64,000 bases of DNA from Conchocele bisecta (lineage: Eukaryota; Mollusca; Bivalvia; Lucinida; Thyasiridae), in contig CM055279.1 of NCBI GenBank assembly GCA_029237695.1, forward strand, positions 22,075,919 through 22,139,918, written 5' to 3'. This document shows positions 1 through 64,000 of this stretch, piece by piece. How positions within the stretch are numbered: the stretch's first letter is position 1; every line of letters begins with the position of its first letter. Made by a program: the position numbers and the translations under genes. A model generated the notes under the pieces. The model was not told the origin of the DNA, made no database searches, and saw only the letters and a list, made by a program, of their open reading frames with translations.

Positions 1-180
1 ACAATTGGTTATACCACGTTCAGTCCGGATGTTGATACAGTGTGTTATACCCCGGTTTGTCCGGACGCTAAAACAGTCAGTGTGTTATGTCACGGTCAGT
101 CCGGATGCTGATACAATGTGTTATACCACGGCCAGTCTGTACGCTGATACAATGTGTTATCCCACGTCAGTCCGTACGAA
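1..180. repeat. Short tandem repeat, about 36-42 bp unit
   Basis: Four diverged units share the core GATACAATGTGTTATACCACG followed by a CAGTCCG segment. The array is cut by the window edge, so its full length is unknown. The ORF through it is a by-product of the repeat and is not called as a gene. Confidence 0.75.
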
Positions 181-187
181 TTTGCAA

Positions 188-530
188 CCTATGCTCAATA
201 CATGTAAATTCATCAATTGAAATTTCCAGACGATCATAAATTTTCACATACATGTACGCACATTTTAGTCGTACGAAGTTTAGTTAAACGGGCCCCAGTG
301 TTATTACACGTGTGTCATAGCACATTTATGAAATGGGTTAAAACACTGCATTTTATGATCGTCTGAAAATTTCAATAGATGGATTTACACGCATTGAGCA
401 TAGGCTGCATATGCAGCCTATGCTCAATAAATGTAAATCTATCAATTGTTTACAAGAAAACATTGTTAATGTGATTTTGTACTTAACTAACCTTTTAGTG
501 GTACGAAGTTTAGTGCAACGGCCCCATGCA
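188..530. mobile_element. MITE family A, two incomplete copies
   Basis: Family A ends in GGGGCCGTTTCACTAAACTTCGTACGAC and carries a central hairpin in which GAGCATAGGCTGCATATGCAGCC pairs with its complement. Here a half copy (about 188-297) lies next to a nearly full copy (about 349-527). Other copies lie at 9130, 10677, 12367, 19503 and 26211. It has no coding capacity, and the palindromic form suggests a non-autonomous DNA transposon. The 298-345 segment (TTATTACACGTGTGTCAT...) recurs inverted near 19,845-19,893. Confidence 0.7.
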
Positions 531-1092
531 CCGCATAGGCTGCATAACTGTGTTATTATACTGTGAAAATCAAGTTTATGCAATACAAAACGTACTTACC
601 GGGTCGTCGTGTGTCATACTAACCATTCCTAATTACCAACCGCAATAATAACAGCAGAATATCACACCACTTGCGCAATAAAAACAAAAACTACGACATC
701 AGAATGTATAAACACCTGTTTCCACGAGAATGTACGTATATACGAGAGCGCATGCCTGTACATTCGCGTCATTTGTTATAACTAATGATGTGCGTATGAT
801 TTATTAAACAAAATACGAAAATACGGTTAATACTGTTATACTGATCGATACTAATGGATACAAGTGACAGCGCCATGAAATCAACCTTTTCTGAAATACA
901 ACCATGATAATTCAGTTGCAAAATTAGTATATACCCGTGAATTATGTCGCAGGGTCTGCGAAATCGCGAAATCAGGGTCTGCGCCGTAATTTACGGACTT
1001 CGCCGTTTCATACGAATTTGCGGATCGAATACGAAACCGTCACTATGGCTGGATTAGTGAAATACCCGCTGAAAATTATACAGCGATAGTAA
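531..1092. other. No gene or repeat recognised
   Basis: AT-rich sequence with no long open frame and no repeat shared with the rest of the window that I can see. Confidence 0.5.
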
Positions 1093-1382
1093 TTTATCCC
1101 GTCAACACTGACAGTGCGTATGTGCCGTGAAACACGGTGCCGTGAAACATTTTTGATATCCTGTCAATACGACCTAATCACCGCGTATGAATATATGCGG
1201 TGACTGGTGTTACTTTTTTTGCATTTTAAAGCCATTTGTAGGTGTTGACGGGATAAATAGAATAGTAGGTTGTGCCATGAATGGGACAAATATCTGGCGC
1301 GGCACGGAAACGGGATGTACTTGGCAGAGCCTAGCCCATCCCGTTTCCTAAACCTTGCCAGATATTTTCCTACTATTATCTA
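1093..1382. mobile_element. MITE family D copy
   Basis: One end reads TTTATCCCGTCAACAC and the other ends CCTACTATTNTCTAT. Inside are the family markers GTGCCGTGAAACACGG, GCCGTGAATGGGA and a foldback around AACGGGATG...CATCCCGTTTCC. About ten copies or pieces occur in the window. There is no ORF of note. Confidence 0.7.
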
Positions 1383-1820
1383 TGTCGCGTCGTCTGCTAA
1401 ATGACAGGAACATTCGATAGTGTCATGCTTACTTTATGGCGGAGAATCAAAGCTGGTTACATTGAACGTAAATCTTCCACGAAGGAATAATTAAACAAAC
1501 TATCTATGTCCATCGTAAAAGTTGTATTATCGCGGGACATGGCTTTGCATAGTTATGTTCGATCAGGGGCGGATCCAGTATTTGGGGAACGGGGGGGGGA
1601 GTTGTCCTATTTCCGAGCTCCACGGATATAAATTTGTCCTGGGGGGCATGCCCCCGGACCCCCTAGCATATGCTAGGAGGGTCCGGTGGAATGCCCCAGG
1701 ACACATTTTGAAATCTAGATGTCCAGAAATGCACTTTCCTGTGTTTTACAGGATTTAAATTCAGACTCCAACGCAATATCGGTATGAAATGTGAGGATGT
1801 CTTGCATGCGGTGGGGTTTA
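1383..1820. other. Unassigned stretch with a G/C-run repeat
   Basis: Contains a segment (about 1565-1700) with GGGGGCATGCCCCCGGACCCCC and an imperfect inversion of AGCATATGCT, which looks like part of a dispersed repeat. The 78-codon open frame across it has no recognisable domain. Confidence 0.35.
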
Positions 1821-1826
1821 AGTTAA

Positions 1827-2006
1827 AGGTACATGCCCACTTAGTAGGTTATAATATAGGGAGACAGATAATGTTGTATATTCTGTAGATATGACATTTC
1901 TCATTGATTGGCGTATTGATTGGCATTATTATGCATTTTATATTGTACGTAATGTCCACACTGATGATATTAGGGGCGATTACCGTGATTCCTTAAAATG
2001 TTAACT
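1827..2006. mobile_element. piggyBac-like MITE family E, truncated copy
   Basis: TTAA (1823-1826) is followed by AGGTACATGCCCACTTAGTAG, the family terminus. Only about one third of the 490 bp element is present, ending in the GGGGCGATTACCGTG...CTTAAAATGTTAAC segment seen in the full copies at 8159, 23354 and 35188. Confidence 0.6.
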
Positions 2007-2350
2007 GGGAGCCGCGGTGGGACCCCATAAAAATCTTTCCCTCGAATTAACAATTCGTTCCCACGAAATGACAATTCATTCCCTCAATTTAGCAATTCGT
2101 TCCCTCGAATTAACAATTCGTTCCCACGATATAACAATTCGTTCACTGAAATTAACAATTCGTTCCCACGAAATGACAATTTGTTCCCTGAATTTAACAA
2201 TTCGTTCCCTCGAATTAGTAATTCGTTCCCACATAACAATATAACAATATAACAATATAACAATTCGTTCCAACAAATTAACAATTCGTTCCAGCGGGAA
2301 CGAATTAACAAAACCGCAAAATTATACGTCCCCTGCTGGGCTCCGTAGGA
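2007..2350. repeat. AACAATTCGTTCCC array bounded by inverted ends
   Basis: About 14 near-copies of a 14-20 bp motif, AACAATTCGTTCCC with variants (ACGAAATG, TCGAATT), are bounded on the right by CCCCTGCTGGGCTCCGTAG and on the left by a diverged inverse. The related array at 24585-24955 has the same ends, so this is a mobile element carrying a minisatellite, not a simple satellite. Open frames on both strands are repeat artefacts. Confidence 0.7.
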
Positions 2351-2702
2351 TAAATATGTCACAGACGATGTTATGTTGGCATTTTACTATTAAAGCCCAC
2401 CAGCGGTAAATCCCTCAACGCACCTCAACGCGGCTACCGCCTTGCTGGGCATGGCGTGATCTTGATGTCATCATCGAAATCAACATTCCAAAGCTTGTCT
2501 TCAACCTGTGTATGCGATTTATGTAGACATACAGAGTGGTATTAGACGATTGTTTTAAATGTGTTAATATAAACACTTACACGCATATTGGTCATGTGAC
2601 AAACATGAACAGGAATCTACACAATTTGGTTTTATTAGCCAGGTTTTTTGAAAAAAAATCCAGGCTATTGGATTGGCGAAAGCCGGGCGGGCGGGCGGCG
2701 GG

Positions 2703-3275
2703 CGGCGTCCACAATCAATGTTAAGTTTTCGTGTTTGAGTCCATTTCTTTGTTACTGTACCACCTAGGACCACCAAACTTTCACAGCTTCATAATCAAGG
2801 GGTGCCCACCACATATCACTATCCAACATGTTAGTTTTTTTTTAACTTGACCCATTTTTTCCGCGCAGTCGACTTAGCCATTTTCAATGTTAAGTTTTCG
2901 CGTTTTCAATGTTAAGTTTTCGTGTTTAAGTCCATTTCTTTGGTACTGTACCACCTAGGACCACCAAACTTTCACAGCTTCATAATCAAGGGGTGCCCAC
3001 CACATATCACTATCGAACATGTTACTTTTTTTTTAACTTCACCCATTTTTTCCGCGCAGTCGACTTAGCCATTTTCAACGTTAAGTTTTCGCGTTTACAA
3101 TGTTAAGTTTTTGTGTTTAAGTCCATTTCTTTGGTACTGTACCACCTAGGACCACCAAACTTTCACAGCTTCATAACCAAGGGGTGCCTACCACATACAA
3201 CTATCCAACATGTGACCATTTGTTTTTTTTACCTTCACCTATTATTTCTACGTAATTGACTTAGCCATTTTCAAC
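2703..3275. repeat. Tandem repeat, about 190 bp unit, three copies
   Basis: Three copies of a unit containing GTCCATTTCTTTGGTACTG, CCACCTAGGACCACCAAAC and GGGGTGCCCACCACAT, starting near 2715, 2905 and 3095. The third copy is the most diverged. A GGCGGGCGGGCGG run (about 2688-2708) precedes the array. Confidence 0.75.
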
Positions 3276-3309
3276 GTTAACTTTTTAACGTACGTCTGGT
3301 TAAATTTTT

Positions 3310-3660
3310 CGGTTAAAACTTTTTCGTTATACTATATCTCTGCAACTGCTTCGCCCATTACCTTGAAACTTCACATGGGTGTTTATCATCGTCCATATTT
3401 TCATTCTAACCCCCAACCGTGCGGCCCCTGTGCGCAATGTCAAGGTCAAATTACTTTGAATTTATTTGTTAAAGTTTTTTTTCGTGTACTATATCTCTGC
3501 AACTGCTTCACCCATTACCTTGATACTTCACATGGGTGTTTATCATCATTGTCGCACCCGCTTGCGGAAAGCGCGATATCGTCGGCATTTTGGCATACGT
3601 CCGTCCGTCCGTCCGTACGTCCGTGTGTCCGGTTAAAGTTTTTTCGTTGAAGTTTTTCCA
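3310..3660. repeat. Duplicated 150 bp unit and CCGT-rich tail
   Basis: The segment ACTATATCTCTGCAACTGCTT ... CACATGGGTGTTTATCATC occurs twice, near 3332 and 3487. It is followed by GCACCCGCTTGCGGAAAGCG and a (CCGT)n run at 3599-3630. No coding content was recognised. Confidence 0.6.
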
Positions 3661-3927
3661 TCTACTATATCATTTTTTTTAGTGTCCATGCCTCGCCCCA
3701 AGGCGCGACATGCAGGCCACGGCCATCTAGTCTACAAAAAGTGGGTATAATTATGTTATCCAAGTGTCCATGCTTGGAAAAAACCTGGCCTTCGTGGCTT
3801 TGCCTCGTTTCTTGTTTATTTTCAAATGAAAGGATAGGACACTATATGTACACTGATATAGCATGGCATATGGCATACCTATGTTTTGTGAGCAATGTAG
3901 CCACATGGGAGGCCACTCCTGCTGGTT

Positions 3928-6201
3928 ATGGAAGGGGATATCCGCCACTATATTGCATGCTGCTTCATGACAATGCAGTCGACCATTGTTACATGTCATC
4001 CTGCACTGCGGTTACTCGTTACTGCTTAATGACAACTCCATCGTGCATTATTACATTTCACATTGCATACCTCGATTTGCTATTTGACATTGTTACATGT
4101 CATCCTGCATATTGGCTATACAATACTGATTAATGACAACTCCATCTTGCATTATTACATTGCATATTGCATACCTCGATTGGCTATTTCACATTGTTAC
4201 ATGCCATATTCTGCCATGTGTCATTCTGCTTACTGCTTGCTGGGATGTGTATATGACTATATGGATTCCGCCGAATGACGCATGCAAGCACGCAGAATGG
4301 CCAATGTCAGAATATGAAATTGCCGAATGAGGGATGCCAGCATCGCAGTAAGCAGTAGGCCGAATGAAACTTGGCAAAATGTGCAACGCCCTCTGTTGTC
4401 ATAATGGGAACGCTTCCATTATGACGCCAGGTGGCGCTCCAAAATAAGTACAGTAGACAGTTTTTCTTGTGGTATTTTGTCACTGTGCCACCGCGGACGT
4501 AATGTATTTAAAGTGGCCGATCACCGCGGGCATAGCCTACCTGTCCCCCCGCGATCACTGTTTCAGACTGTGGGATCGCGGTGACAGCATCCTCGGTCAC
4601 TGTGATGCACTGCCCGAACGATATCACGGTGATTCGCCGTGGTCGTTCACGGGGGATCACCGCGATTTCGTATCTACCTGTATAAATGCATGTACGCGAA
4701 GGTACAGTACTTTAGCAAAATAATTTTTTTTTATTTGTATGAGAAACGATGAATTAAGTGAGCGCGTGCGTGTGCATGTGTACGTGTGCATTCGCGCTTT
4801 AATGCAGCTAAAGTCGAACATAATGCTATATCACTATTCTATATATATGGTGTTAACAGCTTAGACACAATGCCATCAATGTTTGTCAAATTGCAGGCCC
4901 GTAGCCAGGTGGGGGGGGGGGGTCGGAGCGGTCGGATAGCGGTCGGAGCGGTCGGACGGACCCCCCCGACCAGCCTCGAGGTCCACTTTTTTAGCCTCGA
5001 GGTCCACTTTTTTAGACCCCCCTAGATACCTCAGGCCCATTGGGCCTTCGAAACGAACCCCCCTTCAAACAGGTCTGGCTACGGGCCTGAATTGTATATA
5101 TATTTAACTTGGTTGATTGATTGAATTGCGAATAAAGGTGATTTAATCCATTCTGGCCGCAAAGGAAATAATCCCGTCTTCATCATTTAGCGGCTTTCCT
5201 GTGACCATCGGTCTAATTATTTTATTTTTTTTAACACGAACTATAATTAGCAGGTACTCTTCATTAGTAACTGTGCATGTAAATACTGACATAAGTATCC
5301 ATTGTCAACAGATGAGTAAATGGAAAGTGTGATTATTACCTTAATAGAAGTAATTAGAAATCGTATCGGTCCCCGTTATTCGTTAATTTAATGACCGGCC
5401 TCCGTTTCGCCCTTCGACCAACTCGTTCCCGTCAGTCGCTCAAAAATAATACGATAGCCGACACAGGTTACGACAGGCCCGTACGCAGGGGGGGTGGGGG
5501 GGGTGGGGGTTGCGACAATGACCGCACATTGATCACAGTGACCGAGGATGCTCGCGATCCCACTGCATGAAACAGTGATCGCGGGGGACAGGTAGGCTAT
5601 GCCCGCGGTGATCGACCACTTTAAATACAGTATGCTCGCGGTGGCACAGTGACACAATACCACAAGAAAACACATCTACTGTACTTATTTTGGAGCGCCA
5701 CCTGGCGTCATAATGGAAGCATTCCCATTATGACAACAGAGGGCGTTGCACATTTTGCCAAGTTTCATTCGGCCTACTGCTTACTGCGATGCTGGCATCC
5801 CTCATTCGGCAATTTCATATTCTGACATGGGCCATTCTGCGTGCTTGCATGCGTCATTCGGCGGAATCCATATAGTCATATACGCATCCCAGCAAGCAGA
5901 ATGACACATGGCAGAATATGGCATGCAACAATGTGAAATAGCCAATCGAGGTATGCAATATGCAATGTAATAATGCAAGATGGAGTTGTCATTAAGCAGT
6001 ATTGTATAGCCAAGATGCAGGATGACATGTAACAATGTCAAATAGCCAATCGAGGTATGCAATGTGAAATGTAATAATGCACGATGGAGTGAGTTGTCAT
6101 TAAGCAGTAACGAGTAGCCGCAGTGCAGGATGACATGCAACAATGGTCGACTGCATTGTCATGAAGCAGCATGCAATGTAGTGGCGGATATCCCCTTCCA
6201 T
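3928..6201. mobile_element. Long-arm foldback element, copy 1 (2.27 kb)
   Basis: The left arm (3928 to about 4605) is the inverted complement of the right arm (about 5534-6201), so both ends read ATGGAAGGGGATATCCGCCAC. Flanks TGCTGGTT (3920-3927) and GGCTGGTC (6202-6209) look like an 8 bp target duplication with two changes. Each arm contains two diverged tandem units around TTACATGTCATCCTGCA...CTCCATC.TGCATTATTACA. The core (about 4890-5095) holds a nested element bounded by GGCCCGTAGCC/GGCTACGGGCC with GAGGTCCACTTTTTTAG repeats. I recognised no transposase, so it is probably non-autonomous. A sister copy is at 58733-60911. Confidence 0.8.
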
Positions 6202-6240
6202 GGCTGGTCGCACCCTGTTCGCCATAGAGTTGCGGAAACT

Positions 6241-6440
6241 GTTAACCCTTAACCTGCTGATCGCGAAAACTGTCGTCTGCTGTTGCTTTATATTTTTACC
6301 TTTTTCTCAATAAAAACATGGTTTGAAAGCACTTTAGAATCATTTCCAATGGAAATGATTCTAAAGTGCTGTCAAAGCATGTTTTTGATCAGAAATATCG
6401 AAAATAAAACAACATTTCATTCAGCAGGCTAAGGGTTAAT
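6241..6440. repeat. Nested hairpin
   Basis: An outer inverted pair (GTTAACCCTTAACCTGCTGA / CAGCAGGCTAAGGGTTAA) encloses a strong inner hairpin at about 6328-6392 (AGCACTTTAGAATCATTTCC and its complement). Confidence 0.65.
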
Positions 6441-6711
6441 GCCGCTAATATCAGGTACAGATGGACAACAATCGGTAAGGTGTGACCAAAACTAATTAAA
6501 AAAGAAAACTATTTAAAAAACACTAATTTAATTAATATTATGTATTTCTATAAGATGGGAGGCCCGAACTCTTGACCTTCCGGTTAACGCCACGTATGTC
6601 ATTATATTGTATCTCCCTATACTTGGACTCGCCTGTCGCATGGCGATCTTTGAACATTCAGGCTTTGTTGTCCATCTATAGATTGGACTAACTTTGAATC
6701 AATATACATGT

Positions 6712-6782
6712 TCAGTGAAACCTCTCTAAACCGGACACCCTGGGGACCTCCCAGGGTGTCCGGTTTAGTGAGGTTTCACTGT
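6712..6782. mobile_element. 65-70 bp palindromic MITE family J
   Basis: A nearly perfect hairpin: CAGTGAAACCTCTCTAAACC pairs with GGTTTAGTGAGGTTTCACTG around CCCTGGGGACCTCCCAGGG. Similar hairpins lie at 23087, 34787 and 62647, and half copies at about 13285-13335, 18412, 28779, 28943 and 34594. Confidence 0.75.
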
Positions 6783-6971
6783 AAATCAGACATTTGATCA
6801 TTCTCAGCCATGGGTGTGTGCTATGTGGTCGCGAACAGACATTATCACCTGAGATAAATGACCAAGAAACTCATGAAAAATAAGAACACGTGTGTTTTCA
6901 TGGTGTGCAGCTAAGAGTGGTTCCGCTATATATAGATTGGTCCACGCAACATGCCAATTAAGGGAAGAGTA

Positions 6972-7217
6972 TTAACCCTTTCAATCCTAAGGAACTGGAA
7001 TGGACTGTGATATGCTAATGTTCCGACCAATCCAATGGTCACAAAATGATTTTCAGATTCGTCCATTTATGAAAAGGGTTTTTTTTTGTTCTAAGAAATA
7101 TTAAAATTACTTTCAAAAAGTGCCGATCCTGATGAGACGGCTCGTTACGAGCCGGCTCATCTGGATCTGCACTTTTTGCATAAACGCTATAGCGGGATTT
7201 CGGATTCAAAGGGTTAA
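6972..7217 (+). mobile_element. MITE family B copy
   Basis: About 240 bp, starting AACCCTTTCAATCCTAAGG and ending GGATTCAAAGGGTTAA. Its 3' part is a 55 bp hairpin (AGTGCNGATCCTGATGAGAC with GAGCCGGCTCATCTGGATC). Copies lie at 7919 and 12110, and an inverted part at 10898. Confidence 0.7.
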
Positions 7218-7918
7218 GGTTGAGATCGGAAAAAAAAATCAGCCAAAGCTGAATATTTAAAAAAATGACCAAAATATCATTAGTAATAACTAAAACTCCC
7301 CATGAATCCCACTGGAGCTAAATCCAGGAATCAAGATGGCGTTCAAAATGGCTGTCATAATGGCCAAAATCATAACTAGTGCAAACTCCACTAGCCCAAT
7401 CACGAAAACAATGTGTCGAAACATACTGAATATGACTAACGAATCATAATAATCCAAATTGAGAAATGTAACACAATCAAAATGGCGTCCAAGATGGCCG
7501 CCAACATCTCTTAACTCTAAACTGTGGAACATTTGGAACAACTACATTTAACTGTAATATCGGGGTTATTAGGAGACATTCCAACTACCTGTATACACTA
7601 GTTAATACATATCTTTCTATTAATTATGTTATGTAAAATGATATTCAAGATGGCCACTCACCAAATTGCGAGAAATGTCGCAAAATTACGTAAATTGTTA
7701 TATCAAATATGTAACATTTACCCTAATTACTATATTTTAATTTGTTATATGGGCCATTTGGAGACATTTGAACTACGCAATACATTTGATGTATACTTTA
7801 TTTATTATATTATGCAAAATTATATTCAAGATATAAATTGTGAGAAATATCGCAAAATAACTTACATCTACATGTGGTGTGTCTGTAACTGGAGAAATGG
7901 AGCTTACATGTATGACGT
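7218..7918. other. AT-rich stretch, no gene recognised
   Basis: Contains scattered CAAGATGGC words and a diverged internal duplication (TATTCAAGATGG...GAGAAATGTCGCAAAAT near 7641 and TATTCAAGATAT...GAGAAATATCGCAAAAT near 7822). Open frames are short and not recognisable. Confidence 0.4.
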
Positions 7919-8157
7919 TTTTCAACCCTAAGGAACTGGAATGGACTGTGATATGCTAATGTTCCGACCAATCCAATGGTCACAAAATGATTTTCAGATT
8001 CGTCCATTTATGAAAAGGGGGTGTTTTTGTTCTAAGAAATATTAAAATTACTTTCAAAAAGTGCAGATCCTGATGAGACGGTCGTTACGAGCCGGCTCAT
8101 CTGGATCTGCACTTTTTGCATAAACCGATGTAGCGAGATTTCGGGTTCAAAGGGTTA
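7919..8157 (+). mobile_element. MITE family B copy
   Basis: Nearly identical to the copy at 6972-7217. Its terminal GGGTTAA supplies the TTAA target into which the neighbouring piggyBac-like MITE inserted, which gives the insertion order. Confidence 0.75.
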
Positions 8158-8158
8158 A

Positions 8159-8650
8159 AGGTACATGCCCACTCAGTAGGCACACAATGCTAATTAAATA
8201 AGTGTATAATTGTGTCACTATTCCACAAGTCCTAAAAATTACGAGTACCCGCTATATAGATATAATTTAGTAATATTTATTTTACTGATAGTGACTTGCG
8301 GTAGAATCATGCTATTTTCATATGCAAACGGGGCATGATATGTTTTAAAATAATTATAATAATTAAATGAGTCACCTGAACAATTTATATTTTCGATAGA
8401 TTACAGGGTATGATCATTGCACATCAAAAAATAAATACAGACAATAAATATTAATGTCTGTTAACATTTTAAAGAAACACGGTTATCGCCCCTGATATCA
8501 GTATGGAAATTTACGTCGGATATAAAATGTGTAATAATGCCAATCAATACGTCGGGTAATGGTGAATGAATGTTTATTTTGCCAGAAAATGTCTCAGATG
8601 ATGTCTCTGATATAAAGAACATGTTGTGCCTACTGAGTGGGCATGTACCT
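8159..8650. mobile_element. piggyBac-like MITE family E, full copy (492 bp)
   Basis: Flanked by TTAA on both sides (8155-8158 and 8651-8654). Its terminal inverted repeats are AGGTACATGCCCACTCAGTAG and the complement. TTAA duplication with AGG-type ends fits the piggyBac superfamily. There is no transposase. The open frame on the minus strand recurs in other copies at the same place, so it reflects repeat sequence. Confidence 0.8.
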
Positions 8651-8759
8651 TTAAGCATGAGAACGGAGTCAAAGCTCGGAATAGTATATCCCCACAGGAG
8701 CACAGGCACTTAGTGGTATGAACGAGAAAGCATGCTTAAATCATACCCAATTTTATTTT

Positions 8760-9012
8760 GATATTAAATATCTAGAAGGTTGGACACTCGCCATCTTTTC
8801 AACGAACGGAAGTGGATTATTTACATTGGGCCCGGCTCGCTAATTCAGTAATTGTAACGCGCGCGAAGGCCGGGGCCCAATAGGGTCCCGGCCATCTCGC
8901 GAGTTACGATTACTGAATTAGCGAGCCGAGACCAAGGTACACTAGTACCACGTCCGTTGATTGAAAAGATGGCGAGTGTCCTACCTTCTAGATAGTTAAT
9001 ATCAGAGTAAAA
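8760..9012. mobile_element. Foldback element, about 230 bp
   Basis: Outer arms TATCTAGAAGGTTGGACACTC / GAGTGTCCTACCTTCTAGATA and inner arms CGGCTCGCTAATTCAGTAAT / ATTACTGAATTAGCGAGCC form a near-complete hairpin. The loop is rich in CpG. Confidence 0.7.
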
Positions 9013-9129
9013 TTGGGTATGATTTAAAGAGCGTTTTGTCGTTCATACCACAAAATGACACAGGAGCTGCGACTGTGAGGCATGGGGCTGATGTCACCAG
9101 CATGGCTCCCGGTCGAATATCAGACTCCT

Positions 9130-9373
9130 GGGGGCCGTTTCACTAAACTTCTTACGACTAAAATGTTCGTAAGCGCAAATTTAGAATCGTCTGTAAATTT
9201 CAATTGATGGATTTACATTTATTGAGCATAGGCTGCATATGCAGCCTATGCTCAATAAATGTAAATCCAAAAATTATTTACAAGAAAACATTGTTAATGT
9301 GAAATTTACAGACTATCATAATTTTGCACTTACGAACATTTTAGTCGTAGGAGGTTTAGTGAAACGGCCCCCA
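9130..9373. mobile_element. MITE family A, full copy
   Basis: Complete copy with GGGGGCCGTTTCACTAAACT and its inverse at the ends, and the GCATAGGCTGCATATGCAGC hairpin in the centre. Confidence 0.75.
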
Positions 9374-9884
9374 GTATCGTAATACACATCTGTCATGTAA
9401 GCCTGTATATTGCTAGCTAGACGCAAGCAAAATGAGTGTTTCATTGTTGGAATGGCGAACAGCGCAGATCCTGATCAGACTGTGCGGGCTACACTGGTCG
9501 CAAAACCCATCAGCCCTATTTCCCAACGCACAGCCATCTATACTATACATGTACACCCACCTGCGAGCTTGAGGAGGCCACGACTATAGAATCATGTGGC
9601 TCCGGGTAAAGGAACCTGTGGCGGCGGCGCTCCCTGTTCTCCTTACTCTCCTTGTTCTCCCTACTCTCCCTGTACCCCCGCTCCTTGTCACTGGCTGCCC
9701 CTGCCGCGCGCAGTTCCGCCATTTTCTAGCTGTATCCCGCCGCTGGTTCCCGCATCTCCGTCACTCAGGCTAGATCCCGGAGCTCGCCGACACGTCTCCT
9801 GTCGTGTGTCACTGTAACCATATATAGCTGCACATTGATAACCACGATACCATGTACTGATGTTTTGTTCAAGGAACAGAATGC
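9374..9884. other. No gene recognised
   Basis: Includes a CT-rich low-complexity patch (about 9628-9690, CTCCTTACTCTCC...). The 73-codon proline-rich open frame over it is compositional and is not called. Confidence 0.4.
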
Positions 9885-10120
9885 ACATATCTGTGAATAC
9901 TATGGAAGCGTCCTGGTGCCAATGCTAAAATATTTTATCCCCTAATTAGGAGATACTAACTCCTAATTAGGAGTTAGTAAATCCTAATTAGAGTTAATAC
10001 CTAATTAGGAGTTAGTATCTCATAATTAGGACTTACTATATCATAATTAGGACTTAATATCTCATAATTAGAGTTAATTAGCATTGGAACCAGGACGCTT
10101 CCATAGTATTCACAGATACT
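9885..10120. mobile_element. CTAATTAG minisatellite inside inverted ends (family C)
   Basis: Ends CTGTGAATACTATGGAAGCG and CGCTTCCATAGTATTCACAG are inverted, followed inward by TCCTGGTGCCAATGCTAAAAT / GCATTGGAACCAGGA. Between them are about eight units built on CTCCTAATTAGGAG with variants such as TCATAATTAGGACTTA. Confidence 0.75.
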
Positions 10121-10256
10121 ATATATATGTTGATGCATATATGTACATTTATATACATTTACAATGTATTTAAATATTGTTTAAACTAAGCATGGGTAAT
10201 ATACACGGAGGTTCGTGTATCGGCGATGATTTTTCTGGCGGATGGAAAATGTTCAA

Positions 10257-10520
10257 GTCCTGGTGCCAATGCTAAAATATTGTTATCCCCTAATTAGGAG
10301 ATACTGACTCCTAATTAGAAATACTACGTTCTAATTAGGAGATATTAACTCCTAATTAGGAAATATTATCTCCTAATTATGACTTACTCTCTACTAATTA
10401 GGCTTATTATCAATTAGGCTTAGTATCTCATAATTAGGACTTCGTATCTCCTAATTAGGAATTAGTATATGTGGTAAGGCTAAAATTGTTTTATCTCCTA
10501 ATTAGGAGATGCTAAGTCCT
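10257..10520. mobile_element. Family C CTAATTAG array, second copy
   Basis: Begins TCCTGGTGCCAATGCTAAAA, followed by about ten units around CTAATTAGGAGATA. The right inverted end is missing. It is followed by a poly-C patch near 10541-10570. Confidence 0.65.
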
Positions 10521-10676
10521 ACTTGGTGACATATGTCTACATTCCCCCCCCCCCTCCCCCACCCCCATCCCTGTCTCGATAGAACTGGGAAGCACATGGT
10601 GTTTGGACTGTGTCCGTCCGTGTGTCTGTCTCTAAATGTGTGTCCGTGGGTGGGTGTCCGGTTAAAGGGCCCGTTT

Positions 10677-11000
10677 CACTAAACTTCGTACGACTAAAAT
10701 GTTCGTAAGTGCAAATTTAGGATAGTCTGGAAAATGCAATATGCAGCCTATGCTCAATAAATGTAAATTCAATAATTGTTTACAAGAAACATTGTTAATG
10801 TGAAATTTACAGACTATCACAATTTTGGACTTGCGAATAGTTTAGTCGTACGGAGTTTAGTGAAACGGTTCCTAGGTCTCCAGTCGGAATTCCATTAACC
10901 GAAAGCCCGCTATATCGGTTTATGCAAACAGTGCAGATCCAGATGAGCCGGCTCGTAACGAGCTGTCTCATCAGGATATGCACTGTTTGAAAGTAACAAC
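10677..11000 (-). mobile_element. Composite of MITE A (10677-10874) and MITE B part (10898-11000)
   Basis: The junction (CCTAGGTCTCCAGTCGGAATTCC, about 10870-10892) is the inverse of the B-to-A junction at about 12340-12367. The two MITEs are therefore joined in the same way at two places, on opposite strands. Confidence 0.6.
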
Positions 11001-11339
11001 TGCAACAACAGACTTTTATGTGTCGCCAGGTCACATTTCGTTTTGTCTCGCGTTTTAGCGTGTGGTTTCTCGCCATCATGGCATTGGTGTGTGTGTGATC
11101 CCCGAAGACGTGGTTCGTTTGTTCGTCCGTGCATCTGCCTGTTACCGTAAGTCGTATTGGTTTGAAACTCCATATGCTTATTAATTTGTCATCATCCACA
11201 TTGCATTATATAGCTCACCCATGCGACCCTGTGCACAATGTCTTTGTCAAATGACGTAGCAACGTGTGATATTATTTATTTTGTTAATGTGCGTTAACAA
11301 CATTATGGATAGATACATCAGTCGTATTGATTTGTTATT
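11001..11339. other. No gene or repeat recognised
   Basis: Short open frames on the minus strand (to about 11199) run through repeat A/B sequence and have no recognisable domain. Confidence 0.4.
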
Positions 11340-11653
11340 ATGGAAGCCCTGGAGGGACTTCTGACTTCATTACTTCTAACTTCATTACTTCTAACGTCCT
11401 TATGTGTAACTTCCTACTTCCTTACTTCTAACTTCCAACTTCATGACTTCTTACTTCTAACTTCCTTGCTTCTAACTTCATTACGTCTAAGAAGTAATGA
11501 AGTTAGAATCAAGAAGTGATGAAATTGGAAGTTCGTAGTAAAAAGTAATGAAGTTAGAAGTAGGATGTAATGGAGTTGGAAGTTAAAAGTAAGGAAGTAG
11601 GAAGTAAGGAAACTAGAAGTATTGAAGTCAGAAGTCCCTCCAGGGCTTCCATA
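11340..11653. mobile_element. Purine/pyrimidine minisatellite foldback (family K)
   Basis: The left half repeats CTTCTAACTTCATTACTT and the right half its complement, so the whole unit can fold into one hairpin. Ends TGGAAGCCCTGGAGGGACTTC and the inverse bound the array. A larger relative lies at 35879-36363. Confidence 0.75.
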
Positions 11654-12109
11654 CGTTGTTGATCCTGTCTGACATTGGATATGGAACATTTCAAATCACC
11701 GACATCAGTGTAAGATCTATACATGGTGATCCGGAGCTGCATTAATTGTACCCCCCCCCCCCTCGGCATACGAAGTATGTCGATGGTTATATAGTTTTCA
11801 TAATTCCGCCCGCTCTTCCGTCCGTCCGTCCGTCCGTTTGTCCACTCATGGAAATACCACAAATCCCCACTTCTCCAGTGAGACAGCCATTGAATAATTT
11901 ATAGAAGCAATCTATATGCCGACATTCTGCATGTAACACTCACTAATTGATTAATGTGCACGATTTACATAGTTTACTTGCAATTGAAGCCTGGATCAGC
12001 TAAATGCCAGATACAATGGCACTGACATTAATCATACACGTCCATGTAATGGTTTGGTGGCAGGTGAGAGAATGCAATCGGTAATTTAACAATCGGGGTT
12101 CATCCTTAA
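11654..12109. other. No gene recognised
   Basis: Contains a C10 run (about 11752) and a (CCGT)n run (about 11818-11837), otherwise unremarkable. Confidence 0.35.
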
Positions 12110-12594
12110 TACCTTTCACCCCTAAGTAACTGAATGGGCTGCGATATGTTAATTTTGCAACCAATCCAATCATCGCAAAATGATTTTCAGACCATTCCAT
12201 TTATAAAAAGGGGGTATTTGTTGTTCTCAAAAATATGAAAATTACTTTCAAACAGTGCAGATCCTGATGAGACGGCTCGTTACGAGCCGGCTCATCTGGA
12301 TCTGCACTGTTTGCATAAACCGATATAGCGGGCTTTCGGTTAATGTAATTCCAACTGGGGACCTAGGGACCGTTACACTAAACTTCGTACGACTAAAATG
12401 TTCGTGTAAGTGCTAAATTATGATACATGTAGTCTGTAGATTTCACAATAACGTAAACAAGTATTGGATTTACATTTAATGCCTATGCTGTCCATGCTCA
12501 ATAAATGTAAATCCATCAAGTGACATTTACAGTCTATTCTAAATCTGCACTTTTGAACATTTTAGTCGTACTAAGTTTAGTGAAAAGGCCCCCC
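12110..12594 (+). mobile_element. Composite of MITE B (12110-12345) and MITE A (12367-12594)
   Basis: B keeps its 55 bp GCAGATCC...GGATCTGC hairpin. A has diverged in the central hairpin, with part of the GCATAGGCTGCATATGC core lost. The joining segment matches the inverted composite at 10677-11000. Confidence 0.6.
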
Positions 12595-12774
12595 TGGTTT
12601 GGCCCTCACATACGTCTTTGGCATTTTGTATGTGACAGTTGAATCTGGTTATATCCCTAATGTGAGTATTACGATTATTTGTAATCCTATTTAGGGGGAA
12701 GGGCCAAGTGACCTTGGTGTGGTATGGACATGGCACCAGGCCAGGTTATTCTAATTTCATGGCTGAACATATTT

Positions 12775-12925
12775 GTTCTCGATGGCAATATTCCGTTCTG
12801 ATTTTGGGATCCCCCCCACCCCCGATGCAGCAGGTTAAAACGGGATCGAACCCGTTTGCCCTGCTTTACACATGACCTTAGCTGTTGATATGCCGTTAAA
12901 CGCCAATAAACAAGCAGACAAACAT
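12775..12925 (+). mobile_element. SINE-like sequence with tRNA-type box and CAATAAACAAGCA tail
   Basis: GGGATCGAACCC (about 12841-12852) resembles a diverged pol III B box. It is followed by GATATGCCGTTAAACGCC and an AATAAACAAGCA tail. This tail style is familiar from mollusc SINEs (recollection, not checked). No A box was found upstream with confidence. Confidence 0.4.
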
Positions 12926-13029
12926 ACATGTAATACATTCAATCCAATATCACACGAACAACTTAACCAACCAAATGTCTTTAGTAACATTTAAGACATA
13001 CATAATCAATTATGAGAGATACAAAATGT

Positions 13030-13136
13030 ATGGAAAAGCCAAACGGGATGTGCTCGGTAGAGCCTCGCCCATCCCGTTTCCTAAGCCTTGCCAGATATTT
13101 TTTCCCATTCACGGCACTAACCTACTATTGTCTATA
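13030..13136. mobile_element. MITE family D fragment
   Basis: Only the foldback half is present: AAACGGGATGTGCTCGG...CATCCCGTTTCCTAAGCC, then the CACGGCACTAACCTACTATT end. Confidence 0.65.
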
Positions 13137-13344
13137 ACGTTGAACGCGGCTAAATATTCCGCAGCATTTCCAAATATTATACAACTTTCAGCGAAAACCT
13201 GTATATTGTTCAAAGTTAGCCCTTGCGAAATCCTGAAACAATGAGAGATTTCTATCGTGATAGGATTCCCGTCCAAAACTGTCGTCACCACCGGACATGT
13301 CCGGGGTGTCCGGTTTAGAGAGATTCTACTGTATTTCATTCATA

Positions 13345-13781
13345 ACTACTGTCTGTTTCACATTTTGCTGCCGACGATCATTTGGCCATTAAACACATTG
13401 AATCTAAAAAATATTTAAAAGTAAGTACTTTTTCATCAATAACACTTTATTTGATGAAATGCCATCACATATTGATTTTATTGCGAAAAAACGATTTTCC
13501 TATGGGAATTTAACATGGGAAGTAAATTTCCAAAACTTTTCGTTCTGAAGGATAAAACAACGAACAATTTTGGAAATTGACTCCGAAACCTGGCGAGATA
13601 GCTTGAAAATGAAGTAACTAAGAAAACAAGTTAGATTTTGAAAATCGGTCCACAAATAAAAAAAAAAAAATTAAAAATAAATTTTTAGCCTCCATGTTAA
13701 ATACTTACTTTTAAATATTTTTTAGATTTAATGTGTTTAATAGCCAAAAGTTCGTCGGCAGCAAAGCGTGGAACAGTAATC
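13345..13781. mobile_element. Foldback family O, copy 1
   Basis: The ends CACATTTTGCTGCCGACGATC and an inverse (TTCGTCGGCAGCAAA) face each other, followed inward by TTAAAAGTAAGTACTTTTTC and its partner. A poly-A patch is at about 13660-13680. A second copy is at 20566-21066. A half copy of palindrome J (about 13285-13335) abuts it on the left. Confidence 0.6.
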
Positions 13782-13798
13782 GATAACATATTCAGATA

Positions 13799-13905
13799 CA
13801 GGGATGGGCCGTGGCCTAGAGGTACATGTATGGCATTGGACTTCAATACTGGTGGCTCGGAGTTTAATCCTCACCCTAGGCGTGAAACATACTAACATAA
13901 TACTA
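13799..13905 (+). mobile_element. tRNA-like SINE head or tRNA pseudogene
   Basis: GGGCCGTGGCCTAGAGGTAC resembles a tRNA 5' region with A box, and GGCTCGGAGTTTAATCCTC resembles a B box about 50 bp later. The cloverleaf is too diverged for a functional tRNA. No poly-A or target duplication was identified. Confidence 0.4.
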
Positions 13906-14093
13906 AGATTGGAATACTTTTCACACATTTGGAGAATCTAACAGTAAAGGATGTTCAATTTTAATAAGAAAAGATATTCAATTCACCGTTATATCAGAGC
14001 TGTATAACACTAACGGTAGATACATAATATTAAATATACAATACATACAATACAATACATTTTATTCACTCTAAGCCACATGCGTGACACACG

Positions 14094-14262
14094 AGGTATA
14101 CTATAGGAATGAATGGCATTTTTGTGGAATTTATCAGGGTATAAACTTGGAAAAGTCGCGGGAATACTGGACGAAGGCCGGAAGGCCTCGTCCAGTATTC
14201 CCGCGACTTTTCCAAGTTTATATCCCCGATAAATTCAACAAAAAGGCCATTCATTCCTTATA
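14094..14262. mobile_element. Hairpin MITE family F, copy 1
   Basis: A near-perfect hairpin of about 165 bp: TATAGGAATGAATGGC... and AACTTGGAAAAGTCGCGGG are mirrored after the centre GGCCGGAAGGCC. Other copies are at 25736, 28437 and 61155. Confidence 0.75.
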
Positions 14263-14371
14263 ATTCCAGCATTTGAAATAAATTCATCAAGAAAATGTGT
14301 TTATTTTCCGTTTTCTTAAGAATTATTTTAACTGCGCCTGACGGTTACGGAAAGTAGTTCGGCATGGGAGT

Positions 14372-14554
14372 TTACTGGGATATAAATTGTGGAACTTCAT
14401 CAGTCCATCTACCAGTTTCGACCGCCAGTCTATGATTTAAAGTTCGAAATCTGGTCAATGTTTTTCTTAACCTTTCCGTGAGATTAATTAAATATGTTTC
14501 TAATCCAAACTCTGTTTTAAAGATTCTATACGTAATTCCACGTGATAGAAGCAC
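14372..14554 (-). pseudogene. Possible LINE C-terminal fragment
   Basis: A 60-codon open frame has the stretch LRKTLTRFRTLNHRLAVETGRW, which resembles a motif I associate with the C-terminal region of some LINE reverse transcriptases. It runs opposite to the LINE beginning at about 14560 and has no RT core, so it would be a separate truncated insertion. The identification is weak. Confidence 0.3.
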
Positions 14555-14559
14555 TTGAT

Positions 14560-17500
14560 AACACGTTTACATTATTAAATATATACTCTCCTAATGAAAA
14601 GACAACTAGGAATTATTAGTTTAAATCGCTAACTAGCATTTTAAGTGATAATGCACAGGGTATTAAAATAGTTGGTGGTGATTTTAACGATACTCTAAAT
14701 AAAACGGATAGTGTTTTTAAAACGTTACCGTCAAGAAAAATTAAAATGCCTGTTGAGAACCTCAGTAAATTTATTAAATTTCATAATCTTGCTGACGTTT
14801 GGAAAAAGTTCCATAATGTCAAATCCCAGTTCACCTGGCGTAGAAAGAACAGTATACAAAAAAGTAGAATAGATTATTGGTTAATTGATGGAAATTTGAT
14901 ACCACTAATACACTCAACTGACATTAGACCCGCACTCATTCAATGTACCGACCATATGGCAATTTCTTTAAAACTTAAGATTCCAAATAATAGAGGACCA
15001 AGCTTCTAGAAATTAAATACGTCACATTTGACAGATAGTGATTACATTAACAAAATAAGTAGTTCTATTGATTCTATAATCTCTTTAGATATAGCCAGTT
15101 ACAGAACAAAATGGGACATATGTAAATACGAAATCCGAGAACAGTCAATACAATTTGCAAAATCAAAATCGCGAGATCGAAATAACGGACTCCATGACCT
15201 GGAAAAAAAACTGCAGAAGTTATATTCCATCACACAATCGGACCACACAGATACAATAAAACTACAAATTAATGTACTGGAAAAGGAAATAGAAGAAATA
15301 TATAATTTAAAGACATTTGGAGCTCAAATACGTTCTCGAGTACAATTTTTGGAAGAGGGTGAACATAATTCAAAATATTTCCTTAGTCTAGAAAAATCAA
15401 GACCGAATAAAAAAGTAATTACTTCCTTGTCAGTTAATAATAAACGAGTCAGCTCAACTGAAGATATATTAAACGAAGAAGCAAAATTCTATGAAACTCT
15501 TTACACATGAAGAATACAGAACTGGATCCACACTTTTATATCGACTCAGTTGATTTAGAAAACAAACTTAACGAGACATCTGCAAACAGCTGCGAACGAA
15601 TAATAACAATTGAAGAATGAAAAATCGCAATTAATGAAATGAAACTGAATAAAAGCCCTGGACTTGATGGCTTGCCAGTTGAATTTTATTTAAAATTTTG
15701 GCATAAGATTGGATATGCAATCGCATCATCATTAAATGAAGGATTTCATAAAGGAGAATTGTCTTGTACTCAAAAACAAAGTGTCTTATCGTTACTATAT
15801 AAAAAAGGAAATCAAGAAAATATTGAAAATTGGAGACCAATATCTCTCTTAAATGTTGACTACAAAATAGCTGCAAAAGTTTTATCAAAACGTTTACAAA
15901 AAGTAATAACAGATATCATCAGTTTAGATCAACAAGGATATATTACAAATAGATACATCGGAAATAATATAAGAAAAATTCAAGATATAATTGATTATAC
16001 AGACATACTAGATTTAGATGCAAACATATTATTTCTAGACTTCAGGAAAGCATTCGATACAGTAGAATGGGATTTTATGTTCAATGTGCTTAATAAATTC
16101 GGATTTAAAACAACGTTTATACGATGGGTAAATGTGTTATATAGCAATATATCAGCAAGGATCATAAACAACGGCTGGAAATCACAGAGTTTTAATCTAT
16201 CCCGCGGAGTCAGACAAGGTTGTCCCCTGTCTGCACTTTTGTTCATAATTGTAGCTGAAATTTTAGCTATACAAGTTAGAAATAATGGCAGCACAAATGG
16301 TATTTCGGTGAAAACGAACACTACGAGTAAACAAATAAAAATCACCCAGTTAGCTGACGATACAACGCTTTTCTTAAAAATTCAAAAGACGTAGAACATG
16401 CCATAAAAACGGTTAATGAATTTGGGAAATTTTCTGGGTTAAAATTAAACAAAGATGAAACGATAGGTCTTTGGGTAGGAAAATCTAAACATAACATGCA
16501 TAAAACCGTTTTCGATATAGCATTCACAAATACCACTGTTAAAGCTCTAGGTGTACACTTCGTTAACAATAAAGAAGAGTGCGAGCTTCTCTATTGGAAT
16601 GATAAGATAAAACAATGTGAGCAAATGATTACCTCTTGGAGTAAAAGGAAACTAACATTTTACGGTAAAATATTAGTAATAAAATCGTTACTTTTATCTA
16701 AACTGACGTACCTGATACAAAGTATTTTTTACACCAAAGTCCATTATCAGTAAACTAAATTCACTTGTTTACAAGTTCTTATGGAATGGCAAAAAAGACA
16801 AAATTAAACGTTCAATCGTCATAAGGAAAAAACTTGAGGGCGGCTTAGAAATGACTGACATTGATACTTACGCAAATAATATGGAATTAAAGTGGATAAA
16901 ATCATTGAAAATTATAGACAATGCCAACTGGAAAATTATACCAGCATTTTTCCTTAACCAATATAGTAAAAACTTTCTTATATTTAACATGAATCTAGAC
17001 ACATTGAACTCTCTTCCGAACGTACATAATAGCATACCCGGATTCTACAAACAACTTATTGAAATATATGTCCACCTTCGCATGGCATTGCATACTGAAA
17101 AACCGAAGCGCTTCCACGATATTCGAAAGCAAATTATTTGGGGTAACAAATATATTAAACATAAAGGTAAGACTCTAGTTTTTAAACATTGGATAGAAGC
17201 AGATTTGATTTTCGTAATTGATATACTTTCTAATACAGGACAAATTGATAATACAAATATACTCTTACGATTGAAAAAGAAACACTGGCAACTGGATATC
17301 AGAAATCAGCTTAATTACACAGTCAATTCCAAGAACTTGGAAGACTACTGTAATGACCACTGATTCAATTAGAACAAACATTAAAACAAGCCTATCTATG
17401 AGTCACATACATAACAAGCCCTTTGAAAACATAACAAACAAAGACATGTATAATATATTATTGAAAGAAAAAGTTGAAAAACCATATATTCATAAATTCT

Positions 17501-18072
17501 GGGAGAATTCCTTTAACCGCAAACTACCAAGGAGATCATTTTATTTTGTATTAAATAATATATTAATTGACAACAACGTCAAACAATTTAAGTACGAAGC
17601 TATTCACAGAATACTAGCAACACATGATAATCTGTTTACATGGAAAATATCAAATAGTCCAAATTGTAAATACTGTAATGGAAAAGAAACATATGATCAT
17701 TTTTTCATTACATGTAAATATTTAAATGAATTTTGGACACAAATATCAGATGTTTTCAGCAAAATCGGCATTAGCAAATCTTTCCAGTCACTAGAATTTC
17801 TAATCATAGGAAATAAAGTTCAACTTAAAGAATATGAATTTATGAATATCATCCTTAGCCAAATAGCATACTGTATTTATAAATCACATTTTATTGATGA
17901 TAAAATGTTGCAAGGATCGAATATGTTAAAAATGATGTATTACGATTTACTGATTGTCTCAAAAGTCATGGAGAATCGTTCACAAAAATATGATACATTC
18001 AATAAATTCTTAAATAATTTGAAAGAGTTACTGCATGTAATGATCAACACATACCCTGCCGCATACATGTAA
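14560..18072 (+). pseudogene. Tx1/L1-type LINE ORF2 (endonuclease-reverse transcriptase), 5'-truncated and frameshifted
   Basis: Fragments in order: the C-terminal half of an APE-type endonuclease (GGDFN at about 14673-14687; SRIDYWLI and DHMAISLKL near 14860-14990); a helical linker with the FLEEGEHNSKYF motif (about 15346-15381); a reverse transcriptase core at 15639-16394 with NKSPGLDG, LDFRKAFDTVEW, GVRQGCPLSALLF and LADDTTLF, the ADD being the catalytic pair; a thumb region (16390-17363); and a C-terminal CX2C...H...C knuckle, CKYCNGKETYDHFFITC (about 17668-17718). In-frame stops occur near 15007 and 15616, and frame changes near 15508, 16385, 16750 and 17355, so it is dead. The N-terminal endonuclease is missing, as expected for target-primed 5' truncation. 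In life it would copy its own RNA into chromosomal DNA. Confidence 0.85.
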
Positions 18073-19502
18073 TATATCCTATAATAAACTACTAACATTA
18101 CAATTAAGTATGCTAGCTATAAGTATAGGACACTAAATAATATCCGCCTAGCCCAAGCAAGCCCGACCGAGGTCTGTATTGCTGTTCCTCAGATCGGTAA
18201 TAACATATACTTGTAAATATATTAACTGTTTTCTGTCTGTCAAAACATAGTCTCATATCTGATAGAAGTGACTCTTGAGATAATATACACATATTATTAA
18301 ACAGTCTGATCTGAATCCACACTGTTCATCATATTATTATTGTTGTGTAAACATTTATAACCCAATACTATATGTACATATATAACAATACTAGTAAATA
18401 CTATATGTACAGTGTAACCCCTCTAAACCGGACACTTGGAAAAGAAGGGATATTTAATTTACATGTTCTTTTGCTGTTATGTATCTCTGATTACAATGAA
18501 GTTTCATGACAGCAAAGCACTAGAATGTGCCATAAAGCACTAACATGTCTGATTTAAAGTGGAACATCCCAATGTGTCTGAGTTTGGAGAGTTTCCACTG
18601 AACGTGTACATTTACAACATAAATATCTTTGAATGAGCATAAGAATACACATATAAAATACCCAATTTTACTTCGAACAGACAGCTTATATCTGCAGTCT
18701 GTCCACAGTTCAATCGTTTATATCTCTGCAAAAACAATAAATCCCGACATCTATTCAACTAAATGTGAAACAATCAGCGTGGACTCCGATCCAGCACGCA
18801 CATCCGTGCGATCGAATTCTGAGTCCACACAGCTTGTCATTATAATATTAACTGAATCAGAATATTTTGCAAATTAACATCGAAAGCCTTTTGAATTTGA
18901 CAATAATTGTATGTACCGTATTGTGAGATCCAATAGTGTGAATCCTACCACATCGGATATAACCACGGTCTGATCGGCTCCACACTGTAGGTCGCTGACT
19001 TTGTTATACATGTTTGTTATTTATAGATACAAAATATATATATATACATGTATATATATATAAATAAACGGGTTGTTCACTGACAATTAAAAAAAAAAAC
19101 AAAAAAAAAAACATAATACATGTACGAGATGCGTCATATAGTTCTCGGAATATCTCGGAAGTTTAATATACCTGCCACATCGTTTATCTTGTTATGACAT
19201 CTACAGCTGGTCAAATTGAATTGATTTGAAAACAAGAACATACGTTGCGATAATCCGTTCGTACGTAATGTGTAACGATAGCAACGAAATGACGTCATTA
19301 CGGAGCAGTTGAAAAATCCAAGGTTTCATGAAATACCTGTGCTTCGATGTTCATAGTGGTGTCGAGTATATGGTGCATTCCGATATCGTGGACAAATATT
19401 GCCACATGTCTATTATACATGAATGTAGAAATATGTACGTGTTTTTAATCCAGGACGAATAACACCACGTGTTGAGTGGCATTATAATATACGAACACAA
19501 CA
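18073..19502. other. No gene recognised; may include LINE 3' UTR
   Basis: AT-rich. Contains a (TA)n patch at about 19027-19063 and an A-run at 19088-19111. The first few hundred bases may be the LINE 3' UTR, but no poly-A tail marks its end. Confidence 0.4.
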
Positions 19503-19733
19503 GGGGCCCGTTTCACTAAACTTCGTACGACTAAAATGTTCGTAAGTGCAAAATTATGGTATTATGGTTTTCTTGTTAACAATTATTGGATTTACATTTA
19601 TTGAGCATAGGCGGCATACATTGTATGTAGCCTATGCTTAATACATGTAAATCCATCAATTGAGATTTCCAGACGACCCTATATTGCACTTACGAACATT
19701 TTAGTCGTACGAAGTTTAGTGAAACGGACCCCA
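19503..19733. mobile_element. MITE family A copy
   Basis: Good copy with GGGGCCCGTTTCACTAAACT and its inverse at the ends. The central hairpin is partly altered (GCATAGGCGGCATACATTG). Confidence 0.75.
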
Positions 19734-20299
19734 GGTAACCAACAATGCGCTAAATGTAGCAACTATGTAAGAGGCAATCCATCGAAATTAGATCATGGGC
19801 TGACAATACTTTTATCACATGGAATCATTGTTATACCGTGTTTCAACCCATTTCATAAATGTGTTATGACACACGTGTAATAACACATGGAGCGCATTTG
19901 ATTGGCTGGCCGTACCACCCTACATGTACTTACGTATTCGTATTCTGCGCCAACGTCATGTCAAAATAGAGACGTTCCAAATGACATCTGCAATGGCGCG
20001 ACAAAGCAATGCTTTGTTGACGTTGACGTCATCATGTTTTAAACGTCATTACAAGCGTCCGTGACTCAGTCAAATTACTACAGTTGTCAGAATGACCACC
20101 CGTTTGGTAGTATGAAGTGTTAACAAAGAACTGGAACCTGTAATATGGCATATATATAATACCTTTATTGTTAGGATTAAAACAAATGTATGTGGAGATT
20201 TTTTCAACTAGATGCGAAAAGAGGCAATGACGTCTGCTCAATGAATGTGTTGGATATCTCCAAGTTTTCTGCTCTTGGAAGTTGAAGTCATGTGATAAA

Positions 20300-20465
20300 C
20301 AGAATCTCAAACTCGTTTCCCTTTGCTATGAGATTTATGAAACTCGTTCGAAATTGTATGCATCTCGTCAGATCCTCGGTACTTAAATTGATAAATTATG
20401 CGTGACTCGTTTCATAAATCTTATATCAAATGGAAACTCGTTTGAGACCCTCCGTACATTAATTA
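20300..20465. repeat. Inverted repeat around AAACTCGTTT
   Basis: CTCAAACTCGTTTCC (about 20306) and GGAAACTCGTTTGAG (about 20429) face each other, as do GATTTATGAAACTCGTT and AAACTCGTTTCATAAATC inside them, so this is a small foldback element. Confidence 0.55.
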
Positions 20466-20565
20466 ATTACGTAACATTAGACGACGTCAAGCCTCTTCGT
20501 GCTGATACATTACTGTGAATCACATCAAACTTAAAACGCAATGCTTACAATAAAGACTGATGTAT

Positions 20566-21066
20566 TACTGTCTGTTCCACGTTTTGCTGCCGACGAACAT
20601 TTGGCTATTAAACACATGAAATCTAAAAACTATTTAAAAGTAAGTACTTTTTCATCAATAACAAAAAAGTCACCCTCCCCAAAAAATTTGATTTGATGAA
20701 ATTCCATCAAATATTGATTTTATTGTGATAAAACGATTTTCCTCCATGGGGAGTAAATTTCCAAAACTTTTCGTTTTTTGATCTTGAAAATGATGTAATT
20801 AAGAAACAAAAGTTAGATTTTGACAATCGGTCCACAAATAAAAAATATGTTTAAAAAAAATCTATGTTTAGCCCCCGTGTTAAATTACCATAGGAAAATA
20901 GTTTTTTCGCAATAAAATCAATATTTGATGGAATTTCATCAAATAATTTTTTTTGGGGAGGGAGACTTTTTTGTCATTGATGAAAAAGTACTTACTTTTC
21001 AATATTTGTATATTTAATGTGTTTAATAGTCAAAAGTTCGTCGGCAGCAAAACCTGGAACAGACAG
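20566..21066. mobile_element. Foldback family O, copy 2
   Basis: Arms start at CTGTCTGTTCCACGTTTTGCTGCCGACGAAC and the inverse GTTCGTCGGCAGCAAAACCTGGAACAGACAG. Inner arms carry AAGTAAGTACTTTTTCATCAATAAC and ATTTGATGGAATTTCATCAAAT. Confidence 0.7.
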
Positions 21067-21182
21067 TAGTCCTGTACAGACACTGATGTACAGTAGATGT
21101 GTACGTACGTGAAGCTACAAAATCCCGGAGACAAAATCCGCCAGATCCATGTACATATAACTGGTAACATCAACATAGCCGG

Positions 21183-21290
21183 TGCGTCGATACTACACCG
21201 CACCGCAATAACACGATCGACTGTATCGTTTGAACAATCGTAACATTTAGTTGCGGAGCTTGCAATAATCAACACCATCGTAGCTATCAC
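21183..21290 (-). CDS. Candidate signal-peptide exon with CYDC (three-finger/Ly6-like?), speculative
   Basis: The minus frame starts MIATMVLIIASSATKCYDCSN: a hydrophobic leader of about 12-15 residues, then a small-residue SSA site and CYDC. This resembles the first exon of secreted three-finger (Ly6/uPAR) proteins. The open frame continues into unrelated repeat sequence after about 36 codons, so a splice donor would be required (a GT occurs near the codons for VIAVRC). No partner exons were recognised. It could be chance. Confidence 0.2.
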
Positions 21291-21404
21291 ATTCAGAATT
21301 GCCTCAGATTGCGTTCTGTGAATGTTCCTCTTGTCGCATTTTACGACAAAATAAGTCGCGAAAGGTGGAAAACTCGTGGAACACCGTCAACGACTACAGA
21401 AGTG

Positions 21405-21672
21405 CTATTTATCCCGTCAAGACAGTGCATATGTGCCGTGAAACACGGTGCCGTGAAACATTTTTGATATCCAGTCAATACAATTTTTGCATTTTACAGC
21501 CATTTGTCGGTGTTGACGGGATAAATAGAATAGTAGGTTAGTGCCGTGAATGGGAAAAAATATCTGGCGCGGCACGGAAATGGGATGTGCTCGGCAGAGC
21601 CTCGCACATCCCGTTTCCTGAGCCTTGCCAGATATGTTTTCCCATTCACGGCACTAACCTACTATTCTCTAT
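21405..21672. mobile_element. MITE family D copy
   Basis: Starts TATTTATCCCGTCAAGAC and ends CTACTATTCTCTATC. Internal markers GTGCCGTGAAACA and the CGGCACGGAAATGGGATG foldback are present. Confidence 0.75.
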
Positions 21673-22130
21673 CTATTTTCCTTATTTCTGAACCAAAGCA
21701 TATGTTGTGACCACTCATTTGAACCGTCTCGGCGAGACGGTTCAAATGAGTGGTCACAACATATACTTCTGATGAGAAATAAAGAAATTATTCAGCCTTG
21801 CCGGATATTTTTTCCCATTCACGGCACTAACCTACTATAGAGAATTGTAGGTTAGTGTCGTGAATGGGAAAACATATCCGGCAAGGCTGAATAATTTCTT
21901 TATTTCTCATCAGAAGTATATGTTGTGACCACTCATTTGAACCGTCTCGCCGAGACGGTTCAAATGAGTGTCACAACATATACTTTGGTTCAGAAACAAG
22001 GAAAATAGATAGAGAATAGTAGGTTAGTGTCGTGAATGGGAAAAATATCTGGCAAGGCTGAATAATTAGGTGGTATTGACAGGATATGAAAAATGTTTCA
22101 CGGCACATACGCACTGTGTTGACGGGATAA
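21673..22130. mobile_element. Large nested palindrome of family D ends
   Basis: The stretch of about 335 bp from ATTTTCCTTATTTCTGAACC (about 21675) to its inverse GGTTCAGAAACAAGGAAAAT (about 22006) is an almost perfect inverted repeat centred near 21840. Each arm carries its own 60 bp perfect hairpin (TTGTGACCACTCATTTGAACC / GGTTCAAATGAGTGGTCACAA). The right part (22010-22130) is a further family D end. Confidence 0.75.
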
Positions 22131-22516
22131 AACACATGAAATGTACGGCATTCTACATGTAACAAATGTAGAGCCTGATAATTATGCATGAAGCCATAGT
22201 GCGCTGCTGATAAATTGTGTAATAAAACCGAAATCAGCTCTGTAATGACAATGTGTCAGCGTTTTCGCCGATATTGATTTCGAAATGCAGTCATATCGAT
22301 ATCTGACAACAATAATCACAGCATTTGCGTCTATTAGACGCCATTTACGAAAACAAAAACGGTTACTGTAGTATTATTTTCTGAATGAATATGGGTAAAC
22401 ATGGTAAACAGCGGCAATGCGATAAAAAATGGGCAATTAAACCGCTACAAAAAACACGTCAGTAAAGTTTCAACGTATATATGCTGTGCTTATGTAATAA
22501 TTAAAATGGAATATTT

Positions 22517-22722
22517 TGTTAGGACTTAGTATCTCATAATTAGGACTTAATATCTCCTAATTAGGACGTATTATCTCCTAATTAGGAGTTCGTATCTCGT
22601 AGTTAGGAGACAGTATCTCCTAATTCGGAGATAAAACATGTTTTAGCATTAACACATATAATAAGTCCTTATTAGGAGATAGTAAGTCCTAATTAGGAGA
22701 TACTAAGTCCTAATTACGCAAT
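22517..22722. mobile_element. Family C CTAATTAG array
   Basis: About nine units around CTCCTAATTAGGA, with GACTTAGTATCTCATAATTAG-type variants and an internal reversal of direction near 22640. The flanking GGAAGCGTCC ends are absent. Confidence 0.65.
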
Positions 22723-23086
22723 ACCTCATGATAAACACATGCCAAGCTGTCAAGAAACAACTATAAACCGGCTGCAGCTACAAGGCCGGCGTCATCGTCG
22801 GCGGTACCGTTACTTTGTCTGATGGTATGTACAGGTTTTCGAATCAAACTCACTCGCGTAGTTGCTGAGATGTGTATTCATAACAAATGTAGGCATAAAA
22901 CTCGCAAAACTAGCAGGCGCCAGTGAGGTGCTTCAGCCACCGTGATAATGTACAGTCGAACACAGATACAAGTGAGTTGTGCTTAATTTTGCTATGCTTC
23001 GTTGCCATTTGTCTCCGAGGATAATGTCAGTTCACGATCGAAAAGCACCCATGCGTGTCTTGAAGTAGTTTCACAGCAAGTTTCAC

Positions 23087-23156
23087 AGTGGAACCTCTCT
23101 AAACCGAATACCCTGTGGACATCCCAGGGTGTCCGGTTTAGAGTGGTTCTACTGTA
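23087..23156. mobile_element. Palindromic MITE family J
   Basis: Hairpin CAGTGGAACCTCTCTAAACC / GGTTTAGAGTGGTTCTACTG with a GGACATCCCAGGGTGTCC centre. Confidence 0.7.
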
Positions 23157-23353
23157 CAATACAATTGTTTGTATAATAGATACCAATTTTCAGGCACGAT
23201 TATGTGTTTGCATGGTTCTAATATGTGTAAAAGGAAACCCGATTCTCTATTGAATCTTCAATAGAACAGAATGGTCTGGAATCAATGGCATTAACGGCGG
23301 TCGCTGGAGAGAAGGGACCTTACGGTGTGGGCAAAATAGGTACCCATTATTAA

Positions 23354-23844
23354 AGGTACATACCCACTCAGTAGGCACAAATTGTTCTTGATATCAGAGA
23401 CATCATCTAAGACATTTTCAGGCACAATTCACCATTACCCCACGTATGTATTGGCATTGTTATACATTTTATATCAGATTTAAATTTCCACACTGAAATC
23501 AGGGGCGATAACCGTGTTTCCTTAAAATGTTAACGAACATTACTATTTATTATCTGTATTTTTGTTTGATGTGAAATGATCATACTTTATAATCTGTCGA
23601 AAATATTATTTGTTCAGGTGATGCATTTAATTAGTATATATAATTAAAAAATATCATGCCTCATTTGCGTATGAAAATAGCCGACTGATACTACCGCGCG
23701 TCACTATCAGTAAAATAATTATTTCTAAATGATTATATCTGTGTAGCGGGCACTCGTAAATTAACTGGTGAAAGAATGACACAATTACACACGTATTTAA
23801 TTCCTACAAAGAACAGTTTGTGCCTACGGAGTGGGCATGGACCT
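23354..23844. mobile_element. piggyBac-like MITE family E, full copy (491 bp)
   Basis: TTAA at 23350-23353 and 23845-23848. The ends are AGGTACATACCCACTCAGTAG and a slightly diverged inverse, and the length matches the copy at 8159. Confidence 0.8.
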
Positions 23845-23877
23845 TTAAGTTACATAACTCCGCACTCTCGTTAGAAT

Positions 23878-24127
23878 ATATAGAGAATAGTAGGTTAGTG
23901 CCGTGAATGGGAAAACAATATCTGGCAAGGCTTAGGAAACGGGATGGGCGAGGCAAATAGCTTTCAAATGCAAAACTAATAACCCGAGCCGCATCAAAAT
24001 CGGAGAATCGACTAGTATGACAACCACACATATTCATACGCAGTGGTTAGGTCGTATTGACAGGATATCAAAAACGTTTCACGGCACCGTGTTTTACGGC
24101 ACATACGCACTGTGTTGACGGGATAAA
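23878..24127. mobile_element. MITE family D copy
   Basis: AGAGAATAGTAGGTTAGTGCC at the left and GTTGACGGGATAAAA at the right. The central foldback is shortened. Confidence 0.7.
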
Positions 24128-24218
24128 ATCATTTTACTGAGGATATTATGTACAGCTACATGTACGTCGGCGGCTATATGCATGACGGACAGAGTAGCCC
24201 TAGATCAGATCTGATCAG

Positions 24219-24526
24219 TAGCCGATTTTACCAACCTTGCAAAGTATAATTATGTATCTCAGTATGCTTTGGGGGAGTAATCATTTATTTTTCCCGAAAA
24301 TGCATTATTTCATATAGAACTAACGACCGCAATAGTTGATGATTAAAAGTATGGCAGAATTATTATACTAAATGTATTACATTATCACAGCCAAAATGGC
24401 TGTGATAATGTAATAAATTCAGTATAATGAAAATTAATTAATACATTTATCCTTAAATTTAACATTTCTCCCTCAAGGTGTACTTAGCAAGATAAGTATG
24501 CTTAGCAATGTTGGTGAAGTGGGCTA
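24219..24526. mobile_element. MITE family I (TAGCC...GGCTA), copy 1
   Basis: A 308 bp element with inverted ends TAGCCGATTTTACCAAC / TTGGTGAAGTGGGCTA and a central hairpin ATTACATTATCACAGCCA / TGGCTGTGATAATGTAAT. Flanking triplets are CAG (left) and CTG (right), consistent with a 3 bp CWG target. A second copy is at 32041-32345. Confidence 0.7.
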
Positions 24527-24584
24527 CTGGAGTAACTACCATCTGGAACTAATACGCCGGTCACTAATGCTGTGAGGTTCTTCT

Positions 24585-24955
24585 CTACGGAGCCCCACAG
24601 GGGACGTAGAATTATTTTCTTTTATTAATTCTTTCACACGAAATAACAAGTCGTACCCACGAATTAACTATTCGTTCCCACGAAATAACAATTCGTTCCC
24701 ACGGGAACGAATAATTGTTATATCGTGGCAACGGATTGCAACGAATTGTTAATTCGAGGGAACGAATTGCTAAATTGAGGGAATGAATTGTCACTTTGTG
24801 GGAACGAATTGTTAATTCGAAGGACGAATTGTTATATCGTGGGAACGAATTGTTAAATCGAGGGAACGAATTGTTGAATTAAGGAAACGAATTGTTATTT
24901 CGCGGGAACTAATTAATAAAAACAATCTATGTCCCCTGCGGGGCTCCGTACTTTT
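24585..24955. repeat. AACAATTCGTTCCC array with inverted ends, copy 2
   Basis: Ends CTACGGAGCCCCACAGGGGACGTAGA and CTATGTCCCCTGCGGGGCTCCGTA are inverted. Between them are about 12 units of GAATTGTTAATTCGAGGGAAC and variants, inverted relative to each other around 24700. Confidence 0.7.
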
Positions 24956-25239
24956 CCCGACCGGCCACCCATTTGTAAACGGTAGGCTGCGACAATCCTC
25001 AATACGGTTTACACCATAAATGGCAGTCTACTAAACACACGAGATGTCAAGTTACCCAGCCATATTGGAGCCGCAACACAAACTTGCTGCGACACGTTGT
25101 TGCACGTTTTCCGCTTTATAAGACAATAACCTATTGTATTGCACTATATCGCTACACCACAGTCGCAAGGCGCATGATCACGTGGTTACAACAACAACAA
25201 CGTCGCCCACTCCAAAGTAAGTATTATTTTATATGTTCC
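24956..25239. other. No gene recognised
   Basis: No shared repeat and no open frame of note. Confidence 0.35.
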
Positions 25240-25495
25240 TTAATATGCAACGGAATTTGATGAACTATGGCGCAGCAAACGCGTCTTCATGAGCTGCATT
25301 TGATGGTCCATGGAGTTCGGCACAGACTTGTGTAGATTTTGCGAAGAATCGATTTAAGACAAGGACACAGAAATCGAAACTTCGCAAAACCACAGAAGTT
25401 TTGGGCGAATATACAAAGACCACCAAATGCAGCTTAACAGGACGCGTTTGATGCGCCATATTTCATCAAAATCCGTTACGTACTAAGGACAACAT
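25240..25495. mobile_element. Foldback element, about 255 bp
   Basis: CAACGGAATTTGATGAACTATGGCGCA and the inverse TGCGCCATATTTCATCAAAATCCGTT bound a near-complete hairpin. Inner arms pair TTTTGCGAAGAATCGATTT with AAATCGAAACTTCGCAAAA. Confidence 0.65.
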
Positions 25496-25682
25496 AAAAG
25501 AATACGTACTTTGAATCAGGTGAATTCTGGATGTTTCAGTACTTGTTGTTGTTAGTACCACGTTATCATACACATTGAGTCAACGGTAAACATTTGCTGA
25601 ATAACATTTCCATTTCTCAAATTCAAATATAGCTTTAATCTGCAGGGCGTTGACGTTCATACTTCGATATATTGTTATTGAG

Positions 25683-25970
25683 AGAAATTGATACAATATG
25701 AGACAACACTAGTATCATAATAAATTGTGTATTAGCAAAATTATTATAGGAATGAATGGCCTTTTTGTGGAATTTATCGGGGATATAAACTTGGAAAAGT
25801 CGCTGGAATACTGGACGAGGCCTTCCGGCCTTCCGGCCTTCGTCCAGTATTCCTGCGACTTTTCCAAGTTTATACCCCGATAAATTCCACAAACAGGCCA
25901 TTCATTCCTATAATAATTTTGCTAATACATAATTTATTATGATACTAGTGTTGTCTCATATTGTATCAAT
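25683..25970. mobile_element. Hairpin MITE family F, copy 2, with extended arms
   Basis: The usual hairpin (25736-25921) is embedded in a longer inversion, TTGATACAATATGAGACAACAC...GTGTTGTCTCATATTGTATCAA, giving about 285 bp of near-perfect foldback. Confidence 0.75.
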
Positions 25971-26210
25971 ATAAATTTTGGACAGAGACTTGCTACGGGC
26001 CAATCAAATGTTAGGGAATTGTGTAAATATATTTGTGCTGGAATTATTAGTTCATTCTCCACGAAGTAGAACGTAAACAAAGAACGTTTCAAACGCAAAT
26101 TTGGAAACACTACTCCATCATAACGCATATGTAATGTAGTTACTTGCTGTGAGTATTATAGCGTTACACATGGACGGGGTACAGATGTAATTTGAGACCA
26201 GAGGGCCGTT

Positions 26211-26446
26211 TCACTAAACGTCTTACGGCTAAAATGTTCGTAAGTGCAAATTTATAATAGTCTGTGAATTTCTCATTAACAATGTTTTTCTTGTAAACAA
26301 TGATTGGATTTACATTTTTTGAGCATAAGCTGCATATGCAGCCTATGCTCAATAAATTTAAATCCATCAATTGAAATTTCCAGACGATCCTAAATTTGCA
26401 CTTACGAAGATTTTAGTGGTACGAAGTTTAGTGAAACGGGCCCCAG
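26211..26446. mobile_element. MITE family A copy
   Basis: Ends GGGCCGTTTCACTAAACGTC and the inverse. The central GCATAAGCTGCATATGCAGC hairpin is intact. Confidence 0.75.
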
Positions 26447-28089
26447 ATATTCAATGTGTGGTCTTTCGCTTCATGGATGGGGTATTTCCTATAAACTAAA
26501 CGCACACGTATGCCTGCTGTTTTAGACTTGTGAACAGGAGATATAATTTGCATTACGTTCCGCAATCGTGAAACAGAACACCTTTTAGTTGTGAAATGAG
26601 AAATGTAATGGATGTATAGAGGATATTCATATTTTTGCTTGAAATATGGACATTTCACACCACGAGATGAACATACATGTATATGTCATATTCGTCGAAA
26701 AAATATGAATATTCTATTTATTATATACCGCTCCATGAAAATTAGCAGTTTTTTAGACTGTATACGGTAATGAATGTGTATTTGCAGCCTATTTGCGCTG
26801 TTTTCTTTATAAATACAGAATATGAATATAGGTAGCGGAAGTAGTCGTATTTTCACCGGAAGTTGTTTATTTCATCGATGAGAACATATGACTTTATTTA
26901 CATAAATTAGCTATTTAGCTACAGTGCTGAAAATGGGGCCAATGCGTGGTTGACCCTTACACCCAATATGTTTGCAGTATACATGTATAACCCGGAAAGA
27001 AGCATTGAAGTTAGCGGAAATATATACCACGAGAAGCTCTCATGACACGGGAATGAACATATCGTAAAGGAACTAATGACGTAACGTCATATTTACAGTT
27101 TTTTGCTGCGTAAAAGACGTTGACATTCCGGTACAAGGGTATATTTTTGTCAGAGTTTCCAGGACAATAATGATCGAACTATGACGGCAATCCCAGTATC
27201 GCGTTACAATATCGTCTCGTGCTCGCAATCATCGCATGAGACAAATTCACGGCCCTCAACAATGAAGTTGACTTTCCCAGGCCCCCTCATACACCGCCAT
27301 ACATTGCATCAGTCCGTGTGCTGCATGTACAGTAATTAAGTCGGAAGTCTTACCAAATGCACATCATGCTCGGATTCTCGTTATCACATCGCATCTCAGA
27401 CAGATTGGCTGCCGTCGGAAATGGACTTAATTTAAGAACCTTACTTAACATGTAATGGCACCTGATAACATTTGTAACAGGGTTCTTGTGAAACTTTCAA
27501 ATCTGAGAATACCAAGGTTTTGCTCAAGCAGATAAATGGGCACATATGGCGTTCACAACCGACTCGGTGATGCGAAACTACTGTCTGTTGATCAAATGTT
27601 CGATTGGAAACTATGTTTTTTCTATGAAAAATGTTTCTTTACGGGCCGGGACGACGTAAAAGTGTATTTTGAACCCGATGTTTACTCCGTTATATAGCAG
27701 TATCGGCCTCGTTAATGTTCCTGTTATTTGACGACCTAGCAATGTTGATACATTTGTTTAAACAAAACAATCGATAGCTCGAAAACGCGTTGACATAGCG
27801 CATCGGGGAATATATCGTTGCGGAATGCTAACATTATCCCAACTTCTGCAATAGGCGACAATGATATAACTCGGTTGACGATTCGTGAGAGTCCGTTGTC
27901 TCGGGCCCGTCCGGGTTCGGCCTATTAAAAACTTATTAACCTTGTATAATGGAGTATATGGAGGGGGTAAAGAAAAATTGTTTAGCTTATTTTATTTTAT
28001 TTATTTATTGATGCTTTTAGGCATATCATATACTTTATTTATAGACCTCTGTCCGTTACTTCAACCTGTGATATAAACAAGGCAAAAAC
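26447..28089. other. No gene or clear repeat recognised
   Basis: About 1.6 kb of sequence that does not match the MITE families in the window and is not obviously palindromic. Open frames are all under about 80 codons with no recognisable domain. It is the least repetitive stretch outside the Polinton. Confidence 0.45.
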
Positions 28090-28400
28090 AACATATTTTT
28101 CGATAATATTAAATTAAAGAAAAAAATAAGAATGAGCCTTCTTTTTATTTCGTGAAATTTTGGTCCAATATTGATTTCATTACGAAAATACAATTTCCCC
28201 CATATTAAATCCCTATAGACATCTTCACAGAGTGAAGTATATGGGGATTTAACATGGGGAATGTTTTCTAATTACAGAAATAGTGGACCGATCTTCAAAA
28301 TTTAATTTCCTAGTTAGATCATTCCCAAGCTATCTAGCCATATTTCAGAATCAATTTCCAAAATTGTTCGTTTTTCGACTCCTCCTCCAGGTTCTCCACC
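28090..28400. repeat. Diverged family O related sequence
   Basis: ATATTGATTTCATTACGAAAAT, a CCCCATATTAAATCCC / GGGGATTTAACATGGGG inversion and a TTCCAAAATTGTTCGTTTTTCG segment resemble parts of the foldbacks at 13345 and 20566. Confidence 0.4.
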
Positions 28401-28436
28401 TCTTTTTTCAACATGTTAAATTAAAGTTAAATGTTA

Positions 28437-28763
28437 AGTTCTGATATAAACTTGGAAAAGTCGTGGGAATACTGGACGAGGCCTTCCGGCCTTCGTCCAG
28501 TATTCCCGCGACTTTTCCAAGTTTATACCCCGATAAATTCCACAAAAAGGCCATTCATTCCTATAATAACCAATAGGATAAAAAATAAACGATTGGCGAT
28601 AAAAAATTACAATTTTCGAAAAAAGAAAGAAAAGATTTTTCTTTTTTTTTCGAAAATTGTAATTTTTTATGCCAATTGTTTATTTTTATCGCCAATTGCG
28701 AAAGTGGTTTTTCCAAGTTTATACCCCGATAAATTCCACAAAAATGCCATTCATTCCTGATAA
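28437..28763. mobile_element. Family F hairpin with a second hairpin inserted
   Basis: Family F (AACTTGGAAAAGTCGTGGG...; 28437-28570) is followed by an unrelated AT-rich hairpin at about 28571-28700 (AAAAATTACAATTTTCGAAAA and complement), then the F end (AAGTTTATACCCCGATAAATTCC) is repeated at 28706-28763. Confidence 0.65.
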
Positions 28764-29608
28764 TAATTCACCATGATTACGCTCGAGGTCCCCAGGGTGA
28801 CCGGTTTAGAGATGTTTCACTGTAATTCCGATGTAACAGCATTGAAACACATGCCCGTGTGCATTGCAATCATGAACACTGATAAACATCAGCGGTATTT
28901 GACAGTGAAATCGGTCATAATTTAACACAGCGATGCCGCAAGGTTGTTCGGTTTAGAGAGGTTCCACTGGAAATCACATCTGACAGATATGCAACTTGAA
29001 ATAAATGTGTTAACATATTAAAAATGTTAATAATTTTTTGACCTGGAGATATTTGAAAATAAATGAGTGTCATATAGAAATATCCATGTAGCTGGGCACT
29101 AAATGGAGGCGGAGGGTTGTATTTGTAATAAAATCAAAACTTGACAGAATTGCACAAAAAGGTGGCATTGATAAAGTTAAGTTCAACAGTTAAACACAGT
29201 TTTCTTTACAAAAATATGTTATCTTTATATAATATATATATATATTGACCATAAACTAATTGGCAGCGCTTTGGTGTACGAAAGAGTATCCACTAATTTG
29301 AATGTGCAGACAGTATGGAAATGTGAACTCGACATACAACAGGTTGACTAGACCAATCACACTGCTGCACATACACAATGGTATGATTCTGATACAGGAA
29401 TAGAATCATTGGCTGAAATTGACAGGATGTCCTCATGTGTGTATACACTTCCGAGCTTCTTCTCAAAACGCCAACTAGCGTAGCTCAAACTTGGGCAATG
29501 AAACTACTCGATTCTTGGTTGAGGTTGGAGTACTTTTCTGAACGTTTCACATGCATTAACAAATATTGCCGTCATTAACGCAGCCTGCAGTGTAATGTAC
29601 GTCGTCTA
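28764..29608. other. No gene; partial palindrome J pieces
   Basis: Half copies of palindrome J at about 28779-28824 and 28943-28972. (AT)n at about 29230-29245. Nothing else recognised. Confidence 0.4.
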
Positions 29609-29609
29609 T

Positions 29610-29725
29610 CCAGGGCCCGGTTGCTCAAAACCTCTGTTAGCTTAACAGACTGTTAAATCCTTAGCAATGCTAAGGATGTAACAGTCTGCTAAGCTAACAG
29701 AAGCTTTGAACAACCGTGCCCAGAC
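29610..29725. mobile_element. Hairpin MITE, about 110 bp
   Basis: GGGCCCGGTTGCTCAAAACC pairs with an inverse (about GTTGTTCAAAGC...), and the centre TTAGCAATGCTAAGGA is palindromic; TCTGTTAGCTTAACAGACTG is mirrored by CAGTCTGCTAAGCTAACAGA. Confidence 0.6.
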
Positions 29726-29908
29726 TGGCAATTGATCTCGCTATATCAGACAGCCTTGATATCGCTATGCGTCGTGTAACTACTTATTAATTATGTATGG
29801 GCTGCCTGCTGACTAAAGGGGCCTTAATGATCAAAGGGACGAAGTTATGCAGGACTGAGTCAAGCACCAGCACAATGGTATGATGCGAAATACCAAAACT
29901 CTAGATCA

Positions 29909-30215
29909 AATCAGGTGAATGAAATTGCATAGCGTACTATTACGATATTCATACTATATAATGAATACCAAATATCTAGATCAAAGTAGGTGAATGAAAT
30001 TACATAGCGTAATATTCCGATATTCATACTATATAATGAATACCAAATACCTAGATCAAAGTAGGTGAATGATATTACATAGCGTAATATTCTGATATTC
30101 ATACTATATAATAAATCAAAGTAGGTGAATGAAATTACATAGCGTAATATTCTGATATTCATACTATATAATAAATCAAAGTAGGTGAATGAAATTACAT
30201 TGCCTAATATTCCGA
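29909..30215. repeat. Tandem repeat, five units of 60-75 bp
   Basis: Units are built on AGTAGGTGAATGAAATTACATAG and GATATTCATACTATATAAT. The first three carry an extra GAATACCAAATACCTAGATC segment and the last two lack it. The minus-strand open frame is a repeat artefact. Confidence 0.75.
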
Positions 30216-30649
30216 TATTCGCTACAGATGGGACTACATGTAGTCGATTATGTCAATAAGCGAATGTTTCTGGTTACTCATAAATCCCGCGTGGACCGAA
30301 ATGTGTCACATATTCTACATCAGCCACATTGGAACAAGACAAAGACAACGTTGTGCGACGGTTCCGACTGTGCATGTCTATTAGAAATGGCCAGCAAACA
30401 GTTGCAATACGACCAGAAACCTTTACATGCCAGCATACAATAAATGTAAGATTTGCAATGTGTATATTCGTGGATATTCATGGTTTTGTTGTTGTTCTGA
30501 CTGAGCGTGTAATTGGTCTCTATCAGACTGGCAATTAAGGGCGAATTTAAGCCAATGTACCAACCATATCTTCAGCATGGTTCGCAAGTATAAACTAACA
30601 TTGTTATAGAGGCGTGTAATTTGCACAAGTATACATGTGCGTCCAAACG
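30216..30649. other. No gene recognised
   Basis: Two overlapping open frames of 69-84 codons occur here. Neither has a recognisable domain or codon pattern that I trust. Confidence 0.35.
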
Positions 30650-31262
30650 TTATGGAAGCGTTCTGGTACCAATGCTAAAATATCTTTATCTCCTAATTAG
30701 GAGATAATAAGTCCTAATTTGGAGATATTATCTCCTAATTAGGTTTTAGTATATACTAATTAGGAGATAATAAGTCATATTTAGGCAACAGTAACTCCTA
30801 ATTAAGATATATTATATCCTAATTAGGAGTTAATATCATTGACACAAATAGTAAGTCTTAATTAAGAGATATTAAGTCCTAAATAGGAGATAATAAGTCC
30901 TAATTAGGACTTAGTAACTTCTAATTAGGAGACAGTAAGACCTAATTACGAAATAGTAACTCCTAATTAGGAGATATTATTTCCTAAGTAGGGGTTACTA
31001 TATTACCTAATTAGCATTGACACAAATAGTAAGTCCTAATTAAGAGACAGTAAGTCCTAACTAGTAGATAATACGTCCTAATTATGAATTATTAAGTCCC
31101 AATTATGAGATACTAAGTACTAATTAGGAGATACTATCTCATAACTAGGAGACAATATCTCCTAGTTAGGAGTTACTATCTCCTAATTTAGGAGTTACTA
31201 TCTCATAATTAGGACTTAGTAGATACAAAGATAGTTTAATATTGGCACGAGGACGCTTCCAT
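30650..31262. mobile_element. Family C element with the longest CTAATTAG array (about 500 bp)
   Basis: TATGGAAGCGTTCTGGTACC and GGCACGAGGACGCTTCCATA are inverted ends. Inside are more than 20 units such as TCCTAATTAGGAGATAATAAG. Two inner copies of ATCATTGACACAAATAGTAAG (about 30837 and 31015) suggest internal duplication of a multi-unit block. Confidence 0.75.
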
Positions 31263-31384
31263 AACATGTTCACAGAGTATAGAGTAGTGATTCTAAATGA
31301 GTCAAAAGATAAAATATAACTGTTTGATGTCCCCTATGCGATAGCAAGGGTACATATTGCGTTGCTATTGATCTTCCGTACAGT

Positions 31385-31500
31385 ACGTACAGTGGGGTCA
31401 GCGTGTAAGTGTACACACGAACGAACACGACAGGTTGGAACCAACCTGTCGTGTTCGTTCGTGTGTGCACTTACACGCTGACTCCACTGTACCTACGTCC
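31385..31500. mobile_element. Perfect hairpin, about 100 bp
   Basis: GTACAGTGGGGTCAGCGTGTAAG...ACGACAGGTTGGAACCAACCTGTCGT... mirrors itself around GGAACC. It is followed by a (CCGT)n run. Confidence 0.7.
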
Positions 31501-31526
31501 GTCCGTCCGACCGTCCGTGTACATTT

Positions 31527-31937
31527 ACGTCGAAACGTTTGTAAGAGTTTCTCCAACATGTAATATCTTGAATATTACGCGAAGGGTTTCTTCAGTACTT
31601 GAGCACTTGAATCGCCTGAACATGTCACACACTGGCGCCACCATTAACAGGACGTTGATTTGTGTCACCTTCGAAATGTCGCTGAAACACTTAACCACCT
31701 GAACACGACATTGACATTTGTCACATTCGTAATGTCGCTGAAACACTTAGCCATTATGTTACGTCGAACAGTTTATAACAGTTTCTCCAACATGTAATAT
31801 CTTCAATATTACGCGATTGATTGCTTCAATACTTGCACACTTGAATCGCCTGAACAGTTGTCACACACCCGCACCACCATTAACACGACATTGACCTTTG
31901 TCACCTTCGTAATTTCGCTGAAACATTTAGCCATTTT
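31527..31937. repeat. Diverged tandem duplication, about 180-235 bp units
   Basis: CAGTTTCTCCAACATGTAATATCTT-type sequence and GAATCGCCTGAACA...CACCATTAACA occur twice (from about 31527 and 31763). The first unit has an internal second copy of the ACATTGACATTTGTCAC segment. Confidence 0.6.
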
Positions 31938-32362
31938 GTAAGAGATAGTAAGACCTAATTAGGAGATACTAATCATATTTAGGATATACTACATTGTAAT
32001 TCCTAATTAGGAGACATACATATTTTAGCATTGGCACCAGTAGCCTATTTCATCAACATTGCAAAGTATACTTTACTAGCAAAGTATACTTTGAGGGAGT
32101 AATCATTTATTTTTCCTGAAATGCATTATTTCATATAGAACTAACAAATGCATATATTTCATGATTAAAAGTATGCAGAATTATTATACTGAATTTATTA
32201 CATTATCACAGCCATTAAATGGCTGTGATAATGTAATAAATTCAGTATAATAAAAATTAATAAATTTAAAAAAAAAATGAAAATTTCTCCCTGAAAGTAT
32301 ACTTGGCTAGTAAAGTATACTTTGCAATGTTGATGAAATAGGCTACAGGACGCTTCCATACG
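31938..32362. mobile_element. Family C remnant split by MITE family I (32041-32345)
   Basis: The C element end (TTAGCATTGGCACCAG / AGGACGCTTCCATA) is interrupted by a 305 bp MITE I copy with inverted ends TAGCCTATTTCATCAACATTG. CAG is duplicated on both sides (32038-32040 and 32346-32348), so joining the flanks gives the uninterrupted C end. This fixes the target duplication as CAG. Confidence 0.8.
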
Positions 32363-32847
32363 GGGAAGAGTATACCGGGTGTTCTGGTAGGAATTATAGC
32401 ATACTCCAGGCTGGTTTGTTTAGATTGCTTGCCCGTTCGTGGAGAATAGAGATAAATTAACTACGGAGGGAAACTGGTGTTTTGTTATAAATATTTGATC
32501 AGGTATCACGTCGATATAACATGCAATCGGCGCCTGTCCCTTGCCAGTCCTCCAACCTTACAGGCATAAATAAACTGCACGCTGCTAGAATACACCATCT
32601 CTCTGTCTATGGGCATGATGGGTAGTCTACAATTGTGTATTTAGTATACATGTACATGCACATGAACACATAGTGTAGATCAAGAGATCAAACGTGAATA
32701 TATCGCCAGGTCGTGTGTTTTCCAACGTTTCTACTGATAATACCACGTGACAACGGCAGCCGGAGATGGAAAGCGCTATGTTGCCATAAATGCGGCTATT
32801 ATTTGGAGAAATGGGGCTTATGCCATGTGTGGCCTGTCTCGCTCCTG
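32363..32847. other. No gene recognised
   Basis: Open frames on both strands near 32630-32960 overlap repeats and have no recognisable domain. Confidence 0.35.
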
Positions 32848-33018
32848 TAGCCGATTTCATCAAAATTGCAAAGTATACTTATCTAGCAAACTATACTTTG
32901 AGGGAGTAATCATATATTTTTCCCGAAATGCATTATGTCATATAAAACTAACCACTGCATATATTTGATGATTAAAATTATGCAGATTTATTATACTGAA
33001 TTTATTACATTATCACAG
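32848..33018. mobile_element. MITE family I half copy
   Basis: Starts TAGCCGATTTCATCAAAATTG after CTG and stops within the central ATTACATTATCACAGCC hairpin, lacking the right arm. Confidence 0.65.
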
Positions 33019-33271
33019 CCAAATGTGAGCGTGCCTTAAGATCTACTACACCTGTCATATTTATTTAGCAAACCTTGAGGAATGGTTTGTTCTGTCGTCC
33101 TTTTACAGTTTGTAAACGTATTTCATGAAATTACGCAGTTGTCCGATGTACGTACAAAATCACATGGCTTGTCTCATATGTTCCCACCGCCCATTCTGAA
33201 TCCTCATTGACAATGATGCTTTGTCTCAACGTTCAAGGCCTGACACAGCATTTCGCTACCAATAACTGTAT
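33019..33271. other. Nothing recognised
   Basis: No repeat or gene seen. The AAAATCACATGGCTTGTCTCATATG segment (about 33157) recurs near 61946. Confidence 0.35.
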
Positions 33272-33775
33272 GTATCCGTCAACACAGTGCGTATGTGCCG
33301 TGAAACATTTTTGATATCCTGTCAATACGACCTAATCACTGCGTATGCATATCTGCGTTTTCATACTAGTCGATTCTCCGATTTTGAGGATGCGGCTGGG
33401 GTTATTTGTTTTGCATGTTAAAGCTATTTGTAGTGTTGATGGGATAAATAGAACAGTAGGTTAGTGCCGTGAATGGGAAAACATATCTGGTGCGGCACGG
33501 AAACGGGATGGGCTCGGCAAGACTCGCCAATCCCGTGTCCTAAGCCTTGCCAGATATTTTCTCCCATTCACGGCACTAACCTACTATTCCTTATTTATTT
33601 TCCTTATTTCTGAACCACAGTATATGTTGTGACCACTCATTTGAACCGTCTCGGCGAGACGGTTCAAATGAGTGGTCACAACATATAATTCTGATGAGAA
33701 ATAAAGAAATTCTTGAGCCTTGCCGGATATTTTATCCCATTCACGGCACTAACCTACTATTCCCTATATCTAGTC
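33272..33775. mobile_element. Two joined family D elements with a 60 bp hairpin
   Basis: A full D copy (33272-33590) is followed by a second end carrying the ACCACTCATTTGAACCGTCTC hairpin (about 33629-33686) and the CACGGCACTAACCTACTATTC terminus. The arrangement matches 21405-22010 and 63225-63650. Confidence 0.7.
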
Positions 33776-33887
33776 AATGCACAGTGTCATATCTATGCAT
33801 GTACGATGGCAATTGACTTACTGCAATGGAACCTCCAACCCACAGATATTCGGCGTATATATATATGTGAACAAGGCTTCTAACTTT

Positions 33888-34190
33888 GGTCGGACACGAC
33901 CTCGTATCATAACACATTCCGCGATTTTATTAACGCTAATGTCAATATTTTAGTGGAAAGTGCACATGTTCATTTGAGAATTATTGTTATCTTGCTGAAA
34001 TAACATAATTAGAAGACGTTAATGCAAATAATATCGAATTACAGCTCCTTATCCTAGGTCGGACACAACCTCGTATCATAACAAATTAAATAATGTGTTT
34101 AAGGCTCTAATGCCAATAGTGTAGTGGCAAGTTCATATGCTCATTTGAGAATTATCGATACCCTGCAGAAATACTTAGTATACACAGAAA
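33888..34190. repeat. Diverged tandem duplication, about 160 bp units
   Basis: GGTCGGACACGACCTCGTATCATAAC (33889) and GGTCGGACACAACCTCGTATCATAAC (34058) each precede TAATG.CAATA.T.TAGTGG and CATTTGAGAATTAT. Confidence 0.6.
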
Positions 34191-34786
34191 AAGCAGTAAC
34201 ACTCCGAATGTCTGTGCTCCAACCCGGACACCGTGGAACGTATCAAGGCAGCAAGCCGTCTACGGTACCCAGTCCCATACCACACTCACTGCAGGGACGA
34301 CTGAGGACCTGGTCTGGCCCTCTCATATGTCCGAAACAACGTTTTTCTTTGAGTTATTCCATTCATTGCAATACATGGAGATCAACCCCTTCTTAAACAT
34401 GTAAGATGGTACATGTGCATTATGTTGTCACTATAGATCGGCAGGAATGTGCAATCTTGCCGCTATCTAAAAGCCCCGCCCCCCCCCCCCCCCCCCCACC
34501 CCCCCCCCTCCCCCCCCACACACACACACCATCACACATACACACACACCGCCACCCACCCACCCTTACTGTTCACTCATCGCTAGTGTCACCGGAACCT
34601 CTCGAAACCGGACACAGAGACATGAATTTACATTAATTGAGCATAGGCTGCACATGCAGCCTATGCTCAATAAATGTAAATCCATCAAGTTTTGCTTAAT
34701 GTATTATAGGTTTCATTATTTTTGTCTGTTCATGATCACAAATCAAACGCGTGTCTTGAAGTAGTCATCTGTTCACTTTACAGTGG
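34191..34786. other. Low-complexity stretch, no gene
   Basis: Contains a long poly-C/CCACC run at about 34478-34518 followed by (CA)n. A family A central hairpin alone (ATTGAGCATAGGCTGCACATG..., about 34625-34690) and a palindrome J half (about 34594) are also present. The proline-rich frame is compositional. Confidence 0.5.
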
Positions 34787-34856
34787 AACCTCACTAAACC
34801 GGACACCCTGGGGACCCCCCATTGAGGGGTCGTCCGGTTTAGAGAGATTCCACTGC
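34787..34856. mobile_element. Palindromic MITE family J
   Basis: CAGTGGAACCTCACTAAACC pairs with GGTTTAGAGAGATTCCACTG. The centre is diverged (CCCCCCATTGAGGGGT). Confidence 0.7.
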
Positions 34857-35187
34857 ATTTTGATGTTGCAAGATCGAACTCTGGACACCAGTGACATTGC
34901 TGAATATTTAAACTATGACAACAATAATCACAGATGGCAAAATCGATTGTTAATTAATAAACTACGTGATGACGGAATTCTGGAGGTCGTGTCATATTAG
35001 CCTTCTAGCAATACTAGTCACGTGGGATTTACATGATGTTCATGTTACATTGTTTACAAACGGCAGTTATTGTCAGCATACTAAAATAGTCATGTGTTCG
35101 GAATGTCAGCAAGCACACCCAGTCAGTTTGCGAAAATAGCCAGTTACAAATATGCAACACTTGTAAAATTGCATTGGAAACCGTTAA

Positions 35188-35687
35188 AGGTACATGCCCA
35201 CTCAGTAGTCACAAACTGTTCTTTATAGGAATTAAATAAGTGTATAATTGTGTCACTATTCCACCATTTCTAAAAATTACGAGTGCCGGCTATACAGATA
35301 TGATCAGTTAGTAATAGTTAGTTTACTGATCGTGACGCGCGGTGACGCGTGATGCTATGTTCATATGCAAATTAGGCATGATATTTTTTAATTTATTTAT
35401 ACTAATTAACTGCGTTACCTGAAAAGGTAATATTTTCGACAGATTATAAAGTATGATCATTGCACATCTAAAAATAAATACAGCGAATAAATAGCAATGT
35501 CCGTTAACATTTTAAAGAAACACGGTTATCGCCTCTGATATCAGTGTGTAATTGTACGTCTGATATAAAATGTATAATATTGTCAACGTGGGGTAATAGT
35601 GAATGAAAAAATATTTTTCCAGAATATGTTGCAGATGTTGTCTCTGATATAAAGAACATTTTGTGTCTACTGAGTGGGCATGTACCT
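35188..35687. mobile_element. piggyBac-like MITE family E, full copy (500 bp)
   Basis: TTAA at 35184-35187 and 35688-35691, with ends AGGTACATGCCCACTCAGTAG and the exact inverse. Confidence 0.8.
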
Positions 35688-35878
35688 TTAAAGTAATTCG
35701 TATAAATGTTTAATCCAAACGTGTCCATTCTCTGTTGTTGTGACACAGTCGGCATTCATGTGGAATAATATGTTCCTACTAATTATAAACGCGATGATAT
35801 TTGCCAGATAGCGATCCTAACGTATCATGGACGCTGGCGTTTATTTGGAGGAATGAAAACATAAACATACATATATAC

Positions 35879-36363
35879 GGAATCCCTGGAAGGACTTCTG
35901 ACTTCAATACTTCTAGCTTCGTTACTTTCTACTTCCTTACATGTACTTCTAACTTCCAACTTCATCACTTCCTACTCCTAACTTCATTACTTCTTGCTTC
36001 TAACTTCTTTACTTTTTACTTCGAACTTCCAACTTCATCACTTCTTACGTCTAACTTCCTTACTTCTAACTTCCTTGCTTCTAACTGCATTACTGCATTC
36101 AAGTAATGAAGTTAGAAGTAAGGAAGTTAGAAGTAATAAGTAATGAAGTTAGAAGTAATGAAGTTAGAAGTAAGGAAGTTTGAAGTAATAAGTAATGAAG
36201 GTAGAAGTAATGAAGTTAGAAGTCAGGAAGTTAGAAATAAGAAGTGATGAAGTTGGAAGATAGAAGTAATGAAGTTAAAAGTAGAAGTAATGAAGTTGGA
36301 AGTTAGAAGTAGGGAAGTAAACAGTAATGAAATTGGAAGTTAAAAGTAAGGAAGCTTCCATAT
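35879..36363. mobile_element. Purine/pyrimidine minisatellite foldback (family K), large copy
   Basis: The left half (pyrimidine strand, CTTCTAACTTCATTACTT) runs to about 36095 and the right half is its purine-strand mirror. The outer ends, GGAATCCCTGGAAGGACTTC and GGAAGCTTCC, are diverged. Confidence 0.75.
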
Positions 36364-36729
36364 ATATATGACAAAAACACATGTACAATATAACCTTAAT
36401 GATCTGTCGTTTTAGTTCAGCTGCTCCAAAATGTATAATATGCTCTAGTATGCAGTATGCTCATCCTCAATATTACAATAAAACCGGCGTTACCGGAAAC
36501 CTCACAACACTGGCCAATCCATGCAATATCTCAGAGGAACCTGGTAGTTCTACATGATCTTTGGCATATTGCATGTCAATCTGATCTGCTTATTCTATTA
36601 CGTGCTTCGTAATCAGTGCACATGGTCGTATTTAACCATAAAACATCTGACTCCTTATAATTATAATTAAGTAACATTAAAAAACATCATTTTCATGACA
36701 GAACACTTCGGTGTGTTTCTTTCGAGTGA
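36364..36729. other. Nothing recognised
   Basis: AT-rich, with no open frame or shared repeat. Confidence 0.35.
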
Positions 36730-37273
36730 CTGCTAGAAACTGATGTTTAGCTCGCCTGCACGAAGTGCAGAAGAGCTTATGGCATACCCCCGCGTCGTCG
36801 GCGTCCAAAAACTTAACGTTGGGGTAAACGTCTTATAACTTCTGTTTCCTTTCATCGAACACCTTCTTATTTCATACATGCATTCCTCAGATGACCCTCT
36901 ATCACGATGTAGCAAATCCATGACACAACATACAAACTTACCCCAAGGTCAAGGTCACAAACTTATTATATTCATAAACTTAACGTTGAGGTAAATGTCT
37001 TATAACATCTGTTTCCTGACATGGAACGCCTTGATATTTTATACATGCATTCATCTGATGATACTTAATCAGGCTGTAGCAAATCCACGACCCAGCAACC
37101 CAACCCTTACCCCAAGGTCAAGGTCACAAACTTAGCATGTTCATAAACTTAACGTTGGTGTAAATGTTGTGTAACTTTTGTTCATTTATAGGGAACTCCT
37201 TCATAGTGCATACATGCATTCATCTGATGATACTCTATCGTTCTATAGCAAATCCTTGACCCACCCCTTTCCC
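36730..37273. repeat. Tandem satellite, about 170 bp unit, left block
   Basis: About three units containing AAACTTAACGTTGGGGTAAA, ATACATGCATTCATCTGATGA, GTAGCAAATCCACGACCCA and CCCCAAGGTCAAGGTCACAA. It is continuous with the block at 56683-58145 and was split by the Polinton. Confidence 0.8.
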
Positions 37274-37278
37274 CAAGG

Positions 37279-37629
37279 AGTAGTATAAAGGGAGTCGAAA
37301 TGATACCACCTACGGTGGCATCATTTCCACCCCTTTATACTACTCCCACCACCCCCGAAAAAGTACAAATTGGTTTTAACGAGGAAATTGTTCCCACCAC
37401 CCGAAAAATCCAAAATTGGTGTCATAAATACAACATGTTGTTTTCACGTCCAATTGAACAGATAAAACGATAGTCTTAAAAAGGATTTATTTTTGTCTCG
37501 TTGTCATAAATACATCATGTTTTTTCGACAGTAAATTTATGATAAAATAATTATTTCAATGTGCCCACGAGTGATAGTTTTATATTCCAACACCCCATTT
37601 TTCTCCTCCAATATAGCTAATTTATTTCG
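37279..37629 (+). repeat. Polinton left terminal inverted repeat
   Basis: 351 bp, matching the right TIR (56329-56677) in inverted orientation with a 2 bp length difference. The outermost 66 bp (37279-37344) is an imperfect palindrome. The inner end holds an inverted copy of the last about 25 codons of the zinc-finger gene, with a one-base insertion in the TATAGTTTTATATTCC region. Confidence 0.92.
37434..37467 (+). promoter_or_regulatory. Promoter-like block in left TIR
   Basis: CATGTTGTTTTCACGTCC followed by AATTGAACAGATAAAA. The same block occurs at 37675-37709, 56024-56057 (minus), 56051-56084 and 56491-56525 (minus). No gene starts directly after this copy. Confidence 0.5.
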
Positions 37630-37674
37630 ACGATGTCGAATTGTAGTCCAATTATATTGGTGTCATAAATACCT

Positions 37675-37709
37675 TATGTTTTTTTTCACGTCCAATTGAA
37701 CATATAAAT
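37675..37709 (+). promoter_or_regulatory. Promoter-like block before the leftmost gene
   Basis: TTATGTTTTTTTTCACGTCC then AATTGAACATATAAA, ending 30 bases before the first ATG (37739). ATATAAA could serve as a TATA box. The upstream word ATTGGTGTCATAAATAC is also shared with the TIR copy. Confidence 0.55.
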
Positions 37710-37738
37710 TTAATAGGATTATAAAAATATATAACAAA

Positions 37739-38149
37739 ATGGATAATAAAATACACAACGAATTGGAATTGTATAATGACCTTGCTGAAGAATTTACGCC
37801 GCTGTTTCTACAGTATTAAAACACGGTAAAATGACAATTACTATGTGGTATCGAATACATGAAATATCAGCGTAATTTATTACGCTGCGATAAAAACGTT
37901 GCATTTACAATATTTAAACCGGCAATTATGTCGCCGGTATAAGTCTCAAATTTATGAATGAAGCGACTAAATAGGATCAATAGGATCGTAGAAACACTAC
38001 CGAAATATTATCAAACTAATTTTATAAAACAGTTTAAAATCAAAGATTCGTTTACGGATATGCGTTTCTACAATATCGCTTTTAACGAAGAAATTGGAAA
38101 ATTATTAGAAGAAATTGGAAATTATTGAACAGAAAAAAACAACTATTAG
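37739..38149 (+). pseudogene. Polinton left-end small gene, copy 1 (degenerate)
   Basis: Begins ATGGATAATAAAATAC and can be aligned along its length with the next gene (ATGGATAATACAATAC, CAGCGTAATTTATTACGCT, AAAACGTTGCATTTACA, CCGGCAATTATGTC). A stop after about 26 codons and several indels break it. The product would be a small protein of about 120 residues of unknown role. Position just inside the TIR and behind the promoter-like block suggests an early gene. Confidence 0.5.
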
Positions 38150-38154
38150 AGAAA

Positions 38155-38528
38155 ATGGATAATACAATACAATTGGAATTGAAAATTTTTAATAACTGTG
38201 TTGAAGAAATTTATGAATCTTATGGGGGTTGGTTAATAATCCTGTATATAAATTCTATAAAATGAGAACACTAGGCGATATCGAATATATGAAATACCAG
38301 CGTAATTTATTACGCTCCGATAAAAACGTTGCATTTACATATATACCGGCAATTATGTCAACCATACAAGAGGCAAATACAAACATTAAGAGGATAATGC
38401 GTATCGGATATGAAACTAAGGTGTATTATATAAAATTGTTAAAACCCAACGATTTATTTACGAATATACATTTCTACGATATCGCTTATAAAGAAATTGA
38501 AAAAATTATTATTGAACAGCAATGTTGA
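38155..38528 (+). pseudogene. Polinton left-end small gene, copy 2 (one frameshift)
   Basis: The ATG at 38155 opens a frame that shifts at a GGGGG run near 38226; from there 99 codons are open to 38528. The long part is lysine- and tyrosine-rich with no hydrophobic segment and ends IEKIIIEQQC. It is a tandem duplicate of 37739-38149, and the two are separated by only a few bases. I do not recognise the family. The frameshift could be a sequencing error at the homopolymer. Confidence 0.5.
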
Positions 38529-38719
38529 TGCTAAGACAAATAACATCTCCCTGAAACCGTGTGTCCATTTATCCCTATGAACCTGCTAAGGTCAAAGATC
38601 GTGTCATGACACCGGCCGGAGTTGTCTGCCCATTTCAAACGGTCGGACTCCGAACGCCGTTGTCATGCAGTTGTTTACCATAGCGACCACATTTGTAGGG
38701 ATAGAAATAAATAAATAAA

Positions 38720-38797
38720 ATGTTTAGCTCCAACGCGGCGCGAACCCACGACCCTCGTCTCTATAGATTATCACCTTAACCACACGACCACGAAGGC
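38720..38797 (-). tRNA. tRNA-like pseudogene or SINE head inside the Polinton
   Basis: On the minus strand, TGGTCGTGTGGTTAAGGTG resembles an A box region and GTCGTGGGTTCGCGCCGCG a B box/T arm. The acceptor ends (AGCCTTC and GGAGCT) pair only partly and the anticodon arm is poor, so a functional tRNA is unlikely. The A-rich (AAAT)n stretch beside it at 38706-38719 on the plus strand is not in the position expected for a SINE tail. Confidence 0.35.
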
Positions 38798-39060
38798 TGT
38801 TATGATAAACATTACCTAGTGTTGTACAATTATCAATTACACGGGTTATGAACCATACGTAAATTGATAGCCAAGGTAAACAGAGCCGAGTGTATCAATT
38901 ACACAGACGGTGTGTACAGTGTAATACTCGACTGAATTTGTAATTCTCAGTGAAAAACACATGTTGTATAGGTATGTAAATTTGTTTACTGCATCAATAT
39001 AATTTTGAAAAAATTAGGAAAATTATAAAATTAAGAAAAAAATTTTTTTTTTAAATTATT
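38798..39060. other. Noncoding gap with AT-rich repeat word
   Basis: Includes an inversion of TCAATTACAC (38834 / 38897) and, at 39001-39025, a 25 bp word starting AATTTTGAAAAAATTAGG that recurs exactly at 48586-48610. Confidence 0.5.
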
Positions 39061-39581
39061 TTATAATGGTGCTGTAACATTTCCTCCGACTTTATTTCCA
39101 AGTTTTACCCTAAATTTATCCCAATCAGTACACTCAATTTTGGGCATGGTGGCGCGCGCCTTGATCCTTATATCATTTTTTAATTCTTCATATCTCCCCA
39201 TTTCTTCCACCACGGATTCAAACTCTAAATTTGATATTTTCTTATCGGCCAACGCTTTGGACACCATAACGTCGATGCTATTTTTCTTAGACCTAGCGAG
39301 AACGGATATTCTATCATGTTTTCTACTTTTTTTCTCGAGTTTTCCACCCACCGCCCTAATTACCATACAAAGTGTTCCAGATAAAACTGTAATTCCACTC
39401 AAAACCCCTGCAAGTGGAATCATTACAATTGTAGATAGCGTTGCAGCAGTCCCCGCCCCACACAACACAAGAAACACTTGCCAGAACCGTACTAGATGCT
39501 TCAGCTATGTTTGCCGCGCGCTTATATTTTTTAGCGTGTCTTTTTCTTATTTGCACATTCTCTAACTAAAATATCCTGCAT
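39061..39581 (-). pseudogene. Polinton two-helix membrane protein, frameshifted
   Basis: The ATG at 39581 and the following frames give, in pieces, a basic N-terminus (KRHAKKYKRAAN), two hydrophobic segments (around VLASVSCVVW and TLSTIVMIPLAGVLSGITVLSG) and a charged helical tail (HDRISVLARSKKNSID...EFESVVEEMGRYEELK). Frame changes occur near 39553 and 39466. A membrane hairpin followed by a cytoplasmic helical domain is reminiscent of SLATT-type architecture, but this is a shape comparison only. The family seems common in invertebrate Polintons. Its role is unknown, perhaps in the virion membrane or exit. Confidence 0.5.
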
Positions 39582-39614
39582 AGCGACGATATTATTCAAC
39601 CTAAATCTGAACTT

Positions 39615-39712
39615 CTTTCGTTAATTGGATATAGTGTTGGTGGAGTGGTATTGAGAGTTGGATACAGTGTTGGTGGAGTGGTATTGAGAGTTGGATATGG
39701 TGATTCGTTCAT
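39615..39712. repeat. Tandem repeat, about 37 bp, 2.3 copies
   Basis: TTGGATATAGTGTTGGTGG AGTGGTATTGAGAG is repeated with TTGGATACAGTG and TTGGATATGGTG starts. It lies just past the 3' end of the fibre gene. Confidence 0.7.
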
Positions 39713-40275
39713 AGTTAAATTTATTTTAATATATTAGTATTTACACAATAAGTTCAATTAACAATGAGACAATAGTGGAAGAACTCTCTGAGTCACCGAT
39801 TTTCGTAATAAAGTTAATAACACTACCTTTGGAAAGTCTAATTCGATCATTACCGGCGAACGAAACAATCGTCGAACTATCTCCAGAGATTTTAGTGACT
39901 CCAACCCCCCGTTCTTTCCCATCTACTACAATATTTATCGCGACCGCGCCCACAGGTTTACCATTAGCATTAACCGAGCAGACCGCCATTTGGATAACTT
40001 CACCTGCAGCTGTCATAGTGTATCCCCATATTTATTACTCGCTTTGGCACCGAACGAATATTCATAGTGCCCCACAACCAATGGGCCCCGCTTCTCAGCC
40101 CAAACTGTTGTGACACGTTTTGGTGTTTTCATTGTTTTCACTATTCCGGCAAGCGCCCTGTTTGCGTTATATGCCTCAGTACGAATCTCATAAGAGGCCT
40201 CCTCAAGAGTTTCTTTGGTCGCGGCTATACGATCATGTTTCAGTTTATCAGAAACTTCGGTTATTTTTTCATCTA

Positions 40276-41828
40276 TACTGAGCAAAACTAGAAACGTCCC
40301 TCCATGTTTAAGGAAAGATTCATCAAAAACCAAAAGGGTTACTTTTAAAAATCAAAATGGAAAACAAGTTCATTCATTTTCTGTATCAAAGCAATAAATT
40401 GCATTTGGATATCTTGTTAAATATTCGAGAGATAACCGGCCAAGGGCGGTAGGGGTCAAAATCAAAAATCACAAAAACTCAGAAATGTGTTACTTAATGT
40501 TTAGAGATGGAATTTCAATAAGTAATGTGGCAAATTGAGTAAATCTCGTTAGTACCGAGTGTGGCCACCATTTGCATGAATGCATGCAATGATCCTACGC
40601 CGCATCGACGTGACGTAACGCAATACCAGTGCGTTGGGCAAATTCCTCCATTCCCGTTGTAACGCCCGTGTAAGATCGCGAACATTGTCAATCTGATGGT
40701 TAGCTCGTGCTTTGCGGCCCAGCTCATCCCATATGTGCTCAATGGGATTGAGATCCGGGGAGGACCGCGGGGCCATGGCATGACGTCGACGTTGTTTTGC
40801 TGTAAGTATTGAGTGGTGACCCTGGCTACGTGAGGGCGGGCATTGTCGTGCATCAATGTCACACCAGGACCATGCTGACGGATAAATGGTAAGGCATGTG
40901 CATTTAGCACATCTGCAACATAACGTTGTGCATTGATGTTGCCTGTACAACAACCAAATCTGTCTTCCGGTTTCCCATGATCCCACCCCAGACCATTACA
41001 CTCCCTCCCCCAAACCTGTTCTTCTCAACAATGCAACAATCGGTGAATCTTTCATTTCTACGCCTGTATACCCGTAATCTTCCGTCAGCATGACTAACTG
41101 TGAACCGAGATTCATCGGTGAACAAAACTCGGTTCCAGTCAGCCCTTCTCCAGTTCAGATGACGTCGCGCCCATAACAGTCTGGCAGCACGGTGACGTTG
41201 GGTCATTATCTCATTGGTTGGGCGTTACGACGTAACCGGTTGCGAATGGTCTGCCCTGAGACACCGTATCGCCTAGCAGTGACTGTGGCTGCCAATCGAC
41301 GTTGACGTAAGTGCGTCAACGTAATGTAACGATCGGCTCTAGCCGTCGTTACACGAGGCCTACCAGGTCGCTGCCGGTCGTGAACAGCCCCAGTCTGCTG
41401 GTACCGGGCTGCAAGACGATCAATCGTCTTCCGACAGCAACCAAACCGAGGCGCGACCGCCCTGGCGGCCCATCCCACCCGCAAGCATCCCAATTGCCTG
41501 ATTTCGCTCGTTTTCGGAAAGCCGTGGCATATCGAAAACAGTGAAAAATTAAAAAAGTTTTTTAATTTTCCGAATAGCCCCTATCGCATGAATGGTACGA
41601 CATGAACTGAATCACCTTATCGATGACAAGTATAGCGTGCACGTGCAAAAAGTGGAAATCAACGTTCCGGTCACTGGCCGCTATGTAAACCGTGTGTATC
41701 GGCTAAACTCTACACGATCGTATTCTGACTCGCCACGGTTTAAAATACATGTACTTTGAACATGTGGTACATACATAGACAGAGCTACACCGGCTATAAA
41801 ACAGGGACGTTTCTAGTTTTGTTGAGTA
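40276..41828 (-). mobile_element. Tc1-type transposon inserted in the fibre gene (1,553 bp)
   Basis: Ends TACTGAGCAAAACTAGAAAC and the near inverse GTTTCTAGTTTTGTTGAGTA are flanked by TA (40274-40275, 41829-41830). Removing the insert restores CATC-TA-GTTCGGTAAGTG, a word present intact in a neighbouring fibre repeat (41969-41984), so the insertion site is certain to the base. Confidence 0.9.
40549..41530 (-). pseudogene. Tc1-family DD34E transposase, frameshifted
   Basis: Starts MPRLSENERNQAIGML at 41530. Helix-turn-helix regions follow (CCRKTIDRLAARYQQTG and RRYGVSGQTIRNRL). The catalytic domain shows FTDESRF (first D), GGGSVMVWGGI, MHDNARPH (second D) and PDLNPIEHIWDELGR (the E), spread over three frames. 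Breaks are visible near 41450, 41207, 40930 and 40770. Length about 330 codons, normal for the family. It is inactive, so the host element could only move with a transposase from elsewhere. Confidence 0.9.
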
Positions 41829-43036
41829 TAGTTCGGTAAGTGTCGCTTTTCTGCTGAGAGAGTCCTCTAAACGCAACGCATCATAAGCCTCCGTAATGGT
41901 CGCCTGGTGGCCTTCTAAGGCTTTATCAATACCCGACCTGGCCTCTTTTTGAAATTCTGTTATTTTTTCATCTAGTTCGGTAAGTGTCGCTTCTCTGTTG
42001 ATAGAGTCCTCTAAGAGCAACACCCTATAAGCTTCCGTAATATCCGCCTGGTGGTCTTCTGGGGCTTTCTCAATACCCGTTCGGACTCCATCAAGATCAA
42101 ACCGGGTCTCTTTTTTAAATTCGGTTATTTTTTCGTATATGTCAGTAAGTGCCGCTTCTCTGTTGAGAGAGTCCTCTGAGCGTAACGCCCCATAAGCCTC
42201 CGCAATAGCCTCTTTGTGGTCTTCTCGGACCCCCTCAACCCCCGATCTGGTCTCTTTCAGAAATTCGGCTATTTTACCGTCTAGTTCGGTAAGTGTCGCT
42301 TCTTTACTATGAGAGTTCTCTAAGCGCAACGCATCATAAGCCTCCGCAATGGCCTCCTCAAGGTTCGACTGGTGGTCTTCTCGGACTTTATACAATACCC
42401 GACCGGGTCTCTTTTCGAAATTTGGTTATTTTTTTATCTAGTTCAGTAAGTGCCGCTTCTCTGATGAGAGAGTCCTCTGAGCGCAACACCTCATAAGCCT
42501 TCGTAAGGTCCGCCTGGTGGTCTTCTCGTGCTTTCTCAATACCCGACGTGGCCTCATTTCGAAAATCGATTATTTTCCCGTCTAATTCAGCAGTGTAGCT
42601 TCTTTGCTGAGAGAGTCTTCTAAGCGCAACGCATCATAAACCTCCGTAATGTCAGCCTTGCGGTCTTCTCGGGCTTTATCAATCCCCAACCGGGCCTCTT
42701 TTCTAAATTTGGTTATTTTTTTACCTAGTTCGTTTAGTTCCATATGCGTTTCTTCACGACTTTGTGTATTCACAACCAGGGCATATTCTCTAAGTTGTGA
42801 TAGTAGACTCTTGTGAATCTCGTCCGTGGCCATCGATATAGTTCTATTGATCAAGGCCTTTGTTTTTTGGGTAGTTAAAAAGTCGCCCTCTGTCGGGATG
42901 AATCCCCCTTCTGCCGGTTCCAAATTATTTGAATTTGTCACCCAATCGGAAGAACTACCTGGTCCGTATATACTCATAATGTTGATAATATATATTACGA
43001 ACATGCGTTTAATTCTAAATAATTTTCTTAAATTAA

Positions 43037-43747
43037 TTAATTTGAAATTTCTAGGACTACCGAAATCGGGTAATCGTTCTTCAACTCTCGCCCTTTATCA
43101 TCGAGAATAGAAATCTTCAACTCGTGGATGTGTCCCGATTCCAAAACTTTCATCTCGGGGTGTGGGAAGTCTAAGGTCACAGTCTCGCCATAGAAACAGT
43201 CGCTGGCGGGCACAGTTTTAAGTAATGTGCTGGGGGATCCGTCTACCGTGTTGTACGATGTGTTCACACGATCAAGGTGCACCTCGCCGTGGTAATAACC
43301 CGCGGGGAAGACAAAGTGCAACGGGAACACTCGCCCTTCATTCTCGTTGTAAGGGGGTTGATATTTAAATCCTAACATTGAGGCCAACCCCGGAGTGATC
43401 TCTAATTTTTTATCAACGTCCAATGTCGCAATCCCCGTGGCTTTTGAGACTGTGACCTTGACACAATCAGGCATACTCTTTGTGATTAAAGCTTGGACAT
43501 CTCTGACACCCCAAAGGCCGGGAGGTAATACGACAGATGATTCAATAAAATCTAAGGGTACGATAGTCTCTAACAGTCCGTCTACTACCTGCCCGACTGT
43601 GTTGATCTCCTTATACAGTTCAATGTTTTTCCATCCAACCGTGAAGGTGATTGATCTAAGGCCTACCCGGCGTTTTCCGCAGCAGTTGTCTATTAATTTT
43701 TGAAGTTCACAACTCCCTTTTTGAACATTAGTTATAGTAGCAAACAT
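43037..43747 (-). CDS. Polinton minor capsid (penton-like single jelly-roll) protein, intact
   Basis: 236 codons from ATG at 43747 (MFATITNVQKGS); an upstream in-frame start at 43777 would overlap the divergent gene and is less likely. The sequence is beta-rich with no membrane segment. Marks shared with Polinton minor capsid proteins as I know them are the internal LASMLGFKY, the TLLKTVP segment and the C-terminal ILDDKGREL...VVLEI strand. By family knowledge such proteins form the pentameric vertices under which fibres dock. It starts 14 bp from the divergent gene at 43762, implying a shared promoter region. It is one of the few fully open structural genes here. Confidence is higher for Polinton origin than for the exact capsid role. 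Confidence 0.7.
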   Translation of the reverse strand: MFATITNVQKGSCELQKLIDNCCGKRRVGLRSITFTVGWKNIELYKEINTVGQVVDGLLETIVPLDFIESSVVLPPGLWGVRDVQALITKSMPDCVKVTVSKATGIATLDVDKKLEITPGLASMLGFKYQPPYNENEGRVFPLHFVFPAGYYHGEVHLDRVNTSYNTVDGSPSTLLKTVPASDCFYGETVTLDFPHPEMKVLESGHIHELKISILDDKGRELKNDYPISVVLEISN

Positions 43748-43761
43748 AATAATATCTTTCA

Positions 43762-45211
43762 ATGGATACCAAAGCATTTAGCTTTAACTCTAATGTAAAG
43801 TACGCGGTCGGAGGTAAATACACACAAAAAGACGTTGTTAACCCCCTTGTACACCCAACCGTAACGGTTAGACCGGACAGCGGCTTTGTCACCAATTTCC
43901 CTAATATCTTTGAACAATATAGGCTGCCCAAGATTACTACGATGGAGGTGGTAAACAGGTGGAAAGCAACACCGATGCAGTTTTGGCAGAACCAATAAAT
44001 TTCGCTGTATGGTGCGCAACAGCCGGGTGTGGAGTTTCATATAAAGACCATCTGACATCCAAGAATGTCATGCTCCAAAGTGTCTACAACTTTCACGTGT
44101 ATTATACTATTAGGAGGATTCTCAAAGAACTAGGTATTTCACTACCTCAAGACGACGCCTGGGATCCCATTTCCAACGCATACGACCGTATGGCCTTTGA
44201 AAGACTGTGTAACGAATTTAACGTTTCAAAAGACGCGGACTGGAGACAGAAAGTATTTCCTACCAGCACCGGCCTCGGGGACGTTCTCATTCACGGCCAG
44301 TCCGGGAATTGGACACAGACTGATTTTAGACACGATTACTCCGGTGACCACATCGTCAGTCGGAACGCCGGGGATTTTTGACCCCGCGCGACTATGACAT
44401 TCGGGCCGGAAGTGTCTGGAGGTCGGCACTGTGGCGTGTTTTCTTGTAAAATGTTACCTCCGAAACGGGCTCACGTCGATTATATACAGCAGGCTGCTGA
44501 GGTTCAGGACGCGTGGGGTAAATTTATGTTAGATAAGGGTATAGGGTTCACGCAGGCCGGGGTTACTCGCGTCAACGACTCCATTCGCACATACGTCTGG
44601 GCCATCCTCGGCGCACAGAAGCAAACTCGCAGTTCTATACTGGGCACGGGAACGGCGTTTGATGCACAAAACAATTCTTGGCACTTGTAGAGGACGCCAT
44701 CTCAGCTAGGGTGGACCTGGAGAAGGCGATCCAGAATTATCAAGACGTTTTACAGAATGCCAGCACCCCAGTAGACTATGTATTTGGAATAGGTCTTTAT
44801 ATGGCGCCGAGCAATATGATACTACGAGACGACCCGGTTGACGGTTACAATAATCAGATCGTAATCGCCACCGCCAATCAAAAAATCGGCCACAACGGTA
44901 ACGTGAACACGGATATCATCAAGCGCACCCCCAACATGATCGGGTTCAACAGTGGAACCGATTTCATAAAACACAAAATGGATACACCTCCCCCAATTCG
45001 TAAATTGGACACACAATCGAACCCAGTACCACCAATTCGTAAATTGGATGCACCATCGAGTTCCATCAACAGACCAATCGCGATTGGAGAAACACCAATC
45101 ATCAACACCAATCGCAGATTGGGTGAAATTGGAAGCACAACACACGAGGAGGAGAAATTAGGGCTCGTCATCACCCTCGTGGCGATCGGATTATTTACGC
45201 TTTGGTTGTAG
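43762..45211 (+). pseudogene. Polinton structural-type protein with C-terminal membrane anchor, four fragments
   Basis: About 480 codons. Pieces: MDTKAFSFNSNVKYAVGGKY...WKATPMQFW (43762-43995), FAVWCATAGCGVSYKDH...YDRMAFERLCNEF (43959-44381), HVDYIQQAAE...SIRTYVWAILGAQKQTR (44394-44690), and a piece with ILRDDPVDGYNNQIVIAT plus a low-complexity PPIRKLD linker (to 45211). The end is hydrophobic (LGLVITLVAIGLFTLWL). There is one in-frame stop (44379) and at least two frame changes. The first three parts look like a soluble, well-conserved domain that I associate with invertebrate Polintons, function unknown. The C-terminal linker contains four of the CCAAT...ATTGG palindromes. It converges tail to tail with the next gene, overlapping it by about 20 bp. 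Confidence 0.6.
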
Positions 45212-46090
45212 GAACTCTCTGGCGAAGAATAGTAGGAGACCGGCGATTGTCACGATTAAAGCCCAGGTATTTTTGGCTAGCCATCCGGCCGTTTTTGATA
45301 ATATAGATAGCAAGTAAGAAACGATACTTCCGATCAGTCCAGGTAGTGCGGCAGCCGCCTTTCCTGCTAATTTAGCTAGAAGACTGGCGAGGGCTTTTAG
45401 TTGTTTTTTTATCCACTCCTTGGCTCCACCGGATGGAGCGGGTGCTGGTGCTGGTGCTGGAGCGGGTGGTGGCGCCGCACCACCAGTGAAAGCTAGAACT
45501 ATGGTCGATATAGTCATGCCGATAGCAACGAGGATGCTTGCTATCGTGACGCCCTGCTCTCTGAACAGAGTGCGAAGACGCTCACCGAGTGTCGTCTCCT
45601 CGTGCAGGACCCTCGAGATTGATTCACGGATCCGACTTATTTGTGTGCGGAGAGCCTCACGGTTAGCCGAGGCGGCCTCCAAGCGAACTTCTCTTTCATC
45701 CCGCAAAGACCGCAGTCGTTCAGCGATCCGCTCGGTAGATTCTCTATCGTCACCGGCTTCCTCCAGTTTTTTTTCTTCTAGCGCGATATGTTCATCCAGC
45801 GCCGTGAGTTTGGAGAGGTTAAGGACCAGTTCGCCCCGGACCGTTTGTAGAGCCTTATCGAGTCCACGGAGTTCTCGAAGAGGTAACGGTGGGTCATCGT
45901 TGAGTATTTCCCCCAATTGCGATTGGACGCTGAACGTGGTCTCCATCGTGTTAATAACGTCGGTGGCTATTTGAGGGACCTCTCTGAGCTCGACCGTTTC
46001 TATCGCGGTGGCCGTCTTCGCTATAGTTTCGTCGGTAGACTGTAGGGCCTCTACAGCGCGGGCCGGCACAATTGTTTTACCCCTCTTCAA
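45191..46090 (-). CDS. Polinton coiled-coil membrane protein, open, start codon TTG
   Basis: 299 codons (LKRGKTIVPARAVEALQS...). Layout: N-terminal helical part; coiled coil (about 95-165, rich in E, R, L); hydrophobic segment 181-201 (VTIASILVAIGMTISTIVLAF); an AP repeat (206-219); amphipathic lysine/alanine helices (223-270); a second membrane segment (274-290) and a basic tail. The first codon is TTG where an ATG would be expected, so the start may be mutated. It overlaps the upstream acidic gene by 4 bp (46087-46090). The function is unknown; the architecture would suit a membrane-interacting virion component. The minus-strand pairing with the acidic gene suggests joint transcription. Confidence 0.6.
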   Translation of the reverse strand: MKRGKTIVPARAVEALQSTDETIAKTATAIETVELREVPQIATDVINTMETTFSVQSQLGEILNDDPPLPLRELRGLDKALQTVRGELVLNLSKLTALDEHIALEEKKLEEAGDDRESTERIAERLRSLRDEREVRLEAASANREALRTQISRIRESISRVLHEETTLGERLRTLFREQGVTIASILVAIGMTISTIVLAFTGGAAPPPAPAPAPAPAPSGGAKEWIKKQLKALASLLAKLAGKAAAALPGLIGSIVSYLLSILSKTAGWLAKNTWALIVTIAGLLLFFAREFLQPKRK

Positions 46091-46512
46091 TCCGTGAAGC
46101 CTAGTTCGTTCTTTATGATTTCGCCACCGCCCCGGTTTCCTGCAATGGTGTTTAGCGATAGGGGTTTACCGGTCCTCGTGTTGACTATTGGAATATTTGA
46201 TGCTGCTTTTAGTCGCAATCTACCGTTCATATCAAATTTGAACTTGGAGTAGTCGCGACCGACAGAGGGGACCAGACCTTTTTCTGCTGCCAAACTGTTG
46301 TAGTAGTCGTTTACAGCTCCCTCGAGTAATTCCTGACTTTGACCAACGCTGCTGGTAGCGCCACCTATTTCCTCCAATCGCGATTGTATTGGAGGGGGGT
46401 GTTTTGTCGAAAAGGTTGTGATGGAATCCTCGAAGTTATCATCATCATCATCATAATCATCGATGTAATCGTCTCTGCCGATTTCATCCATGTCAGCATC
46501 GTAATCAGCCAT
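46087..46512 (-). CDS. Polinton acidic protein, open
   Basis: 141 codons from ATG at 46512 (MADYDADMDEIGRDDYIDDYDDDDD): a very acidic N-terminal 30 residues, a polar middle and a basic C-terminal part (RLRLKAASNIPIVNTRTGKPLSLNTIAGN). No membrane segment. Divergent from the capsid gene, with an 88 bp gap that contains TAATTTTGAAAAAATTA (46581-46597). The role is unknown; an acidic head might bind a basic partner, as scaffolds or core proteins do, but nothing proves it. Confidence 0.6.
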   Translation of the reverse strand: MADYDADMDEIGRDDYIDDYDDDDDNFEDSITTFSTKHPPPIQSRLEEIGGATSSVGQSQELLEGAVNDYYNSLAAEKGLVPSVGRDYSKFKFDMNGRLRLKAASNIPIVNTRTGKPLSLNTIAGNRGGGEIIKNELGFTD

Positions 46513-46600
46513 CTTTAATAATGTGTTTACAAAATTAATTATGTATTAAAGACAAAACCATACGGGTTTAATAGTTTCAATAATTTTGAAAAAATTAATT

Positions 46601-47895
46601 ATGTCTTCGAGTCAATACGGTCGCAAACTCAATCCATACCGCAGACTGCGTGAGCCCTCGGGGCAAAAGGCGTGAGACAGAGTGTCGTTATTACGAACAA
46701 CCCATCGACGATCGACCAGAACCAGCAGCTCTTAGTCCGCTTCCCCAACCTCAGAGCTAACGACGTCATTGTGCCGTGTACTGTTCGCCTCGCTTTCACT
46801 ATTTCGCTAACGTCGACGGACGCGGACCGAACCGTCGTTCAGAACCTGGGTCGCGCCATCGTCAAGAAGACCATGATAAAGATTTCTGGTAATGAGGTGA
46901 TGTCGATCGACGACAGCGACGTCTACCATTGCTATCAGGACCTGTGGAAGACGTCACACGAGCTCGAAAACGCTGTCTATCAAGGTATTGACACCAGCAA
47001 AAATAAGAACGTAACCAAACTTAGAATCGGGGCTGCTAACAAGGTAGATAACAACGCTAGTGACAACGCGGTCGCGGGCGCTTACGGCAACCGCTTCTAC
47101 ATCCCGCTCGACTTTGAGTTGCTGGAGAGTCACATGCCCTACTATCAGAGCGCTTTGGCTGACCGCCTCTAATACGAACTAACGTTCAACGACTACGGCC
47201 GAGTTATCACAGCCAGCGACATGTTATCGACGTATACGATCGATAATGTTTCGCTGGAGTACGACATGGTCACGATGCCCGAACTCGCGCGATTGATCAG
47301 AACCCAGTAGCGCCGGGCGCGTTGCCATACTTTACGACCGAGTTCTTCGCCATCGTAAGATGCCGAAAGACAAAGGCGACACATTGTGGAATATTAACGT
47401 CAACGTACCCGCCCGCTCGATGAAAGGTATACTGATGCTGTTCGAGGATGCTCGGTTCGCGTTCGGTGCTAGAAAACCGACAGATTCTATAACGCCAAAA
47501 TCACGAAGGTAGAGGTGACGATCGAGGGAGTCCCCAATCAACTCTACAGCGCGGGTCTTCGCGCGCACCAGCAGTGGGACGAAGTAAGAAAGCAGTTTGC
47601 TGCCGGCTCTAAGCGCTCTCCGGAGGTTGCAGCAGTTGCAAAAGACCTGCATCTCTCGGCCGTCTCCCTCGCGGAGTTGCTGAATACCAAATACGCGTTA
47701 TGGCTAGACATGCGAGCCAGCGACGATGACCAAATACACGGTAGCGGACGCCAAGTTGAGAACGCTAGTGAGGGTGTGACGATCCAGATAACCAAAGAGG
47801 CGGACGGAGCCGGGCCATTGAACGTGTACTTATATATAATTACAGACGCACAACTCAACATCGAAGATGGTCGATACGTATCAGCGATCTACTGA
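46601..47895 (+). pseudogene. Polinton major capsid protein (double jelly-roll), several breaks
   Basis: ATG at 46601 (MSSSQYGRKLNPYRRLREP). A frame change near 46672 leads to the first jelly-roll part (RQSVVITNNPSTIDQNQQLLVRFPNLRANDVIVPCTVRLAF...FYIPLDFELLESHMPYYQSAL). There is an in-frame stop at 47170-47172, then continuation to another stop at 47308-47310, a shifted frame (PKDKGDTLWNINVNVPARSMKGILMLFED) and, after about 47485, the open C-terminal part (ITKVEVTIEGVPNQLYSAGL...GPLNVYLYIITDAQLNIEDGRYVSAIY). About 430 codons in all. The PNQLYSAGLRAHQQWDE segment and location just before the ATPase are typical of Polinton capsid genes as I know them. In the virion it would form the hexon-like shell. 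Confidence 0.75.
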
Positions 47896-47952
47896 TTTAA
47901 TAAAAAAATATACTAACGATTTATTAATACATAATTCTAAAGAAAAAAATTA

Positions 47953-48576
47953 ATGAAATATATCAATCAATACCAATTCACGATTGGAGATGCTCACTCT
48001 GCCATAATATGTGGGCAGACAGGATGTGGAAAAACGGTTTTCATCCTAGACTTGCTCGAGGGCTCCTACCGCGATGCCTTTCGTCATATTGTGATCCTGT
48101 GTCCCACTGTGCGGCACAACGATACTTATCAGCGGCGCCCGTGGGTATGGACCGACCCTGAGGTATACGTTATTGACCCGGGTGATAGGCTTCACGATTG
48201 GTTGCGTGGTTTATACCAAATATTTCAGGGCGAGCCCACCCTATACGTGATTGACGATTGCTCGGCCAAGGCGGCGATGACCAAAAAGAAGGACATGCTC
48301 TCCGAGCTCGCATTTTCTGGCCGCCATGCTAGACAAAGCGTATGGATATCCACTCAAAAATACAACGCCGTCCTCAAGGATCTGCGCGAGCAAACGAAAT
48401 GGGTCGCCCTCTTTCACTGCAAGGACCGAGACTCATTCGATGACTGTCTTCGAGAGAATGACGTTATCCCAACGCGCGAGGAGCGCCTGGAGGTTCGACA
48501 GTTGCTTTCCGAAACTAAGCACGCCAAGCTTCTGCTAAAGACTGATCAACCAACTGCTTATAAAGTTATCAATTAA
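47953..48576 (+). CDS. A32/FtsK-HerA-type genome packaging ATPase, intact
   Basis: 207 codons. Walker A GQTGCGKT at residues 21-28, Walker B LYVIDD at 97-102, and a sensor-like SVWISTQ at 129-135. The layout and length match Polinton packaging ATPases. It would pump element DNA into preformed capsids. ATG at 47953 directly follows an AT-rich leader (TAAAGAAAAAAATTA), 57 bp after the capsid gene. A CCAATTCACGATTGG palindrome overlaps codons 7-12, so it alters or supplies the start of the P-loop strand. No lesion was seen, which stands out in a decayed element. Confidence 0.88.
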   Translation: MKYINQYQFTIGDAHSAIICGQTGCGKTVFILDLLEGSYRDAFRHIVILCPTVRHNDTYQRRPWVWTDPEVYVIDPGDRLHDWLRGLYQIFQGEPTLYVIDDCSAKAAMTKKKDMLSELAFSGRHARQSVWISTQKYNAVLKDLREQTKWVALFHCKDRDSFDDCLRENDVIPTREERLEVRQLLSETKHAKLLLKTDQPTAYKVIN

Positions 48577-48585
48577 TTAATAATT

Positions 48586-48610
48586 AATTTTGAAAAAATT
48601 AGGAAAATTA
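48586..48610. promoter_or_regulatory. 25 bp AT-rich word repeated at 39001-39025
   Basis: The word begins AATTTTGAAAAAATTAGG. A shortened form lies at 46582-46597, right before the capsid ATG. It is palindromic in part (AATTTT...AAAATT). It could be a late-promoter or termination signal; inferred from recurrence only. Confidence 0.4.
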
Positions 48611-48619
48611 CAAAGTATA

Positions 48620-48728
48620 AGCTAATTGCAATGCTTGCAATTGCTGAACAATGCTTAGCAATTGCTGAACAATGTTCTGAACAATGCTGAACAAATGCTG
48701 AACAATGGTTAACAATGTTAACAATTTG
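48620..48728. repeat. Iterated GCTGAACAATG / AACAATG array
   Basis: About nine copies of AACAATG-type words, four of them TTGCTGAACAATG or close, with GCAATGCTTGCAATTGC and TTAACAATGTTAACAATTT dyads. The array lies in the gap after the ATPase gene and before the next gene. Iterons of this kind often bind a protein; possibly a regulatory or origin-like site. Confidence 0.6.
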
Positions 48729-48864
48729 GTGCTCCGCTGCTAGCTTTGTTGCGAGCATAATGGTGATCATAAGTATCGGGTGGTGCGCATTTATTATTTT
48801 TGTAATAAATAAATATGTTAAAGTGATGAGAGTTGTTAGAATAGTTAAATTAATTTTAAGAAAA

Positions 48865-49508
48865 ATGAACTGCGACGAACTTCTCGATCAGCGAATAGAA
48901 CAAACCTCAACTCCGACTGCCAACGATAATGAAACATCAACTCCGACAGAGCAATCGGGATCGGGGGTTGGTATTGGGTTGAGTGCAACGACTCCTAATG
49001 AAAATGAAAATGCGGCGCGACGAGAGCGACTAGCTGCGCTGGTTGCTGGGGGACAATCGGAGCATTATCTCGGTAGGCGTCTCTCAGTTTTTCAGGTGGA
49101 TAAGATGTCAGATGCGGAGATCGATAAAATGTATGCGCGATACGAATCCAAATTGGGAGCAGAGATCACAAAAACTCTTGGATCGGCGGCTATTCATTTG
49201 TACGCTACCACCGTTATTATACTTCTCCCTATACCAAACACCGAAGGGTTGATTCACGATCTAGAGACTGACCCTTTTATAGGACACACTCTTAGAACGG
49301 CATGTCTGCTCAATTTATCACAAGTTTGGAATGTACTTAGCTCCACTAACAACCGCGTTGACCACGGGTAAACACTGTCAATTTGGACATATATGCCCAC
49401 GAACAATAAGCCCTGAAAATGATGACACAAGACACACCCACGAGAGTGACGGAGTTGAACCAGATTGCTCCAACACAATCGAACCAGAGTGTTACTCCAC
49501 CACTGGAT
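48865..49508 (+). pseudogene. Polinton membrane-associated protein, one frameshift
   Basis: Start chosen at MNCDELLDQRIEQ (48865); the frame is open upstream to 48715, but that part crosses the iterated array. N-terminal 50 residues are a T/S/N-rich disordered stretch. A helical domain follows (RRERLAALVAGGQ...MSDAEIDKMYARYESKLGAEITKTLGSAAIHLYATT) and then a conserved-looking LIHDLETDPFIGHTL. The frame changes near 49318, after which a Cys/His segment (GKHCQFGHIC) continues to about 49508, past a stop at 49369 in the old frame. The function is unknown. It overlaps the following gene start at 49419. Confidence 0.5.
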
Positions 49509-49908
49509 GATATACCGCATATAAAAAATCCCAAAAGACAGGCAGCTGGGCGGGCGGCGGCTGCACCGAAAAGTTAAACAAGATAAAATACTCGCCGAGC
49601 TTCGAGAGGCTAAACTCCAATCGAGATTGGGGTTGCAATCGGTGACGGAGACAGCAAAACATCTGAAGACAGAGTTGAGTACAACAACACCCCCAATTCA
49701 CGAATTGGAAGCACACTCAAATTATTTGAATTTGTCACCCAATACCAACTCCCGTTGGAGTTTGACTGAACCCCAATTCACGAATTGGAGTTGGTTTGTT
49801 GGTGGTAGTCTGGCAGTTGTTGGTGCCCTGTGCGTTTGGAAATACCCGAAAAAACAACCAGCCAGTGTTCAGAAGAAAGTTACGAAACACCAATCATCAA
49901 CAATGTGA
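49419..49908 (+). pseudogene. Polinton single-pass membrane protein, one frameshift
   Basis: ATG at 49419 (MMTQDTPTRVTELNQIAPTQSNQ), basic PKRQAAGRAAAA stretch, frame change near 49575, a helix (KILAELREAKLQSRLGLQSVTETAKHL), then a linker made largely of CCAATTCACGAATTGG-type palindromes (49693-49708, 49745-49758, 49773-49788). A hydrophobic segment (WFVGGSLAVVGALCVWKY) and a basic tail end the protein. No family was recognised. Confidence 0.5.
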
Positions 49909-49970
49909 ATTTGGATGCGCCCCATTTAAACATTGATCGCGACCCCTTTTTATATGCAATAATTATAACA

Positions 49971-50203
49971 ATGGCTGAACAAGATGGTAAAATGTTAGTG
50001 AATTCGCTTTATCACGCCGTGGTGATATCGGGTTTCAGTATCGGGTATGCTCGACTATCAAAGATGGCCCTAGGAGGAACCGCTCCCAAATTGGACTTTA
50101 CTGTGAGAGACGTAGGGCTCGCGACCTTAGATGTAGCGGCCGCAGTTTGGACCGAGATTATCTAGTTAAAGCTGGAATTCTACCAGTTAATATATGGAAA
50201 TAA
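49971..50203 (+). pseudogene. Small Polinton protein, C-terminal frameshift
   Basis: ATG at 49971 (MAEQDGKMLVNSLYHAVVISGF). The frame stops at 50165, but after a one-base shift at about 50160 it continues with LVKAGILPVNIWK to a TAA at 50201-50203, immediately before the next ATG. About 78 residues. A weakly hydrophobic N-terminal half and VGLATLDVAAAVW helix suggest a small membrane-associated protein. The longer open frame beginning at 49830 belongs to the previous gene's reading region. Confidence 0.5.
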
Positions 50204-50620
50204 ATGGCTTCAATCGCAGTAATAGTAGGTGGTGCGCTTGTAAACGCATTGGCGTTCAGCGGTAGCAACTTTATATTCTCTAAAATGAAAAGCTCGAACG
50301 TGGATGAGGAGCGTAAGCGCCATGATTTAGCTGTAGAACAACTCAATAGCGCAAAGGAAGCGTGGTCGAAAAAACGAACCGCCCATCTGGACTGGGTCAA
50401 TGAAGAGCTTCGCCGCGAAAATCACGCCGCGCAAACTTTTCAGAACGTTGAAGAAGCCAACCGCGAGTACGCGCTGGCATATCCGCACAAAAGTCTCGAT
50501 CCAATGGATCCCGAGCCCCAACTTTCAGATTTCTATGTACCGTCAGAGGCCCAAAAGGACCGCGAGATCGCGTTCATCGTCGTGGGAATGGTTGTGGTTG
50601 GGCTCGTCGGTACTATATAA
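50204..50620 (+). CDS. Polinton two-pass coiled-coil membrane protein, intact
   Basis: 138 codons. Hydrophobic N-terminus (3-25, VGGALVNALAFSGSNFIFS), a charged helical/coiled-coil middle (about 35-90, with KKRTAHLDWVNEELRRENHAAQTF), a DP-rich turn (98-112), and a C-terminal hydrophobic segment (121-138). The ATG follows the TAA of the previous gene directly, so the two are likely to be expressed from one transcript. No enzymatic motif. A family commonly seen next to the ATPase and integrase genes of Polintons, to my knowledge; function unknown. Confidence 0.65.
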   Translation: MASIAVIVGGALVNALAFSGSNFIFSKMKSSNVDEERKRHDLAVEQLNSAKEAWSKKRTAHLDWVNEELRRENHAAQTFQNVEEANREYALAYPHKSLDPMDPEPQLSDFYVPSEAQKDREIAFIVVGMVVVGLVGTI

Positions 50621-50664
50621 AATAATTAATTAATTAAAAAAACATAATATATATATATAGAACG

Positions 50665-51018
50665 ATGTTAGTTGACGAACTTTATGACGCTATGATCGAT
50701 GTAGGCTACACTGCCCAAAAACATCGTTTACCTGGTGCAAAGAGTATGATTCGTCTGGCCCGAGATTCTCTCGAGACGTGGCGCCAGGACGAAAAAGAGG
50801 CCACCCTTTTCGCAAAGCGGATGTTAGATTCCTCCATCAACAATGTTGAATTAGATTCCCCTCTCCTGTTCCAACCCAAACGCGATTGGGGCTGCAGCGA
50901 AACTTCCAACAAAGGTTTATTATTAACGACGCAGTTACCGGACGAACTGGCGAGGGCATGTTGGAGATTGTCCGATATATTAGAATACTTCGCATACGAT
51001 GAACACGCGCAAACTTGA
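50665..51018 (+). CDS. Small Polinton protein, intact
   Basis: 117 codons from ATG at 50665 (MLVDELYDAMIDVGYTAQKHRLPGAK). Mostly helical and polar, with no membrane segment. Its middle carries a CAAACGCGATTGG palindrome (about 50877-50889, encoding PKRDWG). An (AT)n stretch 17-30 bp upstream (50646-50659) could act as a TATA element. It overlaps the integrase start by 20 bp. No family was recognised. Confidence 0.5.
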   Translation: MLVDELYDAMIDVGYTAQKHRLPGAKSMIRLARDSLETWRQDEKEATLFAKRMLDSSINNVELDSPLLFQPKRDWGCSETSNKGLLLTTQLPDELARACWRLSDILEYFAYDEHAQT

Positions 51019-52020
51019 TACCAAACTAACGCGCAAGCTGTCAAATACATACTATAGCCCGCGCGGCTACTGGAAGGGACTCGCGGCCATCAAGAACCTC
51101 GCGGCGGCGACCAAGGTTTCAGAAAACGCTGTCAAGGAATGGCTCAAGAAGCAGGCCATCTGGCAGATCTATTTACCCGCGCCTCACAATATTCCGCGCC
51201 CGAAATTCGACGTGCCGGTACCGAACCAAGTTCACCAGCGGATCTCCTGTTTCTACCTCACGATCGCGTCGGTCGCAAAACGTACAAGTACGCACTGACA
51301 ATCGTTGACGTAGCGAGTCGTTATAAGGGGGCTGAGCCGTTGGCCACTAAAGAGTCTAAGGAAGTGGCCGAGGCTCTTTCCCGAATATATAAGAGGAGTC
51401 CTCTCAAATGGCCGAATCTTCTCCAGGTCGATCCCGGCCGCGAGTTCATGGGCGCGGTCTCTCATCTATTGTCTAAGCACGAAGTTTCTATCAGACGCGG
51501 CCGCGTCAACATCCACCGGGACCAGGGGATCGTGGAGCGCTTCAATCGAACCCTGGCTGAGAGACTGTTCGGACACCAATACGCTAAAGAACTTGTAGAC
51601 CCTCATTCGCGATCGACCGAGTGGGTGGCCAGACTGCCCGCCGTGGTCTCCGCACTGAACGGAGAGGTGACCAGATTGATAGGTAAGAAGCCTATAGATG
51701 CTATCAAGTTTAAAAGGGTGACGAGCGAGCATTCTGCCGTCTCGCGCGGGCGACCCGTTGGTTTAGAGGAGCAGCAATCGGCGATTGCACTTCCATCAGA
51801 TATTGACGTCCGGTACCTCTATCAACCGGGAGAGCTTGAAGGTGGCAGCCGCCGCGCGACTGATCCCGTGTGGTCAATGAATGTATATCATCTGGATCGC
51901 TCTATTACCAAACCCGATGAGCCCGTGCTCTATTATTTGGCTGATGGGCCATCTCGCGGTTTTGTTCGCGAAGAACTTCTTGCGGTGCCTTCTGACACCC
52001 AGTTACCTCCGATTACTTAA
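50999..52020 (+). pseudogene. Polinton retrovirus-type (rve) integrase, one frameshift
   Basis: ATG at 50999 (MNTRKLDTKLTRKLSNTYYSPRGYWKGL). An N-terminal helical domain with NAVKEWLKKQAIWQIYLP is followed by a frame change near 51236. The core has ADLLFLPHD (first D), LQVDPGREF (second D) and GIVERFNRTLAE (E), the DDE triad. The C-terminal region (PVWSMNVYHLDRSI...YYLADGPSRGFVREELL) resembles the chromo/SH3-like tail of such integrases. It joins element ends to host DNA and makes the 5-6 bp target duplication. The TAA at 52018 overlaps the polymerase stop codon on the other strand. A GCAATCGGCGATTGC palindrome (51774-51788) lies in the C-terminal part. Confidence 0.88.
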
Positions 52021-55000
52021 ATCAATAGAGGTTCTGTATGTATTCCGTCTGGTAACACGCGTCTTTTATCGTAGTATGCCGAGAGTCCTAATTTTTGTTG
52101 ACAGTACGTTTTCATAACGCCGTCTTTCATTTTAAATCCTCTACATCTATAATGTGTTTTCCATCTTCTGTAGTTTCACTTAGTACTCGTTTATATCTAT
52201 CCCAATTTAAATTGTTAGTTCTCTTGGACATTCCTTTCGCAGAGTTTTTATTAATAGAATTAAATTTTTCTATAAAATAACACTTACTAGATAACGCTAT
52301 CGCCCTATCTCCGCTGAATTCCATTTTGAAAAGTCCTGGCTCTCTTTCGCTCCATTTATCCCAAGCCAACCATTTATTTTTTTCTTTTTCAAACTCGTCT
52401 AGTAAGTTAGGTCTAATCAATTCCTCTATCGTTTTTCCACTAACTCCTATATACATACTATCTGTATCCATCTGTAATTCAATCAAAGTCTTCTCTTTTT
52501 ACGTATTTATCTAGAAATTCGTAGTAAAATTCCAACATTCTCAATTTAGCTAGTTGATAAACCGCTATTCCACAATGGAATGGTCTCTTTACCGCACACC
52601 TGGGTTTTCTTGAAGATATTTCGTACGCATCTCCTATCTCTTCCAAATCGTCAAAGAATGCAGATCTTAATGCTTTGTCAACACAGGTTTCGTTTTGTGT
52701 ATATGTCGTATTTAAATGTCTCTCCGTTGCCTCTATCATTTTTCCACAACACGAGTTTCCTAATAATTTCATTATGTCGGCTACTGGTTTCTTATTTGGT
52801 TCTACATCGCCTGTTCGTCTTGCGGCTGTAACTTCTTTTTTGCGAACCATTCGAATGGTTTTCCACTAATATAATCTATAACACGATGAACTCCAGTTAT
52901 TTCTAGGCCGTGTTTTAAATACCATTTCAACAGTGGCGCGTACAGCAATACTTTAGTGGCGGTCATAGATCCCACCAATTTTCTTCCATTTCCTCTAGTT
53001 CTTCCAGTATCTTCCAAATATTTTAACATGTGTGTGGGAACTTCATCAACCTCTACTTCTCTGTTTATAAATTTTGGGACATTTCAGAAAACTTATGTTT
53101 TTTAAGTTGTGTGGAACTTCTATATCCACCTCCGCAAACCCAAACCAGTCTCCAGATAAAACTCTTTTACAAAACTTTTTAATAAATTTATTTAGGGTTA
53201 TGTGGGGTATCTATATGGTGTATAGTTTTCTCTCCCACACGGCATCTCTTTATTTAACGTAGATAAATATAACGCGTTTGCATCGTACCCCAAAACAGCC
53301 TTGCAAGGTTTGTTGTTAATTTCATTTGAGGAATTAGATCTAATATTTGAAACACCAGCTTCTGCATATCGTGTAAATTACTATTGATGGACCGCCAACT
53401 AGAGCGTCCTTCATCATTTCGTATGTTTCTTCTTTTGGTGCATATAGAGCATCCTCCGGTATAATCGTCTTTGAAGATTTTTGTTCTTTAATGGTTCCTC
53501 TCAATAAATATTGTATAGCTACTCCAGGTAGTGTTACCGCATCTTTGAAAACATCACACCTCTGTGTTTATAAAATTCACATTTTTTCCACCGCTTCTAG
53601 GAACGGTGCTACATCTAAATCGTTATAATATTTCAACCAATCTCTGAAAGTTTTCATATTATTTTCTTCGAAAATTCTACGACATTTACTTAATTCTGTT
53701 TCGTCTATTAACATTTTCCCAGATAGTTTGGAATACCAATTCTCTATATCCGGTAGTCCTGGGTAATCCAGTTTGTCTGGAGAATCGAACCACTCATAAG
53801 GAAAGAAAAGATTTCTGTCCTTTGCATTCGTAGGCTTTTATCGAACTATCGTAACTTACACCGGGTCCTAGATAAAGTATTACATCAAGAAATCTAAACT
53901 CTGGAGTAAATAGAAATATTGTTGCGTTTGCACGTTTTCCGACCATTACTTTTCTTTGTTGTTGATGCCAGTTCGCCTACTAGGTATTTCTTTATTAAGT
54001 TTATATCGTACTACTGCTGTTAAAACCTATAACCGGTACTTGCTCTATCCACTGTTCGATCTTGGCGATTTGGTTTTTACGTAAATGTTCTGTATTAAAC
54101 CTATATCTTGACCACACTTCTTCTCTTATAACTTTTCCCCTGACTTTCAAATCTTCTACGAATTTTTCTATAAGTTTTGCGGGATCTTTATCACAAATAT
54201 GAGTTACTGTTCTGAGAAATTATCTCCTATACTAACGCTTGCCGGAACGTGCTCAGCTTCGTACTCTAAACTATTACCGGTAGTTTCAACTTCTTGTTGG
54301 AGATACGCCTCAAAATCGTATACTATCTGATATGGATAAAGAGTAGTGTCACAACCGATCTTTATATCTTTACCCGTTCTTTGAAATTCGCATTCCCACA
54401 TAACTACTAGGTTGAATTCTTTGCTTTTTTCTAATAACTTTATCTCTTCATAGTGGATGCGCGTTCTTCTTTTCTATGCTTTGCATGAATCTCACACCCG
54501 TGCCAGTAACAGCCGTGATATTGATATACGGTATTGGTTTCTGGACAGTATCCATCTACCGGAGCTCCTAAAATCCATCTTTCACCTCCGTGTCCACACT
54601 GTTCGTGGTGAATGTGAATTCCCTCCCGCTTTTCCACAGAATACATCCAATCGATCGCCCCATAACTGTTAGAACCTTTTGGGTAAAACGCTTTCTCGAA
54701 CGACGAACGCGGGCGCTCTAAATAATTACCATCACATATTACTTTTGTCTCACCTCTCATACATGTTGGTCCGTGTCTCTTCATTATTACTCGCTTTCGT
54801 GAATTTCTGCTTGCAATTATCGCAGGCATAAATTTTAGATAGGTTTTTAAGGTTTTTTATCAGAAAATGCGTGATTATTAAACAGTCCTATTGTCATTGG
54901 TTTATTACCTATTGCCTTATAGTGCGCTGGTACCTTTTTCAACCACCATACATTACATTCAGTGGGTTGATATACTTCTATACCGATTTTAAAAAACTCT

Positions 55001-55989
55001 TCAACCTTTTCAGATCTGAAAAAGAAATTGGTGAAACCACATTACTACCGAAATATTGCTTACTAAGTTCTTTCGCCTTTTCTGTACATCTGTCAGGTCT
55101 GATCTTTTTATCAAGGTGCATAGCTAGACACCTGAACAGACAAAGATCGTCATTATACTTATCTAAAGAATACATACCTTTTCTATTCCTCAACCATTCT
55201 GGAAGTTCTCCTCCTGCTGCTTCTTTGGATTGTAGTCCCAAATCTATTCCCCTACTACCTGTATTAGCTTTACAAAAACCTCTACCCATCTTTCAAAAAC
55301 TTCCACTTTGTATTTGGTCTGTCTATTTTATCGGACATTATTCGTGTTTGCTCCTTATCTGACAGCCATTTTTTAACGGTTTTCATTGATGATAGTGGTT
55401 CGCTACCACCGAGATTTTTGTGAAATATTATAATTTTAGGTTTTCCATTTTTCATTTCCTCCATATGTTCTAGCTTGTAAGAATATGAATATCTCAAATA
55501 AAAATTGGTTGTTAGATACGGAGCGAGTTTATCGGACATGCGTTCAGACTCGTTAATGTTAATGTTTTTACGAAAGGATAATGTAACTACCCGTCTTCCA
55601 TTTTCTACCTTTTCCAATGTTTCATCGTGAGCCCCCAATATTTCTTCACCTTTTTCCACTATCGCGCTAACGATAGATTTTTTCTTATTATTATTTTGGC
55701 GTCTAATTTGGGACAAATTATTTGTGCTTGAAGGTTTGATTACACTAGCCCTTAACCCCGCAATACTTTCTTTTTGAATTCTGTTACCTACTTCCTCCGC
55801 TTTGGATATATCTTTAAAGGCTCCTCGTTTGTGGGCGCGGGTAAACCGCTTCATAAACGCCTCATTCTTTGTGGAGTTTATAAGATTTGTCAACCCCCTA
55901 ACTCTCAACCGTTTACTATAAGTAATCCCTAGAGATTCGGCTTCTCTTCTCAAACTTTCGATTTCTGCTCTAGTTTCTGACGTTATCAT
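52017..55989 (-). pseudogene. Polinton protein-primed family B DNA polymerase, heavily frameshifted
   Basis: About 1,320 codons. From the N-terminus (55989, MITSETRAEIESLRREAESLG): a basic disordered region; a DDLCLFRCLAMHL domain (about 55150-55110); a Cys-containing segment with GPTCMRGETKV (54780-54740); an endonuclease-like block ILGAPVDGYCPETNTVYQYHGCYWHGC (about 54570-54490); the exonuclease motif VYDFEAYL (about 54320); polymerase motif A YDANALYL (about 53280-53257); motif B KLLGNSCCGKM (about 52770-52740); motif C DTDSMYIG (about 52460); and the C-terminus KTYCQQKLGLSAYYD...HTEPLLI ending at 52017. At least eight breaks, densest in 53050-54200. It would replicate the element DNA from a terminal-protein primer, which may be the N-terminal region. 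Convergent with the integrase. Confidence 0.88.
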
Positions 55990-56023
55990 ATTTTCTGTAA
56001 TATACTTTTGTATAACCTATGCA

Positions 56024-56057
56024 ATTTATCTGTTCAATTGGTCTTGAAAACATTATG
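56024..56057 (-). promoter_or_regulatory. Promoter-like block for the polymerase gene
   Basis: Reads on the minus strand CATAATGTTTTCAAGACC then AATTGAACAGATAAA, 35 bp before the polymerase ATG. It is arranged head to head with the block at 56051-56084, forming a divergent promoter. Confidence 0.55.
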
Positions 56058-56084
56058 TTTTTTTCACTTCTAATTGAATATAAA
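56051..56084 (+). promoter_or_regulatory. Promoter-like block for the zinc-finger gene
   Basis: CATTATGTTTTTTTCACTTC then TAATTGAATATAAA, 21 bp before ATG 56105. ATATAAA sits at a TATA-like place. Confidence 0.55.
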
Positions 56085-56104
56085 CATAAACATATACATA
56101 TATA

Positions 56105-56403
56105 ATGGAGTGTGAGACTTGTTGTAAGACGTTTACGCGTAAAGAATATCTACGAAGGCATCTAGCGAGACGTAGAAAAATTCCTTGTGTCCCCCGCAAT
56201 TTCAATGCCCCAGATGCCCTTGTAAATTCATTAGTGCCCAAACTCTTTGTAGACATAAGCAACTACACTGTCAGGTGGCTACATGTGAACGTGGTAGACT
56301 AGAGCTGGTAGAATTAGTTGCTGATCTGCGAAATAAATTAGCTATATTGGAGGAGAAAAATGGGGTGTTGGAATATAAACTATCACTCGTGGGCACATTG
56401 AAA
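56105..56403 (+). pseudogene. C2H2 zinc-finger/leucine-zipper protein at the Polinton right end, one frameshift
   Basis: ATG at 56105 (MECETCCKTFTRKEYLRRHLARR): one C2H2-like finger with C3, C6 and H19, then a frame change near 56185-56200 into CPRCPCKFISAQTLCRHKQLHC (a second finger) and a C-terminal coiled coil ELVELVADLRNKLAILEEKNGVLEYKL. About 99 residues. The last about 25 codons lie inside the right TIR. A small sequence-specific DNA-binding dimer beside the TIR could bind the element ends or the shared promoter block; that is inference. Confidence 0.6.
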
Positions 56404-56677
56404 TAATTATTTTATCATAAATTTACTGTCGAAGAAACATGATGTATTTATGACAACGAGACAAAAATAAATCCTTTTTAAGACTATCGTTTTATCTGTT
56501 CAATTGGACGTGAAAACAACATGTTGTATTTATGACACCAATTTTGGATTTTTCGGGGTGGTGGGAACAATTTCCTCGTTAACCAATTTGTACTTTTTCG
56601 GGGGTGGTGGGAGTAGTATAAAGGGGTGGAAATGATGCCACCGTAGGTGGTATCATTTTGACTCCCTTTATACTACT
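56329..56677 (-). repeat. Polinton right terminal inverted repeat
   Basis: 349 bp, inverse of the left TIR. The outer 66 bp (56612-56677) is the palindrome, and 56491-56525 is the promoter-like block (minus). Its inner end is coding for the zinc-finger C-terminus. Confidence 0.92.
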
Positions 56678-56682
56678 CAAGG

Positions 56683-58145
56683 TCAATGTCACAAATTTAG
56701 CACATTCGTAAACTTAACGTTGGGGTAAATGTCTTATAACATCCGTTCCCTTTCATGGAACTCCTTCAGTTGATGTTTCATACATGCATTCCTCAGATGA
56801 CCCTCTATCGTGCTATAGCAAATCCACGACCCACCACCCATCTTCTACCCCAAGGTCAAGGTCACAAACTTAGCACATTCATAAACTTAACGTTGGGGGT
56901 AAATGTCTTATAACATCTATTTCCTTTTATGAAACGCCTTGATATTTTATACATGCATTCCTCAGATGACCTTCTATCATATTGTAGCAAATCCACGACC
57001 CACTACCCAACCCTTACCCCAAGGTCAAGGTCACAAACTTAGCATGTTCATAAACTTAACCTTGGGGTAAAAGTTGTGTAACTTCTGTTTATTTACAGGG
57101 AACGCCTTCATAATTTTATACATGCATTCATCTGATGATACTTTATCGTGCTACAGCAAAAACATGACCCTCCCCTTTCCCCAAGGTCAAGATCACAAAT
57201 TCAGCACATTCATAAACTTAACGTTGTGGTAAATGTTTAATAACATTTGTTTCCTTTCATGGAACGCCTTAATATTGCATACATGCATTCATCTGATGAT
57301 ACTCTATCGTGCTATAGCAAATCCATGACGCACCGCCCATCTCTTATCCCAAGGTCAAGGTCACAAACTTAGCACATTCATAAACTTAACGTTGGGGTAA
57401 ATGTCTTATAACATCTGTTTCCTTTCATGGAACGCCTTCATATTTCATACATGCATTCCTTAGATGACCCTCTATCATAATGTAGCAAATCCACGACCCA
57501 CCACCCAACCCTTATCCCAAGGTCAAGGTCCCAAACTTAGCATGTTCATAAACTTAACGTTGGGGGTAAATGTTGTGTCACTTCTGTTTATTTACAGGGA
57601 ACGCTTTGATATTTCATACATGCATTCATCTGATGATCCTCTATTGTGTTACAGCATATCCATGACCCACCACCACCCCTTTCCCCACGATTAATATCAT
57701 AAACATACCGTTGTAGTAAATGTCTTTTTATAACTTCTCTTTACAGGGAACGCCTTGATATTTCATACATGCATTCATCTGATGATCCTCTATTATGCTA
57801 CAGCAGATCCATGACCCACCCACCCCACCCTTTCCCCAAGGTCAAGGTCACAAACTTAGCACATTCATACATGCATTCCTCATGTGAATAGCTATCTTGC
57901 TGTAGAAAATCACCAACTTAGTGTGTTCATAAACTTAACGTTGGGTTAAATTTTGTTTTACTTCTGTTTTCAAGGAGCGCATTGATATTTCATACATGCC
58001 TTCATCTTTATATGCTATATCATGCTATAGCAAATCCACGACCCACCTTCCACCACTGACCCCAATGTCAAGGTCCATCGCACACCCCTTAACCCAAGGT
58101 CAAGTTATATCATATTCATGTCTTTTATACAACTGTGTCAAGTTT
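56683..58145. repeat. Tandem satellite, about 170 bp unit, right block
   Basis: Eight or so diverged units with CATAAACTTAACGTTGGGG, CATACATGCATTC.TC.GATGA, TAGCAAATCCACGACCCACC and CCCCAAGGTCAAGGTCACA. Units late in the array are truncated (57840-57900). Confidence 0.8.
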
Positions 58146-58324
58146 GAGTGAAGGCTGCCAACAGGCGTGCTTCGTTGTCTTCGTATCTGCACCTCATTGG
58201 TGCTTGAACTATCAGGTGACTCAGAATAAACAATACCATATATGGCATCCGCGCATTTTGCCGTACAATATCACTCCGTTAACAATAACCGCCCGAACAT
58301 AGAAATTCGTTTACCGCTATATTG
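58146..58324. other. Nothing recognised
   Basis: Short gap with no repeat or gene seen. Confidence 0.35.
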
Positions 58325-58610
58325 TTTCATGGTTTCCTTGTGCAAACATATAGCGCGTGCTGTTTGCATATGGCTTTAGGCAATGCTCATTCCGGGGCCG
58401 CGCGCAATGGAAGTGCCTTTATGACGTCACTACAACTCCCCTGCACTACAACTCCCCTGCACTTCATGACGTCACTACAACTACACTGCACGCGCGGCCC
58501 CGGAATATGCATACCGAAAATTATCTACGTGAATGGGAACGATTTATAAAAGTACTGAAAATACTGAATATAATGCTCAAATTGCATCAGTCTTTTGTTG
58601 GTAATGTAAC
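58325..58610. mobile_element. GC-rich repeat with CCGGGGCCGCGCG ends
   Basis: TTCCGGGGCCGCGCG (58391) and CGCGCGGCCCCGGAA (58491) are inverted, enclosing two ATGACGTCACTACAACT units. A relative is at 61480-61745 (GCGCGTGCTGTTT..., CAATGCTCATTCCGGGGC). Confidence 0.55.
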
Positions 58611-58616
58611 AATAAC

Positions 58617-58700
58617 GTTTGATCATGTCCAGCCGTGTGCAAACGTTTGCTGTGGCCCGATGGAACGTTTGCACACGGCTGGACATGATCAAACCGTATA
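58617..58700. repeat. Perfect hairpin around GGCCCGATGG
   Basis: GTTTGATCATGTCCAGCCGTG...AAACGTTTGC is mirrored by the same sequence inverted, with an arm of about 33 bp. Confidence 0.7.
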
Positions 58701-58732
58701 TTAACAAACAGCGGAAAACTATCAATAGTATT

Positions 58733-60911
58733 ATGGAAGGGGATGTCCGCCACTACCTTGCATGCTGCGTCATGACAATGCAGTCGACCATTGTTACATG
58801 TCATCCTGCACTGCGGCTATTAGTTACTGCTTAATGACAACTCCATCGTGCATTATTACATTTCACATTGCATACCTCGATTGGCTATTTGACATTGTTA
58901 CATGTCATCCTGCATCTTGGCTATACAATACTGCTTAATGACAACTCCATCTTGCATTATTACATTGCATATTGCATACCTCGATTAGCTATTTCACATT
59001 GTTACATGCATATTCTGCCATGTGTCATTCTGCTTACTGCTTGCTGGATGCGTATATGACTATATGGATTCCGCCGAATGACGCATGCAAGCACGCAGAA
59101 TGGCCAATGTCAGAATATGAAATTGCCGAATGAGGGATGCCAGCATCGCAGTAAGCAGTAGGCCGAATGAAACTTGGCAAAATGTGCAACGGCCTCTGTG
59201 GTCATAATGGGAACGCTTCCATTATGACGCCAGGTGGCGCTCCAAAATAAGTACAGTAGATGTTTTTTCTTGTGATATTTTGTCACTGTGCCACCGAGGG
59301 CATAATGTATTTAAAGTCGTCGATCACCGCGGGCATAGCCTACCTGTCCCCCGCGATCACTGTTTCAGGTAGTGGGATCGCGGTGACTGCATCCTCGGTC
59401 ACTGTGATCAATGTGCGGTCACTGACGCACCCCCCCCCCCCCACCACCCTCCTGCGTACGGGCCTATCGTAACCTGTGTCGGTTATCGTATTATTTTTGA
59501 GCGACTGACTGGGACGAGTAGGTCGAAGGGCGAAACGGAGGCCGGTCATTAAATTAACGAATAACGAGGACCGATATGATTTCTAATTACTTATATTACG
59601 GTAATACTCACACTTTCCATTTACTCATCTGTTGACAATGGATACTTATGTCCGTATTTACGTGTACAGTTACTAATGAAGAGTACCTGCTAATTATAGT
59701 TCGTGTTAAAAAAAAATAATTATTAGACCGATGGTGTTCAATCTCCCGAAATAGTCACAGGTAAGCCGCTAAATGATAAAGACGGGATTAAATCACCTTT
59801 ATACGTAATTCAATCAATCAACCAAGTTAAGAAAATATATATACAGTTCAGGCCCGTAGCCATACCTGTTTGAAGGGGGGGGGGGTTGTTTCGAAGGCCC
59901 AATGGGCATGAAGTATCTAGGGGGTCTAAACAAGTGGACCTCGAGGCTAAAGAAGTGGACCTCGAGGCTAAAAAAGTGGACCTCGAGGCTGGTCGGGGGG
60001 GTCGTCGGACCGTTCCGACCGCCCCCCCTGGCTACGGGCCTGCAATTTGACACACATTGATGGCATTGTGTCTAAGCAGTTAACACCATAACTCGTGTAC
60101 ATATAGAATAGTGATATAGCATTATGTTCGACTTTAGCTACATCAAAGCGCGAATGCACACGTACACATACACACGCACGCGCTCACATAATTCATCGTT
60201 TCTCATACAAACAAAAATGTTTTATTTTGCTAAAGTACTATACCTTCGTGTACATGCATTTATACAGGTAGATACGCAATCGCGGTGATCCCCCGTGAAC
60301 GACCACGGCGAATCAACGTGATAACGTTCGGGCAGTGCATCACAGTGACCGAGGATGCTGTCACCGCGATCCCACTGCCTGAAACAGTGATCGCGGGGGA
60401 CAGGTAGGCTATGCCCGCGGTGATCACCACTTTAAATACATTACGTCCGCGGTGGCACAGTGACAAAAGTCCACAAGAAAAAACGTCTACTGTACTTATT
60501 TTGGAGCGCCACCTGGCGTCATATTGGAAGCGTTCCCATTTTGACAACAGAGGGCGTTGCATATTTTGCCAAGTTTCATTCGGCCTATTGCTTACTGCGA
60601 TGCTGGCATCCCTCATTCGGCCATTTCATATTCTGACATTGGCCATTCTGCGTGCTTGCATGCGTCATTCGGCGGAATTCATATAGTCATATACGCATCC
60701 CAGCAAGTACTAAGCAGAATGACACATGGCAGAATATGGCATGTAACAATGTGAAATAGCCAATCGAGGTATGCAATATGCAATGTAATAATGCAAGATG
60801 GAGTTGTCATTAAGCAGTAACGAATAGCCGCAGTGCAGGATGACATGTAACAATGGTCGACTGCATTGTCATGAAGCAGCATGCAATGTAGTGGCGGATA
60901 TCCCCTTACAC
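58733..60911. mobile_element. Long-arm foldback element, copy 2 (2.18 kb)
   Basis: Ends ATGGAAGGGGATGTCCGCC and the inverse (GGCGGATATCCCCTTACAC). Flanks ATAGTATT (58725-58732) and ATAGTATA (60912-60919) support an 8 bp target duplication. Compared with copy 1 the central part (about 59,400-60,300) is in the opposite orientation relative to the arms, as happens when arms recombine. The core again carries the GGCCCGTAGCC / GGCTACGGGCC nested piece with GAGGTCCACTT repeats (59,850-60,045). Confidence 0.8.
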
Positions 60912-60959
60912 ATAGTATAACATACATCTCCATTCCATATCACCTTCTGTATGATATAA

Positions 60960-61330
60960 TAATTCCAGCACAAAAATATTTACACAAATCCCTAACATTT
61001 GATTGGCTCGTAGCAAGTCTCTGTCCAAAATTTATATCCCAGTAAACTCCCACGCCGAACTACTTTCTACAGGTGCGCTGTCAGTGCTGTCAATTTAAAC
61101 AAATGGCTGCCGTCTGTCAAAAAAAAACACATTTTCTTGATGAATTTATTTCAAATGCTGGAATTATAAGGAATGAATGGCCTTTTTTGTGGAATTTATC
61201 GGGGATATAAAGTTGGAAAAGTCGCGGGAATACTGGACGAGGCCTTCCGGCCTTCGTCCAGTATTCCCGCGACTTTTCCAAGTTTATACCCCGATAAATT
61301 CCACAAAAAGGCCATTCATTCCAATAATGG
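60960..61330. mobile_element. Family F hairpin with extended left flank
   Basis: The hairpin AATGAATGGCC...AACTTTTCCAAG (about 61165-61325) is preceded by AATTCCAGCACAAAAATATTTACACAA and TGATTGGCTCGTAGCAAGTC, also found inverted near 25980-26050, so the full element is larger than the hairpin. Confidence 0.65.
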
Positions 61331-62189
61331 TTAACAATTTGATGCAGGCAATACTGGTGTAATGGCGAACAGTGTAGTCTCTGATCAAAATGTGCAGGTG
61401 CACATACTGATCGGCGTTTACGATGGCCATAAGCGTATATTTTTACATGATTGCCGTTGTTTGACACCACTCACAGCCGTGTTCAAGCGTACAGCGCGTG
61501 CTGTTTTACCATGGCTGTAGACAATGCTCATTCCGGGGCGAAGCCAGCACCTACGCAATGCATGTGTCTCATGAAGTTACTGCAACGCGCCATTAAAGCA
61601 CCAGACCAGTTCACAACGGTCGCACTGAAATTTTGAAATTGATGCAGCCGCATCACGCGACGTGTATTATGGCCCCGGAATATGCATGTTTCAAGCAACT
61701 GTTTGAATGGAACTGGTTATCAAAGTACCGAAAGTACTGTATTTATGTATTTCAGACAAGCCACGCGACTTTGTAGTCAATGATATGTACGATATCCATA
61801 AACAAATATTTACAAAATTTACGATATTTCCCGTAAATGACGTCGAAAGATAACGAAATGTGGAGAACTCCGCACTTGCTCTGAAATTTTCATCAACATT
61901 CGACGTCCTTTACATTAAAATGAAAATAGCACATCTTCTTGGGTACAAAATCACATGGCTTGTCTCATATGTACATGTGCCGCGGTTACCATGGCGGTGA
62001 CAGCTGTCTGCCATTCTATACCGATGCTGCTATGAAATGCCAGGCGGTACATGTGGTTCATTGATATCATGGTGTTTAACCATATATATTTACACTGTCA
62101 TTAAAGGTAGGCACAAAATGATCTTTATATCGCAAAATAAACATTCATTCATTCATTCAAACATTCCTTGCTATCATGGTGTTTAACCT
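61331..62189. other. No gene; pieces of known repeats
   Basis: Includes the GC-rich repeat relative (61480-61745) and a scrap of MITE E (AGGCACAAAATGATCTTTATAT, about 62107). A (CATT)n run is at 62143-62160. Confidence 0.45.
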
Positions 62190-62530
62190 TATAGAGAATA
62201 GTAGGTCAGTTCCGTGAATGGGAAAACATATCTGGCGCGGCACGGAAACGGGATGGGCTCGGCTCTCTGCCGAGCCCATCCCGTTTCCGTGCCGCGCCAG
62301 ATATTTTTCCCATTCACGGGACTGACCTACTATTCTATTTATCCCGTCAGCATTGCAAATGGCTATGCAATGCAAAAAATAACCCCAGCCGCATCCTCTA
62401 AATAGGAGAATCGACTAGTATGACAACCGCACATATTCATACGCAGTGATTAGGTCGTATTGACAGATATCAAAAATGTTTCACGGCACCGTGTTTCACG
62501 GCACATACGCACTGTGTTGACGGGATAAAT
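62190..62530. mobile_element. MITE family D, near-complete copy
   Basis: Starts AGAGAATAGTAGGTCAGTTCC. The central hairpin from CGTGAATGGGAAAACATATC around GGCTCTCTGCCGAGCC is nearly perfect, and it ends GTGTTGACGGGATAAAT. Confidence 0.75.
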
Positions 62531-62646
62531 ATATTTACACTGTCCTTAAATTCATAATGAAAACGCCCATTCGACGTTTACATCCCAATAAAATACATTA
62601 AACACACGTGACAACCATGGCTCAGAATTGGCAAATTCCCGTAATA

Positions 62647-62718
62647 CAGTGAAAAATCTCTAAACCGGACACCCTGGGGACCTCCCAGGGTGTCCCGTTT
62701 AGTGATGTTTCACTGTAG
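62647..62718. mobile_element. Palindromic MITE family J
   Basis: CAGTGAAAAATCTCTAAACC / CGTTTAGTGATGTTTCACTG with centre CCTGGGGACCTCCCAGG. Confidence 0.7.
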
Positions 62719-62763
62719 TATAGCGTTAAACTAGTAACTCATGCGTTTCAATTGATGCCAATA

Positions 62764-63055
62764 TAGATAATAATAGGTTATTGCCGTGAATGGAAAAACA
62801 TATTTGACAAGTCTTGGGAAACGGGATCCCGTTTCCATGCCGCGCCAGATATTGTTTGCCCCTTCACCGCACTAACCTACTATTCTATTTATCAAGTCAA
62901 CACACCTACACATGGCTTTAAAATGCAAAAAAAAAAAATAACCCCAGCCACCGCTCATATTCATACGCAGTGATTAGGTCGTATTGACAGGATATCAAAA
63001 ATGTTTCACGGCACCGTGTTTCACGGCACATACGCACTGTGTTGACGGGGTAAAA
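62764..63055. mobile_element. MITE family D copy, diverged
   Basis: AGATAATAATAGGTTATTGCC at the left, shortened AAACGGGATCCCGTTT centre, then CCTACTATTCTATTTATCAAG and the GTGTTGACGGGGTAAAA end. Confidence 0.65.
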
Positions 63056-63224
63056 AGCGATATACCACACCCCGGTGAGATATGCATGTACATTTATGCA
63101 CACCACAGCTCGCCGACTCGAGGCTGGGGGTGGGAGGCTGGGGGTGGGTGGTACTACAAGTGTGATCAGGTGCAGCGTATACAATGACCAAACCCCGCTG
63201 ACTTTATATTATGTTGACCTGAAT

Positions 63225-63650
63225 ACATAGAGAATAGTAGGTTAGTGCCGTGAATGGGAAAACATATCCGGCAAGGCTGAATAATTTCTTTATTTCTCAT
63301 CAGAAGTATATGTTATGACCACTCATTTGAACCGTCTCGCCGAGACGGTTCAAATGAGTGGTCACAACATATACTTTGGTTCAGAAATAAGGAAAATAGA
63401 TAGAGAATAGTAGGTTAGTGCCGTGAATGGGAAAAAATATCTGGCAAGGCTCAGGAAACGGGATGGGCGAGGCTCTGCCGAGCACATCCCGTTTCCGTGC
63501 CGCGCCAGATATTTTTTCCCATTCACGGCACTAACCTACAATTCTATTTATCCCGTCAACACCTACAAATGACTGTAAAATGCAAAAATAGTATTGACTG
63601 GATAGCACAGTGTTTCACGGCACATACGCACTGTGTTGACGGGATAAATG
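63225..63650. mobile_element. Two joined family D ends with hairpin
   Basis: AGAGAATAGTAGGTTAGTGCC occurs twice (63229 and 63402), bracketing the ACCACTCATTTGAACCGTCTC hairpin. It ends GTTGACGGGATAAAT. Same organisation as 21405-22010 and 33272-33775. Confidence 0.7.
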
Positions 63651-64000
63651 TATGTTCAATGTCATCTAAATAAATATTAACAACCTCAGTGACCTAATAC
63701 CGTATCATGTGCATTGTATTAATACAAAATGTGATACATGTACATCTAATATAAATCTGACTAGAATCTCGTCCACGGCGAAAGTATTGTCATACATTGA
63801 AGGCCTGAACTCTTGAACGCAATTAATATACCATTCATTAACCCTATGCCCATGTGTTTTACTTTGCTATTATTACTTTCTTAAGACAAAGGGTAAACAC
63901 GCAATGTGGTGATTTTCTACTTTGTCATTTGGCTGCCGACATTTGGCGACGAGCCATATTTACCCATTAGTAATACTTAAATTATTTTCACGGAAAAATG
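63651..64000. other. Nothing recognised
   Basis: AT-rich. The GGCTGCCGACATTTGGCGACGAG segment (about 63931) resembles the foldback family O terminus, suggesting a copy continues beyond the window. Confidence 0.4.

Follow-up and report, generated by a model that had tools for sequence, protein, structure and literature searches.

The Polinton and its genes

The 64,000-nucleotide stretch of Conchocele bisecta DNA analyzed here (the window) holds a Polinton that resembles Polinton/Maverick elements in its packaging ATPase and terminal inverted repeats and also has a capsid-type and an integrase-like gene, both with matches below the Pfam cut-offs (Table 1). The long terminal inverted repeats typical of the group (arms mostly 96-99% complementary, at the 37278 and 56678 ends) and an A32-type packaging ATPase are present, and ORF pieces at 52.1-54.9 kb resemble by eye a protein-primed DNA polymerase B. 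The window's copy has its genes near 44.0-44.7 kb and 46.6-47.9 kb broken up into several ORFs. The packaging ATPase has 1143 protein relatives (120 among the matches listed), and for gene A 25 were found, in which the body and, where relatives extend that far, the hydrophobic C-terminus are alike and the linkers different. For gene B there was a match to HTH_31, below the cut-off only, and the scan of ten ORF pieces gave no match to a zinc-finger family.

Table 1. Features of the Polinton and its dyads (window positions; strict pattern, CCAAT-N(0-12)-ATTGG)
Feature	Position	Strand	Remarks
Left terminal inverted repeat of Polinton	37278..37634	+	~360 bp; inverted match to 56324-56678
CCAATTATATTGG	37648..37660	.	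directly interior to left terminal repeat
Gene A, 3' piece	44663..45211	+	ORF; variable tail (~44930-45160) with four dyads
Dyad CCAATTCGTAAATTGG in gene A	44993..45008	.	read as PPIRKLD
Dyad CCAATTCGTAAATTGG, second occurrence, gene A	45032..45047	.	read as PPIRKLD
Dyad CCAATCGCGATTGG in gene A	45074..45087	.	read as RPIAIGE; copy L026 without dyad, 12 nt shorter
Dyad CCAATCGCAGATTGG in gene A	45108..45122	.	read as TNRRLGE; enclosed by outer CCAATC...AATTGG
Gene B	45191..46165	-	ORF
Dyad CCAATTGCGATTGG in gene B	45913..45926	.	QSQLGE on - strand
Gene C	46087..46545	-	ORF
Nested dyad CCTCCAATCGCGATTGTATTGGAGG in gene C	46371..46395	.	read as PPIQSRLEE; longer form of the one listed at 46374
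Capsid-type gene, in pieces	46654..47895	+	ORFs; Capsid_N E 7.9e-5, just under Pfam cut-off; strict-pattern dyad absent
Packaging ATPase	47941..48576	+	Pox_A32 (PF04665) E 5e-10, over cut-off
Dyad CCAATTCACGATTGG in ATPase	47973..47987	.	read as YQFTIGD; variable N-terminus, immediately 5' of conserved HSAIICGQTGCGKT
Gene D	49525..49908	+	ORF; small protein with a single hydrophobic segment (by eye); dyads: three strict, one loose
Dyad CCAATCGAGATTGG in gene D	49617..49630	.	read as LQSRLGL
Dyad CCAATTCACGAATTGG in gene D	49693..49708	.	read as PPIHELE
Loose dyad CCAACTCCCGTTGG in gene D	49745..49758	.	
Dyad CCAATTCACGAATTGG, second occurrence, gene D	49773..49788	.	other frame, read as PQFTNW
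Gene E	50638..51018	+	ORF; decayed dyad at 50877 and presence/absence site near 50901
Decayed dyad CAAACGCGATTGG in gene E	50877..50889	.	perfect CCAATCGCGATTGG in L015, L021, L049, L050
Integrase-like gene	51058..52020	+	rve E 1.6e-5, under Pfam cut-off
Dyad GCAATCGGCGATTGC in integrase-like gene	51774..51788	.	12-nt presence/absence polymorphism
Right terminal inverted repeat of Polinton	56324..56678	-	inverted match to left arm

A family of short dyads in coding linkers

All eleven sequences of the first-pass annotation (CCAATTCGTAAATTGG to CCAATTATATTGG) stand where it had placed them, the one at 46374 being part of the longer CCTCCAATCGCGATTGTATTGGAGG. It had counted dyads in at least seven ORFs; five hold dyads of the strict pattern and the other two qualify by a loose pattern only, because those at 49745, 50877 and 51774 are degenerate. 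The strict pattern occurs 11 times in the 64 kb, ten times within 44993-49784 and once at 37648. Between 44000 and 50500, nine dyads with spacers of 3-8 were observed against Markov means of 0.05, 0.10 and 0.18 (orders 1, 2 and 3; maxima 1, 2 and 3 among 1000 simulations), and in the whole element (37278-56678) ten against 0.16, 0.24 and 0.31 (maximum 3). Shuffled controls that kept the encoded amino acids did not match these counts either (synonymous-codon shuffles within 13 ORF pieces: mean 1.04, maximum 5 in 2000, against 9). Among the 5-mers tried as dyad arms in 44-52 kb, CCAAT had the largest excess (9 vs 0.36).

In the window's own genome (1.89 Gb) there are 50,579 dyads, compared with 10,562 matches for the reversed pattern, and those sampled lie mostly inside copies of the same Polinton. 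Twenty copies picked regardless of dyads contained 57 in 57 kb (0.5 expected). A second palindrome family, TCAACA..TGTTGA, was found 18 times in 7 contexts (0.07 simulated).

The dyads mostly have the form CCAAT(T)C-NN-G(A)ATTGG and sit in variable linkers, and one family occupies many unrelated coding places, a trait of Rickettsia-type elements. Identical dyads recur at many sites (CAATCGAGATTG at 9, CAATCGCGATTG at 8 and CAATTCACGAATTG at 6, which are upper estimates because flank similarity was used to separate sites). Two linkers fold better as DNA than their shuffles (z -3.2 and -3.5).

Filled and empty alleles, and nesting

At several sites some copies of the Polinton are filled and others empty, the alleles often differing by exactly 12 nt: the distance between anchors is 6 or 18 nt at integrase 51774, 29 or 41 at gene E 50901, 16 or 28 at gene D 49617, 17 or 29 at gene B 45913 and 26 or 38 at gene D 49848. 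At gene B 45913, copies L014, L016 and L028 lack the dyad and are 12 nt shorter, although in L014 and L016 the surroundings also differ. Scoring drew on 41 copies, the number scored varying by site: integrase 51774 is filled in 7 and empty in 24 (n=31), gene D 49617 filled in 15 (13 perfect, two without the right arm) and empty in 14 (n=29), gene E 50901 filled in 6 and empty in 10 (n=16), and gene D 49848 filled in 3 (one of them, L047, with the left arm only) and empty in 22 (n=25). At gene E 50901 the alleles read GCGA[CAATCGCAATTG]TACTTCC and GCGA-AACTTCC, and CAATCGCAATTG is found in six other copies. Of 16 aligned copies, 15 have the ATPase dyad at 47973, with no filled/empty contrast. 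These alleles fit the earlier suggestion that a tiny palindrome inserts itself and is tolerated in linkers; in several pairs, however, 3-5 nt are replaced besides the gain of 12, so that they do not represent pure insertion. Steps of 9, 11, 15 and 18 nt were seen too, one 12-nt step in gene E adds GGGCTGCAGCGA and not a CCAAT dyad, and in-frame length steps are partly due to selection. Visual inspection of filled/empty pairs showed no target-site duplication, a trait of MITEs and cut-and-paste elements, and no candidate enzyme was found.

Some units replace the loop (3-4 nt) of a small palindrome already present, and palindromes therefore nest. At gene D 49896 the alleles are CCAATC[GCG]ATTGG and CCAATC[ATCAACAATGTTGAAT]TTGG (11 vs 23 nt); near 49674 they are GGTTCAAC[AGT]GTTGAG and GGTTCAAC[TTCAATCCCGATTGG]GTTGAG, the extra CCCGATTG being an inverted copy of the adjoining CAATCGGG. 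At the gene C site (46371-46395), different dyads occupy the same place in other copies. Among ten hand-picked events, 3 lie at palindrome centers with arms of at least 6, compared with 2.6% of random positions.

It is possible, though we consider it unlikely, that no palindrome was ever inserted, and that a few ancestral dyads were copied and lost through ordinary slippage, deletion and short tandem duplication, and through recombination between look-alike linkers, whose length is free to change. The pair at 44993 and 45032 resembles by eye a 39-bp tandem duplication, losses occur at gene D 49617 (filled alleles shortened by 12 nt in L030 and L043, which read TCCAATCGAGATCGGG, and by 11 in L020), and the linkers also contain many non-palindromic indels. 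The ATPase and integrase gene trees differ, so copies may recombine. On the integrase tree (no starred branch), filled copies are scattered, with 5 state changes at the integrase site, 6 at D 49617, 2 at E 50901 and 1 at D 49848, a pattern equally expected if copies recombine or if units were repeatedly and precisely lost. Against such ordinary processes, the units at gene E 50901 and integrase 51774 have no flanking repeat, palindromes sit in the loops of other palindromes, and one 16-bp dyad occurs at 49693 and again, in a different frame, 80 bp further on at 49773.

Conservation of the arms and encoded peptides

The dyads might instead be cis-acting sites bound by an element or host dimer (in packaging, replication or late expression), spread and kept by selection. 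Their anatomy is regular (mostly a half-site CCAAT(T)C about a 2-bp center), and in dyad-picked copies the nearest CCAAT..ATTGG pairs within 40 bp were spaced 4-6 in 90 of 128 cases, as against 1 of 43 for ATTGG..CCAAT, the opposite order, where a small peak lies at 7. Nine of the ten window dyads fall inside 42900-52100, the polymerase part has none, and the terminal repeats carry 4 CCAAT half-sites per 360 bp (mean 0.94), an excess that is small and was selected after the fact. In a first, dyad-picked sample the arms seemed better conserved (28/800 changes, vs 32/409 in loops and 319/2240 in flanks), a figure inflated by flank indels and by the choice of copies. In copies chosen regardless of dyads, the arms were not more conserved than the flanks, as binding sites would be (27/600 or 4.5% in arms, 15/300 in loops, 54/1284 or 4.2% in flanks). 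Because arms and flanks change equally fast and many copies carry the decayed dyad CCAAACGCGATTGG, the maintained DNA-level sites proposed in the first-pass annotation are not supported. Moreover, dyad sites are missing from many copies, and the arm distance varies by 2 bp, which fits a fixed dimer poorly but agrees well with a hairpin whose loop is 4 nt. Altogether we regard such sites as rather unlikely.

In relatives outside this genome, compared at the protein level, the bodies are kept, the linkers differ and the dyad peptides are absent; the pattern that had been named as telling against the dyads, relatives that keep the amino acids without them, was thus not seen in that form. A protein linear motif (PPIxxLD/E, QSRLG/E) with codons palindromic by accident is contradicted and very improbable: PPIRKLD (twice), PPIHELE and PPIQSRLEE are similar, but RPIAIG, TNRRLG, YQFTIG and PQFTNW are read in other frames, the synonymous shuffles fall short, and 1434 aa of tails from 23 relatives contain 2 dyad-compatible peptides, against a shuffle mean of 1.0. 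As had been argued, protein selection does not explain the dyads, which are read in all three frames with no peptide in common, and a DNA-level family rather than a protein motif is supported.

A possible mode of spread

We hold, with about even confidence, that the micro-palindromes spread by short, hairpin-centered, in-frame insertion tolerated in linkers. Their core (mostly CAATC-NN-GATTG, 12-16 bp) could form hairpins with stems of 5-7 bp and loops of ~3-5 nt, and the family would have multiplied within a single Polinton lineage, in the half with the structural genes. New units would arise as short insertions, often of net +12 nt, some taking the place of the 3-4 nt loop in an existing small palindrome. 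Their source may be hairpin-centered template switching in protein-primed, strand-displacement replication, in which a 3' end in a CAAT/CAAC arm would pair with the arm of another hairpin or fold back on its own, copy a few bases inverted and then return; in-frame units in linkers would then be retained by coding selection. The template-switch mechanism, neutrality and the direction in which the alleles changed are inferred. A bolder reading, possible rather than probable, is that these 12-16 bp palindromes are selfish DNA of a new size class. In a virus-like animal transposon they would multiply through template-switched insertion targeted to hairpin loops as strand-displacement replication proceeds, would insert into one another and would lengthen the linkers of structural genes by ~12 nt a step.

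Comparison with known systems

The nearest kinds are the palindromes of Volvox organelles (noncoding) and the Rickettsia palindromic elements (coding), the latter reportedly described by Ogata et al. in 2000 and 2002. Part of the text of PMC10969869 describes the Rickettsia elements as palindromic repeat families in frame within unrelated protein-coding genes, bacterial, ~150 bp long and with a conserved encoded peptide. The present family likewise occupies many coding places and has filled and empty alleles, but its dyads are 12-16 bp, encode different peptides and lie in a eukaryotic virus-like transposon. The mitochondrial and plastid palindromes of Volvox carteri (PMC2670323, part of the text) measure 11-79 nt (average 50 nt), with stems from 4-5 nt, loops mostly of 3-5 nt and TAAA/TTTA loops, and form families at many places, often nested, in intergenic or intronic DNA with one rRNA exception; the short stems, 3-5 nt loops and nesting are shared, whereas the sequence differs and the dyads here lie in coding linkers of a nuclear Polinton. 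PARCELs (palindromic amphipathic repeat coding elements; PMC2996958, part of the text) are also coding repeats with dyad symmetry, linked in some taxa to mobile elements, but they are domains of 25 residues in tandem that share a conserved amphipathic protein pattern, unlike the isolated short dyads without a common peptide found here. Among the matches listed for literature on Polinton palindromes or hairpins there was no report of such internal palindromes, and a word search in part of the text of one Maverick paper (PMC8097293) gave no mention of them.

If the insertion reading is true, palindromes far below the size of the Rickettsia elements, and below most of those in Volvox, can proliferate in coding DNA. 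The very many near-identical Polinton copies in one genome make single gain and loss events readable, and it would become possible to test how the palindromes of organelles and Rickettsia spread, a long-standing question. The dyads would also be a source of fast linker evolution in virus-like structural genes; should they prove to be bound sites instead, they would become candidates for packaging or replication signals within Polintons.

Dyads in the Polinton and across the genome

The Polinton spans about 19.4 kb of the window between its terminal inverted repeats (Table). Its structural-gene half has ORFs on both strands. It includes a packaging ATPase of the A32 type, capsid-type protein pieces, an integrase-like gene and several genes whose proteins lack a Pfam match above the cut-off; in the window copy two of the genes are broken into several ORFs. 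The terminal repeat is imperfectly palindromic at its outer end, so the tip could fold as a terminal hairpin, and similar 168-169 bp tandem repeats are present at both ends, so the element seems either to have integrated within satellite-like arrays or to be bounded by them. CCAAT half-sites in the terminal repeats were considered and discarded, their excess being weak.

The dyads (CCAAT...ATTGG palindromes of 12-16 bp) listed by the first-pass annotation were all found in place, and the excess over chance that it had claimed was large alike in Markov simulations of order 1-3, in comparisons with other 5-mer arms and in synonymous-codon shuffles. Across the genome (1.89 Gb), CCAATN{3,8}ATTGG occurred 50,579 times versus 10,562 for the reversed pattern, and the first 100 places listed were mostly clustered. 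All 20 stretches fetched at dyad clusters matched ORF pieces of the window's Polinton by tblastn (one copy, L013, matched a single piece). About 17 dyad clusters were seen within the first 2.3 Mb of C1. A first look gave at least 11,720 candidate ATPase places; the 150 scored were all 96-100% identical to the window ATPase, and the Polinton expansion therefore looks recent. The data suggest thousands of copies, which by our estimate perhaps make up one tenth of the genome, if most of them are long.

To avoid selection by dyads, 20 further copies were hand-picked from two sets of ATPase hits (13 and 7). This unbiased sample contained 57 dyads in 57 kb, compared with 0.475 expected in order-1 simulation (maximum of three in 200 runs). 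A second dyad family, TCAACA..TGTTGA, was found there 18 times in seven contexts (0.07 simulated), and CCAAC..GTTGG 11 times (1.2 simulated); only these named families of inverted repeats were used, the overall total being set aside because N runs had been counted.

Positions of features in and around the Polinton (dyad sites carry the gene name; lengths are those of the two alleles)
Feature	Position	Strand	Observation
Tandem repeat, left end	36809-37263		168-169 bp unit, similar to that of the right end
Terminal inverted repeat, left	37278-37634
Outer end of terminal repeat	37279-37344		Long imperfect palindrome AGTAGTATAAAGGG...CCCTTTATACTACT
TTTTGAAAAAATTA	39003, 46584, 48588	+	Identical copies in AT-rich element stretches outside the main ORFs; promoter-like, judging by position
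Inserted ORF pieces, left half	40515-41580		Tc1/mariner-type transposase-like by eye
Tandem repeats	41832-42731	-	144-bp units, 48-residue repeats in the ORFs
Structural-gene half	~43-52 kb	both
Broken genes	near 44.0-44.7 and 46.6-47.9 kb
Site A 45074	45074		Presence/absence of dyad is a 12-nt step
Site B 45913	45913		17 vs 29 nt between anchors
Site C 46374	46374		Dyads differ between copies, outer arms similar
ATPase-to-next-gene interval	48629-48726		Array of ~10-bp units TGCTGAACAA with CAATGCTTAGCAATTG dyads; differs among copies
Site D 49617	49617		16 vs 28 nt; 15 filled and 14 empty of 29 scored; 2 of the 15 filled lack the right arm
Site D 49848	49848		26 vs 38 nt; 3 filled and 22 empty of 25 scored; 1 of the 3 filled has the left arm only
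Site E 50901	50901		29 vs 41 nt between anchors; 6 filled and 10 empty of 16 scored (41 copies)
Integrase site (51774)			6 vs 18 nt between anchors; 7 filled and 24 empty of 31 scored (41 copies)
Terminal inverted repeat, right	56324-56678
Tandem repeat, right end	56678-57869		168-169 bp unit, similar to that of the left end

Structure and placement of the dyads

In the window and the copies picked through dyads, nearest CCAAT...ATTGG pairs up to 40 bp apart (n = 128) were spaced by 4 bp in 44 cases, 5 bp in 17 and 6 bp in 29; pairs in reverse order had a spacing of 4-6 bp in one of 43 cases and peaked slightly at 7. Most units can be written CCAAT(T)C-NN-G(A)ATTGG, built from two arms, a T/A run of one or two and a centre of 2 bp (exceptions are CCAATTCGTAAATTGG and a few more), which makes a potential hairpin with a stem of 5-7 bp and a loop of about 4. 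Single dyad sequences recurred at several places in 41 copies (CAATCGAGATTG at 9, CAATCGCGATTG at 8 and CAATTCACGAATTG at 6), places being told apart by the similarity of their flanks.

All three reading frames are represented among the dyads, as the different frames noted earlier had indicated, and genes on both strands carry them. They occupy variable linkers: the ATPase dyad precedes the conserved HSAIICGQTGCGKT, the gene A dyads lie between the conserved body and a hydrophobic C-terminus, and no strict dyads were found inside capsid-type matches of the copies compared by tblastn. Folded as single-stranded DNA, two linkers surpassed their shuffles (z of -3.2 and -3.5), and one of them gave z of -2.2 as RNA.

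Filled and empty alleles

Automatic multiple alignments broke up the dyads, and the automatic count of empty sites was replaced by tables of the anchors that bound each site, which cover the copies with anchors found (13 of 53 sequences for C 46374); over the 41 copies, the filled state was scored from the left part of the dyad. At several orthologous sites a dyad is present in some copies and absent from others, and the two lengths are often exactly 12 nt apart (Table), in keeping with the earlier proposal of palindromes inserted into linkers; other length steps between copies were 9, 11, 15 and 18 nt. The cleanest site is E 50901, with GCGA[CAATCGCAATTG]TACTTCC in six copies versus GCGA-AACTTCC, and its states need two changes on the gene F tree. 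At least five changes were needed for the integrase site, on a gene tree with weak support, and six for D 49617, which requires that dyads were gained or lost repeatedly or that copies recombined; the gene trees of ATPase and integrase conflict. Gene E (CGAG/CTCG) and the integrase (CGGCG/CGCCG) gave suggestive signs of dyads inverted in place, a reading that was not retained, since one or two substitutions would suffice.

Some alleles are nested. At 49896, certain copies carry CCAATCGCGATTGG and others near-identical arms around ATCAACAATGTTGA, longer by 12 nt, and near 49674 there is a ladder of three states in which the added CCCGATTG is an inverted copy of the adjoining CAATCGGG. The shorter allele was a palindrome centre (arms of at least 6) in 3 of 10 hand-picked events versus 2.6% of random positions.

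Proposed mechanism and alternatives

From this pattern we infer a direction of change, a mechanism and neutrality: that micro-palindromes spread by short, hairpin-centred, in-frame insertions tolerated in linkers is a reading to which we give an even chance. Replication in Polinton-type elements is considered protein-primed and strand-displacing, so that long single strands would be exposed, and the arms of short hairpins could serve as docking sites for template switches. The elongating end would pair with another arm or fold back, copy a few bases inverted and then return, leaving a palindromic unit, sometimes within the loop of an older palindrome, and reading-frame selection would retain multiples of three in linkers.

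The dyads might instead be ancestral and have been copied or lost through ordinary slippage, duplication, deletion and recombination, with no insertion of palindromes. Losses do occur at D 49617, where the copies L030 and L043 resemble the filled allele minus 12 nt and L020 minus 11, and because of them we hold the insertion readings less firmly and the two main rivals more; set beside the nested alleles, this alternative is in our view rather improbable.

It is also unlikely that the dyads are cis-acting sites bound by protein and kept by selection, since arms no better conserved than flanks and shared decayed dyads (e.g., CCAAACGCGATTGG, common to many copies) argue against the maintained binding sites that the first-pass annotation had considered. 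In the unbiased sample (five sites, 9 to 15 of 20 copies placed per site), differences amounted to 27/600 in arms, 15/300 in loops and 54/1284 in flanks, any signal of arm conservation being diluted by copies dead after integration. The dyad-picked copies had given 28/800 (3.5%), 32/409 (7.8%) and 319/2240 (14.2%), respectively, but this argument for conservation was dropped because the copies had been chosen through dyads, the flanks contained indels and the unbiased sample showed no difference. The CCAAT-binding factors NF-Y and NFI were considered as candidates and set aside; the NFI site of adenovirus origins is TTGGC-N5-GCCAA, with half-sites opposite in orientation to those of the dyads.

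Relatives outside the genome and known palindromes

Dyad-compatible peptides are rare in protein relatives outside the genome (two in 1434 aa of tail from 23 gene A relatives, shuffle mean 1.0, versus four in 80 aa in the window; ATPase N-termini, 1 of 118), so the dyad family seems young and lineage-specific. No related element DNA was found in IMG/VR (scans with the ATPase and an ATPase profile), in phage records or in GTDB contigs (three short matches of 28-35 residues, 39-43%, were taken as unrelated P-loop ATPases), and that other Polintons lack the dyads is therefore judged from proteins only. Four ATPase relatives of 78-82% identity (P0004, P0016, P0027 and P0029) carry annotations to MAGs of Candidatus Thiodiazotropha, two of which bear the names of clam hosts; they are perhaps host Polinton DNA inside the MAGs, a hint that the window comes from a bivalve host.

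Among the listed matches in the open-licence literature, including those on coding palindromes, no title or abstract opening mentioned such dyads in Polintons/Mavericks. The nearest kinds are the Rickettsia palindromic elements, described as about 150 bp long and often in frame (PMC10969869), and the nested Volvox organelle palindromes of 11-79 nt (PMC2670323); PARCELs are described as coding palindromes with a protein pattern (PMC2996958). More tentatively than the spread by insertion itself, the 12-16 bp palindromes of the Conchocele bisecta Polintons may possibly be a new size class of selfish DNA, which would multiply by template switching targeted to hairpin loops.
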